Positions 1 to 43,922 of a stretch of DNA of 43,922 bases are shown here, piece by piece. The position numbers and the translations under genes were made by a program. Numbering within the stretch: the stretch's first letter is position 1; every line of letters begins with the position of its first letter. The notes beneath the pieces are model-generated. The model did not search any database and was not told the DNA's origin. It saw nothing but the letters and a program-made list of their open reading frames with translations. The stretch is taken from positions 1-43,922 of the IMG/VR virus record IMGVR_UViG_3300037225_000162. One strand, 5' to 3'. The DNA is from a virus.

Positions 1-2
1 AT

Positions 3-644
3 TGGGCGAATTGGTTAATTGTCCGATTTATGACCCACGAACAAAAAGTACAGTACGCTATTTTCGCAGCCGAACAAGTTATTGATATTTACGAAAAAAA
101 ATATCCTGATGATGACCGACCCCGCAAAGCCATAGAAGCAGCAAAAAACTATCTTAAAGACAAATCATTGGAAAATAAAAATGCTGCTGCTGCTGCTTAT
201 GCTGCTTATGCTGCTGCTGCTGCTGCTGCTTATGCTGCTTATGCTGCTGCTGCTGCTGCTGCTTATGCTGCTGCTGATGCTGCTGCTTATGCTGCTGATG
301 CTGCTGTTTATGCTGCTGATGCTGCTGATGCTGCTGCTGCTGCTGATGCTGCTGATGCTGCTGCTGATGCTGCTGATGCTGCTGCTGATGCTGCTGATGC
401 TGCTGCTGATGCTGATGCTGCTGCTGCTGCTGATGCTGCTGCTGATGCTGCTGATGCTGCTGCTGCTTATGCTGCTTATGCTGCTGATGCTGCTGCTGCT
501 GCTGCTGCTTATGCTGCTTATGCTGCTTATGCTGCTGCTGCTGCTGCTGCTTATGCTGCTGATGCTGCTGCTGATGCTGCTGCTGATGTAAAAAAAGAAA
601 TGCAAAATAAGATTTTAGAATACGGGGTTGGATTATTAAAATAA
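3..644 (+). CDS. Alanine-rich helical repeat protein, 5'-partial
   Basis: The reading frame is open from the first complete codon (base 3), reading WANWLIVRF before the ATG at 30. That ATG has no Shine-Dalgarno, so the gene most likely begins outside the window. After a globular segment (about residues 10-58, with FAAEQV and DDDRPRKAIEAA) come about 135 residues built almost only of Ala, Tyr and Asp, then a short Lys-rich tail. Tyr/Asp spacing is first 3+8 (11-residue period) and then 3+4 (heptads), as expected for one long amphipathic helix or coiled coil. Proteins with this head and an Ala-rich tail recur in phages and bacteria; no function is known to me. Type I antifreeze proteins also have 11-residue Ala repeats, but the Thr spacing is missing. 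The 43828 gene at the other window end is probably its N-terminus. Confidence 0.75.
   Translation, partial: WANWLIVRFMTHEQKVQYAIFAAEQVIDIYEKKYPDDDRPRKAIEAAKNYLKDKSLENKNAAAAAYAAYAAAAAAAYAAYAAAAAAAYAAADAAAYAADAAVYAADAADAAAAADAADAAADAADAAADAADAAADADAAAAADAAADAADAAAAYAAYAADAAAAAAAYAAYAAYAAAAAAAYAADAAADAAADVKKEMQNKILEYGVGLLK
181..585 (+). repeat. GCT-based trinucleotide repeat tract (GCT/TAT/GAT)
   Basis: About 400 bases consist almost only of GCT codons punctuated by TAT and GAT, with a single GTT. No synonymous alanine codon (GCA, GCC, GCG) occurs. This codon uniformity points to recent growth by replication slippage or unequal recombination rather than old protein selection. The complementary strand is a CAG-type repeat, giving long spurious open frames on both strands. 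Confidence 0.95.
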
Positions 645-682
645 TTATTGCCCACAGGGCAAACATCAAGGAGGGGAAGGAA

Positions 683-1834
683 ATGTGCAAAGGAATTTCC
701 ATAGTCGCAACGAAAAACGAATGCTATTGGTCGCCGGATAATTCTCACGAGACGATCAAAAAAGACAACAACATTAGAGATACCGATCATCTCGAACTGT
801 TAATCATTGAGTTATATCCTCACGGTGAAAAATTTCTGTCCGAAAAAATATCAGATTGGGAACTGACGACGGAAAACATCCCTAACTGGTACGCCGATGA
901 TAAAGATGCGATTAACAGCCGCATATACAATTATCTGTTTGGCTCAATTTTCCCCCGCGCTACGGAAAGTGGAATTGAAATATTAAAACTGGATGGATTT
1001 AATTTAAAAACACTCCCTGTTATGGGAGTTAAGGTCAAAAGACTGGACTGCTACAACAATCAGCTGACGAGCCTGTCTGTGCCGGAAGGGATTGAATATC
1101 TGGACTGCTCCAACAATCAGCTGACGAGCCTGTCTGTGCCGGAAGGGATCAAAACTCTGTACTGCCTCAACAATCAGCTGACGAGCCTGTCTGTGCCGGA
1201 AGGGATTGAAAGACTGTACTGCTACAGCAATCAGCTGACGAGCCTGTCTGTGCCGGAAGGGATCAAAACTCTGTACTGCTTCAACAATCAGTTGACGAGC
1301 CTGTCTGTGCCGGAAGGGATCAAAACTCTGTACTGCTACAGCAATCAGCTGACGAGCCTGTCTGTGCCGGAAGGGATCAAAACTCTGTACTGCTACAACA
1401 ATCAGCTGACGAGCCTGTCTGTGCCGGAAGGGATTGAAACTCTGTACTGCCTCAACAATCAGTTGACGAGCCTGTCTGTGCCGGAAGGGATTGGATATCT
1501 GGACTGCTCCAACAATCAGCTGACGAGCCTGTCTGTGCCGGAAGGGATCAAAACTCTGTACTGCTTCAACAATCAGTTGACGAGCCTGTCTGTGCCGGAA
1601 GGGATCAAAACTCTGTACTGCTACAGCAATCAGCTGACGAGCCTGTCTGTGCCGGAAGGGATCAAAACTCTGTGCTGCTACAACAATCAGCTGACGAGCC
1701 TGTCTGTGCCGGAAGGGATCAAAACTCTGTGCTGCTACAACAATCAGCTGACGAGCCTGTCTGTGCCGGAAGGGATTGAATATCTGGACTGCTCCAACAA
1801 TCAGCCCAATTTTAAAAAGGAGGCTAGAAAATAA
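683..1834 (+). CDS. Leucine-rich-repeat protein with phage-type N-terminal domain
   Basis: 383 residues, ATG preceded by AAGGAGGGGAAGGAA. Residues 1 to about 110 (starting MCKGISIVATKN, with HETIKKDN and IPNWY) resemble an N-terminal domain found in many phage proteins, where it usually precedes pentapeptide or Ala-rich tails. From about residue 120 there are 13 full copies and one partial copy of a 19-residue unit, L-x-C-x-N-N-Q-L-T-S-L-S-V-P-E-G-I-x-x. This is close to the short bacterial LRR class of IpaH/YopM proteins. No signal peptide or membrane segment is visible. It may be a binding scaffold in the infected cell; the partner is unknown. The gene follows the Ala-rich gene by 38 bases, probably in one transcript. 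Confidence 0.85.
   Translation: MCKGISIVATKNECYWSPDNSHETIKKDNNIRDTDHLELLIIELYPHGEKFLSEKISDWELTTENIPNWYADDKDAINSRIYNYLFGSIFPRATESGIEILKLDGFNLKTLPVMGVKVKRLDCYNNQLTSLSVPEGIEYLDCSNNQLTSLSVPEGIKTLYCLNNQLTSLSVPEGIERLYCYSNQLTSLSVPEGIKTLYCFNNQLTSLSVPEGIKTLYCYSNQLTSLSVPEGIKTLYCYNNQLTSLSVPEGIETLYCLNNQLTSLSVPEGIGYLDCSNNQLTSLSVPEGIKTLYCFNNQLTSLSVPEGIKTLYCYSNQLTSLSVPEGIKTLCCYNNQLTSLSVPEGIKTLCCYNNQLTSLSVPEGIEYLDCSNNQPNFKKEARK
1045..1806 (+). repeat. 57-bp in-frame tandem repeat (about 13.5 copies)
   Basis: The motif CAGCTGACGAGCCTGTCTGT recurs every 57 bases, for example at 1061 and 1118. Copies are nearly identical in DNA; variation is concentrated in the codon before the AAC/AGC Asn/Ser position (TAC, TCC, CTC, TTC) and in the ATC AAA / ATT GAA choice. 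The near identity implies recent expansion or gene conversion. There are no unique spacers, so it is not a CRISPR array. Confidence 0.95.
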
Positions 1835-1940
1835 CCGTTACCCTTTTCAGGCCGATAGAGGGCGAAAGCCACGGATAGAAAGGGCGAAGCTTAGTGGGTT
1901 ACAGAAGAGATGATAAAGAATCTAAAGAAAGGAGGGAGTA

Positions 1941-2129
1941 ATGTCTTATTCAGTGAATACCAAGTGTTTCGGTTGCGTTAAGAAAAATAAGTGCGTTGAT
2001 GAAGCGGTTATAAAGCATGCCGTCTACGCGTTACACGAAATCGGGCAAGACAAGGGTCATCTTGGTGCGGGCAGCGTTGATTTAAGCTGCGGTAACCTTG
2101 AAGAACCGAAAGTAAAAGATCAAGAATAA
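1941..2129 (+). CDS. Small Cys-containing phage protein
   Basis: 62 residues with a strong ribosome site (AAAGGAGGGAGTA) before ATG. Residues 9-18 contain CFGCVKKNKC and a fourth Cys lies in LSCGN, giving a possible small metal-binding or disulfide knot. A central GHLGAG motif is reminiscent of a recurrent family of small phage proteins of unknown role. It belongs to the + strand early transcript. No function is assigned. Confidence 0.7.
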   Translation: MSYSVNTKCFGCVKKNKCVDEAVIKHAVYALHEIGQDKGHLGAGSVDLSCGNLEEPKVKDQE

Positions 2130-2139
2130 ACAAGGAGGA

Positions 2140-2188
2140 CGTTAATTGAAGGTAGGCGGGGGAATGAGCGCCCCCGCCAAAATTAACG
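2140..2188 (+). promoter_or_regulatory. Two-tier hairpin over a translation start
   Basis: An outer inverted repeat (2140-2147 with 2181-2188, CGTTAATT/AATTAACG) encloses a perfect 8-bp GC stem (2155-2162 with 2171-2178, GGCGGGGG/CCCCCGCC) with an 8-base loop. The Shine-Dalgarno AAGGAGG lies immediately 5', the TTG start at 2146 falls in the outer stem, and the alternative ATG at 2164 sits in the loop. Such a structure would be expected to limit or time translation of the 62-residue membrane protein. Confidence 0.7.
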
Positions 2189-2334
2189 CAAAGATTATGA
2201 CCGAACTCACGAACTACCAAAAACCAGGCAAGCCCGACGTGATAGCAGATTTTATTATGAAGTGGGGGATATGGATTGGAGGCTCTCTTTTCGCAACGGT
2301 ACTCATAATAGGAGCGTGGCTATGGGAATTATAG
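2146..2334 (+). CDS. Small single-pass membrane protein
   Basis: 62 residues from a TTG start placed 8 bases after AAGGAGG; an ATG at 2164 would shorten it by six residues but has no ribosome site. A hydrophobic segment near the C-terminus (about residues 41-60, GIWIGGSLFATVLIIGAWLW) is a clear transmembrane helix ending the protein. The 3' end overlaps the next gene. Unknown function; phage early membrane proteins of this size can be superinfection or host-takeover factors, but nothing here shows that. Confidence 0.65.
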   Translation: MKVGGGMSAPAKINAKIMTELTNYQKPGKPDVIADFIMKWGIWIGGSLFATVLIIGAWLWEL

Positions 2335-2501
2335 GATTTGAGCAACACATAAACCGTCAGATCGCCGACAAGTTCTTCGTTTACAACTTCGACCTTAAGC
2401 AGCGTAAAGGTGATCACTACCTTGAATATTTTGGAATGTTAGCCGTAGGTTGTTTATGGCTGTACGCAGCAATCCAGATGATCAGATTTGCAATGAGGTA
2501 A
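2322..2501 (+). CDS. Small membrane protein
   Basis: The ATG at 2322 follows GGAGCG and overlaps the upstream gene by 13 bases, so translation is probably coupled. 59 residues: a charged N-terminal half (IGFEQHINRQIADKF) and a hydrophobic C-terminal helix (YFGMLAVGCLWLYAAIQMI). An upstream in-frame ATG at 2262 lacks a ribosome site and lies deep in the previous gene, so it was not chosen. Function unknown. Confidence 0.55.
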   Translation: MGIIGFEQHINRQIADKFFVYNFDLKQRKGDHYLEYFGMLAVGCLWLYAAIQMIRFAMR

Positions 2502-2506
2502 TTATA

Positions 2507-2905
2507 ATGAACGCTGAAACACATCAACTAACATTTGATGATTATCTAAAACGATCAAGGTTTAGCGGTGTGATTGACCCACTGATAGACTGCGATCCGC
2601 TGACAAGCCAGATAGGGGCCGTGTTTCACTTAATGAAGGATACGAACTGGCGGACGCTTTCGGAAATAGAAGCGATATTGAAAGAGCAATACCCGACAAA
2701 GCACTTCCCTCAAGCCAGTCTTTCCGCTCAGTTACGCAATTTGGAAAAGAGCGATTACGGATGGCAGACAAAAAATAAGAGGCGCCGCGAAGGATTCAGA
2801 GTTTGGGAATATCAAATAATACCGAGAAAAACTTCCGGCCAAGGGGAAAATAAACCGCTGAATGAGTCCATAGGCGCATTAAATCCCCTGACGCCGGGAA
2901 ATTAA
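2507..2905 (+). CDS. Winged-helix-like small phage protein
   Basis: 132 residues. The ATG at 2507 follows GAGGTAATTATA; an earlier in-frame ATG (2450) lies inside the previous gene. Residues about 40-105 (KDTNWRTLSEIEAIL, then ASLSAQLRNLEKSD and a basic stretch NKRRREG ending in YQII) look like a winged-helix DNA-binding fold: a first helix, a recognition-like helix, then a basic wing. Similar small proteins occur among phage early genes. It may act in replication or regulation; this is inference. Confidence 0.6.
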   Translation: MNAETHQLTFDDYLKRSRFSGVIDPLIDCDPLTSQIGAVFHLMKDTNWRTLSEIEAILKEQYPTKHFPQASLSAQLRNLEKSDYGWQTKNKRRREGFRVWEYQIIPRKTSGQGENKPLNESIGALNPLTPGN

Positions 2906-2917
2906 AAAGGAGAAAAA

Positions 2918-3169
2918 ATGAAAAAATTCAGGAAGAAACCAGTTGTTATTGAAGCGCTGCGATATACCGGGGAAAATGCGACAGATGTTTTACATTGGAT
3001 GTTTCCAGATATCGAGCCAGACGCAGAAGCGAATAACCTTACAATAAAAACACTTGAGGGAGATTTGCACGCATCTCCCGGCGATTACATTATCAAGGGT
3101 GTTTAAGGTGAATTTTACCCCTGTAAACCGGATATTTTTGAGCAGACATACGAACCGGTGGATGAATAA
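2918..3169 (+). pseudogene. Conserved phage protein interrupted by in-frame TAA
   Basis: The frame begins MKKFRKKPVVIEA, typical of a widespread small phage protein family, and runs to GDYIIKGV followed by TAA (3104-3106). Reading continues in the same frame with GEFYPCKPDIFEQTYEPV and ends at TAA 3167-3169, restoring the usual family length of about 84 residues. The stop sits at one codon inside the usually uninterrupted GV-x-GEFYPCKPDIF motif. It may be a nonsense mutation, a sequencing error or stop-codon readthrough. The next gene starts 2 bases after the distal stop, as if the full-length frame were the ancestral unit. Confidence 0.8.
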
Positions 3170-3171
3170 TT

Positions 3172-3357
3172 ATGCCAGACACATTTAACGAAATAACTTC
3201 ACACGGATATCCGGCTGTTCAAATTTACACCGGAACTTTTAAGGGAGAGCCGCAATATTTAATCATGGGCTTGAAAAAGGCTCAGGCAGTTTTGGAAAAC
3301 ATAGATCGATTAAGAAAATGGGTAGATGATCAGGAAAATCATAGAAATCATACATAA
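3172..3357 (+). CDS. Hypothetical small phage protein
   Basis: 61 residues, ATG two bases after the distal stop of the preceding broken gene. The sequence has a possible beta region (AVQIYTGTFKGEPQYLIMG) followed by a charged helix (KKAQAVLENIDRLRKW). I do not recognise a family. The tight spacing supports it as a real gene in the early operon. Confidence 0.5.
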   Translation: MPDTFNEITSHGYPAVQIYTGTFKGEPQYLIMGLKKAQAVLENIDRLRKWVDDQENHRNHT

Positions 3358-3379
3358 ACTTTAAATCAGGAGGCCGGAA

Positions 3380-4450
3380 ATGACAGCAGCAGAAGAAAAG
3401 GTGGAAGATATTACCACCGCATTGGAAAAGTTTAAAACAGCAGGCGCGAATTTACTCATGCCATCAACGCATATTGCAGGGCTTAGTGAGTATATGCAGC
3501 CGATTTTGGAGACTGTGCTTATTTCATCCGATCCTAACAGCGGCGACGTGTACGAGCACGACAAGGAAAAGGAAGGTCCAAGCAAGAAATGGAGACCGAC
3601 AAAGCAGGCACTCATGCGCTTGTCAGTTTGCGCGGGCGTGATCTGGTCTCCATCGGAAACAAAGCGTGTTGATAATGGCGCCGACAGAAATTATATCGCT
3701 TACAAAGCCGTTGGCGGAATTAAGAAAGCAGACGGGCAGCCGGTCTTTTTCTCAGCTGAGTACGATATGGATTTTGAAGTTTTAGCCGAAGAAATACGGG
3801 CTAATTATGAGGGCAAAGTGAAATTCCTGAAAAAAGACAATGGCCAGAGGGCAGCGACAGAACAGGAGAAAAAAGAATACGTTGAGTTCTGCGTCAGTCG
3901 TGATCTTTTACAGAAACGGAAAAACAAATTGAAGTTGTGCGAAGCAGGTGCAATGAATCGCGTACTCCGTATGCTTTTGGGTCTCAAACAAACCTATACC
4001 ACAAAAGAGTTATCTCAACCCTTCGTCATGGCGCGGATCGTCTTTAAACCTGATTTCACAGATAAGGCCGTAAGGGATAAATTTCTTGACGCTTCCATAA
4101 AATCAATGACCGGGATTTATGGTCAGGGTGCCGTTGATCAGGAAATTCGCAAGAATGAACCGATTGACATCACGCCGATTGAAGAGGAAGAGAAACCTCC
4201 TGACACAACATTGCAGCCCACGGCAGAAGAATCATCCATTATTGATTTCCAGAACTCCGACGAGCTTAACCAGTGCAAAGCCCTGACTAACGCGGCAAAT
4301 GCTAAAGGTTACGATATGGCGGGATATCTTAAACGTGCCGGTGTTAAAGCGCTTACTGATTTCAGCAAAGAAAAAAGAGCGGACTTTTTCAAGCATCTTT
4401 TATCGTTGCCGGACAAAGACCAGAAAACAAATACAGACGTACCTTATTAA
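3380..4450 (+). CDS. Putative single-strand-annealing type recombination protein
   Basis: 356 residues, start preceded by CAGGAGGCCGGAA. The N-terminal two thirds form one domain containing VFFSAEYDMDFEV, a basic helix (QKRKNKLKLCEAGAMNRVLR) and LLGLKQTYTTKEL...PFVMARI, which resembles the central part of RecT/Sak-like phage annealing proteins. An acidic linker (about 265-290) leads to a C-terminal helical domain (about 295-345). It lies 18 bases upstream of an SbcD/SbcC nuclease pair, the usual genetic partner of an annealing protein in phage recombination. Assignment rests on this context and weak motif resemblance; it could be an uncharacterised replication or recombination protein. Confidence 0.45.
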   Translation: MTAAEEKVEDITTALEKFKTAGANLLMPSTHIAGLSEYMQPILETVLISSDPNSGDVYEHDKEKEGPSKKWRPTKQALMRLSVCAGVIWSPSETKRVDNGADRNYIAYKAVGGIKKADGQPVFFSAEYDMDFEVLAEEIRANYEGKVKFLKKDNGQRAATEQEKKEYVEFCVSRDLLQKRKNKLKLCEAGAMNRVLRMLLGLKQTYTTKELSQPFVMARIVFKPDFTDKAVRDKFLDASIKSMTGIYGQGAVDQEIRKNEPIDITPIEEEEKPPDTTLQPTAEESSIIDFQNSDELNQCKALTNAANAKGYDMAGYLKRAGVKALTDFSKEKRADFFKHLLSLPDKDQKTNTDVPY

Positions 4451-4468
4451 ATCATTGGAGGCCGGAAA

Positions 4469-5671
4469 ATGAAGATACTTGCAAGTGCCGATTGGCATGT
4501 AAGAGACAAGGATATTGAAGAAATAGAAAAATGCCTAGGCGTGTTAGTGGCCACGGCTTTGGTGGAAAAAGTAAGCGTGGCCATTATTGCCGGTGATATT
4601 TTCGACAGCAGGGATATTAAATTAGACAGCTTGAGCGCGAAACTGGTTATTAAGACAATTTCAGCATTGGCCGATATTTGTCCCGTAGCTATAATAACAG
4701 GAACACCAAGTCATGAAGGTACGGCAACGGACATCCTTCAAGTTATCAGGGGTGATTGTGATATCCACGTCGCAACAAAACCCGAACAAGTATATTTACA
4801 GAAGCATGAATTTTTTAGCCGATCTGGGCTTGGCGCAAAATGGGACGCGGTTATCACCCTTATACCCACCCCAACAAAACAGTTCTTCCAGACGGAAAGC
4901 GGGATTGCGGAATCGAATGAAGAAATTGCTCAAGCAATGAACGGCTTATTTGCCGGCTTCGGCGCTCAGGCTCACGATTATCCCAACATTCCCCACATCC
5001 TCATAGGGCACTGGAACGTATCTGGCTCAATCCTCCCGACCGGCCAGGTTATGACCGGCAAGGATATCGACATCGGATATGATTCAATGATGTTGGCCTG
5101 TTCCGATCTGATTTGCCTAGGGCATATCCATAAGGCCCAGCAGATAGGCGAACGCGCGTTCTATCCCGGCTCTCTTTATCCGTTGACGTGGGGCGAATTA
5201 GAAGCAAAGGGCTTTTATATTCACACGCTGGACGGCCACAAGTTGATTGAATCCCGGTTTATCGAAACGCCGACAAGAAAATTATGCCGCGTTTCCGCTG
5301 ATTACACAAAAGCACCATTACCAGAGAAATGCGAAGACTTCGCTTATCAGCTTACCTCTGAAATTATAAGCAGCGAATGCGAGGGCGCGTCTGTCCGATG
5401 CGACTTTACTGTATGGCAGGACGAGGCTGCATTAATCCCCAAGGAAGAAATAAAGCAACTTTATCTCGATGCTGGCGCCATCGATGCCGACATTCGCATA
5501 ATAAGAATTCCCCGCGAAACCGTCCGAAGCGAAGCCGTTTTAAAAGTTAATTCTCTCCGCGATAAGATTAAGGCAATGGCCGATCTACGCGGGGAAACGG
5601 TTTCCGAATCCATTCTTCAAAAAGCCGACCTTCTGGAATTTAGGGAAATTGTTCAGGAGGTGGCAGCATGA
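4469..5671 (+). CDS. sbcD-like: SbcD/Mre11-like nuclease subunit
   Basis: 400 residues, start after TTGGAGGCCGGAAA. Calcineurin-type metallophosphoesterase motifs are in order: ADWH (D8, H10), GDIFD (D43, D46), GTPSHEG (about 78-84, where most family members have GNHD), a GHWN about residue 178 and GHIH near 218. SbcD/Mre11 supplies the Mn-dependent nuclease of a complex with SbcC/Rad50 and processes DNA ends and hairpins. The stop overlaps the SbcC start (ATGA), as expected for equimolar partners. In phages such pairs (T4 gp47/gp46, T5 D12/D13) serve recombination-dependent replication and host DNA degradation. The loss of the canonical Asn-His-Asp order in motif III is notable. Confidence 0.9.
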   Translation: MKILASADWHVRDKDIEEIEKCLGVLVATALVEKVSVAIIAGDIFDSRDIKLDSLSAKLVIKTISALADICPVAIITGTPSHEGTATDILQVIRGDCDIHVATKPEQVYLQKHEFFSRSGLGAKWDAVITLIPTPTKQFFQTESGIAESNEEIAQAMNGLFAGFGAQAHDYPNIPHILIGHWNVSGSILPTGQVMTGKDIDIGYDSMMLACSDLICLGHIHKAQQIGERAFYPGSLYPLTWGELEAKGFYIHTLDGHKLIESRFIETPTRKLCRVSADYTKAPLPEKCEDFAYQLTSEIISSECEGASVRCDFTVWQDEAALIPKEEIKQLYLDAGAIDADIRIIRIPRETVRSEAVLKVNSLRDKIKAMADLRGETVSESILQKADLLEFREIVQEVAA

Positions 5672-8172
5672 AAATATTAACCCTACGCCTTAAAGGATTT
5701 ATTGGTATTAAGATGGGTCCAAATCGGGATATGTCCGGCCCCGATGAAATCACCATCGATTTCTCAAAAACATCCGGACTGACCGCCCTTGATGGAATCA
5801 ATGGCACCGGCAAGTCAACCGTACTGGAAAACCTGCACCCTTACCCCACGCTGGCCTCGCGCTCCGGAGCGTTATTTAATCATGTTTATATCCGCAATGC
5901 CGAAAAGGAGTTTTCTTTCGCCTATCAGGGCGATCATTACCGGACGCTGTTAAAGATTGATTGTCAATCCGAAAAAACAGAGGGCTATATTTATAAGAAT
6001 GGGGCCACAAAATCAGAGACAACCGGCAAGATCAAGGAATACAGCAAATACATAGCTAACCTTCTTGGCTCTGAGCTCATGTTTTTTAACAGCGTGTTTT
6101 GCGCTCAAAATTCCACGAAGTTATCAGACATGAAAACCGCCGAATTTAAGACTTTGCTCGGCGAATTTATAGGCAGCCAGAAATATGTTGGATGGGAAGA
6201 TGATTGCAAAGATAAGATTACGGCAGTAACCGGCCAACTCGAACAGATTGAGAAAAGGCTTCTTGTTGTTAACAACAAACTGGCCGGATTTGGAGATATC
6301 AAAGCTAAACTAGCAACGGCCCATGATGACCTGGTCGCGCAGGAAAAAACGATAAAGCAGCTGCGGACTCAAAAGGCAAAATATCAGGATAAACTTGAAA
6401 GCCTGAAAGAGAAGAAATCCAATCAGGAAGTTCTAATCGCTCAAAAGGCGAACATCGAAGCCCGTATTAAAGAGCTTGAAACTCAATTAGGTAAAGAGCA
6501 ATACGATGCCGATACCGACCTTAATTCTCTAAGGGTAGCCTATAAAGACCTTCAAGGCCAAATCAAAAAAGATGAAGAACTACTGCAACTGGCCGATGAT
6601 ATTAATGTGGCAGCGGATAAGGAAAAGGAAATTCAGGAAGAACTTGAAATCCTCACAGCCAAATTTGATAAACTTACGATGGAAGGACCTGAGAAAAATC
6701 AGGCTGTCCATGATCTTGAAATAAAAATAACAACTATTTACCAACAACAAAAAAGTCTTTTGACGGATCCTGAAAATTTACGTCTCGGAAAACTGGTTGA
6801 TGAAGCAGAAAGAGCAGTTGCTGACAGGGAACGTCAAATAAAAGACCTTTCTAATGATTCCCAACTTGCAGCCATTGAAGAACAAATAAAAAGCATCGAG
6901 AAAGCTGCAAAGGTTGGTGAAGGTATTAAGGCAGACTGTAAAGAAACTACCTGCGGAGCTATTGCGGCAGTTCTGGAAGCAAAAGAACAATTACCTCTTT
7001 CCATTGAAAAGCGTGAAGCGCGGAAACAAATTATAAACGAAACGGTAATAAATCTAAAGAGCGCAATCGCTGATATTAAGGAATTAACAGAAACTGTTTT
7101 GAATGAAAAGATGGCATTGATGGAATCAATTAAGCAATTTAACGAGAATATAAAAAGCGATATTAAGAGTGCCACCGAAGAGTTAGAAAACGCGAAAAAG
7201 TTTGTTTCCGAAACCAATGAAGCCATAAATAAATACCGGCAAGAACTCGCCACGCTTCGTTTTGAACTCGGAAAAAACAAGGACCTTGCCGCCAAAAAGA
7301 CCGCTCTGGAAGTGGCAAAGACTCAATACGATAATGTCACGCGCCAGATGGAAGAAAACGTGGCCAGAGGCAAAGAGCTAAAGGTTAAATGGGAAAACCG
7401 CAAGATCGATCTGGACGGTAGCATTAAAGATGCGTCTGCTTCACTTAACGAGATTAACGGGAGAATTGACAATGATATTGAGGCTCAAATATCGCTGATA
7501 GCAATCGGGCAATACAATATTGATCGTGACCTGCCGGAAATGGAATTAAACCTTAATACTATCCGCGCATCAATTATGCGCTTTGAATCCGATCTGGAAG
7601 TAAAAGGCGAAGTTGAGAGCGAGATTGAAACTGCGCGCATGGAAAAGGAAAAGCTTCAGCAAGACATTTCAGACTGGACATATCTTAAAATCGCCTGCGG
7701 AAAGAACGGTCTGCAGGCCATGGAAATAGCAGGAGCCGCGCCGATAATAACCTCTTTCGCTAATCAGCTTTTAACTCGGACATTCAACTGCATTTCTACG
7801 GTTAGACTTCGCACACTGGATGATGAAGGGAAGGAATGTTTGGGCATTCTGATCATGGGAGATGACGGCAAAGAAACTTTGTTGGATAACCTTTCAGGAG
7901 GGCAGAAAGTTCCCTGCCTCATGGCGCTCAGGCTCGCAATGACCTTGTTGAACAAAGAGAAATCCGGAAGGAACTTTGAAACGTTCTTCAGTGACGAAAT
8001 GGACGGAGCACTTGACCCTGAAAACGCTCTGAACTTCGTCAATATGTATCGGTCGTTTATGGAGATAGGAGCCTTTCAGGACGGTTATTTCATCAGTCAC
8101 AAACCGCCTTGCAGGGCTTTGGCCGATAACAATTTAATGTTTGAGGCCGGGAAAAATCCGGCGTGGAGTTAG
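5668..8172 (+). CDS. sbcC-like: SbcC/Rad50-like ATPase subunit
   Basis: 834 residues, start overlapping the sbcD-like stop, with CAGGAGGTGGCAGC upstream. Walker A is GINGTGKST (about 45-53), the ABC signature is LSGGQK (about 743-748) and Walker B is FFSDEMDGALD (about 772-782). Between them lie two long coiled-coil arms. The arm tip has C424 and C429 (CKETTC), a CX4C pair in the position of the zinc hook, which is CXXC in cellular SbcC/Rad50. With SbcD it would form an ATP-driven nuclease that handles DNA ends during phage recombination or replication. Length is shorter than bacterial SbcC (about 1050), consistent with phage versions. Confidence 0.9.
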   Translation: MKILTLRLKGFIGIKMGPNRDMSGPDEITIDFSKTSGLTALDGINGTGKSTVLENLHPYPTLASRSGALFNHVYIRNAEKEFSFAYQGDHYRTLLKIDCQSEKTEGYIYKNGATKSETTGKIKEYSKYIANLLGSELMFFNSVFCAQNSTKLSDMKTAEFKTLLGEFIGSQKYVGWEDDCKDKITAVTGQLEQIEKRLLVVNNKLAGFGDIKAKLATAHDDLVAQEKTIKQLRTQKAKYQDKLESLKEKKSNQEVLIAQKANIEARIKELETQLGKEQYDADTDLNSLRVAYKDLQGQIKKDEELLQLADDINVAADKEKEIQEELEILTAKFDKLTMEGPEKNQAVHDLEIKITTIYQQQKSLLTDPENLRLGKLVDEAERAVADRERQIKDLSNDSQLAAIEEQIKSIEKAAKVGEGIKADCKETTCGAIAAVLEAKEQLPLSIEKREARKQIINETVINLKSAIADIKELTETVLNEKMALMESIKQFNENIKSDIKSATEELENAKKFVSETNEAINKYRQELATLRFELGKNKDLAAKKTALEVAKTQYDNVTRQMEENVARGKELKVKWENRKIDLDGSIKDASASLNEINGRIDNDIEAQISLIAIGQYNIDRDLPEMELNLNTIRASIMRFESDLEVKGEVESEIETARMEKEKLQQDISDWTYLKIACGKNGLQAMEIAGAAPIITSFANQLLTRTFNCISTVRLRTLDDEGKECLGILIMGDDGKETLLDNLSGGQKVPCLMALRLAMTLLNKEKSGRNFETFFSDEMDGALDPENALNFVNMYRSFMEIGAFQDGYFISHKPPCRALADNNLMFEAGKNPAWS

Positions 8173-8176
8173 AAAT

Positions 8177-8374
8177 ATGTTTGACGATATTGATTTGACA
8201 GATGAGACTCTTGATTTTGATATTGAGGCTATTATCAAAGAAACACAAAAAGCCACTCTCGTATTAATCGAAGGCGAGGAAATTTGGGTGCCAAAAAGCA
8301 TATCCGTCATTGATGAAAAAGCTATGACTATATCGGTCCCGGAATGGTTTGCGAAGAGAGAGTCGTTACTATGA
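8177..8374 (+). CDS. Small acidic hypothetical protein
   Basis: 65 residues starting four bases after the sbcC-like stop. It is strongly acidic at the N-terminus (MFDDIDLTDETLDFDIE) and then has a small beta-like segment (EEIWVPKSISV). The ribosome site is weak (GGAGTTAGAAAT, partly in the previous stop), so translation may be coupled. No family recognised. Acidic small phage proteins can mimic DNA or bind nucleases, but no specific evidence exists here. Confidence 0.5.
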   Translation: MFDDIDLTDETLDFDIEAIIKETQKATLVLIEGEEIWVPKSISVIDEKAMTISVPEWFAKRESLL

Positions 8375-8379
8375 ATTAT

Positions 8380-8527
8380 GGACGTGCGGCGTGGTGCGAA
8401 CACGCTACCGAAATGGGGGCTGACCTGACCGGTCTGGCAAGTCAACGAGGTTTCGAGGAATGCGCTTGATGAAAAAGTACCCAATCCAAGAGAAACAAAG
8501 CCGGTTCAAATCCGGCCACGTCCACCA
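8380..8527 (+). ncRNA. tRNA-like element with encoded CCA end
   Basis: A perfect tRNA-type 3' half is present: T-stem/loop GCCGGTTCAAATCCGGC (8500-8516), acceptor strand CACGTCC (8517-8523), discriminator A and CCA (8525-8527). The exact complement GGACGTG lies at 8380-8386, so a 7-bp acceptor stem can close. The 113 bases between are too long for a tRNA and give no clear D arm and anticodon arm. They do contain a 5-bp hairpin at 8389-8405 with a 7-base loop (GTGCGAA) and a probable stem at 8421-8444. It is too short for tmRNA. Alternatives are a tRNA with an insertion, a tRNA-mimicking RNA, or an attP carrying the 3' end of a host tRNA gene (no integrase seen). Confidence 0.6.
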
Positions 8528-8607
8528 GAATAACACATATTGAAGGGTATGTTTATTTTTCCTTTCACAATTTAGACCGAAAAAATAAACATGAAGGAGA
8601 TTAACGA

Positions 8608-9051
8608 ATGATCAAAAACTATACATCCACCGTACCAGTAAACCGTAGTGTTCAGCACATTGAAGATTGCCTTATACGGCACGGCGCTAAGAATATCATG
8701 AAACTGTATGATGATGAAAAGAAACTGGAATCGCTTTGTTTTATCATCGCCGTAGATGGGAAAGATATTCCCTTCAAACTTCCGGCCTCGGCAGATCGCG
8801 TGGAAAAAGTTCTCAAAGCAGCCGTAAAAAAGCCAACGGCGGCAACCTACGATAGGATAAAGGAACAGGCGGAGCGGACAGCGTGGAAACTCCAAAGCGA
8901 TTGGGTGGATATCCAAATGTCACTTATCGAGCTTGATCAAGTTGAGATTATGCAGGTGTTTCTCGCCTACGTCTATTTCCCGGCGCAAAAGCAGACGTAT
9001 TTTGAGAAAATCAAAGGCAGCGGATATCCAATGCTGACGGAGAAAACATAA
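8608..9051 (+). CDS. Conserved phage protein of unknown function
   Basis: 147 residues with a strong ribosome site (GAAGGAGATTAACGA). Resembles a common phage protein family: an N-terminal part with a short beta hairpin (LCFIIAVDGKDIPFKL) followed by helices carrying QAERTAWKLQSDWVDIQMSL and a predicted amphipathic C-terminus. Function is not known to me. Its stop lies at the 5' edge of the HNH remnant, suggesting the endonuclease inserted or decayed next to this gene. Confidence 0.7.
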   Translation: MIKNYTSTVPVNRSVQHIEDCLIRHGAKNIMKLYDDEKKLESLCFIIAVDGKDIPFKLPASADRVEKVLKAAVKKPTAATYDRIKEQAERTAWKLQSDWVDIQMSLIELDQVEIMQVFLAYVYFPAQKQTYFEKIKGSGYPMLTEKT

Positions 9052-9223
9052 CTTTACATCTTTCAGAACATGGGCATTAGCCAATGGATACAAACCTGGA
9101 TTAACCATTGATCGAATAGAAAATGACGGCAATTATTGTCCTGAAAATTGCCAATGGATTACTTTATCTGAAAACGTAAAAAAAGTTAGGAGAAAAGAAC
9201 GTGCTGCGAAAACCTCAATCTGA
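9038..9223 (+). pseudogene. HNH-type homing endonuclease remnant
   Basis: An open frame without start codon (after TGA 9035-9037, to TGA 9221-9223) reads ...TWALANGYKPGLTIDRI and then DGNYCPENCQWITLSENV. These are the classic conserved blocks of phage HNH/AP2-type homing endonucleases (GY-x-x-GLTIDRI-x-N-x-GNYCPENC-x-W). Only about 60 C-terminal residues remain; the N-terminal half and the start are missing. It overlaps the ends of both neighbours, so the helicase gene now starts inside the remnant. Confidence 0.8.
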
Positions 9224-10844
9224 AATGATCTCTATCATTGACGGCATTGTCGCCGGTTCCGGAATACGGGATATTATAATTAAGGCTACTCCCGGAGCCG
9301 GAAAATCTTCACTTCCTATCATTGCCGGCAAACTTATTACCGCAGACTTGGCAGATGCCCTTTGCTGGGTATGCCCTAGAATGTCTTTGCAGGATCAGGC
9401 GGAGAGAAATTTCATTGATCCATTCTTTAGGGATTTGTTTAAACATTGGCTTACTATCAGAGCTTCTACGAACGAAAACAATCCTTGCCGAGGAATGAAT
9501 GGATTCGTCACAACTTATCAGGCAATAGGAGTTGATAAAGAGCAGACTGTTTTGAGAGATTTCATGAGAAAGCGTTATATTCTTATTCTTGACGAATACC
9601 ATCATGCAGAGGCCGAAGACGGGTCATGGACAAAGGCGCTTATTCCATTATACGAGCAAGCCGCTTTCCGTGTCCTGATGTCCGGTACTTTATCAAGAGG
9701 GGACGGTAAAAAACTGGCCTTTACACCCTATATGGAAACTTTGGGCGGCTCCGTTCCCATTCTTGAAGGTAATCACGAAACCGCAGTTATAGAATATACA
9801 AGGGCCGATGCTCTGGACGAAAAAGCTATTCTTCCGATTAATTTTATATTCGCCGAAGGATCAGCTAAATGGCAGAAAAAAAGCGGGAAGGTTGTGGAGT
9901 CTGATCTTTCATCAGCATACGGAGAAAACGGGCGTCATGCCCTCTATACGGCCCTTCATACCGAATATGCCACAGAACTATTGACCTATGCGGTAAACCA
10001 CTGGACAAACCACAGAAACACGATAAACCGCCATGCAAAATTACTTGTTGTTGCCGCCAGCATCAAATATGCGAAGCAATATTCTGATTATCTGAAAAAC
10101 ATGGGAGTAAATGCCCGGATAGCTACCAGCGAAGACGGACCAGATGCTATAAAAGCGATCAAAGCCTATAAATCAAATAAGGTCGATATTCTTGTAAGCG
10201 TCAATATCTGTTATGAAGGTCTGGACGTTCCCGCCATTTCGCACATAGCTTGCCTTACTAATATCAGATCTTATGAGTGGATTCTTCAAATGGCCGCGAG
10301 AGGGGTTCGCATTGACCCTAACGGCGGACCATACGAGACTCAGTGCGCCTACGTTTTTGCCCCGAGCGATCAAATGTTTGTCGATATAAAGTCGCAGATT
10401 GAAGCGGAGCAGATACCTTTTATTGAAGCAAAACGCAACGCTTCGCGCCCTTCCAGTGGCGCAACAACAGAGGACGGCGGGGGATTCTTCCTAACTCCGG
10501 CCCCTGGCGGGATCACTCCGCTGTCCTCTGCCCTCCTTGGAAAAAGAGAAATGTTCCTGGGAAAATCGCCAGAGCCGGAAAAGACAGCTTCGGAGCAAGA
10601 AGCGGAGCTCAGGCAAAACATAGATGATCATATAAAGGCGTACTGCCGGCAGAACAGATTTAAGCCGCAGGTGCTTAATTTTGAAGTTTTAGAGGCCATG
10701 CGAAAGAAACGCCAGGACATGACAATAAAAGAGCTTGAAGCCTGCCTTTCTTTCGTCAAGGGGAGATATCCATTAACTTTTATCCGGGGAACTGGCCGCA
10801 GAGTAGCAACAAAAGCGGTGCCGTTTCCCTGCACGTGGAGGTGA
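9201..10844 (+). CDS. SF2 DEAD/DEAH-box helicase
   Basis: 547 residues from a GTG preceded by TTAGGAGAAAAGAAC. RecA-like domain 1 has Walker A ATPGAGKSS (29-37), DEYH (131-134) and SGTLSR as motif III (about 160). Domain 2 (about 225-420) includes ILVSVNICYEGLDVP and the motif VI-like QMAARGVRID. A C-terminal extension (about 420-547) is basic with a helical end. It belongs to the ResIII/UvsW-like group of ATP-dependent translocases or helicases and would unwind or remodel DNA during phage replication or recombination. It lies in the same early transcript as the SbcCD pair. The last codons overlap the ribosome site of the next gene. Confidence 0.88.
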   Translation: MLRKPQSEMISIIDGIVAGSGIRDIIIKATPGAGKSSLPIIAGKLITADLADALCWVCPRMSLQDQAERNFIDPFFRDLFKHWLTIRASTNENNPCRGMNGFVTTYQAIGVDKEQTVLRDFMRKRYILILDEYHHAEAEDGSWTKALIPLYEQAAFRVLMSGTLSRGDGKKLAFTPYMETLGGSVPILEGNHETAVIEYTRADALDEKAILPINFIFAEGSAKWQKKSGKVVESDLSSAYGENGRHALYTALHTEYATELLTYAVNHWTNHRNTINRHAKLLVVAASIKYAKQYSDYLKNMGVNARIATSEDGPDAIKAIKAYKSNKVDILVSVNICYEGLDVPAISHIACLTNIRSYEWILQMAARGVRIDPNGGPYETQCAYVFAPSDQMFVDIKSQIEAEQIPFIEAKRNASRPSSGATTEDGGGFFLTPAPGGITPLSSALLGKREMFLGKSPEPEKTASEQEAELRQNIDDHIKAYCRQNRFKPQVLNFEVLEAMRKKRQDMTIKELEACLSFVKGRYPLTFIRGTGRRVATKAVPFPCTWR

Positions 10845-10846
10845 AA

Positions 10847-11104
10847 GTGCAGCGTTGCCGACCAACTATAAACAATATCTCATTTTATGATCACGATCAT
10901 AATTGGCGGACGCGGACATTTTTACCGATATTCGATAGCATACTGATTTGGGCGGAAGATGCAAAATGTGATGGCTGCAAGCTGGATACGAGTTGTCACC
11001 CTCTCGTGCAGGATGAAGAAGATAAACACTGTTATCATAAGCTGTGCACAGTGACAGCGATAAAAGCAAAGTTAATCAGCGCGAAAGAAATTGAGGGTCG
11101 TTAA
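10847..11104 (+). CDS. Small Cys-rich protein
   Basis: GTG at 10847 follows GGAGGTGAAA, a better start than the GTG at 10835. 85 residues, with CDGCKLDTSCHPL and later HCYHKLC, a possible zinc site of Cys/His type. It overlaps nothing downstream and follows the helicase gene by two bases, so coupling is likely. No known family recognised. Confidence 0.6.
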   Translation: MQRCRPTINNISFYDHDHNWRTRTFLPIFDSILIWAEDAKCDGCKLDTSCHPLVQDEEDKHCYHKLCTVTAIKAKLISAKEIEGR

Positions 11105-11106
11105 AC

Positions 11107-11286
11107 ATGCAGCACTATCCAAAAAACACGCTTAGAACTTTAGTGTTTTGCAATGTCTGTAATAAAAAGACGATGCACCGTGTTGACAAGGGGCGTGTCG
11201 GCAGTTGCGAAAATATACATGCGTCCGGACTAAGTAAGAAGCAGGAAAAAAGAGCGAAGGAAGATAAAACCGGAAATTTATTTTAA
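11107..11286 (+). CDS. Small zinc-ribbon-like protein
   Basis: 59 residues, ATG two bases after the previous stop. Residues 13-19 give FCNVCNK followed by TMHRV and later GSCENIH, a CXXC...H...C arrangement typical of tiny phage zinc-binding proteins. A basic Lys-rich C-terminus (KKQEKRAKEDK) follows. Role unknown. Confidence 0.55.
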   Translation: MQHYPKNTLRTLVFCNVCNKKTMHRVDKGRVGSCENIHASGLSKKQEKRAKEDKTGNLF

Positions 11287-11296
11287 AGGTGAAACC

Positions 11297-11374
11297 ATGA
11301 AAGCAATCTCAGTTAAACAGCCTTGGGCGTGGGCATTGTTCCACGGAAAGCCGGTTGGAAAAGGGGTAATTTAA
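11297..11374 (+). pseudogene. ASCH-domain protein remnant (N-terminus only)
   Basis: A 25-residue frame with a ribosome site (AAAGGTGAAACC) reads MKAISVKQPWAWALFHGKPV and then stops. This is the hallmark N-terminus of ASCH-domain (PUA-like, RNA-binding) proteins, which normally run over 100 residues. The 3' part is missing and the next gene starts at the base after the stop, so a deletion removed the rest. Confidence 0.7.
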
Positions 11375-11545
11375 ATGACACATTACTATTGCGCAAAATG
11401 TGAACGCGACTTATGCCCCGAAGGTGTAATTTACAACGATAACGATCAAATTATTTGCAGGCGTTGTAAATCTATTATCGAAATCGGAGAAAATTTTCAG
11501 AAAGGCACCCCGGGTGAAGAATGCGCCAGAGAGGATGATAAATAA
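11375..11545 (+). CDS. Small zinc-finger-like protein
   Basis: 56 residues starting immediately after the ASCH remnant's stop. YCAKCERDLCP and IICRRCK form two CXXC pairs, consistent with one zinc ribbon. The AAAAGGGG sequence upstream can serve as ribosome site. It is the last gene of the + strand early unit; the terminator follows directly. Confidence 0.6.
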   Translation: MTHYYCAKCERDLCPEGVIYNDNDQIICRRCKSIIEIGENFQKGTPGEECAREDDK

Positions 11546-11576
11546 AAAAAGCCCCTCCGAAATGAAGGGGCTTTTT
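11546..11576. terminator. Bidirectional rho-independent terminator
   Basis: AAAAAGCCCCT (11546-11556) pairs with AGGGGCTTTTT (11566-11576) around a 9-base loop. The A tract on the left and T tract on the right make it work on both strands. It lies exactly where the + strand early unit (ending 11545) and the - strand late unit (ending 11599) converge. Confidence 0.93.
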
Positions 11577-11598
11577 ATTTATAACATTTTTATTATAT

Positions 11599-11787
11599 TT
11601 AAGGTCCTTTTGCGGCTGCTGCCGAAACGTCAGAAACCGCTTTGGTTGCAACTGCGGCCGCATTTGTTACGCCGGTTGTGATTCCGATGATAGTCTTTTT
11701 ATTGTTTTTCTCAACAAAATAAAGGCCAACGGCACTCCCGAAGCCGAGCAAAAAACAAATAAATCCTACAATTAGCACCAGTTCCAT
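11599..11787 (-). CDS. Small membrane protein of lysis region
   Basis: 62 residues, start after AAGAAAGGAGGATTATCTTC. An N-terminal hydrophobic helix (LVLIVGFICFLLGFGSAVGLYF) is followed by a short basic turn (EKNNKK) and an Ala-rich weakly hydrophobic tail. It is the last gene of the late unit beside the holin-like and transglycosylase genes. It may be a lysis accessory or spanin-like component; no lipobox is seen. Confidence 0.6.
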   Translation of the reverse strand: MELVLIVGFICFLLGFGSAVGLYFVEKNNKKTIIGITTGVTNAAAVATKAVSDVSAAAAKGP

Positions 11788-11817
11788 GAAGATAATCCTC
11801 CTTTCTTGTTAAAATGT

Positions 11818-12399
11818 TTACTTTTTCTCAATAGGTACGCTATTGAATATCATGTCCGTTTTCGCGTCAGAACTTCTATTTGTCCCATAAAAGAACTGCA
11901 GAACCAGCATGAAGCCAGCGGCAAGAGTTCCAAGTAATGTGTAAAGAACATTTGTAGCTCCTGCGGGAATTGTCACAAATAAAAGCAATGCGACCACCGC
12001 AAAAAAACCTATTACAATCACCCACGACAGGATATAGAGGTTGTAATCCTCTCCCACCTTACTTTCATGCGCCGTGTGCATATCCCTTGCACCCTGAACG
12101 TCTTTCAACTGAGAATTTATGATTTGAATTTCCTGATCCTTTTGCTTTAGCTGAAAATCATTTTCGGCCTGAATCATCTTAAGTTTCATATCAGGATCGG
12201 TCGTGCTCTGAATGGCAGCAAGAACATCATTTTGTGTGGCCGTGTCGGGAAGCCCCAAAGACTTAGCCAATGAGCCTATTGCGGCAACTGCGGCCGCTGC
12301 CGGAGCGCCAACGCCTGTAGCCGCCAAAACTGTGGCGATACCTGGCGCAAAATTACCGACTGCCGTTGCTATTTGTTTCGCTACGTCTGCAAAGTTCAT
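11818..12399 (-). CDS. Membrane protein, putative holin
   Basis: 193 residues, start after GAAAGGAGAGAAAAAG. The N-terminal half has an Ala/Gly-rich hydrophobic stretch (about 13-45), then a charged segment with a short coiled coil (QLKQKDQEIQIINSQL). Two clear transmembrane helices follow (about 123-143, LSWVIVIGFFAVVALLLFV, and about 150-168, LYTLLGTLAAGFMLVLQFF), ending in a basic tail. Topology and position next to the cell-wall hydrolase fit a holin or holin-like protein, a type often seen in prophages of Gram-negative anaerobes. No experimental family assignment can be made from sequence alone. Confidence 0.55.
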   Translation of the reverse strand: MNFADVAKQIATAVGNFAPGIATVLAATGVGAPAAAAVAAIGSLAKSLGLPDTATQNDVLAAIQSTTDPDMKLKMIQAENDFQLKQKDQEIQIINSQLKDVQGARDMHTAHESKVGEDYNLYILSWVIVIGFFAVVALLLFVTIPAGATNVLYTLLGTLAAGFMLVLQFFYGTNRSSDAKTDMIFNSVPIEKK

Positions 12400-12521
12400 C
12401 TTTTTCTCTCCTTTCGTTTTCTTCGCGTTCTTCCCTCAGTATTTTTATCGCCGAGGGCTTCCATGCGTTTTTTAAATATTCGTCTGTCGCGTTTTGCTTC
12501 TTCGTCAATTTCTTTCGTCAT
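12396..12521 (-). CDS. 41-residue highly basic peptide, coupled in lysis cassette
   Basis: The ATG at 12521 overlaps the transglycosylase stop (ATGA), and its own stop overlaps the next gene's ATG (ATGA at 12396-12399). The peptide (MTKEIDEEAKRDRRIFKKRM...) is strongly charged and ends in a run of Arg/Lys. The double overlap suggests real, coupled translation. A longer in-frame start at 12623 lies deep in the transglycosylase gene and is unlikely. Function unknown. Confidence 0.5.
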   Translation of the reverse strand: MTKEIDEEAKRDRRIFKKRMEALGDKNTEGRTRRKRKERKR

Positions 12522-13048
12522 CTTATTTGCCAGTAAAAAGTATTGATATGCTTTACATAGTCCTGCGTCTGCTTCGCATTTTTCCCTGTTACCAAAGGCA
12601 ATTTCAAGGCCACGACTTCCCATTTGTCTGATACGGCAAGTTTACGAGCCTTTATGATCCACCCGGTACCGGCGTTATAACTCGCATATGTGAAATTTCG
12701 CCTATCATCCGCATTTACGATCTTCTTCCAATATTTTATCAGCTGCGCATCATACTTTATGCCGCCCTGAATATTGCTTTCAAAGTCGTAAGGATTGACC
12801 CCTAATCCCTTCGCCGTTGCCGCCATAATCTGCATAAGGCCAACTGCCCCGCAGTACGACTTCGCCATCGGATTAAGGCCGCTCTCAGCTAATCCTTGCG
12901 CTTTCCAGTGTTTCCAGTCGTCCCAAGGGAAATAAAACTGTCCCCAATGCCGGAATGCAGGGTCGTATTGGACCGGATAAGCCTGACTAAGCGAAGGCCA
13001 GGCCAACAACAAAACCAGCCAGCAATATAGCAATAGCTTTCGGATCAC
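12518..13048 (-). CDS. Secreted lytic transglycosylase (endolysin)
   Basis: 176 residues. Residues 1 to about 23 form a Sec signal peptide (MIRKLLLYCWLVLLLAWPSLSQA). The SLT domain contains the catalytic Glu in AQGLAESGLNP (E55), GLMQIM (70-75) and YNAGTG. This is the Slt/GH23 family, cleaving the MurNAc-GlcNAc bond of peptidoglycan. Sec export allows the protein to reach the wall without passing a holin pore. The start overlaps the preceding membrane protein gene by 62 bases and the stop overlaps the basic peptide gene. It could alternatively be a virion-associated wall enzyme, but a signal peptide argues for lysis. Confidence 0.88.
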   Translation of the reverse strand: MIRKLLLYCWLVLLLAWPSLSQAYPVQYDPAFRHWGQFYFPWDDWKHWKAQGLAESGLNPMAKSYCGAVGLMQIMAATAKGLGVNPYDFESNIQGGIKYDAQLIKYWKKIVNADDRRNFTYASYNAGTGWIIKARKLAVSDKWEVVALKLPLVTGKNAKQTQDYVKHINTFYWQIR

Positions 13049-13169
13049 TTTTTATGACCTCCCAAGTGTCAAATCCTTTCAAGTAATATTTGTCGAAAAG
13101 GATTAATCCCACGACAACTAAAATAGCAAAAATAACTTTTCGGCCAATGGCCAGCAATACATCTTCCAT
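12987..13169 (-). CDS. Small two-helix membrane protein, holin candidate
   Basis: 60 residues, start after AAAAAAGGAGAATATC. Two hydrophobic helices (about 10-25, VIFAILVVVGLILF, and about 45-60, AIAILLAGFVVGLAFA) are separated by a charged loop (YYLKGFDTWEVIKSDP). Size and topology match class II holins. It overlaps the transglycosylase start, a common holin-endolysin arrangement. This gene and the 11818 gene are rival holin candidates. Confidence 0.55.
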   Translation of the reverse strand: MEDVLLAIGRKVIFAILVVVGLILFDKYYLKGFDTWEVIKSDPKAIAILLAGFVVGLAFA

Positions 13170-13183
13170 GATATTCTCCTTTT

Positions 13184-13366
13184 TTAAGCTGATTCGTGCG
13201 GCACAATAACGTCACCTGTTCTCCGGACGCTACACTCGCTATTATTACAATCTATTGTGTGGAAATGGCTATACAGCCTTTTCCATTGCTGTGATTGATC
13301 AATTTTTATCCAGCCCAAAAGCAAAATAATCAGTCCCAACATTCCGTAGATGATAATTTCATTCAT
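13184..13366 (-). CDS. Small membrane protein of lysis cassette
   Basis: 60 residues, start after AAAGGGGAACGACT. One N-terminal transmembrane helix (IIIYGMLGLIILLLGWI) followed by a soluble tail with two Cys (CNNSEC). N-in/C-out topology and position upstream of the transglycosylase would suit an inner-membrane spanin or antiholin, but this is inference. Confidence 0.5.
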   Translation of the reverse strand: MNEIIIYGMLGLIILLLGWIKIDQSQQWKRLYSHFHTIDCNNSECSVRRTGDVIVPHESA

Positions 13367-13408
13367 AGTCGTTCCCCTTTAATTTTAATTTACTATTTCC
13401 GCGCCTTT

Positions 13409-14494
13409 TTAGTACCAAACCGTCACAAGTCCGTTTGCGCCTACATATCCGACGCCTGCCCCTAATGATGCTTTGCCGCCGCCGCCACCGCCATATAATC
13501 CGCCAGGATTTCCCCCTGAACCGCCTTGACCATATCCATTGCCAGAGTCTCCGCCCGCGTTGTAATTATTAGTTGATCCGGCATTTACAAAGGCTACAAC
13601 TTGCAATGTGTAACGGGACATGGCCGCTCCACCCGCGATGTTTCCTGTCGAATAAGTGCCACCTACTCCGCCCGATCCTCCATTAGCCGTAACATATGAG
13701 CCGAAAGAAGACGCTCCACCGTTGCCGCCTGTTCCCGCGCTTGAAGCTCCCGCCGCACCACCGGTACCTATCGTTACAGCAACCGTTTGAACGCTTGAAG
13801 GTATAACCACAGGCATATAAACAGCAGCACCTCCACCGCCGCCACAGCCGCCATAACCACCATTTCCCCCGCCACCACCGCCACCTGCTCCGACTGCCAA
13901 GACATGAACGACAATGCTCTGTCCAGATCCATACATTGGATTTGTCCACGTTCCCGATGAAGTAAAAACTTGTTGTCTTAATCTGTTATTATCCGCGTAG
14001 GCCGTTGTCGCTATAGCTGTTGTGTTATTTCCCGACGCTTGAGTAATTGCGACGCCCCCGCCGCTTCCACCAGCCCCGATGCGTAAATCCGTAATATTAG
14101 AGTTTATAATTGAAGTCTGACTGACTGATAAAGCTATTTGCGCCACTGGCATTTTACTGATAGGAATCGCCGGAAGTGAAGGGCTTCCCGCCTCAGTGCC
14201 CGTTATGACAGAAATTGCCGCGGTCACGGCATCAATAACCACAAGATCAAGGCGCGGATTGCTGGTGGGCGCCGTGATAGTGCCAGTGTTTTGAGCGTTT
14301 TGGCTGACAATAGACGAGCCTACAAGCAGCGAACCGGCGTCAATCGTAATGGTCATATTCGGCGTGTCTTGCGCGTGAGGCGCAAACATTGCCGCGATCC
14401 TTGCCATGACGCTGATAGAAGCATTAATATTATTCTTGTAGGTTGCTGAATCTTGCGACGCATGGTCTGGCTGTACGAATTTTGCTACTGTCAT
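13409..14494 (-). CDS. Glycine-rich tail tip/adhesin protein
   Basis: 361 residues. The N-terminal part (1 to about 150) is a beta-rich virion-attachment domain. A short segment (ASGNNTTAIATTAYADNN) resembles that preceding tail-fibre tips. The C-terminal half is extremely Gly-rich (GGGGGGGNGGYGGCGGGGG and repeated GG-x-GG blocks), as in T-even gp38-type adhesins, where Gly-rich strands form polyglycine-II bundles that bind receptors. It lies directly downstream of the J-like tip gene, the expected site for a receptor-binding protein. Function is inferred. Confidence 0.65.
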   Translation of the reverse strand: MTVAKFVQPDHASQDSATYKNNINASISVMARIAAMFAPHAQDTPNMTITIDAGSLLVGSSIVSQNAQNTGTITAPTSNPRLDLVVIDAVTAAISVITGTEAGSPSLPAIPISKMPVAQIALSVSQTSIINSNITDLRIGAGGSGGGVAITQASGNNTTAIATTAYADNNRLRQQVFTSSGTWTNPMYGSGQSIVVHVLAVGAGGGGGGGNGGYGGCGGGGGAAVYMPVVIPSSVQTVAVTIGTGGAAGASSAGTGGNGGASSFGSYVTANGGSGGVGGTYSTGNIAGGAAMSRYTLQVVAFVNAGSTNNYNAGGDSGNGYGQGGSGGNPGGLYGGGGGGKASLGAGVGYVGANGLVTVWY

Positions 14495-14504
14495 ATTTCT
14501 CTCC

Positions 14505-17500
14505 TTAAATTCCTTCGGCTTTCACGTTGGCAACTCCGGCCACGGAAACGCCTGAATTATTATAAATTATTACGACGCAACTATTTGCAGTTACGCCAGC
14601 GGACACGTTGGCGGTATATCCCGTTGACCCGACTACTGTAGCAATGACATTCGGCGGCGCATTAAAAGCCGGTGAAAATGTAATGGTCGTTCCGCCAACG
14701 TCAATAGAAACATTATTAAAATTCTGAGTTGTTTTATTCGCGTCCAGAGTCGGGATAAATTGAGTGATAACTGCCGTTGGGTCGGCCAAAACAAATTCAA
14801 ATTGGAAATTGCTGTCGTAGAGATAGCCGATTGTCCACGGCACAAATCCCGGATAGCTGCCGCCAAAAATATGATAGTTTAATTCTATTGATGGGGAGGC
14901 GCCGCTTGAAGCTGCCAAAGCATAAGCTCTGACCATTCTATCGCGCCCCAGGGCAATTTCAGAGGCTTGGAAACTTCCAGAGGCGTAGGGATTCGGTACA
15001 AGTTCGTCAAATGTATTCCAGTCATCAGCTGCCGCCACGCCCTGAGATTTAAGCGTTATTTTCCCGTCCCATGTAATGACGATATTCGATCCGGTGCCTG
15101 GCCATCCCAAGGTTGAAAGATCAACGCCACCGGCAACAATAGCAGACGTAGAAACTACATTGAGGGAAGTAGAGGACGGAGTGACAGAGTAATTTCCTGA
15201 GTAATCTATGGCGGCGATATAAAACGTCCAGTTTCCAATGGGGACATTGGCCGTGACCAAATGAGATCCAGCCTCTACTTTCGTTATGATAATTCCGTTA
15301 TTCCAGTTTAAAGATCCATAAGCCGTATATCGTATTTCATAGCCGTCAACATTTTGGTCTGTGATATTATCCCATGTGAAAGCCACAAAATCGCCGCTTT
15401 GAACCGCTTTAAATCCCGATACATTGGCCGGATAGGATAAGCTGTTTGCAATGACATACGAATAAGGCGTAACATCTGCCAAGGATTGTTTGTTGAGTTG
15501 ATATTTATTGAAAGAGCAGAATTTAATAAAGATCGTCTGGCCGAGTTGAGTTTTCGTGAATGGATACTTAAAAACGGTATCATCTACACGGACAAACGGG
15601 CTGTCGATCGCGTGACTGCTTATCGGCGAATTATAAGCGCCGCGCCTCAAATAAGTAAGATCGTATTGATAAGTTCCTGTCAAAGTGGCCGTCTCAAAAC
15701 TGACCAATTCATTATTGAGCAAGCAAAGCGTGATAAAATTATCAGCGTCAGATTGAATCCCGGAAAGCAACGTGCCTTTACTGGTCGTCAGGTCAACCGA
15801 TAAGGCATCTGTGGTGTCTGGATCCGTCCTAACGGGAAGAATAGCGGTTAAAACGCCATATCTTGAACCGCCGTAAACAGTCCCGGCAAGCTTATAGGTA
15901 GTTCCGTCAGTGCTGATATAGACATCGCATCCGCCCCAATTTTCACCGCCTGAAACCGCAGCCCAAACTTCATATCCTGAGGACGTTAGAATGCCAGGCG
16001 CATTAAAAATATAAGGTGTGTTGACACTGCCAGGTTCAATATTCGTATTGGTTATGAGTCCTGCGGGGCTTTCATGGGTATTTTCTATAACGTTCCCCAT
16101 TCCTTCGGGAAATTCTTCGGCTGTTATTTTCCGGTTAAAACTTTCATCCTCTTCAATTTCGATAATCCTTACAGGGAACTTATTTAAGCCAAGTCCTGAA
16201 TCTGTCAGTGTGATAATATCCATGCACTCTAAGAGGTCGTAATTATATTTTAGAGTGAATTCATATCTATTTTTAGCATAAAGATTTTTCTGGCCGTTCA
16301 ACTGAATAACTTTTTGAGCAATTCCCATCTGGCAAATATCCTGATACTGCCTTGTGTCATCCGGCCGGCGCATGTAAAGATCGATATTCCCCTGATCCAT
16401 CCACCCGGCAATCCCGGTATTATAAGAATTCGCCCTGTCTGTAAATTGAGTACGGTAATCATTATAGCTGTCTGCAGATGACTTTCGCGTAACGGTAATA
16501 GGGAGTTGTCCGGTATCGGCGACAAAATCATCATCCATCAAATCATAAAGAGGCGTTAAGTCCGGTGTCCATGTCGCGCCGTTTGCGGTCATTGCCGTAT
16601 CGCCATAAGTCTTAAATTGAAGCGTTTTCCCGTCATGCGGAATACAGGTTGAGAAAGATTCCTCTAAAATAGAATCGATATAGGAAGAAAGGCTCTGTTG
16701 GGCAGTAGCCGCCACGCTTAAAAGAAGGTTCGCAGCCAAACACCAATTTGCATAATCGGTAACATCGAGAGGGAAATTCGCATAGATCCCAAAATGGACG
16801 TTGGTGATCATTTGCGTAATTATCGTTGCCGGGTTAGCGTCCTGCATATCAAGTTGGCATTGAATGATGACGTTATTGCCTTGATCGCCGGAATTGAAAT
16901 AATAAATCCCGGCATTCGTTCCGGTTCCAATGGAATATTGACCCGTGGATGGATTGCTGCCAACTTTCGTTAAAGAAATTCCTGTCGCCTGATAAGTGAC
17001 CCCGATATCAGCGACATAGATTTCATAGGGGCTCACGGTCACGGTATTATCTTCAGCTATCGTATATACGGCTTTACTCGCTTGCGTTCCGGATAATCTG
17101 TTTAATCCCTGAACTTCAAAACTAGTCTGCGGCAAGGTATTTGATGACCCTAAATCAGCGTTTGGGATAGCGCAATAAGCAATCCCTGGATAAGCAAGAG
17201 CCTGTGAAAGATGGTTCGTTATTAAATATCCCCACGGTAATTGAGGATAAGCGCCAAGGCTAATAACCATATCCGAAGACGGCGCGGATAAAACAGCTTT
17301 GCCATTCCATACCTGCCCTATGCCTACTATCGGCCCTTCGCAAATACCCATCTGATAAGACGAATAATATTCATAAGACGAAACGCCGCCTTTGCCACCA
17401 CCGCCTTTGCCGCCTCCGCCAGATGAAACAGCCTGAGCCTGAAAATCACCGGCCCAAATAAGATTTCCCGTAATCCTTTGAGTGCCCAATATAACAGGAA

Positions 17501-17588
17501 TGCAAACGCCTTGCGTAGAGGTCTGAATCCTTATTGACCCGTAAGGGGTAGGTGTCTCTGTTGATATACTGTTTCCGCCGAAACTCAT
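14505..17588 (-). CDS. Tail tip / host-specificity protein (J-like, GTA gp15-like)
   Basis: 1027 residues. The N-terminal region (SIRIQTSTQGVCIPVILGTQRI... then GICEGPIVGIG and WNGKAVL) is typical of phage tip attachment proteins of the lambda J / GTA type, with a Gly/Lys linker at about 60-70. A beta module near 185-250 (DIGVTYQATGISLTKVGS ... GQYSIGTGTNAG) matches one in the tail tube protein. A fibronectin-III-like domain lies around 720-800 (FVAFTWDNITDQNVDGYEIRY), and the C-terminal part is beta-rich. It would close the tail and contact the host. The four upstream genes are its usual GTA-like partners. Confidence 0.82.
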   Translation of the reverse strand: MSFGGNSISTETPTPYGSIRIQTSTQGVCIPVILGTQRITGNLIWAGDFQAQAVSSGGGGKGGGGKGGVSSYEYYSSYQMGICEGPIVGIGQVWNGKAVLSAPSSDMVISLGAYPQLPWGYLITNHLSQALAYPGIAYCAIPNADLGSSNTLPQTSFEVQGLNRLSGTQASKAVYTIAEDNTVTVSPYEIYVADIGVTYQATGISLTKVGSNPSTGQYSIGTGTNAGIYYFNSGDQGNNVIIQCQLDMQDANPATIITQMITNVHFGIYANFPLDVTDYANWCLAANLLLSVAATAQQSLSSYIDSILEESFSTCIPHDGKTLQFKTYGDTAMTANGATWTPDLTPLYDLMDDDFVADTGQLPITVTRKSSADSYNDYRTQFTDRANSYNTGIAGWMDQGNIDLYMRRPDDTRQYQDICQMGIAQKVIQLNGQKNLYAKNRYEFTLKYNYDLLECMDIITLTDSGLGLNKFPVRIIEIEEDESFNRKITAEEFPEGMGNVIENTHESPAGLITNTNIEPGSVNTPYIFNAPGILTSSGYEVWAAVSGGENWGGCDVYISTDGTTYKLAGTVYGGSRYGVLTAILPVRTDPDTTDALSVDLTTSKGTLLSGIQSDADNFITLCLLNNELVSFETATLTGTYQYDLTYLRRGAYNSPISSHAIDSPFVRVDDTVFKYPFTKTQLGQTIFIKFCSFNKYQLNKQSLADVTPYSYVIANSLSYPANVSGFKAVQSGDFVAFTWDNITDQNVDGYEIRYTAYGSLNWNNGIIITKVEAGSHLVTANVPIGNWTFYIAAIDYSGNYSVTPSSTSLNVVSTSAIVAGGVDLSTLGWPGTGSNIVITWDGKITLKSQGVAAADDWNTFDELVPNPYASGSFQASEIALGRDRMVRAYALAASSGASPSIELNYHIFGGSYPGFVPWTIGYLYDSNFQFEFVLADPTAVITQFIPTLDANKTTQNFNNVSIDVGGTTITFSPAFNAPPNVIATVVGSTGYTANVSAGVTANSCVVIIYNNSGVSVAGVANVKAEGI

Positions 17589-18038
17589 TTACTCATCCTT
17601 AAAAATATTATGCCTGAATAACTTATAAACTCTTTTCGACAATGGCATCAATTCTGCATTGCCATAACAAACGCATCTGTCCGGCACTGACGCATGGATA
17701 ATAACGGGCCAGTTAGTCACGATGCCGCCGTGAGAGAAAATACGGCCATGTTTGTAAAGAATAGCATCGCCCGGTTGAGGCTCCGTAACTTCAAAAGCAT
17801 GCGCCTGAATTGTCTGCATGAACCATTCTTCGCTCCGGTGCATCATAAAATCAGGCGGATAATGAGGCGGTCTTAAATGAGGGATCAGGCCGCAGTTGGC
17901 ATACGTTTCTATGAGCAAGAAACCGCAGTCCACGCCAACGCCTTTGACATGGGCTTCGTGGTGCCATTTCGTATGAAGCCAACTTTTTACTTCCTCTATT
18001 ATTTTCTGCTGCAAATCTTTTTTCTCTATATCGATCAT
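17589..18038 (-). CDS. Tail-associated NlpC/P60 cell-wall peptidase
   Basis: 149 residues. Catalytic triad candidates are C38 in GVDCGF, H103 in SHGGIV and H115 in IIHAS. Fold and size match the NlpC/P60-type phage wall peptidase (GTA gp14-like). It is a virion tail-tip enzyme that opens peptidoglycan cross-links during DNA entry. The start overlaps the preceding gene's stop by four bases, and the next gene (tip protein) ends adjacent. Confidence 0.88.
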   Translation of the reverse strand: MIDIEKKDLQQKIIEEVKSWLHTKWHHEAHVKGVGVDCGFLLIETYANCGLIPHLRPPHYPPDFMMHRSEEWFMQTIQAHAFEVTEPQPGDAILYKHGRIFSHGGIVTNWPVIIHASVPDRCVCYGNAELMPLSKRVYKLFRHNIFKDE

Positions 18039-18916
18039 GTTGCTGTCTCCGGCGAAGGGATGAAAGGGAATCCCCTGAATCTGATATATCCATTCGCATC
18101 AAAATTATTGAATTTGTTTTTGCAGGTTGACCTCTGATGATCACATCCCGGGTAAATTGTGAATGTATCGCCGCTTGCCGGGATATTCGGCAGCGCAATA
18201 ATTAAACTGATTAATCCATCCGCATTATAATGTTGATTTATGGTCCGGGTTTCGCCGGTATTCGCGCCGCTGGTAAAATAGATAACTCCGCCGTCAAAAT
18301 AATCATCTGCCTGTGATAGATTTGTATAGAAAGACATAAGGGAGTTTCCGGCATAAGTGGCAACCGCGCCGCTAGACGTGAAAGAAGCCTTGCTCAATCC
18401 ACAGGGTGAACTATATAATTGCCAGATACAAGTTGACTCGTAAAGATTAATCGGCCAATTCAAACCCAAAAGATAAGAATAACTGCTAACAGTGATTTCC
18501 GCGTGATCGCGTTCCATGATAATTTCATTAACAATCAGACCGTCAAATTTCGTTATACTTCCCTTGTACGTCCCGCCGAAATAATCAAAATAAAGGCGTT
18601 CAAGTTTTACTTCGGCATAGTCAAAAATCCCATTATGGCAAGCGGCGACAAAGCCAAGACTGCCTATAGTCAATGTTGTCGGGTAGATGTTTAATTTCAT
18701 TTCAGAAACATCCGTCCCGCATTTTTCTGTTATTGCGCCGCGCCTCATAAGAAAACCGGACGAAATAAAGGTATATCCATTGTAAACAATATCCTGATCG
18801 GCTGTCGTATAATATAAGACCGTCCCATCGGCCAAAGTGATCGTATAGACTTCAGCGATTGCAGCCTGATTGTATTGCGCTAAAAAACTTTTTAAGCCCG
18901 ATGTTGCTGTTTTCAT
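18035..18916 (-). CDS. Tail tip hub protein, DUF2163/BR0599 family
   Basis: 293 residues. The N-terminal half (SFLAQYNQAAIAEVYTITLADGT) and the C-terminal block (CDHQRSTCKNKFNN, then FRGFPFIPSP) are diagnostic of the DUF2163/BR0599 tail proteins (GTA gp13-like), which form the hub between distal tail protein and tip. Cys residues near the C-terminus (CDH...C) may bind a metal or iron-sulfur cluster, as found in the GTA hub. Stop/start overlaps with both neighbours show coupled synthesis. Confidence 0.87.
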   Translation of the reverse strand: MKTATSGLKSFLAQYNQAAIAEVYTITLADGTVLYYTTADQDIVYNGYTFISSGFLMRRGAITEKCGTDVSEMKLNIYPTTLTIGSLGFVAACHNGIFDYAEVKLERLYFDYFGGTYKGSITKFDGLIVNEIIMERDHAEITVSSYSYLLGLNWPINLYESTCIWQLYSSPCGLSKASFTSSGAVATYAGNSLMSFYTNLSQADDYFDGGVIYFTSGANTGETRTINQHYNADGLISLIIALPNIPASGDTFTIYPGCDHQRSTCKNKFNNFDANGYIRFRGFPFIPSPETAT

Positions 18917-19545
18917 AATTTATCTTGTATAAGTGTGACTTTTTTTAGTTCCCAAAGATTGTACATAAATTGAGAAAAACAATCACTATCGCCCTCTTGA
19001 TATTCAACAAATCTGACGCGCCGATAATACGAAAAATCAACTGTTACGGCCACGCCCGGAGCCGGCGCATTGACAAACGTCAAAACACCACTCAGATAAT
19101 TATTAACAGAATAAGAGCTATGATTTTGAACTACGCCTTGCAGATATACTTCGAGAACGGGCAAGGTTGTGCCGCGAGGCTGAATGTCTGTTATAATGTC
19201 AATCCAGCCGCCGTATGTCCGGTAAAGTTGGAATACTTTATTGTTTCCGTCACCTGTCCCGACCTGTTGGGCGGTGACAATGCAATCCGATGGGTCAATA
19301 TAGAGAAATGAATCAAACGCTCCCTGGCGCGACAAATAAAAGCCCATGAGGGTTTTAAGTTCATTATTAGCCGTATCATCCCTCAAGACTTCATAAGACA
19401 GTTCATATTCGTAAATCGGATATTGAGACAGGGAAATGCGGGACTCTTTAAGGCTCACGACTCTTTGAGTAACAGTATTAAATATAGGAATCTTTTTTTG
19501 ATCCCACATAAGCCCGGCAAGTTGAGGAAATACGAGATTGCTCAT
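18913..19545 (-). CDS. Distal tail protein, DUF2460 family
   Basis: 210 residues. N-terminal FPQLAGLMWDQKKIPIFNT and central FLYIDPSDCIVTAQQVGTGDG match DUF2460 (GTA gp12-like distal tail) proteins. It forms the ring joining the tail tube to the hub. The start overlaps the tape measure stop by one base (TAATG). Confidence 0.87.
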   Translation of the reverse strand: MSNLVFPQLAGLMWDQKKIPIFNTVTQRVVSLKESRISLSQYPIYEYELSYEVLRDDTANNELKTLMGFYLSRQGAFDSFLYIDPSDCIVTAQQVGTGDGNNKVFQLYRTYGGWIDIITDIQPRGTTLPVLEVYLQGVVQNHSSYSVNNYLSGVLTFVNAPAPGVAVTVDFSYYRRVRFVEYQEGDSDCFSQFMYNLWELKKVTLIQDKL

Positions 19546-21977
19546 TAGAACCTCACATGAGAGTTGCGTAACTGTTTTTTCATACTCTTGATTATTGTCG
19601 CGCCTTTCCTGTCAAAGAAAGAACCGGCGTCAAGAGCCTGAATATAGGTATTTCCACCGCCTCCGCCTGTCATGCCGCGCACTCTGTTTGCCAAGTCCTT
19701 CGGCAATACCATTTCCTGTTGATGTAATTGAGCAACCGGATTAACGCCGGACGGAATATCATAACCGCCTGCCGCCGAAATTCCACTGGCAAAACTCATG
19801 ACCATTGCGAGCATTTCCGCAGCAGCAGCAGCAGCCAAAGCAGGGCCGACATACGGGATGCTTGCCTGAGAGGAAGCCGCGCCCGCCGCCGCGGTACTGG
19901 CATTTATGGTGATTTCGGATATCGCATTTGGTATTTCTATGGCTTTGCTTTCTGCTGAAGCTGCCGCCTTAATTGTCGTAAGCTGATTATTTGTTGCTAG
20001 ACCTAACGCGACTTTTAAACCGGCCCATACCTTATCCCAAGCGGCTTCCATTGCTCCGTATAGTTGAGTTTTTTGGAATTTCTCAGCTAGGTAGCCAACG
20101 AATTCATTGAGCGGGTCCGTGACCATTATTTTTATGAATGTGTTTAAGAGTGCTTTCCAAATAGTATTTAAAGCCTGCTGAAACGTCTTTGTATGCATCA
20201 GCATATCAGTTAAAGACTGGTCAAAAGCATTAGACATTGGTTTAAGCACGTTCTGCCATGACTTTTGAATATCAACATCCGTCTTTTGGGTATCTTTTAA
20301 AACTGCGGCCAGATATTTTTCATTAATCTTTTTCAGTTCATCGGCAATTTTTTGAGCGGTGCCAGGCTTCTTTTCTTCAATAGCTTTCCATGCCTCAAAA
20401 TATTCCATTTCCTGAGATTTTAAATCAGCTTCGAGTTGAAGTTCCTGATGTAATCTCTGAGTAGCTGAAATATTGCCAAGGGAATATTGCCTGTCAAGTT
20501 CTGCTTTTTTATCCTCTGTTGCCTTTTGAGCAAGCGCCATGTCTGTACTGTATTTTTCATTAGCGGCGGCAAGTTCTTCGGATTGCTCTCTTTTTACGGC
20601 ATTGTAAATTTCGTTTAAAACCTGTTCGCGGAGCTTCTTTTCCTTGTCGCCATTGCCCTTTATCAATGACAATTTTCTTTCCCAAAATGCCTGTTGTTCA
20701 GTTACGGCCATTTCGTTAAAGACACGCTCCCCATTGATAATCTGCATTTGCTTTGACTCAAGTTCAGCTTTCCACTCTTCCAGTTTTCCTTCAGCGCCTT
20801 TTGGTATGATGGGTATATCAGGTTCATTTTCGCCGCCCTTTTCGAGGCTGGGCAGCTTCATTTTCTTTTGGGATCCCATCCATATTTGAGCGAGTTTATC
20901 AGAGGTCTTTTGAGCGTTGGAAACCATTTGATCGCCCATTGCGTTAAGATCACGGTTAATATCGGCGCTAATTCCCTTCATGGCTGCGCTGGCGCCGGAA
21001 AAATCCCTATGTACCAGTTTGTTCACCGCCGAACCTAACCCGCCGAACAAATTAACAGATCCCTTAACAAAACCTATGATGAGCGTGAAGACTTCCTGAA
21101 CAACAAACTTTAAGCCTTCAAACAGTGAAATAACGGCCTGTATCGGGCCAAGAAGAACTTGAAAACCCACCCCCATTTCTTTACTGCCGGTGACCATATC
21201 CTGAAAATATTCAGCAAGGCCGGCTAAAACAGGAATGAGCTCCATGCCGATTTTTCTTTTAAGGCCGTCAGTAGTGGCCGTCAGTAACTTTTCCTGCTGT
21301 TCAAATTTTGCAGCCGCCTTAACGTCATCATCGGACATAATAACGCCCAAATCTTTGGCGGTTTTCATCATTTCCTTAACGCCGTCACTTCCCATGTTTA
21401 AAATAGGAATAAGGTTTAATCCGGACCGGCCGAAGAGCGCCACGGCCTCCGCGCTTTTATTCGCGCCGTCTGCATGCTCTTTGAAAGCATCCGCAATCCT
21501 CATTAAGAGTTCTTCCGTGTTTAAATTGGAAAGGTCTTTCATGGAAATGCCAAGTTTTTGGAAGGCGCCAATAGCCTTTTCGTCCCCTTCTTTGGCGTGA
21601 ACAATTTCCTGCGAGAATTTACGCATACCGGTTGTTAAGGTTTCAGCACTACCACCGGCAAATGAAGCGGCGAAAGCCCAACCTTGAAGCGATTGAACGC
21701 TCATGCCGGTCTTTTGAGAGGCCAGTTCCATATTGTGAGCGTATTCGGCTGTCTTTTCGGCCAGACCATAAATCTTTTCAGCGGCCATGCCGACCATTAC
21801 AGCCTGGCCGAGCATATTAAAAGCCTTGCCAATGCTGGCGACCTGCTCATTTAATCCGGCAATAGATTCTTTCATTCGGATTACGGACTGCTCAACAGCA
21901 TTAGCCGCGGCCTGCGAGCCGTCAACCACTCCGGTAATCTGAGCTCCAAATTTTACATCGATAGAATTATCTGCCAT
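19545..21977 (-). CDS. Tail tape measure protein
   Basis: 810 residues, the longest tail gene after the tip. The N-terminus (about 1-230) is the typical tape-measure domain with QKTGMSVQSLQGWAFAA and LFGRSGLNLIPIL; a hydrophobic region follows (about 265-320). A long charged coiled coil lies at about 390-540 and an Ala-rich C-terminus with GGYDIPSGVNPVAQLHQQEM and VLPKDLANRVRG ends it. It sets tail length and takes part in DNA injection; the size predicts a tail of roughly 120 nm using the usual 0.15 nm per residue. Located directly after the chaperone genes, as in lambda. Confidence 0.92.
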   Translation of the reverse strand: MADNSIDVKFGAQITGVVDGSQAAANAVEQSVIRMKESIAGLNEQVASIGKAFNMLGQAVMVGMAAEKIYGLAEKTAEYAHNMELASQKTGMSVQSLQGWAFAASFAGGSAETLTTGMRKFSQEIVHAKEGDEKAIGAFQKLGISMKDLSNLNTEELLMRIADAFKEHADGANKSAEAVALFGRSGLNLIPILNMGSDGVKEMMKTAKDLGVIMSDDDVKAAAKFEQQEKLLTATTDGLKRKIGMELIPVLAGLAEYFQDMVTGSKEMGVGFQVLLGPIQAVISLFEGLKFVVQEVFTLIIGFVKGSVNLFGGLGSAVNKLVHRDFSGASAAMKGISADINRDLNAMGDQMVSNAQKTSDKLAQIWMGSQKKMKLPSLEKGGENEPDIPIIPKGAEGKLEEWKAELESKQMQIINGERVFNEMAVTEQQAFWERKLSLIKGNGDKEKKLREQVLNEIYNAVKREQSEELAAANEKYSTDMALAQKATEDKKAELDRQYSLGNISATQRLHQELQLEADLKSQEMEYFEAWKAIEEKKPGTAQKIADELKKINEKYLAAVLKDTQKTDVDIQKSWQNVLKPMSNAFDQSLTDMLMHTKTFQQALNTIWKALLNTFIKIMVTDPLNEFVGYLAEKFQKTQLYGAMEAAWDKVWAGLKVALGLATNNQLTTIKAAASAESKAIEIPNAISEITINASTAAAGAASSQASIPYVGPALAAAAAAEMLAMVMSFASGISAAGGYDIPSGVNPVAQLHQQEMVLPKDLANRVRGMTGGGGGNTYIQALDAGSFFDRKGATIIKSMKKQLRNSHVRF

Positions 21978-21993
21978 ACTTCATACGCCTTAC

Positions 21994-22622
21994 TTACGTT
22001 CCTTCAGGCATCCCGAAGCCGATACCCATTTCTGATAATTCAGAGGCGAAAATTTCAATACCCTTCGGCATCGGTTGCGTTTTACTTGCCTCTTCGATAG
22101 CCTGCTGGACTGTCAGACCTCTAGCAATCCAGCTGTCACCTTTTCCTTTGGTCTTTACGTCTGCCCGTTTTATTCCTAAACCGCTTGCCAAAATCGAAAG
22201 CATGACATGCACCGGTGGATTTTCTGACCAATACTCCGTCATCTTTTCAAGGCGGGGAATAGTCATATACTCGTCAATATATTCCCATGACCAGCCGGTT
22301 ATCGTCATGAGGTGGGCGTAAATTAAACCCCAGTCAGGCCATTCCCCGCCATTTCCATCATCTTTTTTTTTAGACCTGAAAAATTACACACAGCTTCGGT
22401 AATATCGAGAATGTTATTCATATCAAGAATCTCTGTGACTTCTTTCAGTGTTATTTGAGGATAATTTCTGGACATGGCCGCGTGTATAATCTTAGCCATG
22501 CCAGAATAATCATCCAGTCTTAAATGGGTAATGGTGTCTTTAAGGTCCTGCACCTGCTTTAGCGATAAGGCAGGAATAATATATTCCTTGTCGCCTATTG
22601 TTTTTTTTACGCCGTCAAACAT
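21994..22622 (-). CDS. Tail assembly chaperone, -1 frameshift product (gpGT-like)
   Basis: This is the fused product made by slipping from the 22323-22622 frame into the -1 frame at the A AAA AAG site. After the slip the frame reads DDGNGGEWPDWGLIYAHL and joins without a stop to MTITGWSWEYIDEY (the frame ending at 21994). The ATG at 22308 is inside this frame and need not be used. In lambda the GT fusion carries the domain that binds the tail tube while the G part coats the tape measure. Location between tail tube and tape measure genes is diagnostic. Confidence 0.85.
22323..22622 (-). CDS. Tail assembly chaperone (gpG-like)
   Basis: 99 residues. The N-terminal half (MFDGVKKTIGDKEYIIPALS) and the helical core (LKQVQDLKDTITHLRL) fit lambda G-type or PF06199-like tail chaperones that keep the tape measure soluble before tube assembly. 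The frame ends shortly after a run of nine A, where part of the ribosomes are expected to slip into the longer product. Confidence 0.82.
   Translation of the reverse strand: MFDGVKKTIGDKEYIIPALSLKQVQDLKDTITHLRLDDYSGMAKIIHAAMSRNYPQITLKEVTEILDMNNILDITEAVCNFSGLKKKMMEMAGNGLTGV
22362..22368 (-). other. Programmed -1 frameshift slippery site A AAA AAG
   Basis: On the - strand the codons are CTA AAA AAA AAG ATG, containing the canonical heptamer A AAA AAG in the right phase. Slipping back one base leads into the T frame. Ribosome pausing could be assisted by the GC-rich sequence just downstream. It is the most efficient slippery heptamer known in E. coli. Confidence 0.88.
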
Positions 22623-22634
22623 AATTTACCTTTC

Positions 22635-23636
22635 TTAAATGTTTGCGATCGACATCGATCCGATCTGGTTCGCGCTGTTCGCCATTGACGAAAAATCAAA
22701 CTCAGGGATCATGAAATCATCGAGTTTTGTTGCCATGGTCAGCTTGGTACTCACGTTCTGGAAGAGTTGAAGATTGAAAGTTTTCCCCAAATGAGACACG
22801 TTGAAGACAATGGCGAAATAAGGCGCGAGCCCCATAAGCTGATTATTGATGATAAAATTTTCACCGGGCGCGGCGGCGTATGTGTAGGTATAGCTAATCA
22901 GAACGGCAACGCCCTCATCGGCAGAATTGAACGTATAAACGCCGTTTGTCACTGAATACTGACCGTAGGCTCCAATGCCGAGAATATTGATCTTGCATCC
23001 CGTACCACCACTGGGCGATACAGTCGTTTCAACCTGACTGGCAATACTGCAACCGGTTCCCGCCATGTCTATTTCGGCTCCCGTAACAGCACCATTGGCA
23101 TCAATAGCAGTGACAAGAAGTTCAGCGTTTGCGCCATTGGCCACAGTCAAAACATCGCCGAGGTGATATCCCGAACCGCCCGCATAAATGGAAAATGCCG
23201 CAATACCGCCGGTCGTCACAATCGAAGCAACGCGGGTCAAGGACTGTCCATTGGACGCATAGACAACGCCCAAATCCGTGACAAAGGTTCCTGCCTGTGC
23301 AACGGTAATCGTATATGTACTTGATGCCGGAATCGTACCCGCCTCATTGTAAACGCCGCGTATTTCGCCCGTATTCATGGTTTCGCCGAAAGCCATATTG
23401 AACACATTGGCATCCAACGCCGCGCATTTCGATTTACAGTCTATTTTGCCTTTACCTCTGGCAACTTCAATAGGGAAAGCGTACTGCCCGTAAAGTTCTT
23501 TTTTGTCGAAGGAAATGTCTATAGACACATCCTGAATTGCGCCAAATTTTACCGGCGTGGGGACTGCTACAGATGCCCCCGCCAACGTATATTTCGGTAT
23601 CGTCCAAAGAGTACCTGAACCAAAAACTGTCTGCAT
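22635..23636 (-). CDS. Major tail tube protein with inserted beta domain
   Basis: 333 residues. The N-terminal third and the C-terminal third (GENFIINNQLMGLAPYF and LDDFMIPEFDFSSMANSAN) form the tube core. In the middle is an Ig/beta module (FVTDLGVVYASNGQSLTRVAS ... GQYSVTNGVYTFNSADEG) that recurs in phage tail proteins. That module is itself split by about 85 residues with YAGGSGYHLGDVLTVANGAN, a second beta domain likely exposed on the tail surface. Position upstream of the chaperone genes fits a tail tube. Confidence 0.82.
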   Translation of the reverse strand: MQTVFGSGTLWTIPKYTLAGASVAVPTPVKFGAIQDVSIDISFDKKELYGQYAFPIEVARGKGKIDCKSKCAALDANVFNMAFGETMNTGEIRGVYNEAGTIPASSTYTITVAQAGTFVTDLGVVYASNGQSLTRVASIVTTGGIAAFSIYAGGSGYHLGDVLTVANGANAELLVTAIDANGAVTGAEIDMAGTGCSIASQVETTVSPSGGTGCKINILGIGAYGQYSVTNGVYTFNSADEGVAVLISYTYTYAAAPGENFIINNQLMGLAPYFAIVFNVSHLGKTFNLQLFQNVSTKLTMATKLDDFMIPEFDFSSMANSANQIGSMSIANI

Positions 23637-23660
23637 ATTAAATTCCTCCTTATCGGTTTG

Positions 23661-24095
23661 TTAGTTAATTGATGTTGCTATTATTGTTATTGGTACGATT
23701 GCTTCACAGGTCATACCTAAATCACCTTCGTAAATTTCTATTTTTCCTTCAATGCGGCAATCATTCACAAGGTCGGGCAACCCCAAGTCTTGAATTTCGT
23801 CAGCGCCAGGCGCCAAGGCGTTTGTAATTGCGTCAAGCAATCCATTGAGCGCCACACTTGCATAACCGCCCGAATTGGCAACAGTGGCATATAGCCAGAG
23901 TTTCGGGTTCATGGTGTATTTCGCCGGATGCCCTTTTTTCTTTTCTACGGTCTCTTCAAACTCCAACTGAAGAACAGCCGGCATTTGATCAATGGATATA
24001 TTCGCCATAGGATAAAGTTTGCGCTCCGCAAGCGTAAAATTAGTCGCGCCTTTGACCTTTGCGAAAAGAGCCGCATATATGCTTTCACGATCCAT
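23661..24095 (-). CDS. Tail terminator / minor tail protein
   Basis: 144 residues. LYATVANSGGYASVALNGLL and CRIEGKIEIYEGDLG are characteristic of phage tail terminator-type proteins (lambda U position) that cap the tube after assembly. It lies between the HK97 gp10-like protein and the tail tube gene, the standard place. Overlaps the upstream gene by 11 bases. Confidence 0.72.
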   Translation of the reverse strand: MDRESIYAALFAKVKGATNFTLAERKLYPMANISIDQMPAVLQLEFEETVEKKKGHPAKYTMNPKLWLYATVANSGGYASVALNGLLDAITNALAPGADEIQDLGLPDLVNDCRIEGKIEIYEGDLGMTCEAIVPITIIATSIN

Positions 24096-24579
24096 TTTGA
24101 GCCGCCTTGCTTACTGCCTTTTCATATTCATTAATGATTGTAGGCCGCATTTCCCTTAACGATGATCTTAAGAATGAGCGTTCAGGAATGGGAATTTTAT
24201 GGGCTTTTGTTCGTTTCATTATTTGCGCAAACAAACTGTCATTTCTGGCAAACACACATCTTGAACCATTAAAGAAATAAGCTGTGCCGCCCGGATGATT
24301 AATTGTGCCGCCGTATTCATGAATACGAGCATAAACAACATTCGTCCCTGTAATCCCTTCAATCTTATCGCCCAAATCGCGAACCTCTCCATGAATGCTT
24401 CCCCGTAAATGGTTCGTCCTGTTTTTCAGGACCTCCCCGGATAACTTGCCTTTCACTTTGGCTACCATCATAAACTCAAGCCGCCGCGTGGAATTAAGAA
24501 TCTGATCACGCAACCGAGGCGCAAAATTCTGCAACTTGGCAATGTACTGACGATCTCCTATAATTACGGCGGTGATCAT
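24085..24579 (-). CDS. Head-tail completion protein, HK97 gp10-like
   Basis: 164 residues. YARIHEYGGTI and PERSFLRSSLREM are the conserved blocks of HK97 gp10-family neck proteins. Helical N-terminus, beta core. It joins head and tail. Start and stop of neighbours overlap (ATGA at 24576-24579), indicating a coupled operon. Confidence 0.8.
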   Translation of the reverse strand: MITAVIIGDRQYIAKLQNFAPRLRDQILNSTRRLEFMMVAKVKGKLSGEVLKNRTNHLRGSIHGEVRDLGDKIEGITGTNVVYARIHEYGGTINHPGGTAYFFNGSRCVFARNDSLFAQIMKRTKAHKIPIPERSFLRSSLREMRPTIINEYEKAVSKAAQNGS

Positions 24580-25391
24580 ATCGGCGCTACCCTCTGATAT
24601 TGCTGTAAAAGTTTTTTCGCATCATCGGTTAAATCCGTCCGCGAATAGGTTGTCGTTTCCGTTCCCATGTGGACGCTTAATAATCCTATGCGCTCGCGCT
24701 GTTTGTATTTCAGGGCGATAAGGTCAATCGTTACCTGCTCAATTTCGTAAGGAATAGTTTGATATCCGGCATCGTAATTAATGGCGATATTCTGGATGCC
24801 TTTTTCAAAAACACCGTTTTTCAGATAGAGCGTTTTAATGTCGAACAAATAACCGATTGATCCGCTTCCCTGAACGTAAGGACTGATTGACCTGCCATCA
24901 ATGGTAAGGCTATTTAAAGCCACTACCGGATAATCATAAAACGGCATGACAGCATGTCCGTTTCCGTTCCTGTTTTCCGTACAGGTTTTAATTGTGAAAA
25001 TCCGGTCAAGGTGCGTCTGGATAAACGAACTTGAGGACGTAACAAGCCTCTGAATCAATGACGGCGGGGCGGTCATCATTTCGGGCAAATAAGCAATAGC
25101 ATTCTGGACGGTCGTGAGGTCAATTTCATTGGCTTCGTAAACAGTGATCACCCAGGCGGCAAAGGTGCCAGCTAAATTAAAACTGATCACTGTTACGACC
25201 AAATCGCCGGTTGTAGGATTATAGCTTTTTACCGTTCCGGCCATCCATGCAAGGGAACTGCCACCAGTCGCCTTAACAGCGGAAATAATTGTCACCGTCT
25301 GGCCTACCGCAAAGGCAAGATTAGCCTGAGTAGTAAAAGTGTTATCCCCTGTCGCTATCGCTATTGATGCTACCGATGTTCCTGTAATCAT
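24576..25391 (-). CDS. Head-tail connector (gp6-like) with N-terminal beta domain
   Basis: 271 residues. The C-terminal two thirds (LIQRLVTSSSSFIQTHLDR, YDYPVVALNSLTIDG and IALKYKQRERIGLLSV) match gp6/gp15-type connector proteins that form a ring under the portal. Residues 1 to about 90 (GTSVASIAIATGDNTFTTQA) form a separate beta domain of the kind found in tail fibres and virion decoration, an unusual fusion. The ATG overlaps the stop of the start-codon-less frame 25388-25507. Confidence 0.75.
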   Translation of the reverse strand: MITGTSVASIAIATGDNTFTTQANLAFAVGQTVTIISAVKATGGSSLAWMAGTVKSYNPTTGDLVVTVISFNLAGTFAAWVITVYEANEIDLTTVQNAIAYLPEMMTAPPSLIQRLVTSSSSFIQTHLDRIFTIKTCTENRNGNGHAVMPFYDYPVVALNSLTIDGRSISPYVQGSGSIGYLFDIKTLYLKNGVFEKGIQNIAINYDAGYQTIPYEIEQVTIDLIALKYKQRERIGLLSVHMGTETTTYSRTDLTDDAKKLLQQYQRVAPI

Positions 25392-25507
25392 TTCCTGCGT
25401 CCTTTTCTCAAATTATCCGCTGAACTCCATTGAATCTTGGCGCGGTCTTTTTGAGAGGCCCTTAAAAACTCGCCTAGGTCTTCGATTTCTTCCCCGCCAA
25501 CGGTTAT
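25388..25507 (-). other. 39-residue extension frame without start codon (possible -1 frameshift product)
   Basis: The frame ITVGGEEIEDLGEFLRASQ...DNLRKGRRK follows the stop of the 25504-25845 gene in the -1 phase. It has no ATG, GTG or TTG usable as a start after an in-frame TAA upstream. The upstream gene ends TCA AAA AAA TAA, i.e. slippery A AAA AAA immediately before a stop; a -1 slip reads ATA ACC and continues for 39 residues. The stop of this frame overlaps the next gene's ATG (ATGA), strong evidence of coding. Options are programmed frameshift, AUA initiation or a lost start codon. Confidence 0.65.
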
Positions 25508-25845
25508 TTTTTTGAGAGCCCTTTAAGATAAGACATCGCCTTAACGTAATTGGCCTTCAAAATTTTATCGATGCTATCAACGCCCATTTCTTCCAAAAAC
25601 TTAGGAAGGTCGGCTTTTTTAGCATCAATTACTTGCGAAAGATTCTTTAACTGGCCTTTGCTTAAGGCATCGGCATTGGCTGTTCCTTCCTCTTTATCGG
25701 GAACATGGCCGACCATTACAGCGCCGTGATGCCTGATAAGGATTTCAGCAACATGATCAGGCACGGTGATATGGCCATTTTTATCGGCCTCATAATTATC
25801 ATCACCATGTCCGGCCGAACTTCCGAGGATTTTAACTTTTTTCAT
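25504..25845 (-). CDS. Small phage protein downstream of capsid (possibly frameshifted)
   Basis: 113 residues. An N-terminal segment (MKKVKILGSSAGHGDDNYEA ... VPDHVAEILIRHHGAV) is followed by a linker and helices (LPKFLEEMGVDSIDKIL). It lies between the major capsid protein and the connector, where head-decoration or scaffold-associated genes are common. The last codons are a slippery A run that could extend it to about 152 residues. No family is certain. Confidence 0.65.
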   Translation of the reverse strand: MKKVKILGSSAGHGDDNYEADKNGHITVPDHVAEILIRHHGAVMVGHVPDKEEGTANADALSKGQLKNLSQVIDAKKADLPKFLEEMGVDSIDKILKANYVKAMSYLKGLSKK

Positions 25846-25869
25846 CTGGTATCTCCTTTCGTTAAATCA

Positions 25870-25890
25870 GGCGGGGAGTTTCACCCCGCC
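25870..25890 (-). terminator. GC-rich hairpin after major capsid gene
   Basis: GGCGGGG (25870-25876) pairs perfectly with CCCCGCC (25884-25890) around a 7-base loop. On the - strand it begins 20 bases after the capsid stop. The downstream U tract is weak (TGATTT), so it may be a partial terminator or an mRNA-stabilising 3' end. The same stem with a 7-base loop recurs at 38165-38185. Confidence 0.6.
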
Positions 25891-25910
25891 CATTATTCAA
25901 TGGCCAGCAA

Positions 25911-27434
25911 TTAAGACGGCTGGATGCAGTTAATGACGCAAAATGCAAACGGCGCATAGCACTGTAAAACGCCATCGGCATACAGTCCGTACTCATAGCG
26001 TCTCTTAACCATCGGCCAGTCAATGGACCAGTAATCGCGCCGCAATTTCTTCTTGACGATTTCGCCGACATCATTCAGCGGGTAAGGCACTGAATTTGAC
26101 CATCCCAACATCGTACCGGCGGGCATGTTGGGATGAACGATGATCTTGACGGCCTTATTCACAACAGGATTGAGGATTGAAGTGATTACCACGCCGACAT
26201 CAATGCCGGTGCCGTGGCCGGTTGCGTCAAGGTTGTAACGTAACAGCGGGGCCGAACCGTTGGCGATACAGATCGCGTTCATGTCGATCAGCTGCTTGCT
26301 GGACACGTACAGTTCATCAATGCCAAGCCTGAAATAATCCCACATATAGGAAAAGGCCGTGTCAAGCTGGCTTATTCCCGCCGCGCCGTTTGAAGTCAGT
26401 TTCCCGTTGACGTTCTGGACGTAAGCGCCGTTTGCGGTATTCATAATCTGAGTCAGCATACCGTCATAGACCAAAGCCTGAATTGAGTTGTCCGTTGCGG
26501 ACAAATCGCTAAATTTCTGGTTCGTGTTCACAGCTTCGGCGGTGAAGGTCTGCGTACTGGTTGCCGTCATGGAATGCAGATACATTGCATTTGCGGCGGT
26601 TCCGATGTACCAGACATAAGCGACTGCGCCCGCGAGCGGGGTTGCCGTGACAATCAGTTCATGTCCGGCCGTAACGCTCTGGCTCTTGACATTCGAGGGA
26701 ATACCGGTTCCGCCATTGATGGTGTCGGTCGAGCCGTCAACGTTAGTGCGGGTGTATTTCTGGAGCAGACCTTTGGTAATATCTGTGGCCTGTCCGGTTA
26801 ATCCCATATTCCAGCCGGCTAACTGCTGATAACCGGCCATGGTGACAGGAACTACGCCGATATAATAAGTGGTGCCTGTCAGAGTACCACCCGTTACCGA
26901 ACCGCCATCGCTGGAAGTCAGCGTTAAGGGAGTTGCGCTTATGCCGTTGATACCCACGCCGCCCAGGTCGTTAAATTCTTCCTGGATCATCAGGGACCAA
27001 AGCAGCTGAAGCTTGGCTTCGCTCAACAGGTCGATGAAAGTTTTGGAAGCGTTTTCTGCTTTGTGAGTGACCCAATTTTCCAGACCATACTCGACAAAGG
27101 CCGCATTTGCGCGATAGGTGGAATACCCGACCACGCCGCCTCTGTTGCCTTCCGATACGCCCATGTGGACGTTGTTAGGGTTAATCCCTGATATGACCTG
27201 CCAGTTTGCCTGAGTTGAGAATCCGGACACATCGCGGGGGATTTTATTCCGAAGCGGTGTTATTACCGGGAAAAGGTGTTTTGCAACGGGTTCAAGATCA
27301 TACCCGATTAATCCGGCTGTTGCGCTGCCGGGCTGCGTAAATGCACGTAAAATATCTGCTTCGAGAGCGGCCGGTTTATCATGCGCAGTTCTCATAAGGT
27401 CCATCGTTTCTTTGGTTATCGCTTGAAGATTCAT
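25911..27434 (-). CDS. Major capsid protein, HK97 fold, with insertion
   Basis: 507 residues, start after TTTTAAGGAGGAAATATAAG. N-terminal and C-terminal parts (PVAKHLFPVITPLRNKIPRD, GIDELYVSSKQLIDMN and RRYEYGLYADGVLQCYAPF) fit the HK97-fold major capsid family. About residues 165-300 (GTTYYIGVVPVTMAG, GHELIVTATPLAGAVAYVWY) look like an inserted Ig/fibronectin-like domain, probably exposed on the capsid surface. It follows the protease/scaffold gene as usual, but a strong hairpin terminator lies between them and another hairpin follows the gene. Confidence 0.85.
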   Translation of the reverse strand: MNLQAITKETMDLMRTAHDKPAALEADILRAFTQPGSATAGLIGYDLEPVAKHLFPVITPLRNKIPRDVSGFSTQANWQVISGINPNNVHMGVSEGNRGGVVGYSTYRANAAFVEYGLENWVTHKAENASKTFIDLLSEAKLQLLWSLMIQEEFNDLGGVGINGISATPLTLTSSDGGSVTGGTLTGTTYYIGVVPVTMAGYQQLAGWNMGLTGQATDITKGLLQKYTRTNVDGSTDTINGGTGIPSNVKSQSVTAGHELIVTATPLAGAVAYVWYIGTAANAMYLHSMTATSTQTFTAEAVNTNQKFSDLSATDNSIQALVYDGMLTQIMNTANGAYVQNVNGKLTSNGAAGISQLDTAFSYMWDYFRLGIDELYVSSKQLIDMNAICIANGSAPLLRYNLDATGHGTGIDVGVVITSILNPVVNKAVKIIVHPNMPAGTMLGWSNSVPYPLNDVGEIVKKKLRRDYWSIDWPMVKRRYEYGLYADGVLQCYAPFAFCVINCIQPS

Positions 27435-27486
27435 CTTATATTTCCTCCTTAAAAGTTTATTAATGGTTGATTTTGGGGCAACAAAA

Positions 27487-27526
27487 AACGGAGTCGTGTA
27501 AGTGTGTAGCCCTACACGGCTCCGTT
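27487..27526 (-). terminator. Hairpin terminator upstream of capsid gene
   Basis: AACGGAGTCGTGTA (27487-27500) pairs with TACACGGCTCCGTT (27513-27526) with one G-T pair and a 12-base loop. On the - strand it is followed by TTTTTTG, giving a rho-independent terminator between the protease and capsid genes. The A/T-rich flank on the other side is less complete. It would cut read-through from the terminase/portal transcript or act as an attenuator. Confidence 0.8.
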
Positions 27527-27590
27527 ATTTTGTTCTTTCGTTCCCTTCAGTCTGGCCGGACTTTAGAGAAACCCCAAATTTTAATTTATT

Positions 27591-28943
27591 TTATACTGTT
27601 GCCCTCATTGGTTGTAAATGTTGAGCTTTCATTAAAATCAAAGCTGCCCTCATTTGATCCCCGCCTTTTACCGCCGCTTCATAGTCTGCTTTGTCTTCGG
27701 TCCGGATCAAAACGCCAAGTCCGCTACTGTCTTCAATACGGGTAAGCCCTTCCTGAACTTCGCCCTCTTTCCCATCGCGCGGGACCAGTGAATTTAGCGG
27801 GCCTTTGCGCTGCACCGGTTCAGCTTTTAGCCGGTTTATTTCTTCAATGGCGGTGGTTCCGAGAGTTGAAAGGTCGGCATAATCCTGCTTAATGCGGGTG
27901 ATTTCTTCGCCTGCCGCAACGCAAAGGGTCTCAAGGTCGGCCGCTCGCTGAATATCCGCTGTTGCCGCTTTCTCAACAGTTCCGCCGCAATCAACGCCCA
28001 GGGAAACCGTATGATCATGGATAGCCTGAATACTCTTCATATCGGCGTCATTGTGGCGCGAACCTTTACGAAATACATCATCAAGGCGTCCCATTGCATA
28101 GAGGACCATCGGGGAGTTTTGCGTTAAATCTGAGCCGGTTTCCATAATCTCCGAGGCGATAAAGGATTTTAATTTCTGGACGACAACCTGTAAATCGGCA
28201 ACCTGACCGGCTTCATTTTGCGGACCTTCTGACGCTTCTTTTGCCAGTAGATAAATAACGCTGGTCAATGCGCTCAGTGCAGTTGAAGCATCATAAGCCT
28301 CTTCGCCGATATAACGTTTAATGTCTGCGATATCCGCCTTTGCCGGTGGATCAACAACATTTTCCGCGCCCTCCACTCTCAACACATTAATATTTTTTAT
28401 GTCCTTGAGAACATCTTCGCCTTCGGCAGGAGGCATGTAAGCAATACGGAATATTTTACCGTCCTCCGCCTTTACTTCAATAATTTTTTCCATATCCTTT
28501 TCACCTCCGTAAATTCTGAATTCGTCTATGTCACAACCTTCATTTGATGGCCGGTCAACCAGAGAAAACTCAGTTATTGAACGAAGGAAAATCCGGTCAT
28601 CTTCTTGCTTATCTTTTTTACCGCCGATTGAGAAACCACGGTAAACCTTTTCTTTCACTTTATTCCATGCGGAATCATCGACTATCTTGACGCCGAGATA
28701 TACGCCCTTTTCATCAACTGTGATTTCGTCCGCGCGGCCAACTGCCGACATTTCGTGCATTTCCCTGATATTTCGGTATTTCTCATAATCGGGTATGCAA
28801 CGCTTCACACTGGCAAGATCAATGATAGTGCCGTAGGAATCCTTTAAATCTTCGCGTGTGCCGTAGCCGTAAACCATACGCTGCTCTTCATCAATGCGCG
28901 TAATCGGTAAATATATTTTTGGATCCACTGTTTTCTGGTTCAT
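27591..28943 (-). CDS. Prohead protease with C-terminal scaffold region (XkdF-like)
   Basis: 450 residues. The protease domain (1 to about 150) has IYLPITRIDEEQRMVYGYGT, catalytic H63 in EMHEMSAVG and S105 in RGFSIGG, and an acidic residue in LRSITEFSLVDRP, the HK97/XkdF-type serine protease arrangement. From about 150 the protein is charged and helical, consistent with a fused scaffold delta-domain. It would template the prohead and then cleave capsid precursors. The start overlaps the preceding small membrane gene. Confidence 0.82.
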   Translation of the reverse strand: MNQKTVDPKIYLPITRIDEEQRMVYGYGTREDLKDSYGTIIDLASVKRCIPDYEKYRNIREMHEMSAVGRADEITVDEKGVYLGVKIVDDSAWNKVKEKVYRGFSIGGKKDKQEDDRIFLRSITEFSLVDRPSNEGCDIDEFRIYGGEKDMEKIIEVKAEDGKIFRIAYMPPAEGEDVLKDIKNINVLRVEGAENVVDPPAKADIADIKRYIGEEAYDASTALSALTSVIYLLAKEASEGPQNEAGQVADLQVVVQKLKSFIASEIMETGSDLTQNSPMVLYAMGRLDDVFRKGSRHNDADMKSIQAIHDHTVSLGVDCGGTVEKAATADIQRAADLETLCVAAGEEITRIKQDYADLSTLGTTAIEEINRLKAEPVQRKGPLNSLVPRDGKEGEVQEGLTRIEDSSGLGVLIRTEDKADYEAAVKGGDQMRAALILMKAQHLQPMRATV

Positions 28944-29229
28944 TGGTTGTCTCCTTGCATAATTCTTTTAAAAGTTTCAGTTCCCTTATTACTATGTCGT
29001 GCGTTTCTCTGATTAATTTGGCCTGCTTCCCGCCCTCAATCTTTGAGACCTTTGCCAGAATAGCCAGCGCGATTAATTGAATGGCCGTCTGAGAAAGCCA
29101 CTGTTGCCATTCAAGGATTGTCTGCGGCAACTGATACCAAAGAGGGACCACCGCAATAAGAACAAAAATAATAATGCAGGCGTCCGTTCCGAGGCTGTCA
29201 GCAATTAATGTCATGGCCTTGTCAATCAC
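28891..29229 (-). CDS. Small membrane protein between portal and protease
   Basis: 112 residues. Two hydrophobic helices (about 16-32, DACIIIFVLIAVVPLWY, and about 45-60, SQTAIQLIALAILAKV) are followed by an amphipathic helix (IRETHDIVIRELKLLKELC). Overlaps the portal gene and the protease gene at its two ends. A membrane protein inside a head operon is unusual; possible roles are superinfection control or lysis, unproven. Confidence 0.6.
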   Translation of the reverse strand: MIDKAMTLIADSLGTDACIIIFVLIAVVPLWYQLPQTILEWQQWLSQTAIQLIALAILAKVSKIEGGKQAKLIRETHDIVIRELKLLKELCKETTNEPENSGSKNIFTDYAH

Positions 29230-31481
29230 TCTTCCTCTCCTACAACCGGGAAAATATCGCAGGCGCAGTTCGGGTGCGCTGGCGGAGCATCATCGCCGCT
29301 TGGAAAATCATCATCCAGAGCAATAACTCCGGCATCCGCATTATCATCACACTCATCATCATTGTCGTGTTCGCTGCCGACAACCCATTCTTTGCCAGTA
29401 ACGACTCCACTTTCTTTGTATGCCGCAAGATTACCATGCTGATCTGCATAGGCGGTTTCCGTCCGGGCAATCATCCGGGCGCGGTATTCGCTGAAACCGG
29501 TTGAATCCATAATGTTCTGTTTGAGCGTTTCCACGCTGTCGCCATTCTTAATGGAATCCGTTATTGTGGAGTTTAGTATATCCCTTGTGCTGTCAGTGAT
29601 TGCCCATTCAGCGTTGGGATTTTCAACCAGTTCACCGTCAACATATTTCATGCCCACCATTTCAGCGGCACGTGCTTCGGCATAGCCCGCCGCTTGCTGA
29701 TTTAAAAGGTTCGTCATTGCTTCGGGGACGTCAAAATTAATTTGTGCCAGAGCGACTTTCGTCCCATCGGCATATATTTTTTCAAGAGCTTCCTTTGTCG
29801 GATCAATTAACAATGACCAGCCTTTAAAATCAATATCAGCCAGAACCTTGGCAACCTGTTCTTCGGTTGTCATGTCACCGGCCACCATCTTAAGATTATT
29901 GGCAACTTGGTCGGCTATATCCGCGCCCGCTATTTCCAGAAAGTCTGTGATTTTAGATTCCAGTTTGTCCCGTTCTTCGACTATCGAATCCCGTTCGCGG
30001 TCAATCGGCGGTATTTTTTTGGCTGTTTTTCTCATAACGAGTTTAACTTTTTTATCTTTTTTTTTTGGATCATTCGGCGGCACTTTCCCGCCCTTCTTAT
30101 CCGGATTATCCGGATTAGTCCCAGGCGCGTTGGTCGGCTCCCCTACCATCGGAGGCAGCGGCTTTTCGGGTGCCGGTCCTTCCATGCCCATGCGCTCGCG
30201 CACTTCGTCAGGAGAGATAACGTATTCCTGTAGATAGACCTTATCAATTTCAGACTGGACTTGGGGATCGACTTCCTTTTCATCCTTCCATTTAAACTTT
30301 AAATCCTGATATCCGAAATACTTCCAGATAATCCGATTCCAAAAGTTTGTTTCCCAAATCATATAGGGCTGCAATCCTTCTTCTTCGGCCTGCTGCTTGG
30401 CCGTGTCTGCGGTTGCTCGGTTCATTTGCTTAATAAAAGCTGTGGGCGGCAGAGAGAAACAGAAACAGATTATACGGGCAAGCCACTCATCGTAATCATC
30501 TTTGAGGGCAGCTTGCTTAATGTCATAGGGCTGAACGCCGGACGGCACAAACTTGGCGACACGCCTTTCATTTACATCCCCCTGCATTAAGGAGTTCCAC
30601 CATGTTTGAAAATCTTTAATCTGGCTCGGATTCCAGTCTTCGGGACAGGTGAAAATAAGGTCTGGCAAATTCCCGTCGGTATAATAACTTAGTTGGTGCA
30701 TCTGGCGGCGCAATGCAATATTTACTGTAATAATCACCTGCTCTACAGGCGAATAGCCGTAAGCGCGATATGATCTTAAATTGCGCGGCATATAAATCAA
30801 TTCATCAAAAGAATAATCCACCGCAGGGACGCCCTTAATTTGCACCTGATAGGCCGGATCGGGAGGCATTGGCGTGCGCCCTTCACCGTCCAGTTTCCGG
30901 TTGATCATGCCACCGTCCATAATGTCGAGAGAGTAAAGACCGCCGCCTTTGGTCATGCGAGGGTAAACGGTGGGAGCGTCAATAACCAGTAAGTCTTCAT
31001 GCAGCATCCGGCGCCATGTAGCAAAATCATGCTCTTTGTCCGGATATTGCAAAAAGTCTTCCACTTCCTGACAGCGCTTATCCGCTTTGGCTTTCTTTTC
31101 GGGATCTCTTGGAATGATATTAAATTCCAGTTTTGCTAATTGGTCTTTTCGGGTTTCAATGGCCAGCCGCATCAAATCATATCCGTCCGCCATGGCGCGA
31201 AGTTGCGCTGCCGACACATTAGAATCCTGACGAGGCTTATAGATAAGATTCCATCCGGTTTGATAGTCAAACTGCCGGCCCTGCATGCCGTCCTGGAACA
31301 TTGGCGGGATAGGCTGCATGGGAGAAAAGGGAGCAGTATCAACGGAGGCGCTTGGAGTAACGCCCCCGCCGATAATATAACGGACTCCCGTTACAAGACG
31401 ATCTACAAGGCCGGCTTTGGGAGGGTTCAATGCCCGTAGAATGTCTGCTTTAAATTTCTCAATTTCTTTAGCGTCTGCCAT
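29226..31481 (-). CDS. Portal protein fused to MuF-type head morphogenesis domain
   Basis: 751 residues. The N-terminal two thirds (about 1-450) carry portal motifs (LRAMADGYDLMRLAIETRKD and YSFDELIYMPRNLRSYRAYG), followed by a Pro/Lys-rich linker (about 450-510). The C-terminal domain has FSEYRARMIARTETAYADQH and ends in DDAPPAHPNCACDIFPV, the signature of MuF/SPP1 gp7 proteins. Normally two adjacent genes; here they are one. The portal forms the DNA gate; MuF proteins are injected or aid head assembly. The start lies 14 bases after the secreted-protein cassette. Confidence 0.9.
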   Translation of the reverse strand: MADAKEIEKFKADILRALNPPKAGLVDRLVTGVRYIIGGGVTPSASVDTAPFSPMQPIPPMFQDGMQGRQFDYQTGWNLIYKPRQDSNVSAAQLRAMADGYDLMRLAIETRKDQLAKLEFNIIPRDPEKKAKADKRCQEVEDFLQYPDKEHDFATWRRMLHEDLLVIDAPTVYPRMTKGGGLYSLDIMDGGMINRKLDGEGRTPMPPDPAYQVQIKGVPAVDYSFDELIYMPRNLRSYRAYGYSPVEQVIITVNIALRRQMHQLSYYTDGNLPDLIFTCPEDWNPSQIKDFQTWWNSLMQGDVNERRVAKFVPSGVQPYDIKQAALKDDYDEWLARIICFCFSLPPTAFIKQMNRATADTAKQQAEEEGLQPYMIWETNFWNRIIWKYFGYQDLKFKWKDEKEVDPQVQSEIDKVYLQEYVISPDEVRERMGMEGPAPEKPLPPMVGEPTNAPGTNPDNPDKKGGKVPPNDPKKKDKKVKLVMRKTAKKIPPIDRERDSIVEERDKLESKITDFLEIAGADIADQVANNLKMVAGDMTTEEQVAKVLADIDFKGWSLLIDPTKEALEKIYADGTKVALAQINFDVPEAMTNLLNQQAAGYAEARAAEMVGMKYVDGELVENPNAEWAITDSTRDILNSTITDSIKNGDSVETLKQNIMDSTGFSEYRARMIARTETAYADQHGNLAAYKESGVVTGKEWVVGSEHDNDDECDDNADAGVIALDDDFPSGDDAPPAHPNCACDIFPVVGEEE

Positions 31482-31494
31482 TTAGATAACCTTT

Positions 31495-31998
31495 TTATTG
31501 ACCGATACAGATATAATTTACCGTGTCTGCCGCGTTTACTCCGATTGCAAAAGTTATATTATTTAAGCTGTTAACCGTAACAGTAACGGCATGCGCCGCT
31601 GTAATATCCGTTGCCGTACATATTTCAGCGTTTGCCGTAAAGGTCGTTCCGGTAATCGTATTTGATGCTGCGTTCGCGCCAGTGCCTACCATCGTCAAAG
31701 GGCCAGCGTATATTTTAGCGTTCGCCCATGATGTTGATGTTGAAACCGTTGCTGTAGTAAATACTGTGGGCAAAGGTTTGTAACCGGCTTTTGTGAAATC
31801 ATTGGCGTAAGTTTCGGGGACGCTGACGGTGCCGCTTGAAATCGTATAACCGTTGCCGTCACGATCCCACGCGTACTGTACGCCGCTGGGCGCAACAAAG
31901 GTCTGATTCGCATAAACCATAAAAGCGGTAAACATAACCGCGATAAATACCGCCATTAACAGAACATTGAACTTGCTGAATATTTTTTTCATTTTCAA
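31495..31998 (-). CDS. Exported beta-rich protein (cassette gene 5)
   Basis: 167 residues. Residues about 1-30 are a signal peptide (KKIFSKFNVLLMAVFIAVM ... VYA) with cleavage after A. The mature part is small, Thr/Ala-rich and beta-type (FVAPSGVQYAWDRDG ... ANAEICTATDITAAH). It shares no clear family. It is the last of five signal-peptide genes between terminase and portal and ends 13 bases before the portal start, so it is co-transcribed with the structural genes. Confidence 0.7.
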   Translation of the reverse strand: MKMKKIFSKFNVLLMAVFIAVMFTAFMVYANQTFVAPSGVQYAWDRDGNGYTISSGTVSVPETYANDFTKAGYKPLPTVFTTATVSTSTSWANAKIYAGPLTMVGTGANAASNTITGTTFTANAEICTATDITAAHAVTVTVNSLNNITFAIGVNAADTVNYICIGQ

Positions 31999-32049
31999 AT
32001 CTCCTTTTAAAGTTATTATTGTGTTCAGGGTTTCCCCTCTGGTTTATTG

Positions 32050-33420
32050 TTATTTTTTAACCACTCCGCCGCTTAGAACATAAGACGGTGTGGAAGCCGT
32101 ACTCGATGCCGTAAAATTCTCCCCTGTCAAATTACCCGTTGAAATCGTCGCTGAAATATTTGCCGGACTGAAAGTATAGCCTGTCTTTGAGGGCGTTAAA
32201 GTATAACTGCCTGCCGATAATCCCGTAAAGCTGTATGTCCCATCACCTGCCGTTGTAGTGGAAGTCTGTCCCGTACAGGCCACTGTCACCCCTGATTGAA
32301 CCGCACCGCTTACCGTGCCGGAGATGGTGTAGGTGGCTGTGCCACTCCAATTTAAAGTTGCCAGAGTTGTTGAGCTCGTACCGGCTATTTTAATCTGTAT
32401 AAAAGCCACTGTACCGGCAGTTAATGAAAATGGAGTGGTATAAGTCGTCCATTCTCCGCCTGACGTTCTTGTGAAATTGCTCGCAGAAGTTCGATAATAA
32501 ATGGTTGGGCTGCCCGTTCCCGTCAATGTGATTGAAATAGTATTGGCATTAGGCAAGATTGAAAGAACAGGGCTTACCGCAGAATCAGACGACCCTAAGG
32601 TCAGCGTGCCGCCTTTGATATTTCCGGTTATAGAATCAGTAGTACCACCGACCAAAGAGCCACCAGTAATTACCCACCATGAAAAACTGTCATGCGTAAT
32701 CGAAGGATAACCGGAATGCCCCCAATCCCTTGAACGGGTAGGTATCGATTTATGAAACATTAAATAAGCTAAAACAATATCACCTGCGGCAGAAATGTGA
32801 ACCGAATCGCACGTGCTTGGATAATTATTATAATCATCGTAAGAAGTATTATTCATACTCATATCCCGATAGGTTCCGGCCATATAGCCATGAATTGTAT
32901 AAAATAAATCTTCCAGTAAGGCGTTCCATATGGCAATTTTTTGCTGCACGGTTGGGGATACTTCGGCTACTGTACCGACACCATAGTTACAACCTAATGC
33001 ACCCGTACCTATTCCACAGATAGGTGTTATTTGAGAAGCTACAAAAATAGCTCCTGAATTTATAGCATCAGTATTTAATGTACTATAATCTGATAACCAT
33101 GTAGCTGTGTCAGTAGGAGAACAACCTCCTCGCAGTTCGTTTACACCCCAAATAGAATATACTTGTTGTGGCAAGTAAGACGAAAGGTATGTTGAAAAAC
33201 CTGGAAGCCCGTTTGACGAGCCTATGCACGTTCCGCTAACGGCCTGATTCGTATAGGTGGATAATCCCAAGTCTGTTATTAAGTAAGATGCTGGGCCGTC
33301 TGTAGCACCGCAATAACCAGCAAATAAACTGTTCCCAACTATAAGAACTTGTGCTTCGGTAGCATAACATAATGAAGTTGTCACCAACAAAAATAAAATT
33401 ACACCAAAAAGTCGTTTCAT
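32050..33420 (-). CDS. Secreted SGNH/GDSL hydrolase with beta-sandwich domains
   Basis: 456 residues. Signal peptide 1-20. SGNH residues in order: S31 in VGNSLFAG, G63 in AVSGTC, N94 in WGVNEL, D205 and H208 in CDSVHISA, so the catalytic tetrad is complete. Domain end is about 225. About 250-350 is beta-rich, and about 365-435 is a carboxypeptidase-regulatory/SpaA-like fold (TISGTVSGAVQSGVTVACTG, SYSFTGLSAGSYTLTPSKTGY-like). SGNH enzymes de-esterify acetylated sugars or lipids. In phages they trim O-antigen or capsule, normally as virion enzymes without signal peptides. Export here suggests modification of the host surface. Confidence 0.82.
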   Translation of the reverse strand: MKRLFGVILFLLVTTSLCYATEAQVLIVGNSLFAGYCGATDGPASYLITDLGLSTYTNQAVSGTCIGSSNGLPGFSTYLSSYLPQQVYSIWGVNELRGGCSPTDTATWLSDYSTLNTDAINSGAIFVASQITPICGIGTGALGCNYGVGTVAEVSPTVQQKIAIWNALLEDLFYTIHGYMAGTYRDMSMNNTSYDDYNNYPSTCDSVHISAAGDIVLAYLMFHKSIPTRSRDWGHSGYPSITHDSFSWWVITGGSLVGGTTDSITGNIKGGTLTLGSSDSAVSPVLSILPNANTISITLTGTGSPTIYYRTSASNFTRTSGGEWTTYTTPFSLTAGTVAFIQIKIAGTSSTTLATLNWSGTATYTISGTVSGAVQSGVTVACTGQTSTTTAGDGTYSFTGLSAGSYTLTPSKTGYTFSPANISATISTGNLTGENFTASSTASTPSYVLSGGVVKK

Positions 33421-34275
33421 TTATTTGCTCCCATCAATGCCATGCGTGCAAATACTAGCTAATTCAATTGTGCTGAATGAGCGATTAAAAACACCAAAAG
33501 CATCGTTATATCCTTGCATAGGGCCGAAACATGCAGTAGAGTTTTTCAATGACAAAACTCCCAGAGCGAGAGTTGATAAATATGATGGGCTTCCGCTCCA
33601 AGACACCGCCGTTGCATCTTCATGAACGACACAATCCGATATAGCCGCATAGTATATGTGTAAATGTGTCCCATCCCACACACCTGCAATTAAATATTCA
33701 GTCGTTTGACTTAATGCCGTGCCTCCCGTCACGATCTGTTCCGTTCCTCCATTGTCAAATATCCCTAAAGCTGCGTGACTAGTATTATCCAGATAAAGTA
33801 ACCAGCCTTTAGTGGATAGGTCGGATAACTGCAATAATCTTGCGTAACTGGCTCCCGGCGCAGATGTCATATTAATAAAGCCGAGTGCTGTCATTGCCGA
33901 ATAAGTCACTTTACCGGGGAACGCAGCCGAAAGGTCTGCACCGGCTCTGTACGCACACCATGCAGTTGATGTATTAGCAGAATAAGTTCCATATTGCACA
34001 CCCGTTGTTGAACTATATACAGCTGTTCCAGATAATAAGGTAAGGTCATTCCCCAAGATAGATGAATCTTTTAATCCGTTTGCATTTTCAAAAGAATATA
34101 CAGCTTGTACGTTAGCGTCTGTAACAAAATTAGTTCCTTTTGACCCCGGCCCAGTCGCACCGCCCCCACCGGTATATCCCATCATCCCCGGACTGGCATA
34201 GGATAAGCAGGCAAAGTATTCTACAGCGAAAATTATTATCAGGGGAATTAAGAATATGAATAATAGTTTTTTCAT
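33421..34275 (-). CDS. Secreted LamG/concanavalin-like lectin protein
   Basis: 284 residues. Signal peptide 1 to about 27 (LLFIFLIPLIIIFAVEYFAC ... SYA). A Gly-rich linker (GGGGATGPGSKG) precedes a concanavalin-A-like jelly-roll fold starting at NVQAVYSFENANGLKDSS, with typical strand/loop pattern through GVWDGTHLHIYYA and AFGVFNRSFSTIELASI. Such domains bind sugars or complement enzyme domains. It lies directly upstream of the SGNH gene by two bases, so the two probably act together. Confidence 0.75.
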   Translation of the reverse strand: MKKLLFIFLIPLIIIFAVEYFACLSYASPGMMGYTGGGGATGPGSKGTNFVTDANVQAVYSFENANGLKDSSILGNDLTLLSGTAVYSSTTGVQYGTYSANTSTAWCAYRAGADLSAAFPGKVTYSAMTALGFINMTSAPGASYARLLQLSDLSTKGWLLYLDNTSHAALGIFDNGGTEQIVTGGTALSQTTEYLIAGVWDGTHLHIYYAAISDCVVHEDATAVSWSGSPSYLSTLALGVLSLKNSTACFGPMQGYNDAFGVFNRSFSTIELASICTHGIDGSK

Positions 34276-34278
34276 AGT

Positions 34279-35784
34279 CTATCTCCTGACCCGCCAATTA
34301 ATTGTCATGTTTGCGGCAGGTGTTATGTTCGCCGCTGTATTATTGCAGAGCAACCAGTCAACATTTCCCGAACCGACATAACTCATAACAGCCAACATAT
34401 TAGGCGGAGTAAATCCGGCAAGAGCGGAGTAATTACCGCCAAAAGACCAGTCAACTATATCACCGGAAACTACCGAAGCATTTGCAGCGGTCAAAGTAAC
34501 GCAAGCATTTGCCCCGATTGTACCCGTAGGAATATTGGCACTTCCCGAAGCAATACTGACAAGGAAAGCTCCGATGGTGTTTGTGGCTGCTGCGAGGGCT
34601 GTTGCTACGCCTGTGCCGAGGCCGGTAATGCCACCGACTGCAACAGCGTTAGCACCTGCAACATTACCTGATACATTTCCACCGGCTACTGAGTTTGCTG
34701 CTGCTGCTGTACCTGCATTAACAGCATAGGCAACTGACAAATTAGAACCTGTGCCACCATCAACAATCGTATTCGCTGCTCCTATCTGTGCAAGGTGTCC
34801 CGTTGTTGGAGAACCTGAAAAAGCTAATGAGTTGGCAACGTCGTTTACATTCAAGGCAACATCACCCGAACCCAAAAGAGCATGACCGGAAACCGTTTTG
34901 ATATTCGTACCTGAAATTAAAGTACCCTGAAAACCGGAGCAAGTTCCGCCGGCCAAACAGATCGCGGAGGCCGTTCCATTAACGTCAACTTCGGGAACTC
35001 CATTTAAAAACAAAAATCTGTATTGACCTGAAACCGGCGTGTATGATGTATTGTTTCCGAGGCCAAGATAATAACTGCCGTTTGATCCTGACCCTAAGAC
35101 AGTCACGTTATTAATTTTAATAACCGCACCAGTCGGTAAGAGTAAATCTCCCGAACTGTCGGTAAGCCATTGAGAAGTCGTTAATGTGTTTGCCGTGCCG
35201 TTTCCCATTGGGATAGCGTATTGAGTCGCGGCTAAAGAGCCTAGAATTGTACCGCTGCCAGAAGGTGTTTGGAAAGCCCATGCCGAACCATTCCAGTAAA
35301 GATAACCGACTGAAAGCGATACAGCAGCCAGAGCGTCTAATGTAGAATTATGAGCCTGAACTGTTGAGCCGATGGAAGCAGATTTAAGAATTGTCGAATC
35401 ATAGCCCTCAATGGTCACGCCGACATCCGAAGACGTGTAATAGCCCAATAAGGTTTCCATTGCCGCGTAGTTTGCCGCTTCAATAAGCGAAAGCCCGTTC
35501 GCGCTTGCTGTGATAGCGCATAAATTCCCGGTGCATCCAGTGCCGCCGCCAACAAGAACCACTCCCGTACCGGTGCCGGTATAGATTAAATTCGCATTGC
35601 TGTCTTTGCAAAGCGGCCCTATGACCGGATAATATTGAGCCTGGTTGCAGTTGGTGTCGGTGACTATTCCGGTGCCGGTGCCTGAACTTCCCATGTCAAA
35701 AGAGCAGGTATAAGTTTGAGCGATTGAAAAAAGAGGGAAGGATAAAAAAAATAATGTCAGAAAAAGAATAAGTGATTTCTTCAT
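34279..35784 (-). CDS. Secreted tail-fibre-like protein
   Basis: 501 residues. Signal peptide 1 to about 22 (MKKSLILFLTLFFLSFPLF...). The mature protein is Gly/Ala/Thr-rich and beta-type. TLISGTNIKTVSGHALLGSG is the repeat of many phage tail-fibre proteins; the following Ala-rich part (AVGGITGLGTGVATALAAAT) and a C-terminal beta domain (FTPPNMLAVMSYVGSGNVDW) complete a fibre-like plan. Phage fibre proteins assemble in the cytoplasm and should lack signal peptides, so the export signal is unexpected. It might be displayed on or outside the host. Confidence 0.75.
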   Translation of the reverse strand: MKKSLILFLTLFFLSFPLFSIAQTYTCSFDMGSSGTGTGIVTDTNCNQAQYYPVIGPLCKDSNANLIYTGTGTGVVLVGGGTGCTGNLCAITASANGLSLIEAANYAAMETLLGYYTSSDVGVTIEGYDSTILKSASIGSTVQAHNSTLDALAAVSLSVGYLYWNGSAWAFQTPSGSGTILGSLAATQYAIPMGNGTANTLTTSQWLTDSSGDLLLPTGAVIKINNVTVLGSGSNGSYYLGLGNNTSYTPVSGQYRFLFLNGVPEVDVNGTASAICLAGGTCSGFQGTLISGTNIKTVSGHALLGSGDVALNVNDVANSLAFSGSPTTGHLAQIGAANTIVDGGTGSNLSVAYAVNAGTAAAANSVAGGNVSGNVAGANAVAVGGITGLGTGVATALAAATNTIGAFLVSIASGSANIPTGTIGANACVTLTAANASVVSGDIVDWSFGGNYSALAGFTPPNMLAVMSYVGSGNVDWLLCNNTAANITPAANMTINWRVRR

Positions 35785-35791
35785 GTCAACC

Positions 35792-36112
35792 TCACTCGAA
35801 AATGATTATGTATGATAGAACCGCTGAACCGCTTGCCGTCACTGCATACCAACTGCCAGTTTTCCCGCATTTCGATAAATGCTCTCCCGGTGCCAGTGGC
35901 GTCCCTGTCGTTGTCGAAACTCCCGGATCATTGGCGATATAGATGGTTACTGAACTTGATGTGTTTTTAAACAGGCGGCATGCCGTAGTATTGGCCGGCT
36001 CAGAATAAATAACGGCGGCGGTGCTGGTAACCGTGACCTGATTATTAACTGCGAAACAGAGGCTTGATATAAGCAGTATTATCGCCATCGTTAAAAAGAT
36101 TATTTTCTTCAT
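35792..36112 (-). CDS. Small exported beta-domain protein (cassette gene 1)
   Basis: 106 residues, start after AAGGAGATTTAACC. Signal peptide 1 to about 21 (KKIIFLTMAIILLISSLCFA). The mature part is a compact beta domain (TVTSTAAVIYSEPANTTACR ... PGVSTTTGTPLAPGEHLSKC) with two Cys that could form a disulfide. It resembles small phage head or tail decoration folds by pattern only. First gene after the cassette promoter. Confidence 0.7.
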   Translation of the reverse strand: MKKIIFLTMAIILLISSLCFAVNNQVTVTSTAAVIYSEPANTTACRLFKNTSSSVTIYIANDPGVSTTTGTPLAPGEHLSKCGKTGSWYAVTASGSAVLSYIIIFE

Positions 36113-36173
36113 GGTTAAATCTCCTTAATTGCGCTGCTGTTAGGTTGTAAATATTAATTTATCTTGCGGCTTA

Positions 36174-36203
36174 AGTATAAAGTGAGAATTTACGGGAATG
36201 CAA
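36174..36203 (-). promoter_or_regulatory. Sigma70-like promoter of the exported-protein cassette
   Basis: On the - strand TTGCAT (36198-36203) and TATACT (36174-36179) are separated by 18 bases, with start expected some 50 bases before the cassette's first ribosome site. This promoter lies between terminase and the cassette and could express the secreted proteins independently of the late transcript. Confidence 0.6.
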
Positions 36204-36243
36204 ATGAGATTTGTTACTTTGAAGAAAACTCACGTGAGGATTG

Positions 36244-37671
36244 TTATTTTTTGGGGTTTTTGAGGTTCGCTTGCTCCTGAATCCAGTCCAGCCAGCCGGT
36301 AGAACCCTCATTGAACTCCGCAAAAGCATCAGACCCGGAGTCCACCTGATCATCATTTGCGCCGTTTGGGAAGAATTGATATTCAGATTTAAGGGCCTCA
36401 TTCCACGGAGCTTTCAGCATAACAACATTTCCAACATTCATTTGCGCGGCGAATGGTTGAGCCCTGACAATCTTATCACCGGAAATCGGCATTGAGTGAA
36501 CCGGATAGCCCGAAAGAAGTTTTGTCAGTGATTTAATTTGAGACTTTCCGGCCTGCCCGGGATCTTGCGGCAGTCGAATCTTACAATCCTTACCATCTCC
36601 CATTGCTGTATTTTTAAGAGTGCTCTCGACATCCTCGGGGCTCCATTGACCACGTGCAACATCGGCAATGATAAAACGTCCATCAGGCATCTTCCCAAGT
36701 TTAAATCCTGCCGTATAATCGCCATCGTCTTTACTCGCTGCCAAATCCCAAGCCCTGACAAATTTAGTCCCGGCCGGCACAGCTTCAAAGATTTCCATTT
36801 TGTGAGGATTGAAAATATTGCCTTCGGGAGCGCAGGGGCTTTGCTGATACTGTCCCGCAAAAGTATAGGGGCTTGCCTGTTTCATCAGCTGCAGCATATC
36901 GACCGTATGTTTCTCGGGCCACAAAGCCGATCCATCAGGCAAAAGCGTTTCAAGACAAACATGATCCCATTTTTCCCCATTACCACCGGCAAGAAGCCAT
37001 CCAGCAAGGTCTTTCTCGTGTAACCGCTGCATGATTAAGATAATAGGAGTATGAGGGGAATTCTTGCGGCTTTCAAGCGTATTTTGGAACCAGTCTATCA
37101 CGCCTTCACGGACAACATCAGACCGGGCTTCATCGGCTTTATGCGGATCATCAATAATTATGGCTCCGCCGAATCCTTCACGGAGTTTCCCCGCGCCATA
37201 TCCTGTTATTGTACCGCCGATACCCGTAGCATAACATACGCCGCCCTGGGTAGTCCGCCATTCGTCTTTAGCCTGGCTATCTGTACGAAGCGGCACGTTA
37301 GGGAATATATTTTTGTAGGCGTCATGGGAAACAAGTTCCCGCGCCTGCCATGAGTTATTAGCTGCCAGCCGGCCCGAATAGCTGGTATGAATAAATTCAG
37401 CATCCGGGACGCGGCCAAGACACCACGCAATAAAATTAATAACAGCTAACTCGGTCTTTGAATATCGCGGCGCCACGTTGATGATAAGGCGGCTACATTC
37501 CCCATTAAATACCCGCATGAGTGCATCGGATATGATTTTATGCTGGCGTCCTTTCAGCCAGTTGAAGCCCTTGCGCTGTAAAAACATCCAGCGGGTAAAG
37601 AAATAAAAATCCTCTCGCGCCGTGAGCCGGACAACTTCCATTTCCTCACTATCTTTGTCATATTTTATCAT
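36244..37671 (-). CDS. terL: Terminase large subunit
   Basis: 475 residues. ATPase: Walker A-like APRYSKTE (67-74, deviating from GxGKT as in many TerL), Walker B AIIIDDPHK (170-178). Nuclease: FVRAWDLAASKDDGDYTAGF, then DPGQAGKSQ and NGANDDQVDSGSDAF with the acidic residues expected for the RNase-H-like fold. It packages DNA through the portal and cuts the concatemer. It is transcribed leftward from the divergent region shared with the + strand island. Its usual small subunit lies 1.7 kb away beyond the island. Confidence 0.93.
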   Translation of the reverse strand: MIKYDKDSEEMEVVRLTAREDFYFFTRWMFLQRKGFNWLKGRQHKIISDALMRVFNGECSRLIINVAPRYSKTELAVINFIAWCLGRVPDAEFIHTSYSGRLAANNSWQARELVSHDAYKNIFPNVPLRTDSQAKDEWRTTQGGVCYATGIGGTITGYGAGKLREGFGGAIIIDDPHKADEARSDVVREGVIDWFQNTLESRKNSPHTPIILIMQRLHEKDLAGWLLAGGNGEKWDHVCLETLLPDGSALWPEKHTVDMLQLMKQASPYTFAGQYQQSPCAPEGNIFNPHKMEIFEAVPAGTKFVRAWDLAASKDDGDYTAGFKLGKMPDGRFIIADVARGQWSPEDVESTLKNTAMGDGKDCKIRLPQDPGQAGKSQIKSLTKLLSGYPVHSMPISGDKIVRAQPFAAQMNVGNVVMLKAPWNEALKSEYQFFPNGANDDQVDSGSDAFAEFNEGSTGWLDWIQEQANLKNPKK

Positions 37672-37733
37672 TTAAAACCTATCTTATTGATATTATTACG
37701 CTTTTATTTCTTGAAAGCATACTAAAATAATGC

Positions 37734-37762
37734 TTGACAAACCTAAACGATTAGATTAAATT
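37734..37762 (+). promoter_or_regulatory. Promoter of inverted two-gene island
   Basis: TTGACA (37734-37739, exact consensus) and TAAATT (37757-37762) with 17-base spacing. The -35 is embedded in CTTGACAAAC, one mismatch from the CTTTACAAAC motif of the two divergent early promoters near 43.7 kb, so it may share a regulator. Confidence 0.75.
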
Positions 37763-37798
37763 ATGTTTAAGAATAAAACAAAAAAGGAGAAATGAACC

Positions 37799-38152
37799 AT
37801 GAAAAACTTAGCTTCGATTTTATGCGATGGTGGCGAAAAGAAAGATTTCCGGCGAAATATCTATCTGCGCAACGGGCGCTTGATCTGTGATAAAACTGAT
37901 ATTACCCCTATGCCCGATAAATACCAGCGCACCCAAGAGGGGACAAACAAAGCCCTTGATGATATTGCGGCTATGTATTCTGCGGGAGTTTGGGAATTGG
38001 AATTTAATGAGCATCAAAAGGATTTAAGTTCCGGCGCCGCAGCTATGGGGCGCAAGGGCGGCGCAGCAAAAACAGAAGCTAAAACCGCATCCAGCCGGGA
38101 AAACGGGAAGCTGGGGGGGAGGCCGAAAAAAATCGAAATGTTGTTGCGGTAG
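37799..38152 (+). CDS. Putative small DNA-binding protein in inverted island
   Basis: 117 residues, start after AAAAAAGGAGAAATGAACC. The N-terminal part is a mixed alpha/beta fold (FRRNIYLRNGRLICDKTD). The C-terminal part reads AAMGRKGGAAKTEAKTASSR and ends NGKLGGRPKK, a basic Gly/Lys/Arg tail with an AT-hook-like GRPKK. Short phage or plasmid proteins with this tail are common. It is transcribed opposite to all surrounding genes from its own promoter, as morons are. Function unknown. Confidence 0.6.
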   Translation: MKNLASILCDGGEKKDFRRNIYLRNGRLICDKTDITPMPDKYQRTQEGTNKALDDIAAMYSAGVWELEFNEHQKDLSSGAAAMGRKGGAAKTEAKTASSRENGKLGGRPKKIEMLLR

Positions 38153-38164
38153 AGTATTGAGCGC

Positions 38165-38185
38165 GGCGGGGCCGCCAACCCCGCC
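38165..38185 (+). repeat. GC-rich hairpin between island genes
   Basis: GGCGGGG (38165-38171) and CCCCGCC (38179-38185) with a 7-base loop, 12 bases after the 37799 gene's stop. No U tract follows, so it is not a standard terminator. The stem is the same as that after the capsid gene, and both are followed on the + strand by CATTATTCAAT-type sequence. Confidence 0.75.
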
Positions 38186-38230
38186 CTTAGTCAAGCATTA
38201 TTCAATTTCCAAAGAACGAAAGGAGATATA

Positions 38231-38497
38231 GTGATTTTACGTCTCACGCTTTACAAACAATATTTTGATGCGATTCTTAGCGGGGCAAAGAGTATTGAGT
38301 ATCGTCGCCGCTCTTCCCGCTACGATAAACAATTTCTCAAGCCATATACTCACATAAAATTTGTCAACGGCTACGGCAATCACCGGCCATGGCTGATTGC
38401 AGAAATTTCGCACTTTGAAAAAGCTGACGATCAATGGCTTATTCATTTAGGAAACGTCCTTGAGTCTGGGAATATCAAGCCAACTCTTTTTGCATAA
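38231..38497 (+). CDS. ASCH/PUA-like domain protein
   Basis: 88 residues from a GTG after AAAGGAGATATA. MILRLTLYKQYFDAILSGAK then SIEYR is the ASCH family signature (L-x-V-x-x-KYFDAILSGEKTxEYR), with WLIAEI as the central strand. ASCH proteins bind RNA or modified nucleotides; phage members are uncharacterised. Second gene of the inverted island; its 3' end overlaps the 3' end of the opposing GNAT gene by 23 bases. Confidence 0.75.
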   Translation: MILRLTLYKQYFDAILSGAKSIEYRRRSSRYDKQFLKPYTHIKFVNGYGNHRPWLIAEISHFEKADDQWLIHLGNVLESGNIKPTLFA

Positions 38498-38891
38498 TAC
38501 AAATATTTCTGTTCTTTGGGTCATGGGGTATAGATATTTTATACCCCAGTCTTTCGTAATACGGCACAGGATTGCCCGTTGTCTGGTTTGTCCGCGCCCG
38601 GATAGTCTCTGGTTTTAATTTCTGTAGTAATTTACTGCCTATCTTCCGGGATCTGAATTTCGGGTGAACGTAAAGTAGGTAAAGAGTTTTGTTTTTACAT
38701 ATCCCTATGCCGACAATTTTATCATTAAAGAAAGCCAATAAGATTATTCCATTTTTTAAATTTGAAAGCAGATAGCCCTTGTTTATAATCCAGTCTCGGC
38801 GCAAGAAAATATCAGAGAAGCCTAGAATAATCGGAATATCTTTTTCTTCAGCTTTTATTATTTCAATTTTTTGAGCAATCTTATTAAGCAC
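38475..38891 (-). CDS. GNAT-family acetyltransferase
   Basis: 138 residues, GTG start after GGGAAAG, overlapping the ParB-like gene by 34 bases. GNAT core: strand DKIVGIGIC, then LYLLYVHPKFRSRKIGSKLL (acetyl-CoA pyrophosphate loop R-x-x-x-x-G/S) and YYERLGYKI. Substrate unknown. Its pairing with a ParB-like protein near the terminase genes is notable because GNAT-fold Mom proteins modify phage DNA; the sequence is too divergent to claim that. Confidence 0.78.
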   Translation of the reverse strand: MLNKIAQKIEIIKAEEKDIPIILGFSDIFLRRDWIINKGYLLSNLKNGIILLAFFNDKIVGIGICKNKTLYLLYVHPKFRSRKIGSKLLQKLKPETIRARTNQTTGNPVPYYERLGYKISIPHDPKNRNICIMQKELA

Positions 38892-39427
38892 CTTTCCCGC
38901 CAGTGATCATCCATTTCTTCTTTATTTTTTACCAAATCTTTATGAAGCACCGTTTGCACAAAAGAAGCATCGTCTTTTGTGAAATCAAAGATTAACTTAT
39001 ATCGTTCTGATTCTTCTTTTGGTTCCGTTGTCGCTTCATCGTTTTGCCACGCAGCAGTAATATCAACTCCCCAGTCAGCAAGTGGTAAGTCACCCCATGC
39101 ATTCGCCAGAGCATCCATATCCCACGATCCGAAAGACGAATTGTCTTTAATAACAAACTCCCGCTTCTGCTCTTTGGTAAGGCCGGTGACTATCTTTACC
39201 GTGGCCTCCTTTACGCCGGACTTCTTTAATGCCAGTAAGCGCATATTGCCGCCAAGCACGGTCATTGTTTCATCCACTACGATTTCCCGCAGTTTTAACA
39301 TATCGGGAAAGTCAGTCAGAGATTTAACCAGCCTATCTATATCCGTCTTTGAAATCGTCCTTGGATTGTCAGGGTTTAATTTTATGGCGCTTATTTTAAC
39401 TGTCTTAATTTCAACTTTCATATTCAT
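38858..39427 (-). CDS. ParB-like nuclease-domain protein
   Basis: 189 residues. NPDNPRTI near the N-terminus, then LVKSLTDFPDMLKLREIVVD and VLGGNMRLLAL form the ParB/Srx-like domain. The middle (KREFVIKDNSSFGSWDMDAL) is the linker usual in ParB-domain proteins attached to DNA methyltransferases, which are absent here. The C-terminus is helical and charged. Start and stop overlap with both neighbours. May take part in DNA modification or packaging; unproven. Confidence 0.82.
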   Translation of the reverse strand: MNMKVEIKTVKISAIKLNPDNPRTISKTDIDRLVKSLTDFPDMLKLREIVVDETMTVLGGNMRLLALKKSGVKEATVKIVTGLTKEQKREFVIKDNSSFGSWDMDALANAWGDLPLADWGVDITAAWQNDEATTEPKEESERYKLIFDFTKDDASFVQTVLHKDLVKNKEEMDDHWRERCLIRLLKKLK

Positions 39428-39921
39428 ACCTTCTGGTTTAAGTCGTGTATTATTTCTTTAAACCGCGCCTCTGTAATATTCAGCACTTTCGTTTCTCCAA
39501 TCTTTTGTGGGTTGCCATTTTCATCAGGGAATATATGTTTCTGACTCTTCACCCATCCCTCAAAGCGGGCATACCAAAGCTCAATTGATTCCCTATCACC
39601 AGATAGCGCCTTTTTAAGTAGGGCGTTATCAACCGCTGCGCACTGCCTATCAAGATTTTTACGGCGATTATCTAGTGCCTCTCTGGTAATTTTCCTCCGC
39701 TCTTCGACAGTGAATATTTCAAAAAGTTGATTGTCTTTTTTGTATCCACAAACATCAGTAGCAATATCAACCCAGCGTAAAAACTCATTTTCGGGATTGC
39801 TTAAATATTCTACGATTTTAATTCGCGTTACTTCTTTTGGCGTAAAGGCTTTTCTATCCTTAACAGCTACCGGCAAATTCTTTGATTTATTTAACTTTTT
39901 TTTCTTCTTTACCTTAACCAT
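39424..39921 (-). CDS. Probable terminase small subunit
   Basis: 165 residues. Lys-rich N-terminus, then helices with a homeodomain-like pattern (TRIKIVEYLSNPENEFLRWV) and a C-terminal block ALSGDRESIELWYARFEGWV-like. This arrangement and GETKVLNITEARFKEI are typical of small terminase proteins of the phBC6A51-like type. It lies upstream of the ParB gene with a four-base overlap. Separation from terL by the ParB, GNAT and inverted island genes is unusual. Confidence 0.65.
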   Translation of the reverse strand: MVKVKKKKKLNKSKNLPVAVKDRKAFTPKEVTRIKIVEYLSNPENEFLRWVDIATDVCGYKKDNQLFEIFTVEERRKITREALDNRRKNLDRQCAAVDNALLKKALSGDRESIELWYARFEGWVKSQKHIFPDENGNPQKIGETKVLNITEARFKEIIHDLNQKV

Positions 39922-40087
39922 TTACCATACGCCTTTTACAAAGAAGTTCCCTGATATTATCCCTTGACCGTTTAGCCTCAAGATTATGCCGCTTCTTTTT
40001 ACACTTAATATCATCACAAAAAAGTCGCGGCTTCAATCCCTTTGACTCCGCAACTTTATTTTTACACCCCGGGAAAGAGCAAATCAT
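39914..40087 (-). CDS. Small zinc-finger-like basic protein
   Basis: 57 residues; starts two bases after the previous stop (TAAGAATG) and overlaps the next gene by 8 bases. CSFPGC ... CDDIKC gives a CX4C...CX4C zinc knuckle, and the rest is basic (KKKRHNLEAKRSRDN). Too short to be caught by simple length cutoffs; tight coupling supports translation. Role unknown. Confidence 0.55.
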   Translation of the reverse strand: MICSFPGCKNKVAESKGLKPRLFCDDIKCKKKRHNLEAKRSRDNIRELLCKRRMVNG

Positions 40088-40089
40088 TC

Positions 40090-40536
40090 TTACATCCTTT
40101 GGGCCGGTCCCGGCATTACAAGTACATTCCCTTCCCTGGGCTCTTCCAGCATAAAATCAAGAGCCATCCGCGCATTCATTGTTATGTTATTACTTGCCAG
40201 ATTTACTTTCACGATATCGACTTCTATTTCCTCTGACATAAGTTTGTCGTAATCGGCCTGTAAATCTTTCAGCGCCGGATTAGGGACGTCCTTTTCCCCT
40301 TCCTTGATCGTTTCCGGCACCTGATATCCGCCGTTAGGAAGTTCAACGCCGCCATGTTTTTTAACAATTTCTAAATGCTCCATAGCAATCTTTTTAGATT
40401 CCATCTCAAGCTGCTTGAAATTTCGGCCCAGCCAGTAAGCCGTTCTTTCGGGAAGAGGGTAATTGCTTATTTGTGCCAACGCCTGTAATGCTGCCATAAC
40501 CTCGCCTTTTTTAATATTTATTTTCTCTCCGTTCAT
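40090..40536 (-). CDS. Hypothetical phage protein
   Basis: 148 residues, start after AAGAAAGGAGAATTT. The N-terminal region (GEVMAALQALAQISNYPLPE then RTAYWLGRNFKQLE) is helical; the middle has VELPNGGYQVPETI. It resembles small proteins seen next to terminase genes in other phages, function unknown. Located between replication and packaging genes. Confidence 0.6.
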   Translation of the reverse strand: MNGEKINIKKGEVMAALQALAQISNYPLPERTAYWLGRNFKQLEMESKKIAMEHLEIVKKHGGVELPNGGYQVPETIKEGEKDVPNPALKDLQADYDKLMSEEIEVDIVKVNLASNNITMNARMALDFMLEEPREGNVLVMPGPAQRM

Positions 40537-40629
40537 AAATTCTCCTTTCTTATTTTTTTTAGAGCGGCTCCCTCTCTACGTCAATTCTCACCACAAGATA
40601 TAGCGCTTCAAAAGAGCCGCCCTTTTGAT

Positions 40630-41172
40630 TCACTGTAATAATTTAATCTTATTGTTAAATCCTATTTTAATAATTTCCCGTTCATACTCATTACCCATTC
40701 TGAAATTTTGCTGCTCATGCGTACCAGGCAAATACTCAGGGTGCTTTCCGTCACGTGACGATATAACTTCATAAAGCCTCTCAAATTCCTTTTGCTTCCA
40801 TTTTTCTTCATCGGTTGTCATGGTTGCTGCCAACTGGTCCCATCCACCCATCACGTTAATCACCGAATGAATTACCGGATCAGTAAACTTTACGCTTTCA
40901 TAATTACCAATTCGCTTAACCGCATTTAAAACCTCAATCCATGCGATAGTAGCCTGATCTTGTTTTTTCCCTTTTAATATTTCCATAAAGTCAACCGGCT
41001 TAGGGAAAAACCTGCAAGTCTGAATAATCTTTTTAAAAGCATTTTCACATTCTTCATCAGTAAACGGCTCTAAAATTTTCCAGTATAAATCTGTCAAAGG
41101 CTCTGATATTTTTCTATCATTCATATCACAAATTAAAGCCATATTTTTTAAAAACTTTTCTCTATCGTTCAT
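40630..41172 (-). CDS. Phage replication-associated protein
   Basis: 180 residues from ATG 41172, preceded by TTGGAGGCCACCAG; a longer in-frame start at 41193 lies within the upstream gene. FTDEECENAFKKIIQTCRFFPKP and FTDPVIHSVINVMGGWDQLAA are hallmarks of a family found next to phage replication initiators, probably helicase-loader or replisome accessory proteins (similar in position to lambda P). Overlaps the initiator gene by 11 bases. Confidence 0.7.
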   Translation of the reverse strand: MNDREKFLKNMALICDMNDRKISEPLTDLYWKILEPFTDEECENAFKKIIQTCRFFPKPVDFMEILKGKKQDQATIAWIEVLNAVKRIGNYESVKFTDPVIHSVINVMGGWDQLAATMTTDEEKWKQKEFERLYEVISSRDGKHPEYLPGTHEQQNFRMGNEYEREIIKIGFNNKIKLLQ

Positions 41173-41953
41173 CTGGTGGCCTCCAATTCTCAAACATTTT
41201 TATATTTGCTAAAGTTTTGTCTGAAAACTTACCAGCTAATGGGTGTATAGTTTCATTCAAATAACTTTCAAATTTAGTTCCGAATAATGTTTCCGGCCGT
41301 AAAAATTGCATCATTTTTTCATCATTCAACCATTGGTTACATTTATTATTAATAACTTTTTTAAAATCTTCAATTGTTCTTTTTCCATTTCTCGATCTCG
41401 CTTTTATTTTTGCTCGTATTTCTTTTACTGTATGATCGAAATTTTTTCCTGTTTTTAAATTCAAGTATTCGATAATTTCTTGATAAGGAATATGTGATCC
41501 GGATTTATCCGGTGCTTCCGTTGTGGATTCAGGATTCAGTATAGGGGAATCAGTAATAGGTAATAGGGATTCAGTAATAGGTAATAGGGATTCAGTAATA
41601 GGCCGGGCGACTTCCATACTAGCACTGTGCAAGTCTGGTGTTGGTATAGTGCTAGCCGCTTCTTTAATATGGCAGTTCTGGTGTAGCCCAAACTTTAATA
41701 TTTGTATGTAATTACAATTATTTACAGAGTATAATTGAATAAACTCTTTATCTGATAGTTGCTTTAATAATTTATCAACATTACAGTTGTCATAAGGAAG
41801 GAGCTCAGCCTTGATTCTCTTGGGCCGGTGCTCAAGCCTCCCCTCCCGGTCGGCCATACACCATAAACCGGCAAAAAGTATCCTTGCCATCGGATCACAG
41901 TCTGCCAAATCTTCATTTTTAAAATATCCCGGTTTAATATTTCTTGCTCTCAT
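41162..41953 (-). CDS. Phage replication initiator/organiser (Phg_2220_C-type)
   Basis: 263 residues. N-terminal winged-helix region (IKPGYFKNEDLADCDPMARI then LFAGLWCMADREGRL) typical of phage replisome organisers. A linker (about 115-145) holds PITESLL repeats. The C-terminal domain (YQEIIEYLNLKTGKNFDHTV ... RNGKRTIEDFKKVINNKCNQ, FGTKFESYL) is the conserved phage C-terminal domain TIGR02220. It would bind the origin and recruit a helicase loader, the adjacent gene. Tandem DNA repeats within the linker suggest that the origin lies inside the gene, as in lambda O. Confidence 0.85.
   Translation of the reverse strand: MRARNIKPGYFKNEDLADCDPMARILFAGLWCMADREGRLEHRPKRIKAELLPYDNCNVDKLLKQLSDKEFIQLYSVNNCNYIQILKFGLHQNCHIKEAASTIPTPDLHSASMEVARPITESLLPITESLLPITDSPILNPESTTEAPDKSGSHIPYQEIIEYLNLKTGKNFDHTVKEIRAKIKARSRNGKRTIEDFKKVINNKCNQWLNDEKMMQFLRPETLFGTKFESYLNETIHPLAGKFSDKTLANIKMFENWRPPDER
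41548..41602 (-). repeat. Iteron-like 21-bp repeats inside initiator gene (candidate origin)
   Basis: Two full copies (41548-41568, 41569-41589) and a partial third (41590-41602) of a 21-bp unit with core TCAGTAATAGG and TAATAGGG. A degenerate copy precedes it at about 41526-41547. The unit equals seven codons (LLPITES), keeping the frame. AT-rich sequence lies downstream of the repeats on the gene strand. Same logic as lambda ori in gene O. Confidence 0.7.
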
Positions 41954-42019
41954 CGTATAATTCCTTTAATCTTATTCCAGCAAATTGCACAAAAATAAGG
42001 GATCACTAATTCTGCCATT

Positions 42020-42421
42020 TCATCCCTCAATAATTTTAACAGGGTAAAGAGACTCAACCTGTTTTTTCTTCATAATAAACATCGGAGTTCTTTTGCCCTT
42101 TGTGTCCTCAAAAGTATAGGTCCCGTTTTTCCAGAAAATCAGAAAATCAAGAACGTATTTTGTGTTACCTGGTAGATAAAAAGGAACTTGCCGAAGAAAC
42201 CAACATTCTCCGGCGGATTGCAGGGCTTTTAATTCCAGATACCGGCGACGCTCTTTCTTACTGCGAAATTTGATATTGTCGGCCCCACAAATAACGTTGT
42301 GGAATTTATTTTCTTTATCGCTTTTTGGCATATTCGGAAAAAGCGATTTAAGGGGATTCCTATTCTTTAATGCCTCAAAATCTGTCATACTGTTTAGTCG
42401 TAAAACGCCGTTTTTATTCAT
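42020..42421 (-). CDS. DUF1064 phage nuclease-like protein
   Basis: 133 residues. KFRSKKERRRYLELKALQSAG, then KYVLDFLIFWKNGTYTFED-TKGK contain the DUF1064 pattern with PD-(D/E)XK-like residues (D in YVLDF, E in FEDTKGK). Phage DUF1064 proteins are probable endonucleases or Holliday-junction type enzymes in replication modules. Overlaps the upstream gene by four bases. Confidence 0.78.
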   Translation of the reverse strand: MNKNGVLRLNSMTDFEALKNRNPLKSLFPNMPKSDKENKFHNVICGADNIKFRSKKERRRYLELKALQSAGECWFLRQVPFYLPGNTKYVLDFLIFWKNGTYTFEDTKGKRTPMFIMKKKQVESLYPVKIIEG

Positions 42422-42963
42422 GCGCTCAAAATCTCAATCGCCTGGTCAATTCTGACCATCCGTTTACAATCATTTGATATACTTTCCTTCAGAAGCTTCT
42501 TTTCTTCCCTGAGCAAATCTATGGCCTTTATCTCTGTAAGATTTTTCTTTCCTACAGGAAGATGTTTTTTATCTTTTTTTTGCTTTGCTATTTCTTGTTT
42601 TTCGACATCATTTGAGGGCTTTTTCTTATATGAGCGAGGGCCATATAAGCCTAATTTTCTCCGATTATTATAAACACTCATTTTATTGACATTAAAAAAT
42701 TCTGCTATTTCTTGATCACATTTTCCATCGTCAACAAGTTCCTTTAATTTTTCATCATCTATTTTTTTTGGATATGCCATCGTTTTGACCTCCTTTTCTT
42801 TTTTAATTTGGGGTAATTCCACCAAATTAGGCTTTTCGTCCGTTATTTCTTTTGGCTCTGTAAAAAATTCAAAACAGGAATCGCAATAATAATCATCATC
42901 GCATTCCTGCTCTTTTGCTATTTTACTACTGCCACAGTTTGGGCAAACAAATTTACTGGCCAT
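42418..42963 (-). CDS. Zinc-ribbon plus helix-turn-helix protein
   Basis: 181 residues from ATG 42963 after GAGGATGGGAAGA; a GTG at 42984 is possible. FVCPNCGSSK and CDDDYYCDSC form a zinc ribbon (about 4-35). A second strong ribosome site (AAGGAGGT, 42788-42795) precedes an internal in-frame ATG at 42780 (MAYPKKIDDEKL), from which a shorter HTH protein may be made. The HTH (CDQEIAEFFNVNKMSVYNNR) and a Lys-rich tail follow. Possibly a regulator of early genes. Confidence 0.7.
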   Translation of the reverse strand: MASKFVCPNCGSSKIAKEQECDDDYYCDSCFEFFTEPKEITDEKPNLVELPQIKKEKEVKTMAYPKKIDDEKLKELVDDGKCDQEIAEFFNVNKMSVYNNRRKLGLYGPRSYKKKPSNDVEKQEIAKQKKDKKHLPVGKKNLTEIKAIDLLREEKKLLKESISNDCKRMVRIDQAIEILSA

Positions 42964-43153
42964 TCTTCCCATCCTCATAATCACAAACGGTCCCTAATCC
43001 TTGCCACTTACATATTTCGTATCGTGATCCCTCTTGTTTCTGGTAATTCACACAGGATTTTTGCTGAGTAATATTCGTAAAGCAAAGGCCGTCTCGGTCG
43101 AAATCTATCACTTTGCCGGCGTTGGCAATGTGATCCGGTTTTTCTTCAGTCAT
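42953..43153 (-). CDS. Small Cys-containing protein
   Basis: 66 residues, start after AGAGGTTTTAA. Four Cys (LCFTN, SCVNY, ICKW, VCDY) and a charged N-terminus. Stop overlaps the next gene's start region by 11 bases. The ATG overlaps the stop of the upstream 46-residue gene. No family recognised. Confidence 0.55.
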   Translation of the reverse strand: MTEEKPDHIANAGKVIDFDRDGLCFTNITQQKSCVNYQKQEGSRYEICKWQGLGTVCDYEDGKNGQ

Positions 43154-43290
43154 TTAAAACCTCTATTCCTCAATATCTCTTCTACAATCCCTTTTACCCG
43201 TTCCAGGCGCATACCTTCAAGGGTGGTTTTTTCTTCGGATTCGATTAATTTCGTTAGGTAATAAACTATAAGCAATAAAAAGTGGTTCAT
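43150..43290 (-). CDS. 46-residue protein with N-terminal hydrophobic segment
   Basis: Starts at ATG 43290 after AAAGGATTGCAT and ends with TGA overlapping the next ATG (ATGA). N-terminal MNHFLLLIVYYLTKLI is hydrophobic, followed by a charged helix (LEGMRLERVKGIVEEILRN). Overlap coupling supports translation. Function unknown; could be a membrane-anchored peptide. Confidence 0.5.
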   Translation of the reverse strand: MNHFLLLIVYYLTKLIESEEKTTLEGMRLERVKGIVEEILRNRGFK

Positions 43291-43300
43291 ATGCAATCCT

Positions 43301-43360
43301 TTATTGAATTATTGGCATTTCAGAATCAAGATCGTAGCCACTTTCAATTAATCCACACAA
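43301..43360 (-). CDS. Possible 19-residue peptide
   Basis: A TTG start after GCGGAGGTGAGGGAA opens a 20-codon frame (CGLIESGYDLDSEMPIIQ). The good ribosome site is the main support. It may be a real micro-ORF or a chance frame; confidence is low. Confidence 0.25.
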   Translation of the reverse strand: MCGLIESGYDLDSEMPIIQ

Positions 43361-43378
43361 TTCCCTCACCTCCGCTAA

Positions 43379-43465
43379 TCACACCTCAAAAGGCGGGCGC
43401 ACTCTTAAAGAGTTGGTAGTCGAGGTAGCCTTAACAATTACCCGCGCCCGCTTTTTGAGGTTCAT
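43379..43465 (-). CDS. 28-residue leader-type peptide
   Basis: ATG at 43465 overlaps the HTH gene stop (ATGA). The peptide (MNLKKRARVIVKATSTTNS...) is basic and lies wholly within the long inverted repeat 43384-43460. Translation through the stem could control its folding, like a leader peptide. Evidence is positional only. Confidence 0.35.
   Translation of the reverse strand: MNLKKRARVIVKATSTTNSLRVRPPFEV
43384..43460. repeat. 17-bp inverted repeat with structured loop
   Basis: CCTCAAAAGGCGGGCGC (43384-43400) pairs with its complement at 43444-43460 with a single mismatch. The 43-base loop contains an ACTCT/AGAGT hairpin (43401-43413) and a GGTA/TACC hairpin (43424-43442), giving a three-way, cloverleaf-like fold. 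No U tract follows on either strand, so it is not a simple terminator. It may be a regulatory RNA, an attenuator or a mobile-element remnant. Confidence 0.8.
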
Positions 43466-43653
43466 ATTATTAAATCCTTAGCTTTTATTTTCAGTGCACG
43501 TGCATATTTTTCAGCAGTGACAAACGACTTTGCACCTTTTTTAAATTGATTACAAACAGATTGTCGCGTCACTCCCATTCGATCGGCGAGGTCTGTATGT
43601 GTCAATTTTTTTTCATCTAATATTTTCTGGATTAATTTAAAATTGATTTTCAT
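43462..43653 (-). CDS. Cro/CI-type HTH regulator
   Basis: 63 residues. KLIQKILDEKKLTHTDLADR then MGVTRQSVCNQFKKG is a standard HTH_3 domain. The start codon lies only seven bases after the -10 hexamer TATGTT and no Shine-Dalgarno exists, so the mRNA is probably leaderless, as for lambda cI from PRM. It probably controls the divergent early promoters. Confidence 0.78.
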   Translation of the reverse strand: MKINFKLIQKILDEKKLTHTDLADRMGVTRQSVCNQFKKGAKSFVTAEKYARALKIKAKDLII

Positions 43654-43660
43654 GTTTCAT

Positions 43661-43689
43661 AACATATATTAAAAATAAATGTTTGTAAA
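43661..43689 (-). promoter_or_regulatory. Promoter of HTH gene and leftward unit
   Basis: On the - strand TTTACA (43684-43689) and TATGTT (43661-43666) with a 17-base spacer. The ATG at 43653 is close enough for a leaderless transcript. The -35 lies within CTTTACAAAC. Confidence 0.75.
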
Positions 43690-43774
43690 GTAAAATCTTA
43701 ACAATTTATAAGTGTGTGAAATAATTAAACAATAAAGATTTATTGCCTTAAAGTAAAAAAAATGCTTTACAAAC
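43681..43774. promoter_or_regulatory. Inverted operator pair between divergent promoters
   Basis: GTTTGTAAAG (43681-43690) and CTTTACAAAC (43765-43774) are exact inverse copies, each covering one promoter's -35. Between them a partial palindrome CTTAACAATTTATAAG (43697-43712) could be a further site. Symmetric placement suggests one regulator controlling both directions; a chance effect of similar -35 boxes is possible for the core six bases but not for all ten. Confidence 0.6.
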
Positions 43775-43794
43775 GATTAAAAATAATTTAGGAT
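43766..43794 (+). promoter_or_regulatory. Rightward early promoter
   Basis: TTTACA (43766-43771) and TAGGAT (43789-43794) with a 17-base spacer. It precedes the 43828 gene with a good ribosome site (CAGGAGGAGCGAT). If the molecule is circular, this promoter drives the whole + strand unit 1-11545. Confidence 0.75.
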
Positions 43795-43827
43795 ACCCAC
43801 AAATCAAAGCCCCACAGGAGGAGCGAT

Positions 43828-43922
43828 ATGGAAATCACAGATAAGTTTTTACGTATAGATAATCGCGCTTGCGATAGCGGGTATCAATGGTGGCTAGAAA
43901 ATGACAAGCCTACTGATGTAAT
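43828..43922 (+). CDS. N-terminal part of alanine-rich family protein (3'-partial)
   Basis: The ATG follows AGGAGGAGCGAT. The 31 visible residues (MEITDKFLRIDNRACDSGYQ then WWLENDKPTDV) run off the window. The ACDSG...WWLE pattern is what precedes the WANWL...FAAEQV...DDDRPRKAIEAA block in Ala-rich repeat proteins of this type. The window begins with just that block, so this is probably the front of the first gene, and the missing piece is short. Confidence 0.6.
   Translation, partial: MEITDKFLRIDNRACDSGYQWWLENDKPTDV

Follow-up and report, generated by a model that had tools for sequence, protein, structure and literature searches.

What a tRNA-like sequence ending in CCA is doing between two protein genes of a phage is the question raised by positions 8380–8527 of an IMG/VR virus record, which we analysed over its whole stretch of 43,922 bases (hereafter, the window). 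The element lies on the + strand, is 148 nt long and is intergenic between two early genes. An earlier note on this DNA had described a perfect T arm, a 7-bp acceptor stem and a genomic CCA around a 113-base interior unlike that of a tRNA, and had placed the whole between protein genes of the early operon; each of these parts was found at its position, and the gene order around 8380–8527 confirmed the placement. Our leading, though tentative, reading of the sequence is that the element may serve for RNase P-type processing or as an insulator, with an RNA ending in CCA being released.

Anatomy and neighbourhood of the element

The acceptor-like stem is built from GGACGTG at 8380–8386 (+ strand, with T at base −1) and its partner CACGTCC at 8517–8523, giving 7 bp as judged from sequence and pairing probability. 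The 3' strand directly follows the T arm, GCCGG-TTCAAAT-CCGGC (8500–8516), which is the sole part matched by the Rfam tRNA model (12.4 bits), and is itself followed in the sequence by a discriminator A (A73, 8524) and an encoded CCA (8525–8527). Between the 5' strand and the T arm lies the 113-nt non-tRNA interior (8387–8499), in which a hairpin is predicted at 8388–8406 (GGCGTG/CACGCT) together with weaker arms. All 12 acceptor and T pairs had probabilities of 0.98–1.0 in isolation and 0.93–0.99 in a 600 nt context.

The odds of chance origin were estimated from 6,000 composition-matched order-2 Markov windows, with the acceptor partner allowed 20–150 nt upstream. A canonical T arm followed by 7 nt, N and CCA arose in 2/6,000 simulated windows, and the T arm and CCA together with a matching 7-bp acceptor strand in none of the 6,000. 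When the descriptor was loosened to any 7-bp stem directly adjoined by a 5-bp hairpin, this element was the one + strand site in the window. Folded in full length, the 148 nt scored modestly better than shuffles (z −1.8, 9/200), indicating that the interior is not clearly structured and that the strength of the element lies in its tRNA-like ends.

Upstream of the element are, in order, a RecT-like gene, SbcD, SbcC and the 65-aa ORF A, and downstream are a 147-aa gene and a helicase gene. Note that we take the first gene of the upstream block as RecT-like from its position; no family named it. ORF A (8177–8374, + strand; phrog_8389-like, function unknown) has its stop codon 5 nt upstream of the element, and the 147-aa protein (phrog_17260-like, function unknown) is encoded at 8608–9051 on the + strand. 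Furthermore, two tiny overlapping ORFs that did not appear in the earlier note cross the tRNA-like element on the + strand: ORF B (8371–8469, 32 codons, coding status uncertain), which overlaps ORF A through ATGA, and ORF C (8469–8543, 24 codons), which overlaps ORF B through TGATG. No + strand promoter was found directly before the element, the nearest match being at 8195–8224, and the count of promoter matches was at chance level. The sole terminator-like match lay on the minus strand, where it is the reverse reading of the T arm, and was rejected as a terminator.

Candidate processing by RNase P and the likeness to T4 species 1 RNA

The element is probably a structured RNA, which the host tRNA-cutting enzymes would process. 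Specifically, we propose that it is an intergenic part of the early transcript (RecT-like/SbcD/SbcC/helicase), with a closing stem and a 3' hairpin that copy the acceptor–T minihelix of a tRNA. Host RNase P would cut at 8379/8380 within the polycistronic RNA, five bases past the ORF A stop, and the tRNA 3'-end enzymes would trim the product to CCA. The cut would divide the recombination message on the upstream side from the 147-aa/helicase message that follows, and the processing would free a CCA-ended RNA of ~148 nt. As far as sequence can tell, the usual RNase P determinants are all present, namely U−1, G1–C72, the 7+5 bp stack, the T loop and A73-CCA. RCCA and U−1 are discussed for RNase P cleavage (PMC11143913), and RNase P substrates beyond tRNA include the P1/P7 C4 antisense RNA, an M3 phage RNA, the T4 gene 32 mRNA and other mRNAs (PMC11143913, PMC5320573).

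The closest known RNA is T4 species 1 RNA (rnaC; NC_000866, 70908–71046), which is 139 nt long and has a T arm, CCGGG-TTCGAAT-CCCGG, abutting a closing stem around a non-tRNA interior. To our knowledge, no function has been assigned to the stable RNAs C and D of T4. We found rnaC in 710 phage records, and in two diverged phages compensatory changes preserve its T arm. In addition, rnaC was missed by ARAGORN and by the Rfam families, so that the absence of our element from both does not speak against a real RNA. The element belongs with rnaC and its Tevenvirinae relatives in being a phage-encoded RNA within 120–150 nt (139–148 nt among these RNAs), with a canonical T arm abutting a closing stem and a long non-tRNA interior. 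However, rnaC is located within a tRNA cluster, its acceptor-like helix is irregular and it encodes no CCA, whereas the element stands alone in a protein operon. The two show no sequence similarity, and a blast of the window region against phages gave no meaningful match.

This comparison bears on a possible but clearly less favoured explanation, in which the element is a stable trans-acting small RNA of rnaC type, excised by tRNA enzymes and having a function of its own, either as a decoy of an enzyme that binds or cuts tRNA or as an antisense RNA like P1/P7 C4. The shared topology and size, the wide spread of rnaC, its compensatory changes and its like invisibility to ARAGORN and Rfam speak for such an RNA. 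Against it stand the lack of a tRNA cluster and of sequence similarity to rnaC, the imperfect acceptor stem and missing CCA of rnaC itself, and the interior of the element, which is not clearly folded. As for C4, the element resembles it in being an intergenic phage RNA and in its GGA start, which fits the GGW motif at the C4 RNase P site (PMC5320573), and the counterpart in the relative G035 (see below) has a three-stem layout of 76 nt vs about 77. On the other hand, the T-arm end of C4 is not tRNA-like, no antirepressor target was identified for the element, and no Rfam covariance match to C4 antisense RNA was found in the window or G035.

A second, independent case of such an RNA, here in a small phage that has no tRNA cluster around it and with the full set of RNase P determinants, would offer a simpler system for studying the roles of tRNA-like RNAs with non-tRNA interiors, be it in message processing, as decoys or as regulators, and would show that gene finders and Rfam overlook such elements.

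The slot between sbcC and the helicase gene in relatives

The tRNA-like form is a single distinct sequence, present in the window and as an identical element in a near-identical copy of the phage (L022, contig C37 of genome G001). The nearest differing relative is G035 (contig C7, loci L026 and L046; the viral contig L031 is of the same kind), whose 147-aa protein is 84% identical. Its gene order is kept (RecT-like, SbcD, SbcC, 147-aa gene, helicase), with ORF A missing. After the SbcC stop, the G035 slot reads ACCGGCG, 37 nt, GCGGG-15 nt-CCCGC, CGCCGGT and CAAAA, and then GAATACACATAGAGGGTATG, which matches the 3' flank of the element in the window (GAATAACACATATTGAAGGGTATG.., 8528–8553, + strand). 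The G035 structure begins a few bases past the SbcC stop and ends just ahead of the shared GAATAnCACATA flank; it comprises a stem of 7 perfect pairs adjoined by a 5-bp hairpin, and has neither T loop nor CCA. Such a stem and hairpin occurred in shuffles at a rate of 0.25% anywhere and 0.04% at the same place, and this was the sole such site in 19.9 kb of prophage. A local alignment of the two slots runs from the T-arm region through the flank, its score being reached by 2/500 and 0/500 shuffles under two schemes, and the indels in it are not multiples of three, which argues for RNA over protein.

The presence of a stem and hairpin at the same slot means that the closing stem differs in sequence yet keeps seven pairs in both phages. 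Since G035 is without T loop and CCA, the likeness across the two phages is one of stem arrangement, not of tRNA mimicry itself. These results are suggestive of a structured RNA conserved at the slot in the window phage and G035, two sequences not being proof. The term tRNA-mimic used in the earlier note holds for the window, where acceptor stem, T arm and CCA are real and beyond chance, and similar stems occur in G035; it does not extend to the G035 counterpart, which has no T loop or CCA. A further conjecture, which we regard as doubtful, is that the two represent a new class of phage operon RNA, an intergenic three- or four-way junction kept by structure rather than by sequence. In one lineage, the closing stem and 3' hairpin would have become a full acceptor–T minihelix with CCA, letting the host tRNA machinery excise, and possibly charge, a 148-nt non-tRNA from the recombination operon.

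In none of the more distant relatives examined was the element found between sbcC and helicase, and no T arm with CCA was seen in the relatives of SbcD, the helicase and the 147-aa protein (L030–L045, L068–L075, L090–L097). A scan of viral contigs for the flank motif recovered one G035-type contig (L082) alone, with nine other loci read as chance matches. A stem with an abutting hairpin ahead of the 147-aa homologue in L039 is followed by a T run, reads as a terminator and was not counted.

It is rather unlikely, though worth weighing, that the element is a non-functional relic, a tRNA-derived 3' end caught by recombination with a 5' acceptor match that is coincidental or decaying. Such an origin fits its occurrence in one phage lineage alone, the G035 counterpart without T loop and CCA, the interior unlike any tRNA and the variability of the sbcC–helicase slot among relatives. 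It fits poorly with 12 perfect base pairs and a CCA free of decay, with a 7-bp acceptor partner that we estimate would arise by chance at ~1%, and with the equivalent stem arrangement in G035.

Several minor observations were made on this region. The RecT-like/SbcD/SbcC/helicase block (the L046 module) is kept in several otherwise different virus contigs. In L068–L074, the slot between sbcD, sbcC and helicase holds differing small genes, e.g., an HNH/AP2-looking ORF (L072, 5974–6621), so that it looks like a cargo site. Long inverted repeats or hairpins, unrelated to each other, lie a short distance ahead of the ribosome-binding site that serves the 147-aa gene in the window (8549–8592) and in G035 (L026:3080–3125), and neither folds clearly better than shuffles. 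L022 differs from the window in one block of ~18 bp, opposite window 8241–8258, where GAAACACAAAAAGCCACT is replaced by GGTTTCAATCCACGCGCC. The latter resembles what we take to be the first bases of type I-C CRISPR repeats; no CRISPR array with this sequence was found in the MAG of L022, and the difference may stem from misassembly or from real recombination.

Coding, attachment-site and tRNA-family explanations

We consider it improbable that the tRNA likeness arose by chance within a series of tiny genes coupled in translation (ORFs A, B and C). The ATGA and TGATG overlaps are of the kind expected from such a run, and codon scores of 0.13 for ORF B and 0.11 for ORF C are weakly coding-like, the 97.5th percentile of off-frame scores being 0.04. 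However, the simulated frequency was below 1 in 6,000 windows, the indels relative to G035 are non-triplet, the frame of ORF C is lost in the G035 alignment, G035 has no counterpart of either ORF B or ORF C, and PHROGs and Pfam yielded no relative of ORF B. Both the simulation and the non-triplet indels weigh against an explanation by coding alone.

The earlier note had also raised the possibility of an attP. In that case, the 28 bases at 8500–8527 would be the site of phage attachment, taken over from a tRNA or tmRNA gene of the host. Such a site is very unlikely. The stretch from T arm to CCA is indeed a common att core, as in the attP and attR sites of tyrosine integrases in tRNA and tmRNA genes, and relatives integrate in such genes, G035 in ssrA and G164 in a tRNA-Leu gene. 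However, a tyrosine integrase is present in those relatives and absent from the window, the site lies inside the early operon rather than beside int, and the host tmRNA end differs from the 28-mer at 6/28 bases. No serine integrase was seen among the annotated ORFs of the window. The search of host genomes for a tRNA with the same 28-base end, which the earlier note had pointed to, found none. Among 84,980 species genomes, the exact sequence occurred in one copy, in a contig of a fen Syntrophaceae MAG, this contig being the same phage and carrying the element unaltered, and no tRNA within 3 mismatches was found in 155 genomes of the order to which that MAG belongs.

The att fragments of the relatives adjoin an integrase and show what form they take in this group, indicating that the element is not one of them. 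The G035 prophage is inserted at the 3' end of ssrA (tmRNA) with its integrase adjoining; in L046 (17305–18900, G035 contig C7) this end lies beside smpB, and the tyrosine integrase ends next to the tmRNA. In a terminase relative (L049; G164 contig C1, 43794–43873), the 3' half of an apparent tRNA-Leu with a CAA-type anticodon loop is found near an integrase and is a typical attR.

With regard to known RNA families, the acceptor stem, T arm and CCA of a tRNA are present in the element, and D and anticodon arms at canonical positions were found neither by ARAGORN nor by the Rfam tRNA model or a hairpin scan. ARAGORN called neither a tRNA nor a tmRNA at the element and no tRNA in the window, and Rfam called nothing at the element at gathering score. 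A permissive search gave a tmRNA match of 15.7 bits vs a threshold of 47, which covers acceptor and T arm alone with 326 model positions skipped, and there was no full-length tmRNA match above gathering score. The element is like tmRNA (RF00023) in enclosing a non-tRNA interior between acceptor stem and T arm with CCA, and unlike it in having 148 nt vs ~350 and no tmRNA D-loop, pseudoknots or tag. A permuted tmRNA was rejected, because the RF04321 match was the T arm plus a chance flank and a second acceptor strand is absent downstream. The bacterial tRNA introns known to us are group I introns and much longer, and the interrupted tRNA suggested earlier is not supported, given the ARAGORN null, the Rfam tRNA match to the T arm alone and the lack of a convincing anticodon arm. 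A genuine tRNA, be it aberrant or interrupted, or a tmRNA in miniature is hardly credible, the weak full-length local tmRNA match being its one sign and the missing D and anticodon arms, the skipped model positions and the lack of any tag-like ORF beginning within the element telling against it.

Apart from the element, the left end of the record encodes a 383-aa leucine-rich-repeat protein (683–1834; LRR_4, 10 stretches) beside an Imm5-like protein.

Follow-up and report, generated by a model that had tools for sequence, protein, structure and literature searches.

How might a phage express a reading frame that follows on one head gene, runs into the start of the next and has no normal start codon of its own? 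The question is raised by a viral DNA of 43,922 nucleotides (IMG/VR record IMGVR_UViG_3300037225_000162, positions 1 to 43,922; hereafter the window), on the minus strand of which a gene for a small protein of 113 aa (25845–25504) lies between the capsid and connector genes. An earlier note, made from the letters alone, had claimed that this gene ends in TCA AAA AAA TAA, that the -1 frame, which lacks a normal start codon, continues for 39 residues and at its end overlaps the connector gene in ATGA, and that this would be either a second programmed frameshift in the head region or a gene initiated at AUA. Reading of the minus strand bears out the first three statements, and comparison with another phage species speaks for the frameshift and against the AUA gene. 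Judged from the sequences, the 113-aa gene probably gives rise, through a -1 slip on A AAA AAA, to a second form of 152 aa with a basic tail.

Genomic Setting and Probable Host

All genes called around the site lie on the minus strand. The major capsid protein gene (25911–27434, minus strand) was recognised from its position and from homology (PHROG 13692); the protein annotated as major head protein in Alicyclobacillus phage MMB025 shows about 26% identity to its product. The connector gene (25391–24576, minus strand) belongs with PHROG 442, head-tail adaptor, and is followed downstream by a tail-completion/Neck1 gene; portal and terminase were identified by Pfam. Elsewhere in the window, the plus strand carries two unusual repeat genes, a low-complexity ORF rich in Ala, Tyr and Asp (30–644) and a gene for a protein of NNQLTSLSVPEGI leucine-rich-like repeats (683–1834).

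The same phage population is represented by a second contig (L058), which was binned with a Syntrophaceae MAG, matches the window at 99.6% over 5.3 kb and may stem from related samples. Its A7 run and frame are identical to those of the window and, as the contig was assembled separately, a sequencing error in the run is unlikely and was rejected as an explanation. The MAG match suggests a Syntrophaceae host, and the virus is thus probably an uncultured phage of Syntrophaceae bacteria.

The 113-aa Gene and Its Product

The gene order capsid, small gene, connector is present in the window and in many relatives, in which the N-terminal domain of the 113-aa protein, with a conserved G and VP, stands at the equivalent place. 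The 113-aa gene is therefore of the type of small head-region gene that many phages carry between capsid and connector, and for whose product we know of no settled function. AlphaFold predicts a confident beta domain (residues 1–42) and a less certain helical part (residues 64–112). Close relatives of the protein were not found among viral contigs, no significant sequence match was obtained in Pfam or the PDB, and Foldseek with the structure model returned nothing at E <= 0.001. In a second-look structural alignment with VIA, B. subtilis YqbF (2hjq) ranked second (Z 3.6, rmsd 3.2, 50 aligned, residues 1–53), level with unrelated folds. The yqbF gene lies after the capsid gene of the B. subtilis skin prophage, so that the gene order agrees with that of the 113-aa gene; in this prophage, as in Mu, a small protein is encoded between capsid and connector. 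With the order in agreement and the fold match weak, the 113-aa protein is a candidate YqbF/HI1506-like protein whose membership is not established.

The Slip Site and the -1 Frame

The 113-aa ORF ends in GGG CTC TCA AAA AAA TAA, with its stop at 25506–25504, and the slippery heptamer A AAA AAA (25513–25507, minus strand) is in phase with the zero frame directly before this TAA. Upstream of AGG at 25522 the -1 frame is closed, so that the two frames overlap by about 6 codons, and the heptamer is located inside this short overlap. Entered by a slip at the heptamer, the -1 frame (25507–25388, minus strand) extends for 39 codons plus TGA and encodes ITVGGEEIEDLGEFLRASQKDRAKIQWSSADNLRKGRRK*; the stop (25390–25388) forms part of the ATGA (25391–25388, minus strand) in which the connector gene starts. 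Neither ATG nor GTG occurs among the -1 frame codons and the sole TTG stands 7 codons before the end, so that the beginning of the frame is free of all three; the first near-cognate start is ATA at 25507. The encoded tail is basic, its structure was predicted with low confidence when it was modelled alone, and the positions conserved in it read E.E...E..RA..K and IQW....N.R.G.R. Codon usage over this stretch favours the -1 frame (0.10 versus -0.51 and -0.32 per codon).

The heptamer has the form X XXY YYZ both here and in the relative described below (6679–6685 of that contig). The 12,491 codons of the phage contain 12 cases of in-frame A AAA AAR; the slip site alone is thus not rare and proves nothing, and its weight comes from the relative. 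A stimulatory element, either a downstream structure or an upstream Shine-Dalgarno-like site, is usual in -1 frameshifting, but not obligatory. Folding of the window revealed no significant RNA structure downstream of the heptamer. A weak Shine-Dalgarno-like AAAGGG (25524–25519, minus strand) lies 5 bases upstream of it, and is not claimed as a stimulator because this spacing is shorter than the approximately 10 bases of dnaX and because the element is absent in the relative.

The window also holds a tail-chaperone pair (22622–22323/22308–21994, minus strand) with the usual gpG/gpGT-type frameshift layout, in which an in-phase A AAA AAA/A AAA AAG at codons 83–84 leads into the -1 frame of 22308–21994. 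The earlier note was thus justified in calling the head-region site a second one, and since the phage's own chaperone pair has an A AAA AAR site, the host ribosomes presumably slip on such sites.

Conservation in an Independent Relative

As the window was chosen for this very feature, only an independent relative can serve as a test, and one was available in the contig IMGVR_UViG_3300049914_000048 (L004), whose capsid and connector proteins are 71% and 59% identical to those of the window. Its homologue of the 113-aa gene encodes 67 aa (6521–6724) and reads GAT TCT GAA AAA AAA GAC, with A AAA AAA in phase at 6679–6685 within a run of eight A's. The zero-frame stop is not at the place equivalent to that in the window. 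In the -1 frame, a TGA stands immediately before the heptamer, after which the frame is open for 42 codons to a TGA at 6805–6807; the connector ATG follows at 6811, one codon past the tail stop (TGA-AAA-ATG). The relative thus has the same -1 relation, the same in-phase heptamer and, at 6685–6807, a homologous tail that has no start: ATG, GTG, TTG, CTG, ATT and ATC are all absent from the tail frame, and its sole ATA sits within the conserved IQW motif. In this phage, a 303-aa gene (5597–6508), which by its look is possibly a glycosyltransferase, is inserted after the capsid gene and before the small gene.

The tail of the relative, RPRAAQREKEQEVENSPEQRRAALKRIQWGAPGNKRRGGR, aligns with that of the window and shares RIQWxxxxNxRxGR with it. 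The BLOSUM62 local score between the two tails is 53, which was equalled in 0 of 5,000 and 1 of 50,000 shuffles, and an ungapped block of 15 codons scores 41 with 7 identities in the -1 frame as compared with -6 and 8 in the other frames. Upstream of the tail, the two small genes differ in length by about 57 codons, yet the frame relation and the heptamer have been kept. At about 0.1% per codon for A AAA AAR, the chance of a heptamer in the 15-codon overlap of the relative is about 1–2%, before the right frame is required. The sequence arrangement, its identity in the second assembly and the conservation of the encoded protein in one further phage species are direct observations. Codon usage in the tail of the relative does not favour the -1 frame, no Shine-Dalgarno-like stimulator comparable to AAAGGG precedes its heptamer, and the 80 nt downstream fold marginally (z = -2.0), which is not unusual against its own genes.

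Distribution of the Tail

Among everything searched, the tail was confined to these two phage species. More distant relatives keep the small gene, which ends without a tail before the connector begins. Searches of phage records with the 39-mer and with the tail of the relative gave zero matches at E up to 10. When the tail motif beside ATGAT was sought as a DNA pattern, viral contigs yielded the contig of the relative and chance matches only, and genome contigs yielded 48 stretches, of which tblastn and translation left only the second assembly as real. A pattern that included the slip site found the relative's contig and two chance matches, scanning with the fused alignment recovered that contig only, and genomes from the class and phylum of the host yielded only distant relatives, all without the tail. 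Relatives with an ATG at the position of the ATA, which would indicate a recently lost start, were looked for and none was seen.

Two small genes instead of one are found between capsid and connector in Alicyclobacillus phage MMB025 (L116, 3973–4459) and Thermoanaerobacterium phage THSA-485A (L117, 3864–4305); these pairs were rejected as equivalents of the tail, since they have their own annotated starts and the tail motif is missing. With regard to the connector, an additional N-terminal domain, about 90 residues long (25122–25391, minus strand, in the window; 6811–7080 in the relative), is present, among the connectors compared, only in the two tail-bearing phages, and sequence resembling it occurs inside proteins of other genomes (L102, L103).

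Proposed Mechanism and Alternative Explanations

In the mechanism that we consider likely, most ribosomes would read the 113-aa gene through to TAA, and a fraction would undergo tandem slippage on A AAA AAA, in which the two lysyl-tRNAs re-pair one base further back. The slipped ribosomes would cross the predicted junction ...GLSKK-ITVGGEEIEDLGEFLR, continue for 39 codons to give the 152-aa form with its basic C-terminal tail, and stop at the TGA overlapping the connector start. From the arrangement we infer the slippage itself, its ribosomal nature, its rate and its role.

Slippage during transcription, with an extra base inserted into the A7/A8 run by RNA polymerase and an in-frame fusion thus encoded by part of the mRNA, would give rise to an identical conserved arrangement, and both the eight A's of the relative and the failure of the foldings to reveal a ribosomal stimulator agree with it. 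Runs of 7–8 A's are, however, short for efficient polymerase slippage, and the heptamer is of the same type as that at the tail-chaperone frameshift. The phase necessary for ribosomal tandem slippage, which a polymerase has no need of, is kept in both phages, a weak argument considering that chance would produce it in about 2/9 of cases. We regard slippage by the polymerase as unlikely.

Less likely again is a broken gene, in which a change of a single base within the run of A's has cut off a formerly in-frame tail and left a remnant that is reached by background slippage only. Homopolymers are hot spots for indels and the distant relatives manage without the tail, but IQW....N.R.G has been kept between phages whose connectors have diverged to the identity given above, and no stop has entered the frame.

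The other possibility of the earlier note, a gene initiated at AUA, was considered here as a separate tiny gene started at 25507–25505 by coupling to the upstream stop, and is very improbable. In the window, this AUA overlaps the stop codon and the start of the tail resembles that of an ordinary small protein; AUA starts, however, are rare and inefficient, and the relative, with its upstream stop elsewhere, has neither an AUA at the equivalent place nor a near-cognate start before the conserved IQW. It is just as improbable that the frameshift mainly delivers ribosomes to the connector start, the tail peptide being incidental, because the close junctions (ATGA, TGA-AAA-ATG) and the Shine-Dalgarno-like sequence made by the Arg and Gly codons at the tail end are outweighed by the conserved IQW and N, which stand upstream of that stretch, and by the Shine-Dalgarno-like signal that the connector itself possesses.

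Significance and Comparison with Known Systems

The arrangement at the 113-aa gene looks like a real programmed -1 frameshift. Its general type is known, but no report of a frameshift in a small gene between capsid and connector was found in a largely open literature that was represented mostly by titles and abstracts. Outside the capsid gene itself, the locus is a conserved and testable candidate for programmed frameshifting among phage head genes, and also illustrates that a conserved tail without a start codon can escape gene callers. Two forms that differ by a basic tail would offer a handle on the small capsid-connector protein. As a guess, the tailed form may be a minor component of the head that touches DNA or the portal/connector vertex through its basic tail. 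A further idea, less likely than not, is that virion assembly uses a ratio of the two forms set by -1 frameshifting, with the tailed minor form marking a special place, for instance the packaged DNA or the vertex of portal and connector; if true, recoding would have a new role in phage heads, one comparable to that of gpG/gpGT in tails.

YqbF and the Mu gp35/HI1506-like proteins share with the 113-aa protein their place after the capsid and, in the case of 2hjq, a weak fold match; we know of no frameshift described for them. In dnaX (A AAA AAG), the slip site is accompanied by a hairpin and, about 10 nt upstream, by a Shine-Dalgarno-like signal. The Lys-Lys slippery heptamer is common to dnaX and the 113-aa gene, whereas the upstream signal and the hairpin are not convincingly present at the latter.

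Among head genes, gene 10A/10B of T7/T3 and the major head protein gene of Lactobacillus phage A2 use a -1 frameshift to produce a C-terminally extended second form of the capsid protein (PMC5009743). The present case is alike in that a head gene would undergo a -1 slip close to its end and give a longer product, and differs in that it concerns the small gene after the capsid gene, has a short basic tail and an A AAA AAA site, and is known from sequence. Frameshifts of tail-assembly chaperones, for example lambda gpG/gpGT, are widespread (PMC5009743, PMC10885494). Compared with these, the gene considered here is a head gene without a T-like part and its extension is much shorter; the two are alike in that a -1 frameshift near the gene end leads into a second frame, and a site of the A AAA AAR type is found at this phage's own chaperone pair as well.

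Follow-up and report, generated by a model that had tools for sequence, protein, structure and literature searches.

Results

Five genes with predicted signal peptides lie in a row between terL and the portal gene

The window, i.e. the whole stretch of DNA that was analysed, corresponds to a linear IMG/VR virus record, 43,922 bases long and possibly incomplete. It codes for a siphophage-type head and for a tail, some components of which are gene-transfer-agent-like (DUF2460, BR0599 and Rcc01698-type proteins). Five minus-strand ORFs, called here g1 to g5 and encoding 106, 501, 284, 456 and 165 amino acids, respectively, follow each other from 36112 down to 31495. Their upstream border is terL (36244-37671, minus strand; PHROG_38, E = 6e-100), and their downstream border is a gene for a portal-MuF fusion (29226-31481, minus strand; PHROG_2662, E = 5.9e-103; Pfam Phage_portal and Phage_Mu_F). 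Genes g1 to g4 are separated by 0-8 nt (about 7, 3 and 0), g4 and g5 by 57 nt, and g5 lies 13 nt from the portal gene. Each of the five has a recognisable ribosome-binding site. The GC content of the cassette, 0.44-0.47, equals that of its flanks, and a foreign insertion was rejected on this compositional ground.

The N-termini of the five products were analysed with a home-made signal peptide scorer, which takes into account the charge of the n-region, the hydrophobic core and the residues at -3 and -1. A call was positive if the score was at least 3.5 and no further transmembrane segment was present. Among 83 annotated E. coli K-12 genes used for calibration, eight were called (AphA, LamB, NrfA, MalE, MalM, YbgS, ModA and YbhC); all eight are exported, and there was no false positive among cytoplasmic or inner-membrane proteins. 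The original prediction of a Sec signal peptide on each of five consecutive minus-strand genes was borne out with this scorer: all five have a positively charged n-region, a hydrophobic core, an AxA-type cleavage site and no further transmembrane segment, with scores of 5.1-5.9. The predicted signal peptidase sites are, from g1 to g5, CFA^VN, SIA^QT, SYA^SP, CYA^TE and VYA^NQ. The scorer flagged no lipobox in any of them. When applied to both strands of the window, it retained only g1 to g5 and the SLT transglycosylase of the lysis functions (12518-13048, minus strand), which is thus the sole gene with a Sec signal outside the cassette. By our own arithmetic, the chance that five random genes among about 57 are contiguous is ~1e-5. 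Where a cytoplasmic N-terminal virion-attachment domain might stand, g1 to g5 have their predicted signal peptides, and no attachment family of Pfam or PHROG was matched. Export of the five products via Sec and signal peptidase I is therefore well supported, as far as prediction goes.

A promoter of its own, TTGCAT-18-TATACT, had also been proposed for the cassette. This sequence agrees with the consensus at 8 of 12 positions, and stronger sites are not overrepresented in the scan (28 found against 22 expected, sd 4.5). Being at chance level, it was dropped. Given the tight spacing of the genes among themselves and with the portal gene, g1 to g5 appear to belong to the late operon and probably ride on the late transcript.

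Domain content of the five products

In g1 (35792-36112, minus strand), the signal peptide (residues 1-21, 36050-36112) precedes a small beta-type domain of 85 residues with two cysteines. Residues 15-95 match PHROG_30212, a family of unknown function (E = 3.4e-9).

The g2 product (34279-35784, minus strand; signal peptide 1-22, 35719-35784) has a Cys-rich N-terminus and carries the motif GTNIKTVSGHALLGSGD. It had been described as fibre-like, a description based here on the motif 'SGTNIKTVSGHALLGSGD' and on its C-terminus, 30% identical (5.9e-8) to that of a 397-aa signal-bearing protein adjoining the portal gene of the related locus L020. On these two grounds, g2 is a candidate fibre-like protein; it matches no Pfam or PHROG family. 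A search of 195 Geobacter-class genomes for g2 found none.

Gene g3 (33421-34275, minus strand) encodes a signal peptide of about residues 1-27 (34195-34275) and a LamG/ConA-like lectin domain at residues 123-213. The match to Pfam Laminin_G_3 (E = 4.5e-5, 24.1 bits) falls just under the curated cut-off of 27.6, so that the predicted lectin keeps the status of a candidate.

The same applies to the hydrolase predicted in g4 (32050-33420, minus strand; signal peptide 1-20, 33361-33420). Its SGNH-like region (residues 28-213) gives a weak match to Pfam Lipase_GDSL_2 (E = 0.0022), under the cut-off. The GNSL, GVNE and DSVH blocks, which would correspond to SGNH blocks I, III and V with the catalytic Ser, Asp and His, are nevertheless all present and in order. 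A TTR-like CarboxypepD_reg domain follows at residues 365-433 (E = 2.8e-8). Among 195 Geobacter-class genomes, 29 encode relatives of this domain with up to 55% identity; of the relatives inspected, most sit on proteins with lipoprotein-type signals. A g4-type TTR-like C-terminal domain was also seen behind a GH43-like enzyme that adjoins the portal gene in L017 (10945-12813) and has no signal peptide. In L019, an ORF located between terL and portal (8908-9975) has an SGNH-like start (LFVVGQSN), also without a signal, and matches neither Pfam nor PHROG.

Finally, g5 (31495-31992, minus strand; 165 residues counted from the ATG at 31992) encodes a signal peptide (1-28, 31909-31992), a small domain reminiscent of the 'APxG' post-capsid family of phages, and a beta domain with two cysteines. 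It is similar to a signal-bearing protein of L068 (3377-3907; pairwise E = 2e-5). A clear membership of g5 in the post-MCP family was abandoned, the HMM match being weak (11.6 bits with filters off). Sequence searches of the PDB with g2 to g4 gave no usable match, and AlphaFold2 models made without alignment (pLDDT 53 for g1, 36 for g4) were too low in confidence for a fold to be read.

The terL-portal gap is a recurrent site for fibre-like genes

Related loci, designated by L-numbers, were gathered by similarity to the portal protein and to TerL. The view that terL and portal are normally adjacent and have been split here by an inserted cassette is only partly upheld. The gap is indeed shorter than 150 nt in many relatives, and in the window it does hold five genes. 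However, it contains fibre-like genes in 8 of the 68 loci where it could be read, and the gap between portal and protease or capsid does so in 13 of 103 (window included), so that the cassette sits in a place where phages of this lineage repeatedly carry fibre modules. Fibre-like genes devoid of signals occupy the terL-portal gap in L230, L246 and L003. The nearest host-linked relative is L103, a phage-like contig of a Geobacteraceae MAG, with 70% identity in TerL and 53% in the portal protein. Its portal-protease gap encodes signal-less proteins, including a member of the Gp80 'GP4 fiber I' family (E = 1.6e-42) and a PHROG tail-fibre member (E = 1.5e-29). From the link to L103 and the g4 domain, the host probably belongs to Geobacter-like bacteria.

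The same five-gene order, looked for in other phage genomes, was encountered neither in INPHARED nor in IMG/VR, the latter searched with peptide seeds for g1, g2 and g4 that detect close relatives only.

Signal-bearing fibre-like proteins recur near head genes

Near the portal genes of 104 related loci, signal-bearing ORFs were found 18 times in the sense orientation and once in antisense, the 18 including some lipoproteins or doubtful calls. L212, whose TerL and portal proteins are 68% and 50% identical to those of the window, encodes a single signal-bearing fibre-like protein of 411 aa exactly in the terL-portal gap. Beside the portal gene, one signal-bearing fibre-like protein is encoded in each of L010 and L030, two or three in each of L055 and L071 (third genes judged by eye), and one signal-bearing protein with a beta-helix-like sequence in L050. 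Two signal-bearing proteins follow the portal in L020, the first being the one that shares its C-terminus with g2. The g5-like signal-bearing gene of L068 also adjoins head genes. In L041, four signal-bearing genes (one of them judged by eye) stand in a row after the capsid gene (16151-20263).

Some of these proteins have unusual repeats. The L041 set includes a fibre of 852 aa, in which collagen-like GPQGPPG repeats and NGDFYIDT repeats occur. A signal-bearing fibre of L010 (5376-5960) has a repeat of the 'GDFYIDTxTGxxYGPK' type with a Cys at each end (GSCAGGNPAYIDTSTGYVYSCKNG), as if stapled by disulfides; the repeat is Cys-free in L041. In L046, a 346-aa signal-bearing fibre-like ORF runs in the opposite direction to the portal gene, on the minus strand (4983-6023 in reverse-complement coordinates).

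Signal peptides are not a general property of fibres. A search with the L212 fibre returned 32 other fibres sharing its repeats, and none of them has a signal peptide. Those homologues that were read from their start have ordinary cytoplasmic N-termini, many of the MAYQALGLGSxANDGTGDDLRTGG type. The idea that fibres bear such signals in general was thus rejected.

Cysteine content of the signal-bearing proteins

Mature g1 to g5 contain 1.72 Cys per 100 residues, versus 0.88 in the other structural proteins (p = 0.008, residues taken as independent). In the viral loci, signal-bearing fibre-like proteins have 1.59 Cys per 100 residues versus 0.79 for signal-less fibre-like proteins (p = 0.06 for density), and an even number of Cys is found in 13 of 16 of the former versus 27 of 62 of the latter (p = 0.01). 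Proteins g2 and g4 have odd numbers. This pattern points, with moderate strength, to oxidative folding with disulfides.

Discussion

Phage fibres are usually regarded as virion parts made in the cytoplasm. In the window, an entire set of proteins of fibre, lectin and hydrolase type is equipped with export signals and placed in an apparent late operon, and fibre-like genes with signals turn up repeatedly next to head genes in phages whose portals have diverged. The portal-flanking module of L103 (Pfam Gp80 'Podophage GP4 fiber I', PHROG_8469 tail fibre) resembles g1 to g5 as a portal-adjoining run of beta-rich, Ser/Thr/Gly-rich proteins, and differs by its virion-type N-termini devoid of signal peptides. 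The use of the same slot by relatives for either signal-bearing or signal-less fibres suggests that fibre parts became secreted proteins, and a descent of g1 to g5 from a fibre module is fairly supported by these comparisons. Our preferred reading, in which our confidence is about evenly poised, is that g1 to g5 are an exported version of the lineage's portal-flanking fibre and accessory module, acting on envelope glycans. The original proposal is thus supported in part. Its core, an exported, surface-acting set distinct from ordinary virion fibres, is favoured by the calibrated signal calls, the same-slot protein of L212, the signal-bearing fibre-like proteins adjoining head genes in distant relatives, the signal-less repeat homologues, the lipoprotein-type domain of g4 and the moderate Cys signature; a separate promoter is not supported.

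Under this reading, g1 to g5 would be transcribed along with the late head genes and made as preproteins, which would pass through the host Sec translocon and be cut by signal peptidase. Once matured, the five products, variously glycan-binding, fibre-like or hydrolase-like, would fold in the periplasm, probably with disulfides. Sec by itself delivers proteins to the periplasm only, so an action at the surface needs an extra step: the proteins might reach the outer surface or the medium through host secretion, or at lysis. Their most likely action there would be to bind glycans of the envelope or matrix and to de-esterify them; other phages could then be prevented from adsorbing, and progeny from sticking to debris or to the surface of the host. 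With their lectin-like, fibre-like and esterase-like character, the parts would fit roles in receptor masking, in the trimming of glycans and in progeny release, the masking and de-esterification roles being putative. The exported set is probably not the main adsorption device of the phage, since a probable ordinary tail-tip fibre without signal peptide is retained outside the cassette (13409-14494, minus strand; Gly_rich_2, E = 9e-7).

Two further readings also accept export. Proteins g1 to g5 could be the products of lysogenic-conversion or auxiliary metabolic genes, secreted for the benefit of the host, in adhesion or polysaccharide use, from genes residing in the late region. The g4 domain is common on host lipoproteins, and the beta-helix-like signal-bearing protein of L050 and the GH43-TTR protein of L017 (albeit without signal) would agree with such a role. 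Still, we hold it to be unlikely: the fibre-like content is not metabolic, the GC content of the cassette matches its flanks, a separate promoter is unsupported (8/12, chance level), and no integrase was present among the genes scanned, although a small Cro/CI-like regulator is encoded and the record is possibly incomplete.

Alternatively, the five proteins could be exported, fold outside the cytoplasm, and then join the progeny capsid or tail at or after lysis. The slot holds virion-type fibres in relatives, g1 to g5 sit within the late operon, and they resemble fibre and capsid-accessory domains. We find this rather unlikely, because the window retains a normal fibre, and because the fibre repeats of L212, placed elsewhere behind ordinary cytoplasmic N-termini, are found there behind a signal peptide. 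We know of no tailed phage that assembles virion parts in this manner, and that some tailed phages export fibres via Sec, oxidise them in the periplasm and attach them to virions at or after lysis seems to us quite unlikely.

Finally, that the N-termini are not signals at all but hydrophobic anchors of ordinary virion proteins staying cytoplasmic until assembly, as the location in the head operon might suggest, is very improbable in view of the full n-h-c organisation and the AxA-type site of each of the five N-termini, the calibration of the scorer (no false call among 83 E. coli genes), the 32 L212-repeat homologues without such a segment, and the Cys signature.

Among known systems, Llp of T5 is an established case of a phage protein exported to the envelope, where it blocks reinfection (PMC9586334). 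Llp and Cor are small periplasmic superinfection-exclusion lipoproteins acting on an outer-membrane protein (PMC9586334). Like them, g1 to g5 are encoded by a phage, and they would likewise be exported to work on the infected cell's envelope; in T5, the llp gene also adjoins that of the receptor-binding protein. The difference is that g1 to g5 are five non-lipidated, mostly larger proteins of fibre, lectin and hydrolase type, encoded in the late head operon. Phage tailspikes and depolymerases share with them glycan-binding and hydrolase- or esterase-type domains, but are assembled in the cytoplasm and attached to virions, whereas g1 to g5 have Sec signals. As for the TTR-like CarboxypepD_reg lipoproteins of the Geobacter class, they resemble g4 in the C-terminal domain, and g4 departs from them by its signal-peptidase I type signal and its SGNH-like domain.

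No account of signal-bearing fibre modules was found in open-access papers. If our preferred reading is correct, some 'tail fibre' annotations in environmental phages would have to be changed to secreted, envelope-acting proteins, and a new route would be available for studying phage-phage competition at the cell surface.

Other genes of the window

Three plus-strand regions of the window deserve mention. A 383-aa protein (683-1834), member of PHROG_21719, of unknown function, has about a dozen LRR-like repeats (NNQLTSLSVPEGIKTLYC). A low-complexity protein dominated by Ala, Tyr and Asp (AAAAYAAYAADAA...) is encoded at 30-644, where the repeat keeps several further frames open on both strands. 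Lastly, a pair of genes at 4469-8172, SbcD-like and SbcC-like by inspection (400 and 834 aa), adjoins a gene for a 356-aa PHROG_13782 protein.
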